A stretch of DNA of 37,804 nt from a virus, in the IMG/VR virus record IMGVR_UViG_3300035670_000631, positions 1 to 37,804 of that record. One strand, 5' to 3'. Below the pieces are notes generated by a model. The model had not been told where the DNA came from. It worked only from the letters and a program-made list of their open reading frames with translations, and did no database searches. The translations under genes and the position numbers were made by a program. This document shows, piece by piece, positions 1 through 37,804 of the stretch (positions within the stretch are counted from its first letter, which is position 1; the number at the start of each line of letters is the position of its first letter).

Positions 1-3000
1 GAGCCTGTTCCTGTAGCTACAGTGATTCCAGTATTTGCTTTAGTTACGCTAAAAGTATATGCGCCAGAAGTACCATAAGATAATTGAGTAGTACCTATAT
101 AAGCATTAACGACTACTTGATGAGCACTAGTAAATGTAATCCCATCATAACCTGTAGTTGGACCTTGAAATTGAACAGCATTATTAGAAATAACTACCGT
201 AGGCGTTTCAGCACCATCATCAAGTCGAGGTATTACAATAAAGTCTTGAAGTGTGCTATTTGTAATACCATTTATTGTACCTGTTAATATACATTTATAA
301 GTATTCGATGTGGTTGCATTAAAGTCGGCTTTAGGTACTGAATATGTAGAACTTGTTGCACCAGATATTTCAGTATCATTTTTATACCATTTATAGCCAT
401 CAATGGCAGATACATTTATTGCAGTAGTTACTAGAGTTATTGTTTCAGGTGTAATTAAATCATTTTTATCTTTTTTGAAGATAGCAGCAGCATTATCAAT
501 TGTAAATAAGGCAGCTGCAGCTCCAGTTGCACCTACTCTTTGCTTTGTTAAGCTATAAATCTTACTATATGTTATAGAGTCATAAATACAACTTAGTGTG
601 AATTGTTCAAAATCCGAAGACCAACTACTCTGTGTTAGGCTAAATGCACCAGTAGTTGCATTTATTGTTAATGTAAGGCCATTTTTAGTTTGAGATTGAG
701 TACCTGAACTTCCAATAAAGAAATTAAGCCCAGAATTAAGAATTGTACCACCTTTGTATAGTCTAAACTCATTTCCTACTGGCAATGTTGATACAATTCC
801 GTTTACATTTGCAAAGGCAATCTCAGATTCAGACTTTAAGTCAGGGATGATAGCATCATCGCCATCTTTACTTTTAGCGTATGTATACAATACAGAATAT
901 GTATTTCCACCATAAACAGCCTGAAATATGAAAGATTCTGTATTAGTTGTCCATGAACCGCCTGTAAAGGTTACTTGACCTGTGCTAGAGTTAACAGTTG
1001 CCGTAAGACCATTTTTAGTAATTGTACCTGAATAGACAACATTCGAAGTAAGTAATTCTCCACCTTTATATAAACGAATAGCATTATTTGGTGGTAATGA
1101 GTAATTAGTGCCGTCCTGTTCAGCTCTAGTCACATCTGCTTCAGACAGCAAATCTATATTAACTGCATCTTGACCAGTTTTTACAAATATGGAAGGAGAA
1201 GACCAAGCTGATGCTGGAAAGGTAATTGTAGACGAGGGGGAAGATACAATCGCGACAACGACATAGAGTGTATCATCTCCAGATGGAATTACCTTACTCC
1301 AGTTGTTCGCTAAAGTACTAGTTATCTGATTGGTTGCAAAAGAATACGTTGCACTTCCAGGATTATCATTTGATGACAGAGGATCTAAGCTTCTCTTATA
1401 CGCAAATATTGTAGCTCGATCAGACGCTAATGCGTTATCTGCCGGAAGATTTACAGCTGCTGTATTAGAAAATGATCCTAAGAGTTTTCTAGTACTTTCT
1501 AATCTAACTTTGTATAATAAGTCACCAAATTCATTTGTATTGTCAATAAACTCATTATTAGCACTAGTCCCTATTTCAATAAAGCTGGGATTTTGAACAT
1601 CTTTTGCACGATAAATTCTAGTTAGTTCATGATCTTCATAGTTTATACCATTAGATCTAATACTAGGAATAGTCCAATTTAATTTAATCGCTTGATCGAA
1701 ATCACCAAACAAGGCCGCACTTAAGTTTGTAGCTGTTGGTGGATTCAGTAATGCATCAATCTTGGTAACTTGTGTTGTACTAGTTACTGCAATTTCAGAT
1801 GTTATTGTATTTGTAAATGCTCTTACACCAAATACACCAATAACAGATCCTAGGTCTGGTACATAGAATGGTGGTGCTGTAGCTCTGCCTATTTCAACAA
1901 ATATAGGTCTACCGCCCGAATCCAAATTCTGAAACTCATGAAAATAAATTATATATCCGCTAATAGATGTCTCAGGTGAAAGACCCCATGTAAGAGTTCC
2001 TGGCGAGTTATTAATAATATTGTTGCCAGACGTAAATGTTACATAAGAGGGAGCAGTCAGATAGAAGTTATAAAGATTAGGAGATACAACAGATTCTGCA
2101 GGTTTTACAGACCATGCTAATTGTGTATAATCAAATCGTGTAGCACTTATCTCGCAAATAGAACCTTCCATTAATCTTACTTCATCAACTCTTAAGAACA
2201 AATCTGCAGTATTGCCAAGATTTAAAGTGGTGCTATTTAATTTAATAATATCACCAGGCTCTAAGTATTTATCCTTCAGTATATATTGGAATCTTACGAC
2301 AATTGCACTACGACTAACTCTAACCATTTCCTCAGCTTTAGCTAAGGCATGATAGTAATCTGTAATACCTTCTGCAAACAAATCTGTTTCTAATGTAATG
2401 CTATTATCTTCTGCTAGCATTGCATTGTAAATAGTGTTTGTTTGAGTAACATTTACAAATGATGAGTAAGACTCACTTCGAGTAGTCCATAAAGTAGTAC
2501 CGTCAGGCGCAGTTAAAATAGCTGCAACGCCTCTACCACCATTATTGTCATCTGATCCAGTAATTGTAAGTATATATTCTTGATTAGCATTTAAAGCTCT
2601 AGTACTATTAACTACAGCATTATGATCACTTGCGCCAGTCGAACTTCCAGCCAATGTCAGAGTAGCACTATTGTCTGCAGCTAGTTGTAAAGTATATATT
2701 CCAGATATTTTAGGAATAATACGCCAAATCATAGAGGTACTTGTAGTTCCGCCATCCCATACAGCATAATTATTTAATAACTTATGGCCATCACTATTAG
2801 CTTCCCAGCCTGAAACTGGATTGTAGCGTTTAGCACCAATACCTCTAGTGTATTGTTGATTAGTCTTAGGCGGCCATGACACAGAGTCTTCTTTAAAGTT
2901 ATTAGCTTCATTATGAAAACGAATTGTGCAGCTATTGAGTCGTTGACTAGAGCTAGGCCAACCTACTTCTACAGCTTTATCATGAACTAAATCATCATCT

Positions 3001-4202
3001 GTTAGAGTAGTTGCTAGATTAATTGCAGAATTAGTTAAAGGATATTGTAACGAAAGCTTATAACTACCTTGTGACCAAATCAAACGTGCATCACCCATTG
3101 TAGCTAATATTGCCTCTACATTTTCTCTAACTGGTTTAGAAGTATCTATTACGATATTACATTCATATAGAGGTAAATTTCTAGTTGATACATTTCTAGA
3201 ACCATCTGTTGGTTGCCAAATTTTACCACCAATATTTACATTGTTTTGAATTGTTATATCACAAACTTGAGCTGCATCGTAGAAACTCTTTAGATCTATT
3301 TGAGAAAGTAGTAGAGCTTTTCCTGATGTAGAATCTAGAAGATAATCTAGTAAACAATACGCTGGATTATTAGAATAAGTTAATGATGAAGCTAGACTAT
3401 ATGTATAATTTCCAGAAGTACCTGTTCTGTTAATTACTTTAACCTTACGACCTTCAATCAATGCTTGAATGTTAGGTATTCTATCAAATTGAGGCTCATC
3501 TCGATCTAGCCTTATAACTGCAGATAGATACGCAATATTTGTAAATAATGCAGTCTGTCTTTCAGGAAAATTATTCGCAATAATCTGATCATTGCCACCA
3601 TTATAGAAGAAGCTAAATCTTAATGCAGCTTTAGGATCACTATCTTCGACAAATGAACCACCTTTGTAGATAGTCTTAGTGGCAGAATCACCTAGTGCTG
3701 GGTCATCAATAAATTGTGACTCTTCAATAATTACATCATATACTGCATTGATAGGGCCTTGACAAAATGCCTGCTGAAAGAATAAAAATTCATTCTTGTT
3801 TCCATCAATATTTTGATTTAGCTTCTTTTCACTAATTCCGTTATATGCAGAAGTTGTAACAGTGCCTTGTTCATCGGTGTAAGTATATACATCTCCATCT
3901 CTTGCATTTGCACCTGTTGAAAAAGTTTTATCAGCGGGTACAGTTATACTTGGAAATTTAAAAGTACTACTTACATTGTGGTATACTCTAACACCACCTA
4001 CCATACCTCTACCATATACAATTGGTAGAGAGATCACTTCACCTTCAGTGACGAGTTCAAAGCCTTTTCTAGCTTCTGCAGCTTCTCTAGCAGCTCTTCG
4101 TGCTTTCTTTGCTTGATATAGGTTATAACTAATAGACGCAATGACAATAGCTGTTTGTACCATTGCCCAAGTAACTGTTAATGTTCCAATAACGACTGCC
4201 AT
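1..4202 (-). CDS. J-like central tail tip / host specificity protein, partial (C-terminus beyond left edge)
   Basis: An open frame with no stop runs from an ATG at 4202 to the left edge, giving about 1400 residues. The ATG overlaps the TAA of the upstream gene (TAATG), so translation is probably coupled. The protein begins with a hydrophobic stretch (VVIGTLTVTWAMVQTAIVIA) and a basic Ala/Arg-rich helix. A conserved-looking beta-rich body follows (YGRGMVGGVRVYHN near residue 65). The C-terminal half consists of fibronectin-III-like segments and then repeated units such as LPPNNAIRLYKGGELL (near 1090-1080) and LPVGNEFRLYKGGTIL (near 790-750). Size, position as the last gene after tape measure and two small tip proteins, and this domain order match the J/central tail tip family, which forms the tail spike and contacts the host receptor. 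Family assignment is by architecture; the receptor is unknown. Confidence 0.8.
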   Translation of the reverse strand, partial: MAVVIGTLTVTWAMVQTAIVIASISYNLYQAKKARRAAREAAEARKGFELVTEGEVISLPIVYGRGMVGGVRVYHNVSSTFKFPSITVPADKTFSTGANARDGDVYTYTDEQGTVTTSAYNGISEKKLNQNIDGNKNEFLFFQQAFCQGPINAVYDVIIEESQFIDDPALGDSATKTIYKGGSFVEDSDPKAALRFSFFYNGGNDQIIANNFPERQTALFTNIAYLSAVIRLDRDEPQFDRIPNIQALIEGRKVKVINRTGTSGNYTYSLASSLTYSNNPAYCLLDYLLDSTSGKALLLSQIDLKSFYDAAQVCDITIQNNVNIGGKIWQPTDGSRNVSTRNLPLYECNIVIDTSKPVRENVEAILATMGDARLIWSQGSYKLSLQYPLTNSAINLATTLTDDDLVHDKAVEVGWPSSSQRLNSCTIRFHNEANNFKEDSVSWPPKTNQQYTRGIGAKRYNPVSGWEANSDGHKLLNNYAVWDGGTTSTSMIWRIIPKISGIYTLQLAADNSATLTLAGSSTGASDHNAVVNSTRALNANQEYILTITGSDDNNGGRGVAAILTAPDGTTLWTTRSESYSSFVNVTQTNTIYNAMLAEDNSITLETDLFAEGITDYYHALAKAEEMVRVSRSAIVVRFQYILKDKYLEPGDIIKLNSTTLNLGNTADLFLRVDEVRLMEGSICEISATRFDYTQLAWSVKPAESVVSPNLYNFYLTAPSYVTFTSGNNIINNSPGTLTWGLSPETSISGYIIYFHEFQNLDSGGRPIFVEIGRATAPPFYVPDLGSVIGVFGVRAFTNTITSEIAVTSTTQVTKIDALLNPPTATNLSAALFGDFDQAIKLNWTIPSIRSNGINYEDHELTRIYRAKDVQNPSFIEIGTSANNEFIDNTNEFGDLLYKVRLESTRKLLGSFSNTAAVNLPADNALASDRATIFAYKRSLDPLSSNDNPGSATYSFATNQITSTLANNWSKVIPSGDDTLYVVVAIVSSPSSTITFPASAWSSPSIFVKTGQDAVNIDLLSEADVTRAEQDGTNYSLPPNNAIRLYKGGELLTSNVVYSGTITKNGLTATVNSSTGQVTFTGGSWTTNTESFIFQAVYGGNTYSVLYTYAKSKDGDDAIIPDLKSESEIAFANVNGIVSTLPVGNEFRLYKGGTILNSGLNFFIGSSGTQSQTKNGLTLTINATTGAFSLTQSSWSSDFEQFTLSCIYDSITYSKIYSLTKQRVGATGAAAALFTIDNAAAIFKKDKNDLITPETITLVTTAINVSAIDGYKWYKNDTEISGATSSTYSVPKADFNATTSNTYKCILTGTINGITNSTLQDFIVIPRLDDGAETPTVVISNNAVQFQGPTTGYDGITFTSAHQVVVNAYIGTTQLSYGTSGAYTFSVTKANTGITVATGTG

Positions 4203-4771
4203 TATCCTCTACCCCATTTAAGTTGTACAGGTCCAGATCCTTCATAGATCTGATCAAAACAAGTATCATTAGTGTTTAATGTTCTGATATATTCCTTACT
4301 TGTATAAAAAGACCTTGTTAAATCTAAATCAGACATAGGGCTAGAACCTGTTACACTAAGAATCGCTTCATTCACATTTCCTGTACCGATATTATAGGCA
4401 ATACTATCTACTAAACCCTTGTAGGCTAAGATAGTATTGGCAAGTTGTGTATAAGGTGCGTTTGTACTTGGATTTATAAATCCGATACGAACTTCAAATT
4501 CTTTTCCTACTAATCCAGACTGTGCTGCAGCACCTAGTGTATAGTCTGGATCTGCTAAAGTTACCTTATATAATTCACGATCTACTGTAGCAGATAATTT
4601 TGGAGGATCAACTTGAACAATCCGACCGTCAGCTACATAAGTTTCGCCATTTGATAAAGTAATATTATTAAAGTGAGAAGTAGTATAGTACGCATAAATT
4701 CTCACCATATAAAATGCATCTACAGATGGATTTTGTAGAAGCGAAATAATTGTTGAACTAAACTCAATCAT
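4202..4771 (-). CDS. Minor tail / tail-tip assembly protein
   Basis: This 189-residue protein lies between the distal tail protein candidate and the J-like tip protein. Its start ATG at 4771 overlaps the upstream TGA (ATGA) and its own TAA overlaps the next ATG, so the three genes look translationally coupled. The sequence has a beta-rich core (ADGRIVQVDPPKLSATVDRE and KVTLADPDYTLG) and a C-terminal part with Cys, Trp and the pattern DTCFDQI, then GPVQLKWGRG. This resembles the short tail-tip proteins (DUF2163/gpL-like) that precede the tip protein in many siphoviruses. I see no catalytic motif. Function is inferred mainly from gene order: it probably helps build the tip complex below the tape measure. 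Confidence 0.6.
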   Translation of the reverse strand: MIEFSSTIISLLQNPSVDAFYMVRIYAYYTTSHFNNITLSNGETYVADGRIVQVDPPKLSATVDRELYKVTLADPDYTLGAAAQSGLVGKEFEVRIGFINPSTNAPYTQLANTILAYKGLVDSIAYNIGTGNVNEAILSVTGSSPMSDLDLTRSFYTSKEYIRTLNTNDTCFDQIYEGSGPVQLKWGRG

Positions 4772-5361
4772 AATTTCTCTATGAGTGTTACAGTACCCAT
4801 ATCCATTAAAATACCATCAGAATAGACCATACCCATTACTGTATCTGTATCATAAAGGCAACTCATAATAACATCTTTCTTGAATTTAAATGAAGTATTA
4901 TTAACAGCAATTCTAAGAGCCGGATAGATATTTAGCGAGCCGTTTGCACTTAAGTCAGATGTTAACATATAAATTTTAGAATGATTATCAAATTTAATTA
5001 AAGTGCCTTTGGCAATTATACCTGCATTATCTACTACAGTTAGTTGAGTTGCATTAGCTGACCCTGTAGCTTTTGGCGAACTAGCTGTTGATGTTGTCTT
5101 TCTAACTGAACCTACATTTTGTGGTACTGTAATTGATACTGTTTCAGAAAAACCCTTTGTAACTAAATTAACAAATAAATCTTCAGCGTCATCTGACAGT
5201 GGCTCGAGATTAGATGTAATCTCCCACCGTTGAGCTGATCGCCTAGATACTTGTCTTTTTAGAGAAAGGGTATCTGAAACAGTCATAGGTTGATTGCTAC
5301 GTAATGTAGTTGGAGCTACAAATTTAGCAATTACCTGATTGTTTTCATAGATACCGTACAT
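4768..5361 (-). CDS. Distal tail / minor tail protein
   Basis: A 197-residue protein immediately follows the tape measure gene. The ribosome site AAGGG lies inside the last codons of the tape measure, five bases before the ATG, so the genes are tightly packed. The N-terminal half (SDTLSLKRQVSRRSAQRWEI) is basic and then acidic. The middle has a Ser/Thr/Ala linker, and the C-terminal half is beta-rich, ending in GILMDMGTVTLIEKL. Its position directly after the tape measure is that of gpM/distal tail proteins, which cap the tube and carry the tip. I do not recognise a named domain, so the call is from context. Confidence 0.55.
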   Translation of the reverse strand: MYGIYENNQVIAKFVAPTTLRSNQPMTVSDTLSLKRQVSRRSAQRWEITSNLEPLSDDAEDLFVNLVTKGFSETVSITVPQNVGSVRKTTSTASSPKATGSANATQLTVVDNAGIIAKGTLIKFDNHSKIYMLTSDLSANGSLNIYPALRIAVNNTSFKFKKDVIMSCLYDTDTVMGMVYSDGILMDMGTVTLIEKL

Positions 5362-5363
5362 AT

Positions 5364-8300
5364 TTACCCTTTATAACCTCTTTCTCTGTTGTGTGAATTA
5401 ACACCTTCGGCAATTGATGGAAGCATTTGATAAATTTCAGCTTTTGTTTGCCTACTAATGTCACCAGTGATATTAATATTAAAGACTTGTTGACCTTTGT
5501 TTTGAGCAATAGTTGCAGGTCCAATATTAGCCATTGCAGGTGATGCTATCATTGCAGTCGATACTAAGCCACCTTCCATGAACTTTCTAAATCTATTTCC
5601 ATTTATTGCCGTTAACAGAGCTAGATTCTTTCTAGTAGCTTGAGCGTTTACTACAAATTCACCATTAGACAACATTGCTGGAACTGAATCAGAAGTTCCT
5701 GTTCCAGGACCACTTACTTTGCCGCCTTCTGCAAATCCAAATAAACTGAAAACAGAACTAAATCCAGTTTTGAATAGACTGCTTATTCCGCTGAATAGAC
5801 TTCCAAAATCTAGATTAGTAAATAGGCCTTTAAAAGAGTCAAAGAAGCCTTTAAACGACTTTGAAAATGTTTCAAATATTCCGCCAAATGAGAATTCAGT
5901 CGGAGTTTCTTTTACTAATTGACTTGCATTCTCAGCAGTCTGTTCACCAGATTTAAATATGCCAGTTCCTAGACCTTTTAATAATGTATTTAATGGGCCT
6001 TTTTCTTGATTAGTAAATGGATCTAATAAGCCTTTTACAAATGTATCGATTACACCACTAGTAAATGTATCTAGAACTCCTCTTAAAAATTCTTTAGGTG
6101 TTGCTTTACCTTTTAGAACATTACTAAGACCACTACTAAGAGATTCACTTACACTTGATGCTAGAGATTCTCCTGCTAGAGTTGCTCTTGACTTATAATC
6201 TTTACCTTTAGTATTAATAAAGTTAGTAGAATCTGTTAATATATCATCAATAATCTTTTGCAATATATTTCTAAAAGCACCAGATGGGTCTTTAGATGGA
6301 TCTTTTTCAAACTCTTTTATTTGAGTTCTAAGAGCATTTACTTGAATTGCAGATTGCTCAACTCTATCTCTTTCTGCATTTGTTAATGCATTAAAGATAT
6401 TTTCATCAATTTGAATTCCAAGGGAAGCAATACGAGTCTTAAATCCTTCCAGATTTCTAAGACCTCTTGTTGGTGCTTCTTGAAGAATCTTATTAATATC
6501 TTTAGTAATTTCACCAAAAGATTCTTGTGCTCGTCTTCTAACATCTGATGTAACATCAACTTTCTTAATTACGTCAAATTGTTCAACTGCTTTAGATCTT
6601 AAACCTTCAATAAGGCCTAGCGTAATCTCATCTAGTGAATTAAAAGCTTCTTCAGAAATATTTATTCCGATTTTATCAAAATCAACTTTTAAGTCTTTAA
6701 ATGGAACTCTGAAAGCTTTAACAGCGTCTCTAGCTTGTGTCAAACTAGATTTACGTTCTGTTTCAATAGCTTGACGACGTTTATTTATTTCACCACCTGG
6801 CAATTTACTTGCAAGTCCGCCTTCTAACGTTCCTATTTCTAATGAATTAATTGCATTTATTTTTTGTGCAATACTAGCAGCATCTCGAAGAAGTCTCTCA
6901 CGAACTGTATCTGACATATTAGAAAGTTCTTCTAATGTTATCGTAAGTTCTGGAAATGCCTCTTGAATTAGCTTTAATTCATCACCAAAAGTTAGTTTAG
7001 TTGGTTTCTTTTCTTCAGGTTGCTCAACAAATTTACTAGGAACTTGAGCAATTCCAGCTTTTGCTAAATTATCTGCAATACTTCTGAAAACATCATTAGC
7101 TCGCTGTAAATTTTCATTACGCAAGAATTGACTGAGTCGTTTATCAGTACTATTTAAGATAGCTTTATTAGCTTCATCAATAGCACTAGCAAATTTTCTA
7201 AATTGAGCAGGATCTCTTTCTGCAAGATTCTTAATTGCTTTTAGATCTACACTTTCAAATCCTGCATTCTCTAAAGACTTTTTAGTCTCTACAAAAGCTT
7301 TATCAAGATTATTAGAACTCTCTAATAAGCTTTGAAGAGTTCCTTTTAACTCTTGTCCAGAAGGAAGTGTAGTAGAAGGTGCAGCTGGTTTATTAAAACC
7401 TAATAGACTCTTAAGACGTTCAAATATTTGAACTGCAATTTCTGTAGCACCGGTACTTGTAGTAGCTGTGCCTTCGGCATATCTACGTACTCCCATGCCA
7501 CTATTAATTGCTGTTAATATATCCCAATTCTTTCTTGCATCTTTTGCATTTACAACAAATTCACCATTAGATAATAGAGCAGGAATAGAATCTGATGTAG
7601 ATGTTCCTGGACCACTTATCCAACCACCCATTGCTCTTGGAATTGCAGAAACAGCAGGACTAGATGGAAGTGATGGCTTTTGAGCTTTTGTTTCATCAAC
7701 TAGAAAACCTGTAAGTTCAGTAACTAATTTGTAAACAAGATATGAGACTCCAGCTACAATTGCAACTTTTACTGCACCTACTGATAAAACTGCAGTAATA
7801 GCGCCCATGATTACAGCGCCTAATGTTGCTAAAGGTCCTAGAGAAGCTCTAAGATTTCCGAGATTAGACAAAACAGTTTGTCTAAACAAATCCACCTGCA
7901 TCGATATACCGGCAAGATTAGAAGCTAATCCAGCTCTAAAACTTCCTACTAGTTTATCAAATGCACCTAATTTAGCTGCAATTGCTGCAATAATTCCCGT
8001 AGTTGCTGCTATGTCTGTAACATCTTTTCTAGTTACTTCACCAACAACAGGTAAGTCTGCAACAGGTCTATTAAGATCTAATCTATTTGTTATGCCACGT
8101 TTAATATCTTGCCATAGTACTTCAAGTCTACTAACTAGACCGTCTAATATAGGGGATATCTTAGCTTTCCAAAATTCACTAAAATTATTAAATATTGACT
8201 TTAATGAATCCCAATTTAAGGCAGCAGTGATTAATGCTACTATACCTGCAGCAGCAAGTAGAAATGGGCTTGCAATAATTGCAGCAATTGGTGTAAGAGC

Positions 8301-11135
8301 AAACAAAACTGCTCTCCCAATTAGGCTACCAACTCCGGACACACCTGATACAAAAGTCTGAGCTATGATAGAACCAATTCCAGCGCCCACGGCTTGACCC
8401 GCGAACGAGATTCCAAGGGCAGTGCCTACCCGCACCCATTCGGGGCTACTGGTCATGCCTCTGGCGATCTCTGTGCCTATCTGGAGGCCCGCCAGTCCGC
8501 CCAAAATTCCGCCTGCGCCTGCACCGACATTTCGTATACCTTCTCTTAAAGAATCAGCTTGTTTCTGTAAATTTTCAGTAATAAGTCTTTCACGACGAGA
8601 TGACTCTTCTCTACTGGCTACAAGATTTCTTCTGATTTCTCTTACATTATTCAAATTAGCTTGAGAAGCAGTTAAGGCATCTTGACCACGAATACCTTCA
8701 CCAGTCCGAATTCTCGATTCTAGAGTACCAAAAGCAGATACGTTTCTAGCATTAATTGCAGCTAACGCCCTTTGCTGACCTATTAATGCACCATTAGAAT
8801 CTCTAAGTTGAGCAAGTTGATTAACTGTTTGATCAAAAGCTGTTCTATTTGAAGTAACTGCTGCTTTTAGATTATTAGGTAGTTTTGCAATTTCTTTATT
8901 TGTCTTATCAATATCTCTACGTAATAGATTACGTTCTAAAGTAGATGTAACAGCTTGTGCCGCTTTAGTTGGTGCTGTGGCAATACCTAATGCAGCTTTT
9001 GCAATAGCTTCTCTACCAGCTTGAAACAGTAAGGCTGTTTTAGCAACTGTCGATAATACACCTAAAGGATCATTTAACACACTACCAGAAAATAGGGATG
9101 TAATACCTTTTTCTACAATACTAATAAAAGTAAATGCAGCCTTGCCAAATGAAGATGAAATCGTCTTATCATCAACAACTCTAGAAGCAAAGATAGCACC
9201 TAGAGTAGTTACTACACTTAATAGGACACTTCTTACTGGACCGCCGTCAAATGCTTTAATAATTGCTAATGCAAATACACCAGTAAATGCTGCAATCAAC
9301 GGTACTTGCCATCCTGGAGGCAACATGTTTATAAAGTCATGACCGAATGGTCTATCCATTGAACTTCGATATGGACCACGACCTACTTGAGCTTCTGTAT
9401 CAATTTGAACACCAAAAACTTGACCAGGTGTTGTATCTTTAAGTCCGAATAATTGCTTAAGACTTCGACCTAATAAAGAATTATTAAAAGATTCTTCAAT
9501 TTGTTTACGAACCTTTTGTAAGCCTTCTACAGATTTTCTAGTAAGATCTTCAAGTTTATTTGTTTTCTTTACTTCTGGTTCCTGGCTTATCTCTAATGTG
9601 CCATCTTTAAAGAATTTAAAACCAGCAACTACAGCTGCTATTGCAGTAAATACACCTAAGACACTTAAGAGGATTCCTCTAAATTTATATAAGGCTGCAA
9701 CACCAGTAATAAATGGTGCCGTAATATTTATTCCACCAAATCTTAAATTGGCTTTTTCAACAAATTCGGCAATAATTGATAAAGGTTTCTTATTTAGTTT
9801 GCTAACCCATTCAGTAGTTTTCTGTACTAAATCTGGAATCCATGAATTACCAATAACTTTATCATAAAGCCAAAAGAACCAACGTTCTACTGCAATTGCC
9901 CAACCTCTTACATATTGAATTGCTAAGTCTAAACCAGGAAATATACTTCTTATATCTATTTTAGGTATATTAGCAGAAATTGTAGAAAATGCTGAAGTAA
10001 TGAATTGTCTAATAGTACTAATGAATGCCTTAGTATTATTTATGATTATTTGGCCAATATTAGTAGCTTGAAATGCTGCATATAAAGAAGTAGCAGCTGC
10101 AGTACTAGCAACAGCTACATACTTAGCCCAGCTAACAACATCTTCAGTTAACCTTACTAAAGTAGGTCTCCATTTATCATATAAAGTTCTAGTAGTTTCT
10201 TCAATTCTAACTCCAGTTTCTTTTAATGAATCCCATAGATCATTAAATAAGAGAACTGAATCAGTTACAAATAGTACTAATTTTAATTTAGCTACAGCTA
10301 GAGTAAAGCCTAGATTTGTTGCAAAGCTAAATATACTATTTGCTAAATTATTGATAGATTCTGCAAATCCACTAGTAGAGCCTAATGCAGCTTTCTTTAC
10401 CTCATCAAATAATATAACAAGAGAGTTACCTAAATTTTGAAAAGCAGCGCCATAGGTTACAGTAACTTTTGCAAAATTCTTTTCAATTTCATCTTGTTGT
10501 TTTAGAATTGCTTTAAATACATTAACAGAAGATAATTTACCTTCTTCACCTAATTGTCGTAATTTACCAATCGATACACCTAAGCCTTTAGCAATTGCTT
10601 CAGCTAATGGTGGTGCATTTTCTAAGATTGAACGTAACTCATCTCCAGCTAGTCTTCCAGATGCTAGTGCTTGACCTAACTGAATAATAGCCGCATTTGC
10701 TTCTTGTGCACCAGAACCCGATACCGCCATTGCCTTGCTTATTAATTCAGTAGCTTTAGCAATATCGCCTTGTGCTGCACCAAAATCTTTACCTGCTCTA
10801 GAAAGTCTACTATATAGACTTGCAACAGATTGAAGATCAGAACGTGTTGTGTTTGCAATTCGTCTAACTTGATCTAATGCAAATGTAAATTCTAGTTGAC
10901 TTTGAGTTGCTACTCTAAGTTTTGTCTCTAGATTAGTTAATTCATCTGAATATTTCGCAAATGTTTGAAAAGTTGCATAACCAGCAATACCTACAGAAGC
11001 TAACCTTAGAAAATTAGAGAAGCTATTAGAGACTTTATCTACACTTGATTGTATACCATTTACAGAATCTCTTAGCTTAGCTAGATCTGCTTGGGCCTGT
11101 GAAGAATCTGAAATAGTTTTCAAAACTATAGCCAT
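5364..11135 (-). CDS. Tail tape measure protein
   Basis: At 1923 residues this is the largest gene. The N-terminal region (about residues 80-240) matches the tape measure N-terminal domain (TIGR02675-like): it has SLYSRLSRAGKDFGAAQGDI and later RLAGDELRSILENAPPLAEA. Many hydrophobic helices follow at about 265-290, 475-500, 600-660 and 860-970, then long coiled-coil stretches (about 1225-1700). The pattern SGPGTSTSDSIPALLSNGEF occurs near residue 1170 and again, slightly changed, near 1805, each followed by a VVNA stretch. Tape measure length sets tail length; 1923 residues predicts a long tail of very roughly 0.28 micrometre at 1.5 angstrom per residue. The start ATG has an AAAGGG site five bases upstream. 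A short stretch at 8381-8535 has base composition unlike the rest of the gene. Confidence 0.95.
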   Translation of the reverse strand: MAIVLKTISDSSQAQADLAKLRDSVNGIQSSVDKVSNSFSNFLRLASVGIAGYATFQTFAKYSDELTNLETKLRVATQSQLEFTFALDQVRRIANTTRSDLQSVASLYSRLSRAGKDFGAAQGDIAKATELISKAMAVSGSGAQEANAAIIQLGQALASGRLAGDELRSILENAPPLAEAIAKGLGVSIGKLRQLGEEGKLSSVNVFKAILKQQDEIEKNFAKVTVTYGAAFQNLGNSLVILFDEVKKAALGSTSGFAESINNLANSIFSFATNLGFTLAVAKLKLVLFVTDSVLLFNDLWDSLKETGVRIEETTRTLYDKWRPTLVRLTEDVVSWAKYVAVASTAAATSLYAAFQATNIGQIIINNTKAFISTIRQFITSAFSTISANIPKIDIRSIFPGLDLAIQYVRGWAIAVERWFFWLYDKVIGNSWIPDLVQKTTEWVSKLNKKPLSIIAEFVEKANLRFGGINITAPFITGVAALYKFRGILLSVLGVFTAIAAVVAGFKFFKDGTLEISQEPEVKKTNKLEDLTRKSVEGLQKVRKQIEESFNNSLLGRSLKQLFGLKDTTPGQVFGVQIDTEAQVGRGPYRSSMDRPFGHDFINMLPPGWQVPLIAAFTGVFALAIIKAFDGGPVRSVLLSVVTTLGAIFASRVVDDKTISSSFGKAAFTFISIVEKGITSLFSGSVLNDPLGVLSTVAKTALLFQAGREAIAKAALGIATAPTKAAQAVTSTLERNLLRRDIDKTNKEIAKLPNNLKAAVTSNRTAFDQTVNQLAQLRDSNGALIGQQRALAAINARNVSAFGTLESRIRTGEGIRGQDALTASQANLNNVREIRRNLVASREESSRRERLITENLQKQADSLREGIRNVGAGAGGILGGLAGLQIGTEIARGMTSSPEWVRVGTALGISFAGQAVGAGIGSIIAQTFVSGVSGVGSLIGRAVLFALTPIAAIIASPFLLAAAGIVALITAALNWDSLKSIFNNFSEFWKAKISPILDGLVSRLEVLWQDIKRGITNRLDLNRPVADLPVVGEVTRKDVTDIAATTGIIAAIAAKLGAFDKLVGSFRAGLASNLAGISMQVDLFRQTVLSNLGNLRASLGPLATLGAVIMGAITAVLSVGAVKVAIVAGVSYLVYKLVTELTGFLVDETKAQKPSLPSSPAVSAIPRAMGGWISGPGTSTSDSIPALLSNGEFVVNAKDARKNWDILTAINSGMGVRRYAEGTATTSTGATEIAVQIFERLKSLLGFNKPAAPSTTLPSGQELKGTLQSLLESSNNLDKAFVETKKSLENAGFESVDLKAIKNLAERDPAQFRKFASAIDEANKAILNSTDKRLSQFLRNENLQRANDVFRSIADNLAKAGIAQVPSKFVEQPEEKKPTKLTFGDELKLIQEAFPELTITLEELSNMSDTVRERLLRDAASIAQKINAINSLEIGTLEGGLASKLPGGEINKRRQAIETERKSSLTQARDAVKAFRVPFKDLKVDFDKIGINISEEAFNSLDEITLGLIEGLRSKAVEQFDVIKKVDVTSDVRRRAQESFGEITKDINKILQEAPTRGLRNLEGFKTRIASLGIQIDENIFNALTNAERDRVEQSAIQVNALRTQIKEFEKDPSKDPSGAFRNILQKIIDDILTDSTNFINTKGKDYKSRATLAGESLASSVSESLSSGLSNVLKGKATPKEFLRGVLDTFTSGVIDTFVKGLLDPFTNQEKGPLNTLLKGLGTGIFKSGEQTAENASQLVKETPTEFSFGGIFETFSKSFKGFFDSFKGLFTNLDFGSLFSGISSLFKTGFSSVFSLFGFAEGGKVSGPGTGTSDSVPAMLSNGEFVVNAQATRKNLALLTAINGNRFRKFMEGGLVSTAMIASPAMANIGPATIAQNKGQQVFNINITGDISRQTKAEIYQMLPSIAEGVNSHNRERGYKG
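8381..8535. other. G+C-rich patch inside the tape measure gene
   Basis: By direct count, 8401-8460 is about 62% and 8461-8520 about 65% G+C, while the following 60 bases are 35%. The coding frame stays open and encodes a Gly/Ala-rich hydrophobic segment (GAGAGGILGGLAGLQIGTEI). Third codon positions are G/C-rich too, so amino acid composition alone does not explain it. A recent homologous exchange with a phage of different composition is the simplest reading. Confidence 0.7.
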
Positions 11136-11150
11136 GAAAACCCTTTCAAT

Positions 11151-11180
11151 TAAAAACCCAGGATTATATTAACCCTGGGT
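11151..11180 (-). terminator. Hairpin plus T-run before the tape measure gene
   Basis: On the minus strand ACCCAGG and CCTGGGT form a perfect 7-bp stem around an AT-rich loop, followed at once by TTTTTAATTG. It lies in the only gap between the gp10-like gene and the tape measure. It has the form of an intrinsic terminator and could attenuate transcription into the long tape measure gene. Confidence 0.65.
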
Positions 11181-11188
11181 ATGTACTG

Positions 11189-11515
11189 CTATTCTTTTAC
11201 TTCAACAATAGTTCCTAATGGAACACCATATTTTAATGCAATAGATTCTATGAATCTAGCAGGAGCTTGCTTAGATGAACCTTCATTTAAGTACTGAATA
11301 TATTCTGTAGTATTTTCTACTACAAAGGTATTCGGCAATTCAGTAGTTTTCCATGATTGTTGAGCTAATCCTGTATCAATTGGTGTAGCTTGTTTTAAGT
11401 CATTCACCATCTTTGATACATCAAGTCTTGCTTGTTCTTGAGTCAATTTTTCTCTGGTTTGAAAGAGCTTTTTGAATTCTTCTTCAATACCAAGTAAAGC
11501 CATTTTACCTTTCAT
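11189..11515 (-). CDS. HK97 gp10-like head-tail or tail component
   Basis: A protein of 108 residues, or 104 if translation starts at the fifth codon (ATG at 11503), which has an AAAGGT site four bases upstream. The first ATG overlaps the TAA of the T reading frame. The sequence carries features of the HK97 gp10 family: ATPIDTGLAQQSWKTTE, then a strand pair, then YIQYLNEGSSKQAPARFIES. Such proteins usually sit in the head-tail joining cluster just upstream of the tail terminator. Here the gene lies after the tail chaperones and directly before the tape measure, an unusual position. It may act in tail completion or in initiating the tape measure complex. Domain call by motif; role inferred. 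Confidence 0.6.
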   Translation of the reverse strand: MKGKMALLGIEEEFKKLFQTREKLTQEQARLDVSKMVNDLKQATPIDTGLAQQSWKTTELPNTFVVENTTEYIQYLNEGSSKQAPARFIESIALKYGVPLGTIVEVKE

Positions 11516-12146
11516 TATATATCCTTTAATATATCTAACTTATCACCACCTTTAGCAGATAGTAATTTCTGTAACATATAAGAACCTTTTAAAGGATTAT
11601 CTTTAGGTTTAGAGAATATAACAGCTAGACTAGGAAATATCTCTTGAGGCTTTTTCTTTTCACCAAGAACATTCATTAAATATGCTGCTCTAAGATCAGA
11701 TCTCCAATCAATAGGTCTATTTTCGAAATAAGACACCCATAAGAGAAACTCATCATATGGCATTTCTTCTATGAGTTTATAAACAGGAGTTCTTAGATTG
11801 TATGCAATCTCAAAGAGAACTTTCTGTTCATCATCTATAACTACTTTCCCTGTTCACCTGCAATACCAGAAAACTTCATAATTTCATTAGAAAGTTTTGA
11901 AAGTTCGTCCATAGGGAATGTGTTGAAGTCTTCATCTGTAAGTTCATCAGCACCTTCTACAGACATTTTAATAACTTTCTTAAGTAATTCAAAACCGCTT
12001 TCTTGATCTTCATTAGAGACCTTTGCACGATCTTGAATATCAAGAACTTCAGCAACACTTAACTTGGTGATTTTTACATCTTCACCGATAAATTTTACGG
12101 TCTTAGTCATTTTCTTGCCAACTAAGCCTTTAATATTTGAAGACAT
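11515..12146 (-). CDS. Tail assembly chaperone GT fusion made by -1 frameshift
   Basis: The upstream frame (12146-11841) ends two codons after a GGGAAAG heptamer that is correctly phased (G GGA AAG). In the -1 frame the reading continues without a stop from the heptamer to 11515, through VVIDDEQKVLFEIAYNLRTP and then EEMPYDEFLLWVSYFENRP and a DLRAAYLMN motif. This is the usual T-domain pattern of lambda-like tail chaperones. The predicted fusion is about 210 residues: 101 from the first frame plus 109 from the second. In this family the short and long products coat the tape measure during tail tube assembly and leave before completion. The 82-residue piece beginning at 11763 is therefore the inner part of T, not a separate gene. 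Confidence 0.85.
11841..12146 (-). CDS. Tail assembly chaperone G (non-shifted product)
   Basis: A 101-residue acidic protein, TKTVKFIGEDVKITKLSVAE near the start and ending in SGIAGEQGK before TAG. The frame extends further upstream to 12191, but that would overlap the preceding gene by 44 bases. The ATG at 12146 follows the upstream TAA by one base and is the better start. Two genes downstream of the tail tube and just before the gp10-like and tape measure genes is the classic place for gpG-type chaperones. Its last codons contain the slippery site that yields the longer GT product. Confidence 0.75.
   Translation of the reverse strand: MSSNIKGLVGKKMTKTVKFIGEDVKITKLSVAEVLDIQDRAKVSNEDQESGFELLKKVIKMSVEGADELTDEDFNTFPMDELSKLSNEIMKFSGIAGEQGK
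11844..11850 (-). promoter_or_regulatory. -1 programmed ribosomal frameshift site, GGGAAAG
   Basis: The minus strand reads CAG GGA AAG TAG in the G frame. The last G of CAG plus GGA AAG forms the X XXY YYZ heptamer G GGA AAG, identical to the lambda G-T slippery sequence. The stop codon follows immediately, which also promotes pausing. Confidence 0.85.
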
Positions 12147-12147
12147 T

Positions 12148-12384
12148 TTATTCGCCTTTGAAATTTTCGGAATTTGCAGATTGGAAGTCATCTAATTGCT
12201 TCCTCATAGTATGGAGAAATGCTAAAGTTTGAAACACTTCTTTAGATTTCTCTTGATCATTTACGAATTCAGGCATCCTTTCGAAGGTTTTCCTGATGCT
12301 AATATCTATACTCTTACGCATATGTTTTGCTGTAGTGCGTAAAACATAGCCCATACTAAATGGTTTATTTTGATCTTGGGTCAT
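12148..12384 (-). CDS. Small tail-region protein of unknown function
   Basis: I chose the ATG at 12384, giving 78 residues (MTQDQNKPFSMGYVLRTTAK), because AAGAG lies a few bases upstream. An earlier in-frame ATG at 12414 has no ribosome site. The protein is basic and then acidic, predicted helical, with a middle RKTFERMPEFVNDQEKSKEV. It sits between the tail tube gene and the chaperone G gene and ends one base before the next start. I do not recognise a family; a small tail assembly factor is likely from location. Confidence 0.6.
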   Translation of the reverse strand: MTQDQNKPFSMGYVLRTTAKHMRKSIDISIRKTFERMPEFVNDQEKSKEVFQTLAFLHTMRKQLDDFQSANSENFKGE

Positions 12385-12467
12385 AATATCTCTTATTAAT
12401 AATATTGAGGTCATATTTTAAGTTTATATTTAAGTATCTTAACTAATGATACACCTCAAATAGTTAC

Positions 12468-13067
12468 TTAGATAGTATAAGCCCCAAAGAACTCAGACTG
12501 GATAGAAATAGTTACAGTTGCAGTGTTAGCATCAGTTAACTGAGGCGTAACGAGCAATGCTTCAATTTTACCAATCCAGTAGTATTGGCTGTTTTGAACA
12601 GTACCAATACCACCACTAGTAGCTGCATACTTAGTTGCACCAGTACCAGTTGGTTGTGCATTCATTAATGCAAAACGGAAAACATATTGCTTTCCATCAC
12701 CAACCATGCTACCAAGAATATTAGTAACTTCATCAGCCCAATCAGAAGGAACAAAGTTCAATGTGATCTCTAAAGAAGGAGCATCAGATTGACCTTGAAT
12801 CTGTTGAGAAGTCTTAGCACCATAAGTTGGTACATTAACAATATTCGGAGGAGTTCCCATTGCAGGGAATTCACGAACGTTCTTAATACGAACAAAAGTA
12901 TTAGTACCTTTAGTTCCGCCTACGCTATCAATCTCTGTAGCAAACAGAGCTTGAAACTCACCTGCCGTATCTAGAGCAGCGAGTTGACTAGCAGTGAGGT
13001 CAGTACCAGGAACGGCTACAGCCAGATCCGAGTAAAGGCCTGCACCAATCGAGGTGATATGAGCCAT
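12468..13067 (-). CDS. Major tail (tube) protein
   Basis: A 199-residue beta-rich protein that follows the tail terminator and precedes the chaperones, the standard place of the tube protein. Segments such as RIKNVREFPAMGTPPNIVNV, then TSQQIQGQSDAPSLEITLNF and a C-terminal TVTISIQSEFFGAYTI are typical of lambda-V-like/TTP_1 tube subunits, which stack as hexamers along the tail. Local composition is less AT-rich than the flanking genes, as is common for highly expressed virion genes. After its stop, 12415-12467 holds only a weak dyad (GTATC/GATAC). Confidence 0.85.
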   Translation of the reverse strand: MAHITSIGAGLYSDLAVAVPGTDLTASQLAALDTAGEFQALFATEIDSVGGTKGTNTFVRIKNVREFPAMGTPPNIVNVPTYGAKTSQQIQGQSDAPSLEITLNFVPSDWADEVTNILGSMVGDGKQYVFRFALMNAQPTGTGATKYAATSGGIGTVQNSQYYWIGKIEALLVTPQLTDANTATVTISIQSEFFGAYTI

Positions 13068-13478
13068 TTAAAACACTCCAAAGTAATTGAATGGTATTGT
13101 GTAAGTTGATCTAAACAATGCTGGATTATCCTTATCAACACCTCTATAATCTAGAGAACTGTTCAAGAATTGTGTAACTGCACCTGACTGGGTAGATACA
13201 CTTTTACCAACAAGGTATTGATCAAGTTTATCTGCTATAAGAGATGTGGGTTTAGGACCATTTCCTGCAGATGTAAATATATCTACTATAAATACACCGG
13301 AAACTGATTTAATATTTAAGCCAGCCCCATTAGCAATAATAGACACTCTAATAAATTCATTTCCTGTAGATACACTTACGAAGTTAACCGGAAATGTTTT
13401 TATATTTTCAGCTTTCCATGCTACACTATCAAATATAGAGAAGATGTCTGTTTGTAAGTCAATAAACTTACCCATCAT
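13068..13478 (-). CDS. Tail terminator / tail completion protein
   Basis: 136 residues, with two adjacent ATG codons at 13478 and 13475 directly after GGGAGGT. The first ATG overlaps the upstream TGA. The pattern SIFDSVAWKAENIKTFPVNF, a central beta strand pair, SLIADKLDQYLVGK, then a C-terminal strand ending TYTIPFNYFGVF resembles DUF4128/gpU-type tail terminator proteins. These cap the tube end that joins the head. The place between head closure and tail tube supports this. Confidence 0.65.
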   Translation of the reverse strand: MMGKFIDLQTDIFSIFDSVAWKAENIKTFPVNFVSVSTGNEFIRVSIIANGAGLNIKSVSGVFIVDIFTSAGNGPKPTSLIADKLDQYLVGKSVSTQSGAVTQFLNSSLDYRGVDKDNPALFRSTYTIPFNYFGVF

Positions 13479-13828
13479 ACCTCCCTATAAATGTTCACAA
13501 GTGAAATAAAGCCATTGTCTTTTGGAATATCACCGATGTTCCAGGTTTGACTATTTAGTTGAATAGTAGAATATCGAGTTAAATCACCAACCTCTTTAGT
13601 CTTTAACATAATCTGTGTTTCAACAGTATTACGATCTTTTGCTTTCTTCTCTTTTTCAACAACAATAACTTTAGTAGTAACATTAACAGCAGAGCTAAAT
13701 TCAGCATCTCCAAGTCCAAAATTAAAAGATGGATTTGGTTTTAATGTTAAAGTTGCATTAACAGCTAAGTCTTTTAAAAGAGTAAAAGCTCGGTTGAGGT
13801 TAGTATCAATCAAGTTCTGATATGACAC
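13475..13828 (-). CDS. Head closure / neck protein
   Basis: 117 residues beginning with GTG at 13828, with a GGAGGG ribosome site seven bases upstream. The GTG overlaps the TAG of the preceding adaptor gene. The chain has an N-terminal helix, then FNFGLGDAEFSSAVNVTTKV, a Lys/Glu-rich turn and strands that end in NGFISLVNIYREV. It is the second of three small genes between capsid and tail tube, where head closure (stopper) proteins are found. Function from gene order. Confidence 0.55.
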   Translation of the reverse strand: MSYQNLIDTNLNRAFTLLKDLAVNATLTLKPNPSFNFGLGDAEFSSAVNVTTKVIVVEKEKKAKDRNTVETQIMLKTKEVGDLTRYSTIQLNSQTWNIGDIPKDNGFISLVNIYREV

Positions 13829-14304
13829 TAGTTAGCCCTCCACCATAGATTAGAACCACTATTAATACGTAAAGGCTTAACTAAGCGTTTAACAATATTA
13901 GGAATTCTATTAGCTAATTTGACGTAATTTAAATCAATATTTCCTACTTTCAAATCTTTGACACTACCAGTGTCATCGAGTAGTCCGTCATTATTTAACA
14001 AGTGATATGCTAGTTCATAAGTAGCAGTTGTGATTCGACTAGGAACAGTGTTTTCTAGTTCAACATCCATTCCTAATCGAGGATCAAAATACACACCTAC
14101 ACGAGGGAAAGCAAGAGTTTGAGAATCACTTACAGCAACTCCTATCCAATCAAGATCGTCTAGCATCAGTGTTGCTGTGACAAGTGACTGAGATTTTTGA
14201 GCTTCAGATGCACTTGTCCATGCTGCAACATCGATACGATCTTCAAAGTAGGTATTGGCCTCAGCTACCGTCGCATAAGAGTTAGTTCCTTTTACGAGTG
14301 CCAT
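13828..14304 (-). CDS. Head-tail adaptor protein
   Basis: 158 residues with a good AGAGAGG site before the ATG. The N-terminal motif SYATVAEANTYFEDRIDVAA, then WTSASEAQKSQSLVTAT and LAFPR..., is the usual signature of the adaptor family (HK97 gp6-like). In databases this family is often labelled 'DnaT-like ssDNA-binding' (PF20557), a label probably misleading for phage neck proteins. It directly follows the major capsid gene and would sit on the portal ring. Confidence 0.7.
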   Translation of the reverse strand: MALVKGTNSYATVAEANTYFEDRIDVAAWTSASEAQKSQSLVTATLMLDDLDWIGVAVSDSQTLAFPRVGVYFDPRLGMDVELENTVPSRITTATYELAYHLLNNDGLLDDTGSVKDLKVGNIDLNYVKLANRIPNIVKRLVKPLRINSGSNLWWRAN

Positions 14305-14322
14305 AAGTGTTCCTCTCTATAA

Positions 14323-15510
14323 TTAAGAATGGAAAATAGGCAGAATACCCAAGCTCAATGCAGAAGACGACTTACGAATCCATGTTCCTGTAGTGCTTGC
14401 AAGCGTACCAGAGGCAACGCTAGCGAGGGCTTTAGGTGTACCACCTTCGATTGCATAACGATACTCAGCATCAGATGGGAATGCTTCTTTACCACCTGCC
14501 CAATCGTAACCAGCAGGATGCATTACATAGCCCCAACGATACCAAATAGAGGTAGTACCACCGCCCTTATAGGCTGCAGCATTACGCTCAATTTCAACTT
14601 GATCAGGCACAGCTAGAGGACGCATTGCTAATGCACCAGGAAGTACGATAAAGGAGGTTTTAGTACCAACAATATCTACACCTGCACCAGTGTTAACTTT
14701 TGTCAACTCAGCAGAGGTAAAGCCTTGTGAGGCACGAGTTTGAATCAAACGAAGTTTACCTTGGAAGATAGTATTAAAATTAACATTACCATCTACAACA
14801 GTCGTTTGATCAACAAGATTTGCCGAACGAAGCGAAGCCATCATTTGAGGACTGGTGATTAGATATGCATACTCTGGCTCATAATCTTTAAATGCCATTC
14901 CCATAGCATCTAAGAAACCTTGAGCACGAGCAGCACCCTGAATAGAAGTAGTTGCATCTACAACAGCCTTAGCTGCACCAAGGTCTACATAGAAACCGTA
15001 TTTCTTATCGGTAGGATCATTATCAAAAGTTTGTCCACCAAGACCTGTTGCACCACTAGCAGCAGCAGCACCATTGAGTGCTTCGGACAGTGCAACACCC
15101 TTAAGAATAGCCAAGAGAGCATTATGCTCATCTTTAGCACGAGTTTCACCAAAATCACGACCGATTTTAGCAAGACCGTCTTGTTGAGTTACAACTTGCT
15201 GCATGTTAACTTTAGTAGCACCATGTGTACGTACTGTCTTAATGTAATTTACATAATCAGACGAATACGTAGTACCAGTACCGGCAGTAGAGTCGGTAAG
15301 AGATGCAACGTTAACAGTAGGATTCAAAGGCTTAAACCAACGAACCTGACCACTAAAGGTTTCAGTGTTAGTATCAATATTAGGATTATCGCCAACAATA
15401 CCAGTGCTAGTAAGTTTACGTTCACTAGTATATGCTTCATCCGAGTACGCACTCAGAGCTTCTTGCAGAACAAAGTTGTCGGCACCTGCAAGGTTAGTTT
15501 TAACAGTCAT
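14323..15510 (-). CDS. Major capsid protein
   Basis: 395 residues with a strong AAGGA site before the ATG. It follows the scaffold gene and precedes the neck genes. The N-terminus (NFVLQEALSAYSDEAYTSER), a beta-rich middle (FSGQVRWFKPLNPTVNVASL), a long helix (GDFGETRAKDEHNALLAILK-like region) and a C-terminal segment with IWYRWGYVMHPAGYDWAGG match phage coat proteins with the HK97 fold. The same coat family occurs in many environmental siphoviruses. It is the least AT-rich of the head genes, fitting strong expression. No cleavage site or protease gene is visible, so assembly probably uses the separate scaffold. Confidence 0.85.
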   Translation of the reverse strand: MTVKTNLAGADNFVLQEALSAYSDEAYTSERKLTSTGIVGDNPNIDTNTETFSGQVRWFKPLNPTVNVASLTDSTAGTGTTYSSDYVNYIKTVRTHGATKVNMQQVVTQQDGLAKIGRDFGETRAKDEHNALLAILKGVALSEALNGAAAASGATGLGGQTFDNDPTDKKYGFYVDLGAAKAVVDATTSIQGAARAQGFLDAMGMAFKDYEPEYAYLITSPQMMASLRSANLVDQTTVVDGNVNFNTIFQGKLRLIQTRASQGFTSAELTKVNTGAGVDIVGTKTSFIVLPGALAMRPLAVPDQVEIERNAAAYKGGGTTSIWYRWGYVMHPAGYDWAGGKEAFPSDAEYRYAIEGGTPKALASVASGTLASTTGTWIRKSSSALSLGILPIFHS

Positions 15511-15521
15511 TTAAATTCCTT

Positions 15522-16211
15522 TTATCTCTTAGGAGGAAGTTTGCCTTCCCTAGCTAATTTTAAGACATCATCTTGCGACATGCTAAAGAGCGATTTCTTG
15601 CTATTATCACCAGATGAACTATTAGATTGAGTTGTCGTAGTTCCAGCACCAGAAGATACTTTTGGTTTCAACAAAAATGAATTAGAATCTTGTTCTGTAA
15701 ATTGTTTGACAAAGTCTTTTACAGAGATTCCTGATTTGTGTACCCAAACACCTTGTTCATTTTGAATAAGTTGTGCTACAATTTCACGATACGCCATATC
15801 TATTGCAGTATCATTCCTAAAATCATAGCCAGAGAGCGAATTACGTAACTCTAGATCTCGCGTAAGTTCAATAGTACGCCGTTCTAGAGTCTCTCTTTTG
15901 GCACGTTCTTCAGATAGTTGAAGTTCTAAAGCTTCCTTCTCTTTACCCTCTTTCTTAAGTTGTTCAAGTTCACGTTCTTTCTGTTTTTGCTCGATATCTG
16001 CAAGCTTTCGCATCGCTTCATCACGAGCACCGTAAGCACTATCAAGTTTAGTTTTGATATCCTTAACAGCTTCAGAGACACGTTCTTTTACTAACTTTTC
16101 AACAGGGTCTTCATTAGTCTGCTGATTATTTTGATTACTATTATTTTGATTCTTATCAGAATCTTGATTAGTATTATCAGTATCAGCGTTATTGGTGTTA
16201 GAATCAGACAT
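15522..16211 (-). CDS. Capsid scaffold protein
   Basis: I chose the ATG at 16211 (229 residues, MSDSNTNNADTDNTNQ), which has AAGGAAA upstream. An earlier in-frame ATG at 16256 would add 15 residues not typical of the family. The N-terminal 45 residues are almost only Asp, Asn, Gln and Ser. A long charged coiled coil follows (residues about 50-115: Lys/Glu rich, KQKERELEQLKKEGKEKEAL), then a C-terminal basic tail ending PPKR. This is the classic layout of GP20-like phage scaffolds, where the coiled coil dimerises and the basic end binds coat protein. Confidence 0.85.
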   Translation of the reverse strand: MSDSNTNNADTDNTNQDSDKNQNNSNQNNQQTNEDPVEKLVKERVSEAVKDIKTKLDSAYGARDEAMRKLADIEQKQKERELEQLKKEGKEKEALELQLSEERAKRETLERRTIELTRDLELRNSLSGYDFRNDTAIDMAYREIVAQLIQNEQGVWVHKSGISVKDFVKQFTEQDSNSFLLKPKVSSGAGTTTTQSNSSSGDNSKKSLFSMSQDDVLKLAREGKLPPKR

Positions 16212-16274
16212 TTTAAAATTTCCTTTTGAGTACAACTCATTAAAATAAAGATACAATCTTTATTATAAAATAGT

Positions 16275-16300
16275 AGGTATCATTATACTAAATGACACCT
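16275..16300 (-). terminator. Hairpin after the MuF-RNA polymerase gene
   Basis: On the minus strand AGGTGTCATT and AATGATACCT form a 10-bp stem with one G-U pair and a six-base loop, followed by TACTATTTTATAAT. The T-run is weak, so this may be a leaky terminator or a 5' leader hairpin for the capsid operon. It directly follows the 18-nt box at 16301-16318. Confidence 0.5.
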
Positions 16301-16318
16301 GGGTTAATTTAACGGGTT
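16301..16318 (-). promoter_or_regulatory. 18-nt palindromic box, copy 1 (candidate phage promoter/operator)
   Basis: The plus strand reads gggttaatttaacgggtt, identical over 18 bases to 34845-34862. The core GTTAA-T-TTAAC is a perfect inverted repeat. Both copies lie within six bases downstream of a stop codon, with a hairpin on their far side, and precede a block of late genes. A role as promoter, operator or part of a terminator cannot be told from sequence alone. Confidence 0.6.
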
Positions 16319-16321
16319 TCA

Positions 16322-19300
16322 CTAACCTACTCCGTACCATCCGAAATCATTTGAAAAACCTTTAGGGATTTCTCTAAGAATGTCAGACTTGTTCAGAATA
16401 TCTTTTTCTGTGAGTATTTTACCACCCACTCTTGACCTACCAGGAATTGGTATTAGGCCTGTTTCAATAGCTTCTTCAAGATATTTATCATATAATTCTT
16501 TAGGTAGACCTCTCGCACGCATCTCATCTAGTGTCATTTTGATTACATTCTTATTTAAAACTTCAGCATAACTCTCTCTTAGAGCCTGCCTAGCTTTTAA
16601 CATGTCAGCAGCATTAGTAAAGAAAGCATCATGTATAGTAGACGTTGGAACTTTATTCTTTCGTCCCCATAAATGGAACTTCTTTACAATTACAGCATCA
16701 TTTGAATGATTACCATTAACTGCAAAGGCAGTTCTAGCTCTTGTAAGATCTGCAATATCATTAATTTTACCTGATTTATTTATTACCTGTTCCCACCAAG
16801 ATGCTTCAGTCTTTTGAGGCACTTGTAAAATATTTGTAGTCCAATTACCAAATTTATCCTTATATACCAATCTTTCTTCAATAGTTTGCGTAAAGTTCTG
16901 TTCAATAATCTTTCCATCAAAATTTACCCAAGGTACGTTAGTCCAGCTTTTTGGTAATTTGTTTGCATAAAAGACTTCTAATTCATTTAGTGTCTTTAAC
17001 TGTAAAAAGTCTACTTTAAGATATTTAGCACCAGTTCGCCTGACATCTGGAGCTTCTACCCCATAAACAATTTGACTTAGAGTCCCATTAGGTTTCCAGA
17101 AACCAAATCTCTTTAAAAGTTTCTCACTCAGAGGTTCACCTGCTTTAACACCTAATAGCTGGCTTACATTATCTGAGAGTACATAACCTTTCTTTTTACT
17201 TCCAACTAATGTAGTTTTTGCAATTGTTTTCCAATCGAAGTCAGCATTAGATGGTTTAGCATTAGCTAGATAGTCTTCCGCTAATCTACCAAAGTATCTA
17301 GTAAATCCTTTTAGAATAGGTACTTGTTCTGCAAGATACTCACTCATAATTTGAGCGATTGCTTTAAAGTCATTTGGTGTCACAATCTTTTCATAAGATG
17401 TTGACAACTTTTCAACAAGATCTCTAGTTTTAGGATCAAGAAAATACAGCTGCTCTAGTATTTCATCACCAGGGTCTAATCCTTTGTTAAATATATCTCT
17501 AACATTTTGACGTAAATCTCTTAGTTCTTCAGCAGTTTCAGGATCAAATTTCTCATATCGTGCAATTCTAGCACTTATTTCATTCAAGACTTTATCTCTA
17601 TCAGCTGCCTTTACAACTAATGTGTTTACATCTTTTTCTAGAACTTTAGATAATTTACCTTCTACATTCAGACCACTAGTACGTTCTCCAGCACCATAGA
17701 ATGTAACCATATTCTGAGCTTTAGAAGCTTTTCTTAAATCTTTCTCATTTAGACCTAATCTTTCATTTAGCTTTCTAAACCTAGGATCATTATACGTTAA
17801 AGCTGCAATTTCATCGTATAATCTTTTCTTTTGACTAGTAGGTACGACATTGCTTAATTCAGCAAGTTGTTTATTCCTAGTAGTTAATGCAATAATTTGA
17901 GCACCAGATGAGGAAGCATCCTGCTCTAATGCAAGAGAAATATCATAATTATTAAGCTTTTCAAGTGATTTAGCAGAATAATTACCTTCTAGATAATTAT
18001 CAATTTTAGCAATTTCTAATGCAAATCTAAAGAATTTATTTAATTCTTCACCATCTACTCTAGAAACAAAATCAGATTCTAATATAGCTCTAATATCATT
18101 AGGTTTACCTCTTAGCATATGATTACCTACTCTTATTAATTCTGGTCTCCATTTCTCGGCAACTTTTTGTCTGCCAGTAAATGATAAAGAATTAAATCTG
18201 CCTTCAAAGTAATCATTTAATCCACCAAGAAAAGCTCCTATTTGATCTTGTAAATTTCTAAAGTCATCAGGACTAAATTTCTTAACTTCTTCTGTGTTCA
18301 AAAATGGTCTAAAAGCTTCACCTGATTGAGGACTAATTAGACCACGATCATAAATACGAGCACGATGATCAATGAATGGATGATTGCTAAAAGACTTACC
18401 AGAAGCTCTTAACCATTCCATTGCCTTAAATCGCTCATATGTATCTCCTCGAGATGCCATATATTTACGATATTCGTTCAAGTCATTATACTTCTTAGCA
18501 TTACCTCTGTCGTCTTCAAAGTATAGTAATTTTCGTACAAAGTCGAAATAATCCTGATCTATTTTATATTTTGCCTTAGATGCCCAATTTAAAGCATCTA
18601 TAAATTCTTTGTCGACAAATTCTTCTGGAAAATCGCTAAAACTACTAGTAGATGTAATTGGTATTCTAGTATCTTCATATCCTAAAATTCCACGATCAAT
18701 AAAGTAGGTTTTATAACCTTCTCTGAAAACAAGTCTATTCTTATCTTCAGTTACACTAATTCTTAGTCCTAGATCTATTTTTCTATTAAGTTGAGCATAT
18801 TCTTGAATTCTTGGGTCTACAACTCGAATATTATAAGACAGTGTATCATAATAAGGTCCAAAGTAAGCTGAACTTAACTTACTTTTCATTCGCCTCTTTT
18901 GAACACCAAATGTTTCAACTTCAAAGAATTTCTTTACATTCTTAGATTCTAGTAAAGATAATCCAAGATCATACCATTTTCTCTTATAACCATTTAAATT
19001 TGCTAAGTTATAGAGATCTCTTCCTAATGCAATAGCGAATTGATCTCTGTCTGGAGAATCCGCTAAACTTAATCTATGCGCAAATCTTAGATAGAATTGT
19101 TGTAAATCTCTATCAGAAATTCTATTTTTAATAACTAGAGGTATTTTATAATCAAATACATTCCTTAGTTCATTAGCAATCTTAGGTGCAACTTTATCTT
19201 CCCATCTATTTCGTTTTAAGATATTATCTATAAACTTATCATGTAAATCTTGTAATTGTACTGGACCTAATACTGGATCAATATAATTATCTTGTAAGAT

Positions 19301-20950
19301 TTTCTTTAAGATGTCAGAGTCTCTTCGAATCTGAGTCTCAATAGCATCTGATACATTCATTACATCAAACTTAATTTGACTCTGAATAATTGCTTTCAGA
19401 TTAACCCATACGTCTGGATTGTCTCGATATCTTCCAAAAATTATTCTTAAATTATCTGCAATTACTGCTCTTTCATTAACACTCATTCTTTCAGCTAGAT
19501 TATCTACAAAGTTTTTAATAAATTCTTTATCTCTATCTAAAAGCTTAGTACTCTCATCAATAAGTCTTATGTTATTGGTTAATACTGATGGATTTGGTTG
19601 ATACAGTCTAACATCTTCATATCGACCTGTTATTGGATTAAACTTTAGCTGATCTTCTCTAGGAGGAGTAGATAAAACGCGATTCTTTACAGATCGCTTA
19701 ACACCCATTAGAGTGCCTCTATAGTTAGTTAGAGACAAATTACCACTAAGATCTCCAGCCTGTAATAGATAATAGTCAAGTAAGGTTTGTCTTAATTGTT
19801 TGTCATTAATTAGGTCATCAGGAGTATTTGCGCCTAATTGCATTGCATCTAGTTTTTCTTTAGCTAATGCAAATTTCCTTGTGTCATTTGGTAGCGTATA
19901 TCCACTATCTGTCATTGCTCTAAGTTCTTTTATACCTAAAGAATTACCTTCATCATTAGTGAACTTACTTAATTCTAGTTGGCCAGATCTAAATAACTCA
20001 ACTTTTTGATAATCTCCAATATGACGTAATTGTACACTTTTATCTTGTCTTAACAACCAAGAATTATAGGTCTCTCGCATAGGCGTTTGACCATCATAGA
20101 ATTGAATATCCTTATCACTAAGATTTGAGATATTCCTACGCCGTATTTGTGCAACACCTTCTAATTTACTCATATCTTCCCATGATTTGAATACAGGAAT
20201 TGTAGTAGATCTACAATGAAAATGAGCTGGTGGCAAATGTCGTGTGTCATCTATTGGATATATTTTACCATCTCTATGAGCACAGAGTGGAGTTGTCCTA
20301 GAGTCTAACACAGCAACATATTGCCAACCTTGGATAGCTTTTTCATTTGCTTTATATACTGCATGATCCGTTTGAGCTGTTACAGAAGTTATTGCAGTTA
20401 CTACTAATGCCTTTGATTGCATACGACTAATACTATGAATATTGCCTCGTCTTACATCTAAAGCAATTTCATCTACAGTTTTATTTTCTGCAATTCCTTT
20501 TCTAATTAAGGCTTCAATACGTCTCTTCTCATTAGAACTTATACCTGCCCAACCAGCAGCTAAAGTTTGATTAGAATGTAATGGTTTTTCAAGTACAATT
20601 TCTTCAGCTACTCTTTTAGGAGGTCTTTCAGCACGCCAAATCTTACCTAATGCAGATTCTACATTTTGGTATGTAAATGAGATTTGATCAGAAACAAGAT
20701 CTAATAAAGATCTTTTACTGATATTGAATGCTTCTTTATATGTTCGCTGAAGTTCCTGATCAATGGCTTCCTGTAATCTATTAAAGCCTTTAGTTGAAAG
20801 ATTTGCATCTTTGATAAGTTTATCTACTCGGACGGTATGACCATCAATAACTAATTCAATCTTACCATTGACACGTCTCTCGTAGAGCCTTATCATTGCA
20901 GCTCTATCTATTGCTTTGTCATAAATTTGTGTATTAGCGTTGATGGACAT
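16322..20950 (-). CDS. MuF minor head protein fused to T7/N4-type single-subunit RNA polymerase
   Basis: The start is most likely the ATG at 20950, with AGGTGAG five bases upstream (1542 residues). An in-frame GTG at 20959 adds three. Positions below count from that GTG. Residues about 140-260 are a MuF domain ending in LCAHRDGKIYP (225-235) and HLPPAHFHCRST (241-252), the usual Cys/His signature. The rest carries single-subunit RNA polymerase motifs in order: DHRARIYDRG at 864 (DxxGR, Gly replaced by Ala), motif A LEQDASSSGAQ with Asp1014, motif B R1076-x3-K1080-x7-Y1088-G, HSND at 1418, and motif C IHDAF with Asp1444. Asp1014/Asp1444 correspond to T7 Asp537/Asp812 and Lys1080/Tyr1088 to Lys631/Tyr639. 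About 180 extra residues lie between motifs B and C relative to T7. The gene sits between portal and scaffold, the usual MuF place, so the polymerase is probably packaged. Residues 260-860 show no motif I recognise. Confidence 0.88.
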   Translation of the reverse strand: MSINANTQIYDKAIDRAAMIRLYERRVNGKIELVIDGHTVRVDKLIKDANLSTKGFNRLQEAIDQELQRTYKEAFNISKRSLLDLVSDQISFTYQNVESALGKIWRAERPPKRVAEEIVLEKPLHSNQTLAAGWAGISSNEKRRIEALIRKGIAENKTVDEIALDVRRGNIHSISRMQSKALVVTAITSVTAQTDHAVYKANEKAIQGWQYVAVLDSRTTPLCAHRDGKIYPIDDTRHLPPAHFHCRSTTIPVFKSWEDMSKLEGVAQIRRRNISNLSDKDIQFYDGQTPMRETYNSWLLRQDKSVQLRHIGDYQKVELFRSGQLELSKFTNDEGNSLGIKELRAMTDSGYTLPNDTRKFALAKEKLDAMQLGANTPDDLINDKQLRQTLLDYYLLQAGDLSGNLSLTNYRGTLMGVKRSVKNRVLSTPPREDQLKFNPITGRYEDVRLYQPNPSVLTNNIRLIDESTKLLDRDKEFIKNFVDNLAERMSVNERAVIADNLRIIFGRYRDNPDVWVNLKAIIQSQIKFDVMNVSDAIETQIRRDSDILKKILQDNYIDPVLGPVQLQDLHDKFIDNILKRNRWEDKVAPKIANELRNVFDYKIPLVIKNRISDRDLQQFYLRFAHRLSLADSPDRDQFAIALGRDLYNLANLNGYKRKWYDLGLSLLESKNVKKFFEVETFGVQKRRMKSKLSSAYFGPYYDTLSYNIRVVDPRIQEYAQLNRKIDLGLRISVTEDKNRLVFREGYKTYFIDRGILGYEDTRIPITSTSSFSDFPEEFVDKEFIDALNWASKAKYKIDQDYFDFVRKLLYFEDDRGNAKKYNDLNEYRKYMASRGDTYERFKAMEWLRASGKSFSNHPFIDHRARIYDRGLISPQSGEAFRPFLNTEEVKKFSPDDFRNLQDQIGAFLGGLNDYFEGRFNSLSFTGRQKVAEKWRPELIRVGNHMLRGKPNDIRAILESDFVSRVDGEELNKFFRFALEIAKIDNYLEGNYSAKSLEKLNNYDISLALEQDASSSGAQIIALTTRNKQLAELSNVVPTSQKKRLYDEIAALTYNDPRFRKLNERLGLNEKDLRKASKAQNMVTFYGAGERTSGLNVEGKLSKVLEKDVNTLVVKAADRDKVLNEISARIARYEKFDPETAEELRDLRQNVRDIFNKGLDPGDEILEQLYFLDPKTRDLVEKLSTSYEKIVTPNDFKAIAQIMSEYLAEQVPILKGFTRYFGRLAEDYLANAKPSNADFDWKTIAKTTLVGSKKKGYVLSDNVSQLLGVKAGEPLSEKLLKRFGFWKPNGTLSQIVYGVEAPDVRRTGAKYLKVDFLQLKTLNELEVFYANKLPKSWTNVPWVNFDGKIIEQNFTQTIEERLVYKDKFGNWTTNILQVPQKTEASWWEQVINKSGKINDIADLTRARTAFAVNGNHSNDAVIVKKFHLWGRKNKVPTSTIHDAFFTNAADMLKARQALRESYAEVLNKNVIKMTLDEMRARGLPKELYDKYLEEAIETGLIPIPGRSRVGGKILTEKDILNKSDILREIPKGFSNDFGWYGVG

Positions 20951-20959
20951 AAATCTCAC

Positions 20960-21112
20960 CTATTTTGATTTCGATTTAGATTTCTTTTGCTCCGCTTCTC
21001 GAGCTTTTTCTAAAGCAATAGCAATAGCTTGATTTTGCGGACGGCCTTCTTTAACCATCGTACTAATATTCTGAGAAATTGTTTTCTGAGAATAACCCTT
21101 CTTTAGTGGCAT
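20960..21112 (-). CDS. Small phage protein, 50 residues
   Basis: ATG at 21112 with a strong AGAGGTGA site, ending in TAG at 20960 just before the MuF-polymerase gene. The product [19 protein letters not shown] continues with [20 protein letters not shown] and a Lys/Ser tail. This short pattern ([14 protein letters not shown] plus GRPQxQAxAIAL) is a recurrent small protein near portal genes in environmental phages, possibly of the DUF6496 type. Function is unknown. Its last bases carry the ribosome site for the next gene. Confidence 0.75.
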
Positions 21113-21116
21113 AGTA

Positions 21117-21245
21117 TCACCTCTTTATTTTAGATGCAATTTCAGCACTTTTTGACATATCTTTATTTTTCCATATGTCTCTATTTTCATTCATGTCTTT
21201 ACGAGGAGTTTGTAATTCCTTCATCTTGTAAAGACCTTCTTTCAT
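21117..21245 (-). CDS. Small protein of unknown function, 42 residues
   Basis: ATG at 21245, four bases after the portal stop, and TGA at 21117. The product [20 protein letters not shown] continues with [20 protein letters not shown]. It is very basic and hydrophilic. The end of the gene contains the AGAGGTGA ribosome site for the next small gene, so the coding order portal, this gene, 50-residue gene, MuF-polymerase is tightly coupled. A second in-frame ATG eight codons in is an alternative start. No family recognised. Confidence 0.55.
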
Positions 21246-21249
21246 TAGG

Positions 21250-22833
21250 TTAGAGCTTGGTGTTTTCTTCATCTGCAATTCTCCTAGCAAAGTCTGAATT
21301 ATCAGGTTTACTAATTAAACTTTCATCAGCAGTTATCTCTTGTTTACCTTCTTCATCATCATAATCTGGAGGAACCATATCATTTAGCTTTAGCATCATA
21401 ATCCAAACAGAGCGTGGTATTAACCCTTCCTTATACCATTCTGTTGCAAGCCTTAACCAATCAGCACCTAAAGGTGTTGGATTAAAGTCTTGTGATAAAC
21501 TAAAATGAATATCAGATGCTTTAAGATCAGTATTGTATCGCCAATTAAGCATAAATGCAATTATTTGAGACATAGTTGCACTTACTTTATTATTTAAAGT
21601 ACCTAATTGAGCTGTTTGTGCAGCATTTCTAATCTCAAGTGCAATACCAGATTGAGCAGTTTCAGGCGTTAACATTCTTATGCCAAGTTTAGCCATTTCT
21701 TCAATAGATGCAGCAATAGCTCTATCCATATCTTGTAAAGCAGCTGTAGGCGTTTCTAATACCTTGGCATCATCTCCTTGTCTAAGTCTTATCCAAGTTC
21801 CTAGACCACCTTCGACAATTTGTTCAAATTCGTCATCACTTATATCTGAGATAATGATTGGTGTATAGGTAGATGCACCATATAATAAGTGATTTCTTCG
21901 GCTTAGTTTATTGTATAAACTAATTTCTTTATCAATGATAGGAGACAACATAGGTTCAATTGCATCAATGGACCCATTTAATGGCCATGCAGGAATCATT
22001 TTAAGACGTTGGCCATTTGACATTATATTAGTAATTTCTTCTTTTAAGTCAAATGTAAGTTTATTTTCAGAAGGCTTCTTAATTTGTTGACCTGAAACTA
22101 CTTCTACTTTTGTTGCATTAGCAGACGCTTGATACATTCTTATTCGATAGTAGCCTAAATCATCGAGATCGTGCACCCATACAGTATCTTTAAATACTGG
22201 ATGAAATTCATTGGATGCTTCATATTCTTCTTTAAAGCCTCTAACGATGACTCGTGTTAAAATTGTCTTGCCAAACCTATCTTCAGATATTTTCCAATTT
22301 ATTACAGATTCGGCTTTTTGTAAAATTGGATAGGGTTTAAAGGTTTGTTGCTCTTGCTTAGTTAATGCTTCTGGATTATTAATCTTAGGATAATCAACAA
22401 AGACCCAAGCTCTACTTGTTTGAACTTCTTCCCATAAGACTGAATCTAGAAAAGATGTTAATGAACTGTCATCTTTACCAAACTCATTCATTATCCAATT
22501 AAAGGCATCAGACACATAATTTTCAGGTAGTTGTAAAATTGGAGCTTTTCTTAATAGTCCACCTACAATCATCTTACAAAATTGAGCAACAATTCCAGGT
22601 AATTCCGCTTCAGCTTTATAGAAATTATACTGCTTTTGAGTCATTGAAGGAGAGAATGGAATTAGTAAGTTATTGAAGTTAATAACATCAATAGCTCCGT
22701 CAAAATCTTTGACGTAACGCTCCCCGCTACATACTGCTCTGCTTTTATTCCAGAGAGGCTTTAATGACTCATAAGACGCATTAGGATCTCCTACAGTTTT
22801 AACTGAAGCCTGGGCAGCGTTTACTACAGTCAT
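21250..22833 (-). CDS. Portal protein, DUF4055 type
   Basis: 527 residues with AAGGGG before the ATG. The N-terminal pattern YESLKPLWNKSRAVCSGERY, then PFSPSMTQKQYNFYKAEAEL and IVAQFCKMIVGGLLRKAP, is characteristic of the DUF4055 portal family. A long C-terminal helix region (DRAIAASIEEMAKLGIRML) and an acidic tail follow. The portal forms the dodecameric DNA gate at one capsid vertex. It is separated from the large terminase by about 8.4 kb of fibre genes, which is unusual, but it is followed normally by the MuF head protein. Confidence 0.88.
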   Translation of the reverse strand: MTVVNAAQASVKTVGDPNASYESLKPLWNKSRAVCSGERYVKDFDGAIDVINFNNLLIPFSPSMTQKQYNFYKAEAELPGIVAQFCKMIVGGLLRKAPILQLPENYVSDAFNWIMNEFGKDDSSLTSFLDSVLWEEVQTSRAWVFVDYPKINNPEALTKQEQQTFKPYPILQKAESVINWKISEDRFGKTILTRVIVRGFKEEYEASNEFHPVFKDTVWVHDLDDLGYYRIRMYQASANATKVEVVSGQQIKKPSENKLTFDLKEEITNIMSNGQRLKMIPAWPLNGSIDAIEPMLSPIIDKEISLYNKLSRRNHLLYGASTYTPIIISDISDDEFEQIVEGGLGTWIRLRQGDDAKVLETPTAALQDMDRAIAASIEEMAKLGIRMLTPETAQSGIALEIRNAAQTAQLGTLNNKVSATMSQIIAFMLNWRYNTDLKASDIHFSLSQDFNPTPLGADWLRLATEWYKEGLIPRSVWIMMLKLNDMVPPDYDDEEGKQEITADESLISKPDNSDFARRIADEENTKL

Positions 22834-22834
22834 A

Positions 22835-23023
22835 TTAGCCCCTTAGTTTTCGATTAAAATCTGCAATAGAGCCTTTAAAGGTTTCTTTACTTTGATCATT
22901 TACTGCTGAAATTGTATCTCCTTCAGTGGTGATAATCCAGTTACATGGGATACAATTCTGAAAACGCTCAATTAAAATTGGCTTTTCTTCTACAGTAGTT
23001 TTACTTTCTAAATTAATTTTCAT
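22835..23023 (-). CDS. Small protein of unknown function, 62 residues
   Basis: MKINLESKTTVEEKPILIER followed by a short Cys-x3-Cys segment (NCIPCNWIIT) and a C-terminus SIADFNRKLRG. The stop TAA lies one base before the portal ATG, and the last codons supply the portal ribosome site (AAGGGGC). It probably has a compact beta fold. Similar tiny genes occur beside fibre genes in environmental phages. I cannot assign a function. Confidence 0.6.
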   Translation of the reverse strand: MKINLESKTTVEEKPILIERFQNCIPCNWIITTEGDTISAVNDQSKETFKGSIADFNRKLRG

Positions 23024-23032
23024 ATTTATCCT

Positions 23033-23254
23033 TTACATTCCAAGGAGCTTCTTAAAGAATATTGCTGCTGCTCCTGGACCTAGTAATACCGCAAGCATAA
23101 CGCCATACAGTAAATATTCAATCTTTTGCATTCTTTTAGATCCACTATCAAATCTATGATCCATTCTGTCAAAAGATTCTTCTATTGCTTTATATCGTTG
23201 TGCGCATATAGCCTCGTGTACTGATAATCGTTTGTCTAGATCTTCATTGGCCAT
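23033..23254 (-). CDS. Holin-like / XhlA-type membrane protein
   Basis: 73 residues. The first 45 are charged and helical (LDKRLSVHEAICAQRYKAIE, then FDRMDHRFDSGSKRM). One membrane segment follows at about 48-67 (LLYGVMLAVLLGPGAAAIFF) with a short Lys-containing end. This resembles hemolysin XhlA-type proteins, which assist holin-mediated lysis, but single-span phage proteins of other roles look alike. The start overlaps the preceding gene by 11 bases in another frame. No endolysin is seen in the window. Confidence 0.5.
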   Translation of the reverse strand: MANEDLDKRLSVHEAICAQRYKAIEESFDRMDHRFDSGSKRMQKIEYLLYGVMLAVLLGPGAAAIFFKKLLGM

Positions 23255-23465
23255 TATTTACCTCAGGAGTCTCCGCAACTGGTTCTTGCGGTTTGTTTTC
23301 TTGAAATTGTGGCAAAGGTAATTGTGGTACTACTTGTTCTTTAATTTTATCTATTAATCCTACAATTTCATTATATGTATAACTTCTACCTAATCCATTA
23401 AGGATTGCATTTACCTCATCTAAGGTCAGATTGAGAACAGTATTGATAGGTTGCTGTTGTTGCAT
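23244..23465 (-). CDS. Small protein of unknown function, 73 residues
   Basis: MQQQQPINTVLNLTLDEVNA is followed by ILNGLGRSYTYNEIVGLIDK and a Pro/Glu-rich tail. The pattern NLTLDEVNxILNxLG...V..LI.KI is familiar from short phage proteins near fibre and lysis genes, and looks like a small helical hairpin. It sits between the fibre accessory gene and the holin-like gene and overlaps the latter. Function unknown. Confidence 0.65.
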   Translation of the reverse strand: MQQQQPINTVLNLTLDEVNAILNGLGRSYTYNEIVGLIDKIKEQVVPQLPLPQFQENKPQEPVAETPEVNNGQ

Positions 23466-23474
23466 GATATTTCC

Positions 23475-23849
23475 TTAAATTGAAGTACCTGCCCATGTAC
23501 GGACAGGATTGTTTGGGATAACTACGTATTGAGCCATAGACTCTGGTAATTCTGTATTGTGCAATCTAATATTTACATGATAGCCATTTATTGCAGTCAT
23601 TTCTTGAATCTCTATACCTTCTTGTTCTATTGTATTACCTGTAGGTTTATAAATAGTACCTATTATATCAAAGTCACGTTCGCTAGTATCTAACCATTTG
23701 TTTTTAACAATAGGTTCTGGAGGCTCTTGATCAGGCTCTACAGTCTGGGGGGCGTACTCATGATGCACCCACCCTTCAGAAGCAGCAGCGGCCCACCATG
23801 CAGCCTCATCAGCAAATTGCAATCGGTAATCGTTCATGGGTGACCTCAT
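23475..23849 (-). CDS. Fibre-associated protein of unknown function
   Basis: 124 residues from the ATG at 23849, which overlaps the fibre gene stop (ATGA). A second ATG at 23837 (MNDYRLQFADEAAWWAAAAS) has GAGG about six bases upstream and may be the main start, giving 120 residues. After a Pro/Glu hinge, the C-terminal half (YHVNIRLHNTELPESMAQYV, then PVRTWAGTSI) is a pattern often found in proteins directly after fibre genes in aquatic phages. The first part is G+C-rich like the fibre gene, the last part AT-rich like the backbone. Likely a structural or chaperone accessory. Confidence 0.6.
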   Translation of the reverse strand: MRSPMNDYRLQFADEAAWWAAAASEGWVHHEYAPQTVEPDQEPPEPIVKNKWLDTSERDFDIIGTIYKPTGNTIEQEGIEIQEMTAINGYHVNIRLHNTELPESMAQYVVIPNNPVRTWAGTSI

Positions 23850-25636
23850 GAGGTTAAGGCTTGAAGTTGAGCATTAGTGACACGTAGTGGGTAGTAGGCA
23901 ATCTTTTTGATGGTGCCGTTGATGAAGCCTGCTCCAAACTGCTGACCAATGCCGATTTGCGATACTGTGGGAACCAATGCAGAAGTATCGGTTGACGCAG
24001 CGGCTCCGTTTATTGAAATGGCAAAGTCATTGACTTTATATGCGCTTGCATATTTCACAAACGCGTCTGCTGAAACCGTCGTGTCAATAGAAACGTCTGT
24101 CGTGCCGTTAGTAACTGACCTATAACGCGCTTGCGTTGCGGTGCTAAACACAATGCCCATGCGGTTTGACGCAGTTCCGTCATCAATAGACCAAATCAAG
24201 CCCGCACCAGCATTAGCAAATTTGCTTGCCTCCGTATAAACCGTCCCCTCCGCAGCGCTATACCAACTCGTAAAGTTACTACCCGTCATGCGTGCTGAGT
24301 CGGCATTGCGCGTAACCGTTGCGGCTGTTGTGGCGATGTAGCTGGTGGGGAAGGCTCCGGCTTCTAGTTGAGCGCCCCAGATGAAGATGCCTGAGTAGCC
24401 ATCGCCGGTGTAGGTAATAGCAGCAAGAGAAGCGGCGTATGTGTTAGCCAACGTTTGATACACAGTTGCAGATGCAGTTGCGGTTGCGGTTGCAGTAAAC
24501 ACACATCGATACCAACCATTTCCAACGGGAGCAATTGAGGCTGATCCTCCATTTGTTGTAACTGTTCCTGCGCTAACATAAAAAGTGGCACGTAAATTTG
24601 AGCCAAAAGCAGCAGATGAAAGCTCTATCTGCAAATAGCGGTTTGCTTCTGATTGTTTAGCATATATAGAATATGTGTAAGCCGTTCCTGATGTAAAAGA
24701 AATAGAAGAACTTGTAAAGTGCGTATTACTTGCCGTCGTATCTTCAACTAACTTATCACCCGTCAGCGTCCCATCCGGCGCAACAATAGTGTTACTCGTA
24801 ATACTTGCCCGAGTCTTATTCCACGAAGCGTCTGCAAACTCTGCCGAATACGTCAGCAGATTCGTCCTCTGCTCCTCCACCAACAACCCAAGGCTCTCAT
24901 CCGTAGTCGGGTTGTGGTCAAACCGTGGCACACCGCTTGCCGCTGTGAGCAAGACAGGAATGTAGTTGGTAATCGGCTGAGTGGTTGTGGCGGTGTAGGA
25001 GGTGACAGAGGAGCGTTGTTCTAGTTGTGCGCCCCAGATGAATAGACCGCCTGAATCTGTGACGACAGTTGAGCCGTCTGTGTCGGCAACATAGAAGATT
25101 ACAGCAGCGGTTCTTGAAGCATTCGCTGTAAATTTAATAGAGCAACGATAATAGCTGTTTGCCGCCGCAGAAATGGTCGCTGTATGTCCTGCGTTTGTTG
25201 TTCCAATCGTTCCAGTAGATACATTGAACCAAGTAACCTTACTTGTTCCATCCAATAGCTGCTCAAGTATCACCAGAAAGTTCTTACCGTTTGGCTTCGC
25301 AAACACAGACAAAACGTAATCGCCAGCAACTACTGTAGCGTTCTGTGTTACCCCACCATAGGTTGTTTGACCAGATGCCTGTAAAAGCGAATCAGCGGTA
25401 GTAGTTCCATCGGGAGCTATGTCTGTATTTGCAACATCTGTAGATCGGACGTTAGTCCAAGTCGTCGTAAAGTCCTGCGACTGCAACAGCAAATTCTGCT
25501 CTGCCTTCGCAGTCGTGACCCCATCGTAATAAGTCGCTGTGGTCGTGCGGGTAAAGGTAATGCGAGGGTCTAGCTTCTTGGTATTCGCAAAATCAAGTAA
25601 TAATGAGGGCCTAATATTAGGATAGTCTGTTGACAT
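23846..25636 (-). CDS. Fibre/spike protein with duplicated carbohydrate-binding-like modules
   Basis: 596 residues with an AAGGAG site before the ATG. Two similar beta-sandwich modules are visible. One (about residues 45-225) ends IFIWGAQLE-like then SSVTSYTATTT; the other (about 255-440) ends IFIWGAQLEAGAFPTSYIAT. Each starts with an LLQSQDFTTTW/LLTYSAEFADASW-type segment and contains a YYRCSIKF or WYRCVFTA strand. A third, LamG-like region (about 445-590) contains RMTGSNFTSWYSAAEGTVYT and ends with KIAYYPLRVTNAQLQAL. Such modules occur in receptor-binding or head/tail decoration fibres and probably bind sugars. The gene is clearly G+C-richer than the genome average, suggesting acquisition. 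Confidence 0.75.
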   Translation of the reverse strand: MSTDYPNIRPSLLLDFANTKKLDPRITFTRTTTATYYDGVTTAKAEQNLLLQSQDFTTTWTNVRSTDVANTDIAPDGTTTADSLLQASGQTTYGGVTQNATVVAGDYVLSVFAKPNGKNFLVILEQLLDGTSKVTWFNVSTGTIGTTNAGHTATISAAANSYYRCSIKFTANASRTAAVIFYVADTDGSTVVTDSGGLFIWGAQLEQRSSVTSYTATTTQPITNYIPVLLTAASGVPRFDHNPTTDESLGLLVEEQRTNLLTYSAEFADASWNKTRASITSNTIVAPDGTLTGDKLVEDTTASNTHFTSSSISFTSGTAYTYSIYAKQSEANRYLQIELSSAAFGSNLRATFYVSAGTVTTNGGSASIAPVGNGWYRCVFTATATATASATVYQTLANTYAASLAAITYTGDGYSGIFIWGAQLEAGAFPTSYIATTAATVTRNADSARMTGSNFTSWYSAAEGTVYTEASKFANAGAGLIWSIDDGTASNRMGIVFSTATQARYRSVTNGTTDVSIDTTVSADAFVKYASAYKVNDFAISINGAAASTDTSALVPTVSQIGIGQQFGAGFINGTIKKIAYYPLRVTNAQLQALTS

Positions 25637-25675
25637 ATATTACTCCTTCTTATTTAAATTCATATTAGGTTCCTC

Positions 25676-25894
25676 TTACTGAGATGCATTTATAAGTGGT
25701 GTAAGATCTTCTGAAGTCCACCATGATTTAGCTAACATAATCTTAAGATGTTCTTTATTTCGATTTAGGCAATCTGTCCATTCAATGTCTGACATTTGTT
25801 CAGGTTTGCCTGCGTTGATTAGATTAACGGAGTCCATTGCTGCCGAGTAGTGGCGAGCGATTTCTTCGGCGGTGGGCTTTTCTTGTTCAGTCAT
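25676..25894 (-). CDS. Small fibre-region protein, 72 residues
   Basis: I chose the ATG at 25894, seven bases after GGAG; an in-frame TTG at 25900 overlaps the upstream stop. The product contains EEIARHYSAAMDSVNLINAG, a WTDCLNRNKEHLKIMLAKSW core and EDLTPLINAS at the end. This N-R-x-E-H-L-K-I-M pattern recurs in small proteins next to fibre genes of aquatic phages, maybe as an assembly helper. No enzymatic motif. Confidence 0.65.
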   Translation of the reverse strand: MTEQEKPTAEEIARHYSAAMDSVNLINAGKPEQMSDIEWTDCLNRNKEHLKIMLAKSWWTSEDLTPLINASQ

Positions 25895-25896
25895 GT

Positions 25897-26157
25897 TCAA
25901 ACTCCGGGGGTTGGGGGATTCGGGTTATACGGTTGGGGCGACGGTTGGCTCCAAGCGTAATTGGCGATGTTGAGGTAGTAAGCCTCGTCAAGCACCGTGG
26001 ATGCCTGCGGGTCGTTGGGCACAAGGACACAACGCCAGTAGGTGCTGGAAATGACAACGCCATCCTTCAGCACATCGGTGGTCTTGCGGACACCAATGCA
26101 CCCGTTGGGTTGAATGTCGAATTGAGAGATGTAGGTGACTTCAGTGAATGTTGACAT
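25897..26157 (-). CDS. Small fibre-region protein, 86 residues
   Basis: AAAGGA precedes the ATG. The sequence EVTYISQFDIQPNGCIGVRK, then TDVLKDGVVISSTYWRCVLV and a Pro/Asn/Gln-rich tail, matches a beta-rich small protein seen repeatedly between fibre genes in environmental phages. The gene is G+C-rich compared with its surroundings and belongs to the same imported block as its neighbours. Function unknown; it is probably a structural add-on of the fibre complex. Confidence 0.65.
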   Translation of the reverse strand: MSTFTEVTYISQFDIQPNGCIGVRKTTDVLKDGVVISSTYWRCVLVPNDPQASTVLDEAYYLNIANYAWSQPSPQPYNPNPPTPGV

Positions 26158-26188
26158 GATGATTCCTTTATTGATGTGTCATTGTTGG

Positions 26189-28537
26189 TTATGCGCTTGC
26201 TATATAAGTAACGGTGGCGTACAAACTGCACGCTGTATCAATTGCGGTATCGTTTAACCCCGATCCCGCTGTTACTCGGTAAACTCGACCAATTGATGTA
26301 TTGTTTTGCACGTACAAAACCAAGTAGTCGCCTGTCCAAGTCAAGGCATCAGCAGCAATGGCCGACATTGTCTGGTTGGCGGCTGATGAGTCAGAAGCAA
26401 ATGGCAATCCACCAATTCGGATATCGCCCGTTCCAGTGGCATTTGTTATAGACAAGTTAAAAGTTGCCGTTACCACTCGGCCAACCTTAGTATAAATACC
26501 GCTTTGTGTAACGTAGGTTGTAGTACCAGCAGAAGTTGATCCGTAATAAGTCGGCGTCCAAGTCCCCTCCTCATAGTCATCCAGCGTGTTGGCGTTGGAC
26601 GATGCGTTTTGGGTGGCGGGGAACTGAATCCCACGATTTGCTATAAGATTAGGTGAATTAGGAGCAATTGTAGCATTATAAGGACCATACTCTTCATATC
26701 GACCTTTATACAATAAACCATTTCCATAAGTACCAGATCCTACCGTTGTAGATGAATATACTACAGTTGCAGCATCTATAAATGTTCCTTGATTAGATGC
26801 AATAATACCATCAGTTATAAACGTAGTGCCCCCTCTTAAGAAGACAACAACTCCAGTATTAGAAGGATAATAAGTAGTTATTGCTCCAAATGGAGATATT
26901 CCTGAATCATCAGTTCTAATAGTAATATCAGCGACTAAGGATTGTGCACTTGTCCCCCAACCGAATCCATAGGCAAAAAGTCTAATCATTCCCGCGCCAC
27001 GCCACAACTCATCCTGATGTACATCATGACGATATACCGTAATCATCCTACTATTATTACCAGGGAATATTAGTACTGGATGATACTGGGTTTTATCACC
27101 ATAAACTACAAAAGTCTTATCGCCTGTTTGAGTGTAGCCGGAGCTATCTATTGTAACCCTCGGATTCCCATCCCCATCCGACAGCACGATGTAGTTGTTG
27201 GCAGTGCGGATGTCGAGGCCACCTTGGTTGCCGGAGAAGTTGCCGATGACCGTGTTCTTTCCACCAGTCGTCATCAGATAGCCAGCACCAATACCGATCA
27301 ACGTATTTCGAGTTCCCGTGGTGACGTCTCGCCCCGCCTCTCCACCAACAAACGTATTGAATTCGCCAGTGGTCAAATACCCGGCCCGATAGCCAACATA
27401 AACACTTTCAGTGCTTGTGGTGTTGCTGTACCCGGCCTGAGTCCCCAAGGCGGTGTTAATGGTGCCGGTAGTGTTCGTGTACAGCGCCTGATAACCAACG
27501 GCAGTGTTGTTGGAGGCGGTGGTGTTGGAAGTGAGCGCCTGAGACCCAACAGCAGTGTTGTTGCTTCCAGTGCTAGACCCAAGAGACGCATGACCCAATG
27601 CGGTATTGTCGCCGTTCGTAGTGTTTGCGTAGAGAGCATTGCGTCCAACAGCCACATTTCGCGGACCAGTCGTGTTTGTTTGCAAAGCGCCATAACCAAC
27701 GCCAACAAGGTTATCTCCCGTAGTTGTAGCCGCCAACGCACTCGCACCCACCGCAGTGTTGGTATCCACAGCACCTGCGCCACGGCCTATTGTTAGACCT
27801 TGAATAGTCGCTCCATTAGTGCTGGAAATAGTAGTTGCGTTAAGCAAATCTATAGAGACACTCTTAGAACTTTGATAAGCTAAATCACCTAAGTATTGAT
27901 TTAATGGAATTTCATCTGGAGCTGATCCAATCTTAGCTCCAATTACATCTTGAATAAAGCCATTAATCCATAATGTATTAGATGCATTTCGATATAAAAA
28001 CTGACGATATGCTGGAGATGTAATCAAAACATCATGAAGTTCATCTAACTCATATCCGTTTAGGATTTTAACTTGTATCGAGCCTTCAGTCGCATGAGAT
28101 CTAACAACATAGCCTATAAATACACTGTGATTAGGTTGAGTAGGCTTTGTTGCAGTTAAGCTGCCAGCTGTAGTACTTAACCATAAGGCTGCACCTGCTG
28201 AATATGCAGATGTGTTAAGGCCTGTGATAATACCTTGAGTTATTACATTACCTACTGCGTTATTATTAATAGCAGCTGGCCATACAATACCAAATGTTTT
28301 AGATGAAGTAGCTTCGGAAGAAGCAGCTGCAAGCGCAAATATAGGATTAGTACCAGTAGATCCAGTAATATATACTACAGTACCGATAGCAGCAGTCGAA
28401 CCGGTTTCATTCTTACAAGCTACAAATCGTTCAATCTTTCCTTCTTCTAGATTGATAAAATTATTATCAACCTCAGCGTTAGTGAGAGGACTACCTTTGG
28501 CTGTAGCCCCTACCTCACGAGTAACAATAGCAACCAT
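26189..28537 (-). CDS. Tail fibre protein with NTAVG head repeats and C-terminal tip domain
   Basis: 782 residues. The N-terminus (AIVTREVGATAKGSPLTNAE, VDNNFINLEEGK) is a common attachment segment of phage fibres. Residues about 255-440 are some ten repeats of 21-24 residues of the NTAVGxxAL type, like YadA-head/left-handed beta-roll trimeric fibres. Residues about 470-625 form a different middle section. The last 150 start with NANTLDDYEEGTWTPTYYGS, a widespread phage fibre tip domain. Base composition switches three times in the gene: AT-rich start, G+C-rich repeats (about 27130-27790), AT-rich middle, G+C-rich tip, suggesting a mosaic. Likely a trimer that recognises the host surface. Confidence 0.85.
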   Translation of the reverse strand: MVAIVTREVGATAKGSPLTNAEVDNNFINLEEGKIERFVACKNETGSTAAIGTVVYITGSTGTNPIFALAAASSEATSSKTFGIVWPAAINNNAVGNVITQGIITGLNTSAYSAGAALWLSTTAGSLTATKPTQPNHSVFIGYVVRSHATEGSIQVKILNGYELDELHDVLITSPAYRQFLYRNASNTLWINGFIQDVIGAKIGSAPDEIPLNQYLGDLAYQSSKSVSIDLLNATTISSTNGATIQGLTIGRGAGAVDTNTAVGASALAATTTGDNLVGVGYGALQTNTTGPRNVAVGRNALYANTTNGDNTALGHASLGSSTGSNNTAVGSQALTSNTTASNNTAVGYQALYTNTTGTINTALGTQAGYSNTTSTESVYVGYRAGYLTTGEFNTFVGGEAGRDVTTGTRNTLIGIGAGYLMTTGGKNTVIGNFSGNQGGLDIRTANNYIVLSDGDGNPRVTIDSSGYTQTGDKTFVVYGDKTQYHPVLIFPGNNSRMITVYRHDVHQDELWRGAGMIRLFAYGFGWGTSAQSLVADITIRTDDSGISPFGAITTYYPSNTGVVVFLRGGTTFITDGIIASNQGTFIDAATVVYSSTTVGSGTYGNGLLYKGRYEEYGPYNATIAPNSPNLIANRGIQFPATQNASSNANTLDDYEEGTWTPTYYGSTSAGTTTYVTQSGIYTKVGRVVTATFNLSITNATGTGDIRIGGLPFASDSSAANQTMSAIAADALTWTGDYLVLYVQNNTSIGRVYRVTAGSGLNDTAIDTACSLYATVTYIASA
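27215..27765 (-). repeat. Protein-level NTAVG repeats in the fibre gene
   Basis: About ten in-frame units of 63-72 bases encode segments such as NNTAVGSQALTSNTTAS and NNTAVGYQALYTNTTGT. The N-x-A-x-G start of each unit is the pattern of YadA-head-like coiled beta rolls. The units vary at DNA level, so this is an old array rather than a fresh tandem expansion. Confidence 0.8.
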
Positions 28538-28556
28538 AATAGTCCTCTCAGTTAAA

Positions 28557-29009
28557 TTAGGCTACAGTAATCTTCCAGGTGATCGTGAGAGTATCTAACG
28601 CACCTTTGTTAATAACATCAAACTTTGTACGACATAACATAGTTCCACTAGATGAGGCATTGAAAATACCTGCTTCAGTGATAGCAGCGGTAGCTACGCC
28701 AGGACTAAATGTAGCGACATATTGAATCGAATCATTAGCAACTGTTGTAGTGACAATAGTTGTAGAATCTAGTGCAACACGAGCTGATTCGGTTCCGAGT
28801 GCTGTTTGAGCATCTGCAGCTGCTGCAGTTCCAGTGCCTACTGCCATATGTGACATAGCGGTTGCAGTGGTATCTTTCATTCGGCTAGCAATATATGCTA
28901 AACCAACATCAACTACTAGGTTATGATCATGTTGCTCTTTGACATTTCCATTAGCGTCAGTAAGAACAAACTTAACTAAACCAGTAGCCTTAATTTTATC
29001 TTTCAACAT
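28557..29009 (-). CDS. Virion-associated beta protein (fibre/decoration)
   Basis: 150 residues preceded by GAGG eight bases before the ATG. It starts with KFVLTDANGNVKEQHDHNLV and has a central MAVGTGTAAAADAQTALGTE segment. The C-terminal part is AAITEAGIFNASSSGTMLCR, then INKGALDTLTITWKITVA. This order is widespread among small phage structural proteins next to fibres, where it is predicted to form a beta-sandwich knob. Located between two fibre genes, it is probably part of the fibre or baseplate periphery. Confidence 0.65.
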   Translation of the reverse strand: MLKDKIKATGLVKFVLTDANGNVKEQHDHNLVVDVGLAYIASRMKDTTATAMSHMAVGTGTAAAADAQTALGTESARVALDSTTIVTTTVANDSIQYVATFSPGVATAAITEAGIFNASSSGTMLCRTKFDVINKGALDTLTITWKITVA

Positions 29010-29019
29010 TTCTTTAACC

Positions 29020-30585
29020 TCAAATAGTGTAGTAAGAACCTACATAGCCAATTGCTACATAGTTGCTTGCGAAATAGTCTTGGACATGGGCCAATTTATA
29101 TTCTGATGTTAAGATTACTTCATTTGTATTTTTAGTTGAACTTCTTGAAATAGTATCACTTAGAGAGCTTAAATCGGAATAAACTACAAATTGCGAAAAT
29201 GATAATGTTTCACTTAAAGCTAAAAGTTCTACATAAGACGGTAAAATACTAAAATAATTAACATCAGTTATATTATTAACAATATCTTCTACAACTTTAG
29301 TAGAAGAATTAGATAGTGAATCATTAGCGATGAAGCCATCGGCTAATATTCGGATAGCTGCAAAGGAAATTGTTTCATTTGTTACAGGATTATCAGTTAG
29401 CACTTTAGCAGAATTGAAAACAATTTCATCTGCAAGACTATTAACTTGATCTACGAATCGGTTAAAATCAACTACTGTAAAGAATAAGTCAGATGTTACC
29501 AGATTTTCAACAGCACCTTTATTGACAGAGGTACTTACAGTATCTATTGCATATGTAGAAGCTACATAATCAGGAATACCATACATTTCCTCTGAATAAG
29601 AACTGTCTAAGATCAGCTTAGAATAGCTCTTATTAATTGTTTCAGATATATTAGATGTTTCATATTCGTTCTTGAAGAAATTTAAATTAAAGAGGTCACT
29701 TAAAGCTATATTTTCATCAAAACTACGTAAAAATGATACTAAGGTAGTTATTGTCTCTATGAGTGTAGTATTCTCTATAAGTCTCTTCTGGACAAAAGCA
29801 TACTGATCATCATCAATATTTGCGTTACCCAGTACATCATCTGTTGTAAATATAGTATCTAATAATACTGCTGATACCTCAAATGATAATACTTCGATAA
29901 ATGAACCTAAATTAACAATATCCACTATACCTTTATTCGGGTGTAGTGTTGTTAGGTCGCTAATCAATGAGTTACTGAGAAACACTTTAAATACATGTTT
30001 CTGAAAGTCCTCAATTGCTAGTAAAGTCTCTGTTTTTACTGGAGAGATTACTTTAGATATTAGGTCTGCAACTGTTGATGAGTCTAAAAATAGTTTTTGT
30101 GGACTAATACTAATGTGTTCTAAAATACTTGCATTTTCAAAGAAAGGCTTATAAAATTCAAATTGACGCCTTTCGGATGTAGAAACAACTTCTAGTAAAG
30201 GTCTGTTAAAATCTGTTACTGTTGTAAATACTTCTATAGTAGTGATGTTTTCTAATTGATTTTTAGAAAATAGCCAATAGGATAAGTCAGATATACTTTT
30301 AGATTCTGTAAATGGCTTTAATAAGTTTTTTCTAAAAGTTTCAATTGCATTGAAAAGGTCTTGATTATACTTAACAAGAGTTGGAGATGGTATTGCTTCT
30401 TCACCGTAGCCTGTTAGGTTTACATATAAGTTTCCTACCTTTTCAATTACTACACCAAGTTTATCTACTTCATTTAAAGCTACTGTAGTGGTAGGTGTGT
30501 TTACTGTAGCAGTAACTACTTTTGTTGTTAATATAGGTGCAATAGGAACCGATGCAGTTATAGTAATTGTCTTATCAGTGGCCAT
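29020..30585 (-). CDS. Long repetitive fibre-like protein
   Basis: 521 residues with an almost perfect ribosome site (AGGAGGTAAT). After a Thr/Val-rich start (TDKTITITASVPIAPILTTK), it has about ten units of 40-50 residues. Each holds pairs of short segments like SDLSYWLFSK, TDFNRPLLEV, SDLTTLHPNK and SDLFNLNFFK, with S/T-x-x-E/D then a hydrophobic F-x-R/K. Degenerate 'DS..SD...K/R' repeats of this sort are found in slender fibre or whisker proteins of aquatic phages. It ends in aromatic residues (DYFASNYVAIGYVGSYYTI). Structural role inferred. Confidence 0.6.
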   Translation of the reverse strand: MATDKTITITASVPIAPILTTKVVTATVNTPTTTVALNEVDKLGVVIEKVGNLYVNLTGYGEEAIPSPTLVKYNQDLFNAIETFRKNLLKPFTESKSISDLSYWLFSKNQLENITTIEVFTTVTDFNRPLLEVVSTSERRQFEFYKPFFENASILEHISISPQKLFLDSSTVADLISKVISPVKTETLLAIEDFQKHVFKVFLSNSLISDLTTLHPNKGIVDIVNLGSFIEVLSFEVSAVLLDTIFTTDDVLGNANIDDDQYAFVQKRLIENTTLIETITTLVSFLRSFDENIALSDLFNLNFFKNEYETSNISETINKSYSKLILDSSYSEEMYGIPDYVASTYAIDTVSTSVNKGAVENLVTSDLFFTVVDFNRFVDQVNSLADEIVFNSAKVLTDNPVTNETISFAAIRILADGFIANDSLSNSSTKVVEDIVNNITDVNYFSILPSYVELLALSETLSFSQFVVYSDLSSLSDTISRSSTKNTNEVILTSEYKLAHVQDYFASNYVAIGYVGSYYTI

Positions 30586-30598
30586 GATTACCTCCTAA

Positions 30599-31225
30599 TT
30601 ATGCATCAGGAACGTAATCTGTCGGGCTAAATAAGAGTTCAACCATACCCCTAATAGGTTTCCATGTACGCCTAAAAATAGCATCTTGAGGCTCTGTTAC
30701 ACGCATCTCAAAGAATCCATATACTGGATAACTAACTGCAGCTGATACAGCCCATCCCGACCCAAGTGATGCTGGAAATTGTAAATATACTTTATTAAGT
30801 ACTGTTTCTTCCCATAAAGAATCTGATGAAGGTACAGTAGAATTAACTCTGGCTGCTCCTACTAAAAGTTTATAGTATTTTGTTGCATAAGCAACTACTT
30901 CTTCCTTATTGTAGGCTTGAGCAGGATCCCAATTACCTCTATAAGTAGGGATTCTAATATTAAGTAATGTGCTTTGACCGTTTGGTTGTATTATAATTGG
31001 CTTTTCCTCTTGAAACGCAATATTTGCAGCTTCAACAACTACGGTTTCATAAGTATAAACCGAAGCTGGATGAGCAAGTGAGCCATTTACTACAATAGGA
31101 GCATTCTCAATAAAGTTCAAAATAATTGGAAACTCTAATTGTTCTCCCTTTACGATAGACCAAAGTACACTGCCAGAGTCGTTGTTAAGATCTTCCGTTG
31201 TATCGGTAAGTTTAGATCTTGCCAT
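30599..31225 (-). CDS. Virion protein with a CBM5/12-like segment
   Basis: 208 residues, directly after the large terminase. The N-terminal region (SVLWSIVKGEQLEFPIILNF) begins like a beta-domain protein. Residues about 115-150 carry YRGNWDPAQAYNKEEVVAYA then TKYYKLL, the W...Y..G/E.V.Y...Y pattern of chitin/cellulose-binding CBM5/12 folds, which are common adornments on phage surface proteins. The C-terminus is Tyr/Trp-rich (FEMRVTEPQDAIFRRTWKPI). It could be a capsid or fibre decoration. The domain hint is weak. Confidence 0.5.
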   Translation of the reverse strand: MARSKLTDTTEDLNNDSGSVLWSIVKGEQLEFPIILNFIENAPIVVNGSLAHPASVYTYETVVVEAANIAFQEEKPIIIQPNGQSTLLNIRIPTYRGNWDPAQAYNKEEVVAYATKYYKLLVGAARVNSTVPSSDSLWEETVLNKVYLQFPASLGSGWAVSAAVSYPVYGFFEMRVTEPQDAIFRRTWKPIRGMVELLFSPTDYVPDA

Positions 31226-31238
31226 TATGACTCACTTT

Positions 31239-32585
31239 CTAGAAATTAAAACCTCGTTGGACACGTTTTGTGCCTGATTGCACAGGGAATAGATATTCTA
31301 TTCCATACCTAATACCATCAGAATAATGCTCAATGCCTTCAGATTTATCTATAGTTGCCGTATCTGAATTATTATCAACCCATCTGGTTCGCTCTAGTGA
31401 TGTAATTACACCAGTACAACGAGGATGAATGTACATATCAATATCACCTGCAGCATTTTGCAGCTTCTTATTAACTGCAGCAACTGAATCGATAATCGGA
31501 GGAGCTTTGGGATGAGCCAGACAGCGAATGCCATGAGACTCTAATATAGAGAAATCAGTACGACCAACAGGAGCAGAAGATTTACGTGCTCTACCTGATG
31601 GATCAGGATAAGCAAAAATCCTATGTCCTTGATACTTAGTTTTAAGTGCAATAGCTAGTGTTTCAGTATCAGGATGGCCTTTAAATTCATCTAATATATG
31701 AACTTGCTTACCTCTAATTGCCATAGCAGAGCTACATTGAAGACCGACGTTAAAGTCAATATTGATATGAACATCCTCACCTTTATCACCATCTGATGGT
31801 GGTGTAAAGTATGGTAGATCTGAAGATATATTCTTCTTCCTATCAAAGCAATAAAATACAGAATTACCTGATTCTTTAAATAATGCTAAATACTCAGATG
31901 CAAATTCAATAGGATCAATGTTTCTTTTAATCCTTTCAATCTCATCAACATCAAGAAATGGAGATGTTTTATAGTCAAAATGATAAGACTTCCAATCACG
32001 ATCGCTACTCTCATAAGTATGCATTTCGTGAAAGTAATTAAAACCTTTTGGTGTACTAATAATCAAGCCACGTCCTGGAGATCTAGCTTTAAAGGTTGCT
32101 GCTCTTTTCTTGGACCAACGAGTAATGATGGTAGGTTGGATGACTCCTTCCCAAGCTTCCTTTGGACTAATACCTCTTTTGCATGAGGATACTTCATCCC
32201 ACACAACAAAATAGGCACCTTTACCACGCATTCTTTCAACGGCTTCATAAGATAATAACCTAAGTTCTACATTGTAAGGAAATATAAATCTACCAAGATC
32301 TCTTGAAGATTTAATTGCGTACCTATCCATACCTAAGTCATAATTAATTAAAGGATAGTAAATGTCAGTAACTTGATCATAAGTGGGTGCAATTATATAC
32401 ACTACTTTATTTGGCACTGTTGGTGCTAACTCTAATAATTCAAATATAGCTGTGCAAGCGGTTGCTCCTGCCATAAAAGACTTACCCCAACCACGGCTAC
32501 AACAAACGACAGCAAATCTAGCTGCTTGATGTACAAACAAATCCTCAAATACTTCTGATTGACCTTCATGGAGGTTAATAGACAT
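31239..32585 (-). CDS. terL: Terminase large subunit
   Basis: 448 residues. The ATPase part has a Walker A-type SRGWGKSF (30-37), Walker B FVVWDE (126-131) and coupling motif LIISTPKGF (174-182). The nuclease part (residues about 270-448) has Asp277 in INIDFNVG, Glu300 in ILDEF and Asp423 in HYSDGIRYGI as likely metal ligands. It cuts concatemeric DNA and drives it into the prohead through the portal. It follows the putative small terminase with a two-base gap. The normal next gene, the portal, is displaced by a fibre block. Confidence 0.95.
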   Translation of the reverse strand: MSINLHEGQSEVFEDLFVHQAARFAVVCCSRGWGKSFMAGATACTAIFELLELAPTVPNKVVYIIAPTYDQVTDIYYPLINYDLGMDRYAIKSSRDLGRFIFPYNVELRLLSYEAVERMRGKGAYFVVWDEVSSCKRGISPKEAWEGVIQPTIITRWSKKRAATFKARSPGRGLIISTPKGFNYFHEMHTYESSDRDWKSYHFDYKTSPFLDVDEIERIKRNIDPIEFASEYLALFKESGNSVFYCFDRKKNISSDLPYFTPPSDGDKGEDVHINIDFNVGLQCSSAMAIRGKQVHILDEFKGHPDTETLAIALKTKYQGHRIFAYPDPSGRARKSSAPVGRTDFSILESHGIRCLAHPKAPPIIDSVAAVNKKLQNAAGDIDMYIHPRCTGVITSLERTRWVDNNSDTATIDKSEGIEHYSDGIRYGIEYLFPVQSGTKRVQRGFNF

Positions 32586-32587
32586 AT

Positions 32588-33031
32588 TTAGTCCTCATCA
32601 TGATCATTATCATCTATCTCGTCTTGTTCATTGACGACATAGGTTTCACCTTTCTTAGTTAAATTAATAACAAGTGGTGTTGGTTTAGCATCATTGAGTT
32701 CGCTAACTTCAGGAACTCTGCCATATCCATATCTCAAAAGTTTTTCACCAATCATATTTAGCTTATCAAATAAAGCATGATGAACTTCAGAGCGATATGA
32801 CCTAGGCTTTCCACTGGCACTTAATTCAATGATTTGACCATCTCGAATTTTCTCTTGACGCTCAACTTCTAATTGAATCTTTCTATAATTCTCTACAAGT
32901 TCTTGTATTGGGTCAAACCTAAGTTGACGTAGTCTTGCAGCAGATCTTTTGCTACCAACATAATAAGAAGGCACAGCTAATCGCTTATTAGGCGGCTGTA
33001 CAGGTACAGGCATATTTCGTTGTTCACTCAT
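32588..33031 (-). CDS. Putative terminase small subunit
   Basis: 147 residues directly before the large terminase. The N-terminus is Pro-rich and basic (VGSKRSAARLRQLRFDPIQE). A coiled coil follows (ENYRKIQLEVERQEKIRDGQ), then HHALFDKLNMIGEKLLRYGY, and the C-terminus is acidic (DEIDDNDHDED). The helical oligomerisation core and acidic tail fit small terminases, which recognise packaging sites, but the helix-turn-helix is not obvious. The call rests mainly on position. Confidence 0.6.
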   Translation of the reverse strand: MSEQRNMPVPVQPPNKRLAVPSYYVGSKRSAARLRQLRFDPIQELVENYRKIQLEVERQEKIRDGQIIELSASGKPRSYRSEVHHALFDKLNMIGEKLLRYGYGRVPEVSELNDAKPTPLVINLTKKGETYVVNEQDEIDDNDHDED

Positions 33032-33052
33032 TGGTGTTCTCTATTAGTTAAT

Positions 33053-34273
33053 TTATTGTTTCATTCTATTCTTATCAAGAAACTTAATCTCATCAACAAG
33101 TGCATCTGCATCTGTTTTAAATGAGTTAAATTCATTTCTAGTGATAGTTTTGTTCAAGTCTTCTAGCAGACTTTGAGCCTCATTATTGTGTTCAGCCCTA
33201 GCTGCATATAACCATCTAAATGAATTCTTTTTGTCATTCATCTTTAAATAATACTTACCTAATACAAGCATAGCTTCTAGATCACGATGCATTGCACAAT
33301 CTTTTAAATCTGATATTACAGCATTTAACTGATCCTCACTACTTGTTGGATCATTAAATATCAGCATTGCTAATTTATATTGTGCAACTTTATTTACTTT
33401 AGAGGCTTTTTCTAAGAGATTAACAATCAGGCTATCATCTTCTAAAACATCAACAAGTTTTAGAATTAAATCGCTATTAAGACCGCTAGAAAATTCTTGT
33501 ATAATTGCATTACAATAGGGATTTAGTTCTTGAGGTACAAGATTCTTTTCCATTAAATTAACGAGTTCATTAAATGCCGAATAATCTTTCTTACTTATAC
33601 GCCACATTAATACACGAGTAGCAGGTCCATATTGCTTCTTTAGTTTTAGATTAACAGCATCAGATATTGTCTTATTACGAGCTGCTTGATCATTAATTAC
33701 AGCTGATATTAATTCTTTATGAGATTTATTATTTGTCTTTTGAGGTTTAGCAGACTTATTCAGATGTGGGTTAGGTTCAGCATTAGGCAAATCTACACTA
33801 AAGATTTCCATAGGGGCTACATTCTTAAATTCCTGAATACCTCTACTTATGAATTTATATTCTTTAAGTTTGCCAGATACTAATTTATAGACAGATTCAG
33901 TCATTGTAACACCACCGTAATCTGCTAAACTTTCAGTTCTTGCTGCTAGATTAACAGCTTCACCCATAAGATTAGTACCGTAAATCCAAACTTCACCAAC
34001 ATGAATTCCTATACGCCATCTAAGAGTATTGAGATTTAGCAGTCTTAATTGCATTTCTACACTGAATCTGACTGCATCAACTGCACTAGCAAATTCAATG
34101 AGTACACTATCACCACCTGTATTAAAGAGTCTACCTTTACTTACATCAATTAGTTTATCGATTATTAATCGGCACTCATCTAGCTGTTTTAATGTACCAA
34201 TTTCATCAGATTGCATTTTACTGCTATAACCAATGACATCGCTACATACAATAGTTGCAAGTTTAGTGTCCAT
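33053..34273 (-). CDS. Class III nucleotidyl cyclase with C-terminal Sel1-like repeats
   Basis: 406 residues. Residues 3-160 match the class III adenylate/guanylate cyclase domain. Asp12 (CSDVIGYS) and Asp55 (NTGGDSVLIEF) are the metal-binding aspartates. RWRIGIHVGEVWIYG at 85-99 is the usual core, and Asn108 and Arg112 in AVNLAAR are the transition-state residues. The purine-selecting Lys is Asn51, and the partner Asp/Thr is Asn101, so substrate choice is uncertain. After a linker, residues about 190-380 are helical, with Sel1-like units such as EAMLVLGKYYLKMNDKKNSF then RWLYAARAEHNNEAQSLL. Cyclases make cyclic nucleotides from NTPs; this pocket could use another base or be impaired. The ATG overlaps the stop of the small membrane protein (TAATG), and terminase genes follow. 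A cyclase in a phage packaging operon is unusual. Confidence 0.85.
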   Translation of the reverse strand: MDTKLATIVCSDVIGYSSKMQSDEIGTLKQLDECRLIIDKLIDVSKGRLFNTGGDSVLIEFASAVDAVRFSVEMQLRLLNLNTLRWRIGIHVGEVWIYGTNLMGEAVNLAARTESLADYGGVTMTESVYKLVSGKLKEYKFISRGIQEFKNVAPMEIFSVDLPNAEPNPHLNKSAKPQKTNNKSHKELISAVINDQAARNKTISDAVNLKLKKQYGPATRVLMWRISKKDYSAFNELVNLMEKNLVPQELNPYCNAIIQEFSSGLNSDLILKLVDVLEDDSLIVNLLEKASKVNKVAQYKLAMLIFNDPTSSEDQLNAVISDLKDCAMHRDLEAMLVLGKYYLKMNDKKNSFRWLYAARAEHNNEAQSLLEDLNKTITRNEFNSFKTDADALVDEIKFLDKNRMKQ

Positions 34274-34449
34274 TATTTTGACTCTTTAACAAGTCTATTA
34301 ATTTGATCCCATAAAGCTGTAATTTGCTTATCGTAATTTTTCTCTAGATAGTCTAATCTGACTTTAATAGTGACTGCATAGGCTGCAATAGCTACAATAG
34401 CTGCACCGAGATACCACAATTTACTTATCGCTTCAGTAACAGCTTCCAT
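34273..34449 (-). CDS. Small membrane protein coupled to the cyclase
   Basis: 58 residues with an AGGAGT site four bases before the ATG. The TAA overlaps the cyclase ATG. Residues about 10-29 (LWYLGAAIVAIAAYAVTIKV) form one membrane segment, followed by a charged helix that may be a coiled coil (RLDYLEKNYDKQITALWDQI). It could be a membrane partner or sensor for the cyclase, or a holin or spanin-like small protein in the late operon. The tight coupling favours a joint role but does not prove it. Confidence 0.7.
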   Translation of the reverse strand: MEAVTEAISKLWYLGAAIVAIAAYAVTIKVRLDYLEKNYDKQITALWDQINRLVKESK

Positions 34450-34866
34450 AACAACTCCTGTATAGAAACTAAGTACTACAATAAAATTACACCAAGAATT
34501 CTAAATCATGAAGTTACATTTTCCTCTTAGCCTCTAAAAGACGTCTTATTTGCTATACTATTTTAACATTCTTTAAGATACATACTTTAATGAATATCTT
34601 AATTAATATCATTACATTTAAATACTATATTAATCTAAAATCATTATATTTAAGTTTTAGTATCATCATACTTAAAGACTATCTTAGTTTAGTAGTTTAG
34701 TTTAATAGATTTATTAATCATAATATATCCTTTAATAACTTCCTATAATAACATCTTTAAATAATATCATTATAATATTTTATTAAATAAATCTACTACT
34801 AATCTAAGACGTCCTTATAAGTGTCTCTCAGGGAGAACGTCCTAGGGTTAATTTAACGGGTTCGTT
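34450..34866. other. AT-rich non-coding region before the late operon
   Basis: About 417 bases with no plausible gene; every frame is broken by stops. It carries the 18-nt box (34845-34862), an imperfect hairpin at 34821-34840, and the degenerate repeats atcattacattta (34608) and atcattatattta (34640) plus a weaker copy near 34766. Related aagacgtc/agacgtcc segments lie at 34538 and 34806. No clear sigma-70 promoter stands out. It probably serves as regulatory leader, perhaps also a replication or packaging site. Confidence 0.55.
34845..34862 (-). promoter_or_regulatory. 18-nt palindromic box, copy 2 (candidate phage promoter/operator)
   Basis: Identical to 16301-16318 and placed four bases after the stop codon of the zincin gene, upstream of the cyclase-terminase operon. 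On its transcription-downstream side a short hairpin (GTTCTC/GAGAAC with one bulged base) follows, as at copy 1. Shared arrangement at two operon heads argues for a regulatory role. Confidence 0.6.
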
Positions 34867-35298
34867 CTAAGACTTTTTCTTAGATTTCTTCTTATTTTGT
34901 GGTTTAATAACTTGATTATAATATGAATACATTAACTCTTGTGAAAGCATTTGTATCGAATATGCTTCAAATTCAGATGATGGTTGTAGCTCACCTATGC
35001 TCTTATGAAACTCTTGCCATATGTGAACTGCTTCATGAACTAATAAGGCTGCTATTTGTATACTTTCATAATTAGATGCTTCTTTAGGGTCTATACAAAC
35101 AATTCCAGCTCTCTTACCTTCTTTACTCCTAATGAAATGAGTAGTGGCACTAGAATCTTGTTTTACCCAATAACCGATTTCCTGTGGTGTAATTTTAAAC
35201 TTCTTTAATTCCTTATAAAATTGCTTCTCATTTGTACAGAGAGCATAATAATATGAACTTACGATTAAGCTTCTTGAACACCATTCTATGTTTTTCAT
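34867..35298 (-). CDS. Zincin-like putative metallopeptidase
   Basis: 143 residues. LVHEAVHIWQEF holds an HExxH zinc site (His88, Glu89, His92). A Glu about 19 residues later (SSEFEAYSIQ, Glu111) is placed like the third ligand of gluzincins. The C-terminus is a Lys/Ser tail (NKKKSKKKS). Such short zincins are frequent in phages; substrates are unknown, and roles may be host-protein cleavage or a structural metal site. The ATG follows directly after a 13-base T-run of the upstream terminator, with no ribosome site at normal spacing, so expression may be low or start elsewhere. Confidence 0.7.
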   Translation of the reverse strand: MKNIEWCSRSLIVSSYYYALCTNEKQFYKELKKFKITPQEIGYWVKQDSSATTHFIRSKEGKRAGIVCIDPKEASNYESIQIAALLVHEAVHIWQEFHKSIGELQPSSEFEAYSIQMLSQELMYSYYNQVIKPQNKKKSKKKS

Positions 35299-35357
35299 AA
35301 AAAAAAAAAAATAAAGAGGAACCTCCAGAAAGACCCTATAAAGGATCTCTCTGGAGG
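35299..35357 (-). terminator. Strong intrinsic terminator ending the early-type block
   Basis: On the minus strand CCTCCAGA (35357-35350) pairs with TCTGGAGG (35329-35322), with further partial pairing inside the loop. It is followed by TTCCTCTTTA and 13 T. It lies between the 183-residue gene and the zincin gene and likely separates two transcription units. Confidence 0.85.
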
Positions 35358-35365
35358 TGTTGATG

Positions 35366-35917
35366 TTAAATCAGACGTTTAACATTTCGGTACTTAATAT
35401 ACGGCTCTAAGTGGTTCCAATATTGCGCTTTCTTAAAAGTTTTATCAAAACGATTTGCAACTGATTGATCTCCAGCTGATTTTAGTTTTGTTAAGAAGAA
35501 TCTAGCAATATATAAATCATCACTTTCTACTCTAATTATATTAGACTGATATACAAGATTAAATCTAGTATTTACATGACTAATATCTTCATTAGCGTAT
35601 ATATGAAGAGCCTTATAAAAAGCTGTTTCAATTAGATTCCACTGTAGATCTTTATTCTTTCTGTATTCATTTATGTGTAAGAATTTTTTACCTACAATTT
35701 CATCTAGTGCAAAATTTATTGTTACTCCTTTCGATGGTCTAATGAATTGACCTATAGTTCCTGTTTCAAGTACGTCATGACGTTGACCAGCTCCAGCATG
35801 CTTACCCTCTAATATTTTATTTCTATCATGTAAGTCTTTAATTAAAGTCTTTCTAAGCATGTAGTTAAGCTGAGTTGCAGTCTGCCTTAATAGATGCGAT
35901 GCTGATATGGTTATCAT
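35366..35917 (-). CDS. Conserved-looking phage protein of unknown function
   Basis: 183 residues, starting three bases after the preceding small gene. It is basic and mixed alpha/beta: SHLLRQTATQLNYMLRKTLI, a loop GKHAGAGQRHDVLETGTIGQ, then NFALDEIVGKKFLHINEY and a C-terminal basic helix (TKLKSAGDQSVANRFDKTFK). I do not recognise a family and see no catalytic motif. It is the last gene before the strong terminator. Confidence 0.6.
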   Translation of the reverse strand: MITISASHLLRQTATQLNYMLRKTLIKDLHDRNKILEGKHAGAGQRHDVLETGTIGQFIRPSKGVTINFALDEIVGKKFLHINEYRKNKDLQWNLIETAFYKALHIYANEDISHVNTRFNLVYQSNIIRVESDDLYIARFFLTKLKSAGDQSVANRFDKTFKKAQYWNHLEPYIKYRNVKRLI

Positions 35918-35919
35918 AT

Positions 35920-36063
35920 TTAAAGTTTAAGACCTCTAAGGTTAAGAGCTGTTTCCTTTTCTTTACGTCTTACATGGGGTCTCTGTTTAATTAGATTCCC
36001 ATCTTTGTCGTATTCAGGTCTACGCCATTCTTTCATTTTACCTTTGTTTTGTGACTTACTCAT
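35920..36063 (-). CDS. Small basic protein, 47 residues
   Basis: The ATG at 36063 overlaps the upstream stop (ATGA); TAA is at 35920. The product MSKSQNKGKMKEWRRPEYDK continues with DGNLIKQRPHVRRKEKETAL. It is strongly basic with Trp and aromatic residues, so nucleic acid or ribosome binding is possible. Coupling and clean spacing to both neighbours support it as real. No family recognised. Confidence 0.6.
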   Translation of the reverse strand: MSKSQNKGKMKEWRRPEYDKDGNLIKQRPHVRRKEKETALNLRGLKL

Positions 36064-36254
36064 TTACTCTCCTTTATATACCGATCTAATGCTAATTTAA
36101 AGCGTTTATCTAATTGATCGACTGAGTCTTCAGGATAGATAACAAATAATTTTGCATAAGCATCTATCATTAATATATCAGAATTATCTTTTAGAAATTT
36201 CTGATAATCTGTATCAATCTTCTCTGATTTCGTATCCAAAAGGTACTTTACCAT
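36060..36254 (-). CDS. Small protein of unknown function, 64 residues
   Basis: The ATG at 36254 lies inside the end of the previous gene in another frame (41-base overlap) and has an AAGGGG site seven bases upstream, which supports this start. The product MVKYLLDTKSEKIDTDYQKF is followed by an amphipathic helix region (DSVDQLDKRFKLALDRYIKE). Function unknown. Confidence 0.55.
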   Translation of the reverse strand: MVKYLLDTKSEKIDTDYQKFLKDNSDILMIDAYAKLFVIYPEDSVDQLDKRFKLALDRYIKESK

Positions 36255-36693
36255 TTAATATCCCCTTCCAATGTCTAAGAATGTCATTTGATACTTTAGC
36301 ATTATCTGCTAATCTCTTTTCAGCATGATCTTTTAACCAATTAAATGTCTCCTTATTGATTGTTTTGTCAAAATGATCTTCATACTGAGGATAGAGCATA
36401 TTACGATAGTCTAATAGTTTCATAGGCCCTTCGTAATGACCCCATTTACGTATGAATTCCCACATTACTGCACCACCTTGAAAACCTGAGATACCGCCAG
36501 AATTACTATTATTCATAGCATGACCAGCCCTATAACATACTGCTGCTATTGCATGTACAATACTATCGTATGTATGATCATATTCATTAAGTTCTTTAAT
36601 TAATGCATCTATTGAATCATTATTCTTTAATTTATACCATCTTTTAATTGTAGCAGGTGTTACTTTCTTTCGCTTAGTTTCTGATGTTTTCAT
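36214..36693 (-). CDS. Conserved phage protein of unknown function, 159 residues
   Basis: Basic N-terminus (TSETKRKKVTPATIKRWYKL), helices, then AGHAMNNSNSGGISGFQGGA and MWEFIRKWGHYEGPMKLLDY, followed by NMLYPQYEDHFDKTINKETF. I recognise this arrangement (NNSNSGGI.GFQ.GAVMWEFIR and RNMLYPQYEDHF) as a recurring phage hypothetical protein, but no function is known to me. AGGGAAT precedes the ATG. It overlaps the next gene by 41 bases. Confidence 0.7.
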   Translation of the reverse strand: MKTSETKRKKVTPATIKRWYKLKNNDSIDALIKELNEYDHTYDSIVHAIAAVCYRAGHAMNNSNSGGISGFQGGAVMWEFIRKWGHYEGPMKLLDYRNMLYPQYEDHFDKTINKETFNWLKDHAEKRLADNAKVSNDILRHWKGILNGKVPFGYEIRED

Positions 36694-36702
36694 ACATATT
36701 CC

Positions 36703-36936
36703 CTATTTAATAGTGCGATTAGTAATATAGTTAATTACAGTATCAATTAATACGTAATTCCAATATTTGTTTTGTGTTTCATACCTTAATGCTGCTAAGT
36801 TTATAATTTTTTCTCGATCTTCTTCTGTTAATTTTATAAGAGATTCTGTATATTTATGTACTAATGTATGAGGATCTAAATGTTCATTTTCTGAAATAAA
36901 ATCATCTAGGTATTTATGATTTATCTGTTTATTCAA
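36703..36936 (-). CDS. Small protein of unknown function with TTG start
   Basis: 77 residues starting at TTG (36936), which has an AGGAGA site five to six bases upstream; no ATG is better placed. It is all-helical and charged: NHKYLDDFISENEHLDPHTL, then SLIKLTEEDREKIINLAALR and WNYVLIDTVINYITNR. Unknown function, in a row of short early-type genes. Confidence 0.6.
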   Translation of the reverse strand: MNKQINHKYLDDFISENEHLDPHTLVHKYTESLIKLTEEDREKIINLAALRYETQNKYWNYVLIDTVINYITNRTIK

Positions 36937-36951
36937 GTGTTTCTCCTTTAT

Positions 36952-37161
36952 TTAATTCATTTCAGATAATCTTTTACGTAAGATATTAATTAATTCTTGA
37001 GTATCTTTTGATACTCTTCTCATATAAGCAAAGAATTCTAGCTTTTCTAAGGCCTTTTGCATTAATTCCTTATCAGTCATGTATTCTCCTTTAAAACCCG
37101 CATGACTGACTTGATCACTATCCAACGCCTCAAGCGCCATCTGCATAGCTTCTCTGCTCAT
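36952..37161 (-). CDS. Short SREAMQ-type early protein, 69 residues
   Basis: The ATG overlaps the upstream stop (ATGA). The product begins MSREAMQMALEALDSDQ and is helical (KELMQKALEKLEFFAYMRRV). It shares its N-terminal SREAMQ-AL with the next upstream gene, and 16 bases around that stretch are identical in both genes, so the two are related by duplication or share a leader. This N-terminus is frequent in small phage proteins. Function unknown. Confidence 0.65.
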   Translation of the reverse strand: MSREAMQMALEALDSDQVSHAGFKGEYMTDKELMQKALEKLEFFAYMRRVSKDTQELINILRKRLSEMN

Positions 37162-37415
37162 TTCTCAATCCTGTTCAGGTAGCGGTTAATTGCTTCCTCA
37201 TGAGTTTCCCCTTCAACCATGACAATGTTTCCGTTTAAGTTTGTTCTAACTGGCCATTGTTTAATTAATCCCAAACGCTCTTTGCACTCTTGCAAACCAA
37301 ATTCACCGAGCAATGCAGCGGAAACATAAACGCCCATTCCGTTTTTTACCCCTATGCAAACGCTTCCATTTACAAGCGCCTGTTGCATAGCTTCTCTGCT
37401 ATCTTTACTCATCAT
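37158..37415 (-). CDS. SREAMQ-type early protein, 85 residues
   Basis: Two adjacent ATG codons at 37415 and 37412 overlap the upstream stop. The product has SKDSREAMQQALVNGSVCIG, then YVSAALLGEFGLQECKERLG and a C-terminal beta/alpha end (VMVEGETHEEAINRYLNRIE). It is a paralogue of the following gene at the N-terminus. The local sequence is less AT-rich than the rest of the early block. No function known. Confidence 0.6.
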   Translation of the reverse strand: MMSKDSREAMQQALVNGSVCIGVKNGMGVYVSAALLGEFGLQECKERLGLIKQWPVRTNLNGNIVMVEGETHEEAINRYLNRIEK

Positions 37416-37669
37416 TCAACTCCGAAATGTTTTTTAATCAATTCTCTTGCTTGATTCAAGCCACCAAGATTGGTAGTTATACCTTCACTATATTGTAATT
37501 CACAATCAGCGTTAATGACTTGACACATTTCTCGCACAATCAACTCGATCAATCCCTCTACTTCTTCACGATACATAAAGTAGTAGTCATCCTCAACCGT
37601 CTCACCATAAGAGTTGAAGTAGTCTCGGCAATAGTGTTGTTTTAGATATGCTTCAATTCGTTCGTTCAT
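37412..37669 (-). CDS. Small early protein, 85 residues
   Basis: I chose the ATG at 37669 (MNERIEAYLKQHYCRDYF) because it overlaps the stop of the previous gene as ATGA. The frame extends 13 codons further to 37708, but that would overlap the upstream gene by 43 bases. The product is helical and acidic (MYREEVEGLIELIVREMCQV) and ends with NQARELIKKHFGVE, similar to the end of the previous gene product. Function unknown. Confidence 0.6.
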   Translation of the reverse strand: MNERIEAYLKQHYCRDYFNSYGETVEDDYYFMYREEVEGLIELIVREMCQVINADCELQYSEGITTNLGGLNQARELIKKHFGVE

Positions 37670-37804
37670 TCTTTGATTCCGAAGTGTTCTTGAATATGAT
37701 GAATACAATCCCGCATTGCTCGGTCATATCCCTTATCCCAATCTTCTTCTGCCGAGTCATTCGTATATCGTTCAGGGGTATTATCAACTAGAGTCGAAAC
37801 AAAT
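37666..37804 (-). CDS. Partial early protein (N-terminus beyond right edge)
   Basis: An open frame enters from the right edge and stops at TGA 37666-37668. The visible 45 residues include PERYTNDSAEEDWDKGYDRA and the end MRDCIHHIQEHFGIKE. The final HFGIKE resembles HFGVE of the next gene, suggesting a family of related small proteins in tandem. The start and function are not visible. Confidence 0.55.
   Translation of the reverse strand, partial: FVSTLVDNTPERYTNDSAEEDWDKGYDRAMRDCIHHIQEHFGIKE

Follow-up and report, generated by a model that had tools for sequence, protein, structure and literature searches.

A MuF head protein fused to a T7-like RNA polymerase, a candidate virion RNA polymerase of siphoviruses

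Why should a phage join a head protein to an RNA polymerase, and where would such an enzyme act? The question is raised by a minus-strand gene in a 37,804-nucleotide stretch of viral DNA (IMG/VR record IMGVR_UViG_3300035670_000631, the whole of which is here called the window), which encodes a MuF head protein and a T7-like single-subunit RNA polymerase in one protein. A sequence-only reading of this DNA had placed the gene at 16322-20950 without naming its strand; the coordinates hold with an ATG start, and the strand is minus. The frame runs uninterrupted for 1545 codons from a GTG at 20959 to 16322, with the alternative ATG at 20950 being codon 4. Residues are numbered from the GTG, 3 higher than in an ATG-based count, and in most homologs the alignment begins at residue 3-7. 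In Pfam the protein matched Phage_Mu_F (PF04233, E 3.8e-13, residues 148-254) with 50.6 bits against a curated cut-off of 29.6, and RNA_pol (PF00940, E 7.5e-13), which also exceeded its curated cut-off. In PHROGs it matched the head morphogenesis family phrog_241 (E 1e-62, residues 3-349) and the RNA polymerase family phrog_414 (E 2.2e-21, compared with E 0.016 for the N4-like RNA polymerase family phrog_2166). No other protein of the window record matched MuF, and the same holds for a 70-kb record. For residues 350-571, the family search (Pfam, PHROGs) and a structure search gave no confident match.

Table 1. Positions in the window of the fusion gene, its parts and motifs, neighboring genes and motif 1
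Feature	Position	Strand	Remarks
MuF-RNA polymerase fusion gene	16322..20950	-	Starts at the ATG; the 1545-residue count is from the in-frame GTG at 20959
Head module, residues 3-349	19913..20953	-	phrog_241
MuF domain PF04233, residues 148-254	20198-20518	-	Pfam
Middle region, residues 350-571	19247..19912	-	No family match and no confident match in structure
T7-like single-subunit RNA polymerase, residues 572-1545	16325..19246	-	AlphaFold; structural match to T7 RNA polymerase
DHRAR, residues 864-868	18356..18370	-	D864, R866, R868 in 55/55
Motif A, Asp1014	17918..17920	-	55/55
Motif B, R1076-x3-K1080-x7-Y1088-G1089	17693..17734	-	Group I intron site in relatives
HSND, residues 1418-1421	16697..16708	-	Conservation alignment
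Motif C, H1443-D1444	16628..16633	-	54/54 of sequences reaching motif C
Motif 1, CCCGTTAAATTAACCC, exact copy	16301..16316	-	Follows the fusion stop directly and precedes the scaffold and capsid genes
Motif 1, second exact copy	34845..34860	-	Precedes cyclase and terminase genes
Portal protein	21250..22833	-	phrog_145, E 3.5e-58
Head scaffolding protein	15522..16256	-	phrog_206, E 2.6e-10
Major head protein	14323..15510	-	phrog_247, E 2.2e-20
Tail tape measure protein	5364..11135	-	PF20155, E 1.5e-60
Terminase large subunit	31239..32585	-	phrog_2, E 2.2e-29

The AlphaFold model of residues 352-1545 (pLDDT 83.6, pTM 0.78) is predicted to have the right-hand fold of the T7 and mitochondrial RNA polymerases. 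It matched T7 RNA polymerase with a Z score of 27.5 (rmsd 3.5 Å over 524 residues) and N4 mini-vRNAP with a lower one of 18.0. The structure prediction suggested with the sequence-only reading gave a polymerase fold, and the proposed T7/N4 type stands in its single-subunit fold and motifs, while the model appears nearer to T7 than to N4. By sequence profile, a search of the PDB reached T7 RNA polymerase only at E 0.01. The model of residues 1-601 was weak (pTM 0.50), and a Foldseek search with it gave no PDB match at E<=0.001.

All polymerase motifs named at the outset are in place (Table 1). Their conservation was followed in 111 aligned sequences, all with 1430 residues or more, to which the counts are confined and which include the window protein and some twice-fetched contigs; they were cut to 55 sequences below 95% identity. 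The homolog sets were chosen for diversity (A1, n=34; A2, n=51, the window protein and 50 of 53 found; A3, n=49). D864, R866, R868, D1014, K1080, Y1088, G1089, H1418 and D1421 were invariant in 55/55, N1420 was kept in 54/55 and R1076 in 50/55 of these non-redundant sequences. In the MuF part, where a Cys/His signature had been noted at residues 225-252, Cys226, Pro244, Cys249 and Arg250 were kept in 55/55. It could be proposed that the polymerase part has no catalytic activity and is a purely structural domain, as its identity to T7 RNA polymerase in the structural alignment is low (18%); however, the catalytic residues are invariant even in relatives at about 30% identity, and we regard such a domain as scarcely credible. 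Group I introns of relatives are placed at motif B and HSND, as is expected where an active site is essential and conserved. Inteins were considered for in-frame insertions as well and rejected: a 233-residue insert at 1109-1113 of some relatives (L077-L080, L082) had no intein-like start by eye, and its copy in L078 gave no Pfam match at 0.01.

The fusion gene sits in the structural block, between the portal and the scaffold and capsid genes. Tape measure, distal tail, portal, scaffold and major head proteins are all encoded in the window, in agreement with the siphovirus that had been proposed. A search of metagenomes for the same fusion, also suggested earlier, was productive: relatives are encoded in at least 576 IMG/VR stretches. 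The fusion was also found in three named phages, where it is annotated as a head protein only. DSS3_VP1 and DSS3_PM1, roseophages that infect the laboratory strain Ruegeria pomeroyi DSS-3, both have it in their records. Since it recurs in contigs from many samples and in these two phages, the junction is not an assembly artefact. The DNA of DSS3_VP1 and DSS3_PM1 was described as deoxyuridine-substituted (PMC12697855), and one may speculate that such DNA together with an own polymerase is perhaps no accident. In a scan of genome contigs 77 stretches matched, 2 of them relatives; both came from one metagenome-assembled bin, and the longer contig, equal in length to a viral contig already in the set (L039), is probably a binned phage. 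A prophage or host link was not retained.

A second RNA polymerase (RNAP2), stand-alone and T7-like, accompanies the fusion. It is encoded in 16/16 of the fusion records above 55 kb tested, in genome G008 split over two frames, and in DSS3_VP1 an RNA polymerase gene is annotated in addition to the fusion. A recent gene duplication as the source of both polymerases is not supported (profile comparison probability 6.9%, E 0.005, 240 columns); the comparison of RNAP2 identities omits 6/26 genes, those that are split. The presence of RNAP2 bears on the possibility that the fused polymerase is a late-made enzyme acting in the cell that produces it, with MuF serving as a tether during assembly and having no role in the next infection. 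The location of the gene among structural genes, with portal on one side and scaffold on the other, would suit such an enzyme, but the relatives tested already have RNAP2, and a MuF tag on a prohead-bound polymerase would seem pointless unless the polymerase were delivered. We therefore hold a purely late role to be very unlikely.

Two strand-specific, promoter-like motifs were discovered in these genomes. The genomes number 26; in 15 the fusion was the ground for selection and in 11 it was motif 2 (GCG-N9-GTATCTTATATGA), and the frequency of motif 2 is taken from the 15 only; G005, G009 and G046 were covered to base 80000 and G013 was left out. At <=1 mismatch motif 2 was present in 15/15 fusion-selected genomes, and in 13/15 GTATCTTATATGA lies 1.2-5.2 kb upstream of RNAP2, inside the 6-kb limit used for this count (<=1 mismatch). 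In G007 the sole copy, which has 1 mismatch, is 6.5 kb distant from RNAP2, and in G008 the one copy is not close to it. In 14 fusion-selected genomes (omitting G012, a near-copy of G003) 33 exact copies were found on the coding strand and 0 on the other, compared with a mean of 0.02 and a maximum of 1 for 300 shuffled cores. The GCG box upstream of the core was kept at its three positions in 34, 36 and 37 of 37, G012 again being omitted. Copies with 1 mismatch on the opposite strand numbered 4, in 4/15 genomes. The motifs were discovered on the genomes in which they were later counted, with outside looks confined to IMG/VR scans and DSS3_VP1. A scan by motif 2 alone matched 91 stretches, compared with 1 for the mirrored pattern. 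The fusion was searched for in 50 of 64 records, these being from 80 of the 91 stretches with known fusion carriers excluded, and among the matches listed 15/16 of the searched records above 60 kb carry the fusion or part of it. DSS3_VP1 has neither motif as such; its GCATCTATAATGA is alike to motif 2 at 9/13 positions, a likeness that may be due to chance among the candidates inspected, and a nine-copy element of this phage had 3 background matches. Candidate counterparts of motif 2 in DSS3_VP1 are at 35809, 36256 and 67793. In EBPR siphovirus 1 no motif 2 was found in the 45 kb examined, and motif-1 variants are present.

Downstream of the conserved 13-mer of motif 2 lies a hairpin whose sequence is not conserved (mean z -1.70 vs -0.19 and -0.32 in controls, in a test pooling all 26 genomes, the sequences of which are related). 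The reading of motif 2 as a promoter of the fused polymerase has to be weighed against a host sigma-70-type promoter, on which host RNA polymerase would act to express RNAP2 along with the early genes, in the manner of T7; the virion polymerase would then serve some other purpose, for example drawing the genome into the cell by transcription or raising the level of the first transcripts. In many copies TATGAT, one base off the sigma-70 -10 consensus, stands 16 bp from a TTGCGS box, so motif 2 may possibly be readable by host RNA polymerase. Nevertheless, the invariant part is GTATCTTATATGA including the spacer, the upstream box is GCG and not TTGACA, the core is unchanged across genomes of 35-63% GC, and the hairpin starts at the G of GATA, within the would-be -10 box. 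On balance we consider a sigma-70 promoter unlikely.

Motif 1, CCCGTTAAATTAACCC, is found 7-12 bases behind the fusion gene in 9/15 genomes and precedes gene blocks for replication, lysis and the head; shuffles of the window average 0.02 matches at <=2 mismatches. It is a candidate promoter of RNAP2. Within it AATTAACCCT resembles the T3 promoter, but the bases that follow are not conserved and the likeness was thus not relied on. G024 has a shared variant, CGTTAAATTAATGA, in place of motif 1 (6 matches at <=2 mismatches, 4 of them exact, compared with 2 background matches), and the RNAP2 loop of this genome has no obvious change despite the altered motif. The variant of G044 has 3 matches (two GTTAACTTAATG, one GTTATCTTAATG) and 1 background match, and one motif-1 copy with 2 mismatches is also retained. 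G010 is the single genome of 26 without any motif-1 form found; its fusion and motif 2 are ordinary, and relative to the other 25 its RNAP2 is 12-13 residues short, at what is presumably the place of the T7 specificity hairpin. A hairpin behind motif 1, seen by eye in several copies, showed no enrichment (mean z -0.16). Motif 1 contains a near-palindrome, GTTAANTTAAC, and both motifs might be binding sites of a regulator instead of phage polymerase promoters. In favor of such sites, the centre of the near-palindrome varies between copies; however, every exact copy of both motifs has one orientation relative to the genes, most copies are intergenic, and the swap of motif 1 for a shared variant in G024 is like that of polymerase-promoter pairs. 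We find regulator sites quite improbable.

We propose, as the probable reading, that the fusion is a virion RNA polymerase in which the MuF head domain acts as the tag for packaging, and that transcription is relayed by way of motif 2 and then motif 1. By analogy with SPP1 gp7, the MuF module would direct the fusion protein to the portal and prohead interior. The protein would exit the head together with the DNA, probably in an unfolded state during passage, and refold in the cytoplasm, where its T7-like catalytic domain may initiate at motif 2, giving transcripts that would start with a short hairpin. The early genes so transcribed would include RNAP2, which may in turn transcribe from motif 1, and host RNA polymerase would not be needed for the first phage genes. 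Packaging, injection, the activity of the polymerase and the assignment of promoters are all putative steps. Delivery in the virion gains support from RNAP2 in 16/16 records, from motif 2 upstream of it in 13/15 genomes and from the widely conserved architecture. The passage of a protein of 178 kDa, the mass of the fusion, through a siphovirus tail is a demand that speaks against delivery.

The sequence-only reading had cited N4 as the precedent for a polymerase carried in the virion, there a stand-alone giant protein. In N4 (Schitoviridae) gp50 is likewise a single-subunit, virion-carried enzyme, which transcribes early genes including parts of a second phage polymerase (PMC12633501; PMC4496689). 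It is a giant protein of about 3,500 residues whose polymerase lies in the middle third, flanked by domains on its N- and C-terminal sides, whereas the fusion has 1,545 residues, a C-terminal polymerase and a MuF head domain; moreover, N4 is a podovirus with DNA-hairpin promoters. N4 is not the sole precedent, as in P23-45 the virion polymerase gp96, of the two-barrel type, is fused to the tape measure and transcribes pre-early genes including that of the non-virion polymerase gp64, with distinct DNA motifs for each (PMC10770324). P23-45 and the phages described here thus share a long tail and a polymerase joined to a virion structural protein. They differ in that the former has a cellular-type enzyme on the tape measure and the latter, by predicted fold, a T7-type enzyme on a head protein, the tape measure of the window being a separate gene (Table 1). 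MuF proteins fused to effector domains, which the sequence-only reading named as a known theme, are indeed described: in effector and toxin fusions and SPP1 gp7, an N-terminal MuF is followed by a C-terminal enzyme whose delivery during infection is presumed (PMC5512222, PMC6316719). Their cargo is toxic or host-modifying, while the polymerase would act on DNA. With T7 RNA polymerase the fusion has in common the predicted fold, motifs A, B and C and DxxxR. The T7 enzyme is produced in the infected cell by host RNA polymerase and is not virion-carried, and the fusion phages have a stand-alone T7-like polymerase in addition. Virion polymerases are already known, those of phiKZ and crAss-like phages among them; no MuF delivery of a T7-type polymerase was described in the portions of the literature searched. 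That MuF delivery and two hard-wired promoter codes make up a host-independent relay, with an origin separate from those of N4, P23-45, phiKZ and crAss-like phages, seems to us somewhat better than an even chance.

These phages form a recurrent long-tailed group in which the fused polymerase most likely enters the cell with the DNA and starts the first genes, RNAP2 among them. Two candidate polymerase-promoter pairs are at hand, with ready test sequences and with DSS3_VP1 and DSS3_PM1 as named phages. If the proposal is true, it would represent a separate and compact route by which a phage imports its own transcription machine past a long siphovirus tail. The MuF domain, which suggests itself as a tag by which proteins may be packaged into heads, would then be the carrier of an active enzyme working for the phage genome.

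For the window, an IMG/VR virus record of 37,804 bases, the sequence-only reading had claimed that a MuF head domain and an RNA polymerase are joined in one open frame, and this was borne out by Pfam and PHROGs matches to both halves. The N4-like RNA polymerase family of PHROGs matched the fusion with an E of 0.016 at best, far weaker than the 2.2e-21 of phrog_414. PHROGs matches identified portal, scaffold, major head, distal tail and terminase genes around the fusion, and a tape measure gene is also present, placing the fusion in a siphovirus head-tail block. Neither the window record nor the phage's 70-kb record gave a MuF match outside the fusion. Near the terminase gene, a gene of 406 residues (window 33053-34273, minus strand) matches the adenylate/guanylate cyclase catalytic domain (PF00211, E 2.4e-9), which makes its product a possible phage-encoded cyclic nucleotide maker.

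Positions and database matches of the fusion, of promoter-like motif 1 and of the stand-alone RNA polymerase (RNAP2); fusion residues count from the GTG at 20959, and G001 is the longer record of the window's phage
Feature	Position	Strand	Details
MuF-RNA polymerase fusion gene	window 20959 (GTG) or 20950 (ATG) to 16322	minus	1545 or 1542 codons, no internal stop
Phage_Mu_F domain	residues 148-254		Pfam E 3.8e-13, over family cut-off
RNA_pol domain of fusion			Pfam E 7.5e-13, over family cut-off
Head morphogenesis module of fusion	residues 3-349		phrog_241 E 1e-62
RNA polymerase part of fusion			phrog_414 E 2.2e-21; phrog_2051 E 6.7e-12
Motif 1	window 16301-16316
Motif 1	window 34845-34860
RNAP2	G001 37025-39310		761 residues; RNA_pol E 1.1e-63

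The comparison with T7 and N4 that this reading had called for yielded a predicted polymerase fold. An AlphaFold model of residues 352-1545, built with 51 sequences, had a mean pLDDT of 83.6 and a pTM of 0.78, and its top 50 PDB rows in Foldseek, with E between 3.6e-18 and 3e-15, were RNA polymerases of mitochondria and T7. In VIA-align, T7 RNA polymerase gave a Z of 27.5 (rmsd 3.5 over 524 residues) and the N4 mini-vRNAP a Z of 18.0. As model positions 221-1194 (protein 572-1545) aligned on T7 38-883, the C-terminal 974 residues look, in this model, like a whole T7-like enzyme that includes part of T7's N-terminal domain. The model of residues 1-601 was poor (pLDDT 74, pTM 0.50) and had no PDB match at E<=0.001; the MuF assignment of the N-terminal part rests on sequence.

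The core polymerase motifs first recognised in the window protein (DxxxR, Asp1014 of motif A, motif B, HSND and Asp1444) proved near-invariant in an alignment of 111 sequences, each 1430 residues or longer, cut to 55 below 95% identity. D864, R866, R868, D1014, K1080, Y1088, G1089, H1418 and D1421 are present in all 55, as are Cys226 and Cys249 of MuF, R1076 is present in 50, and H1443 and D1444 are kept in all 54 sequences that reach them. The fusion also recurs among viral contigs, where relatives are encoded by 169 stretches with the window protein as query (best 80 taken on) and by at least 576 with a 34-sequence alignment of relatives (best 80 kept). When residues 572-1545 were compared with 50,697 phage records, five matched: EBPR siphovirus 1 at 65%, DSS3_VP1 (two records) and DSS3_PM1 at 33%, and an RNA polymerase of a Pelagibacter phage at a weak E of 3e-3. 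In the records of EBPR siphovirus 1, DSS3_VP1 and DSS3_PM1 the annotation of the gene reads 'head protein', 'minor head protein-like protein' or 'head morphogenesis', and the second exon of the 'head protein' version is annotated 'hypothetical protein'.

In several relatives the gene is interrupted at catalytic motifs of the polymerase. Group I introns over the Rfam cut-off were found at motif B (L072, L075, L083) and at NG|NHSND (L058). In EBPR siphovirus 1 the gene is split at motif B and an HNH gene is annotated, with no intron match over the Rfam cut-off, and in G041 the fusion gene was matched in six pieces. Near residue 1109, five loci (L077-L080 and L082) have an in-frame insert of 233 residues, the scanned copy of which gave no Pfam match, and a large in-frame insert near residue 992 is present in G019, G020, G021, G026, G030 and G038.

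The window's phage is also represented by a 70,092-base record (G001), whose two ends match window 1-27496 and 27485-37804 at 99.99% and 100%; the two records are therefore a single circular map of about 70 kb opened at two places. In G001, 94 of 96 predicted genes lie on one strand, and RNAP2, distant in sequence from the fusion polymerase, lies ahead of replication genes that include DNA polymerase A and primase-helicase. A search for the RNA_pol family in G001 and 15 other records >55 kb, from the best 80 of the 169 loci, found a second RNA polymerase in all 16, inside a longer frame with a gapped match in G005 and G016 and spread over two frames in G008. DSS3_VP1 likewise has an annotated RNA polymerase gene besides the fusion. 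By eye, a terminator-like hairpin and T run precede the small gene ahead of RNAP2 in G001, G002, G003, G006 and G010, and RNAP2 expression may therefore depend on read-through.

Word counts within intergenic stretches revealed two promoter-like repeats, motif 1 (CCCGTTAAATTAACCC) and motif 2 (GTATCTTATATGA). Among 14 fusion-selected genomes, exact motif 2 occurs 33 times on the coding strand and never on the other (13 genomes), and exact motif 1 38 times and never (10 genomes); 300 shuffled cores gave a mean of 0.02 (maximum 1) and 0, respectively. With at most one mismatch, motif 2 is found on the coding strand of all 15 fusion-selected genomes (39 sites) and on the other strand at four sites in four of them. 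Thirteen of the 15 have a copy upstream of the RNAP2 gene, at 1.2-5.2 kb. Upstream of motif 2 is a conserved box in which GCG at -12 to -10 (34, 36 and 37 of 37 sites) precedes A-rich bases. In a test pooling all 26 genomes, the 34 bases from the GATA of motif 2 formed stabler folds than shuffles did (mean z -1.70, 68% below -1), compared with -0.19 (22%) upstream of motif 2 and -0.32 (25%) at random places; no such folding was found at motif 1 (-0.16, 25%). We infer that this hairpin forms the 5' end of transcripts.

In 9 of 15 fusion-selected genomes, motif 1 follows the fusion gene at 7-12 bases from its last matched codon, and in 13 the distance is at most 820 bases; there it precedes the scaffold and capsid genes. 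The window has no motif 2, the phage's three copies all being in the genome part absent from it. The two motifs stand in tandem, 70 bases apart, in G001 (54262 and 54332) and G002 (63340 and 63410), as if providing an early and a middle promoter for the same small genes.

The motif 2 core is common to the 26 genomes, of which 11 had been selected by motif 2, and the 25 fusions compared show good conservation of the region before HSND. Motif 1 differs between genomes, being replaced by CGTTAAATTAATGA in G024, by GCTGTTAWATTAACCC in G005 and mostly by GTTAWCTTAATG in G044, and no form of it was found in G010. The RNAP2 of G010 is the most diverged of 20 unsplit RNAP2s (median identity 51%, the next 53%), and its FPV-to-HSLDA stretch, corresponding to the specificity hairpin of T7, has 55 residues versus 67-68 in the other 25; that of G024 shows no obvious change of this kind. 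The fusion of G010 is ordinary (62-72% identity). This sole informative genome favours, without proving, a pairing of motif 1 with RNAP2 and of motif 2 with the fusion.

Outside the discovery set, an IMG/VR scan with GCGN9GTATCTTATATGAWA alone gave 91 stretches, and its mirror image one. Fifty motif-2-found records, known fusion records excluded, were searched for the fusion, and 24 encode it or part of it, most others being fragments. Of the 16 records >60 kb, 15 show a match to all or part of the fusion protein, and the one that does not, of 124 kb, has no RNA_pol at all; RNA_pol is present in 30 of the 31 of at least 33 kb. In DSS3_VP1, whose fusion has 31-33% identity to the others, neither motif was found as such. 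A fresh search gave two element classes. One, GCATCTATAATGA, has three copies on a single strand, and two of these lie ahead of the RNA polymerase gene by 6.2-6.6 kb; the other, matched nine times, has CGTTAAA in common with motif 1. The likeness is no more than suggestive. In EBPR siphovirus 1, variants of motif 1 (ACCGTTAYWTTAACCC) occur, one behind the fusion gene, and the 45 kb examined yielded no motif 2.

The SPP1 MuF protein gp7 binds the portal protein and enters the procapsid in few copies, and delivery on infection was proposed for toxins fused to gp7-like proteins (PMC6316719). In the simplest reading, the MuF-fused cargo here would be a polymerase for the phage's own genome. The N4 virion likewise carries its vRNAP, and P23-45 carries a tape-measure RNA polymerase that transcribes the pre-early genes, one of which encodes a second RNA polymerase (PMC10770324). 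Passage through the tail would pose for the fusion enzyme the puzzle also stated for N4, there for 3,500 residues and a tail of 30-45 A (PMC12633501). Among the open-access matches listed, titles and abstract beginnings held no description of a MuF-RNA polymerase fusion, and the main text of the EBPR siphovirus 1 paper does not contain the words 'RNA polymerase' (PMC3097231). DNA with dU substitution was reported for DSS3_VP1 (MN602266) and DSS3_PM1 (MN602267) (PMC12697855), and this unusual DNA is possibly linked to a self-carried polymerase. As a putative virion-borne RNA polymerase, the fusion would belong to a kind already known.
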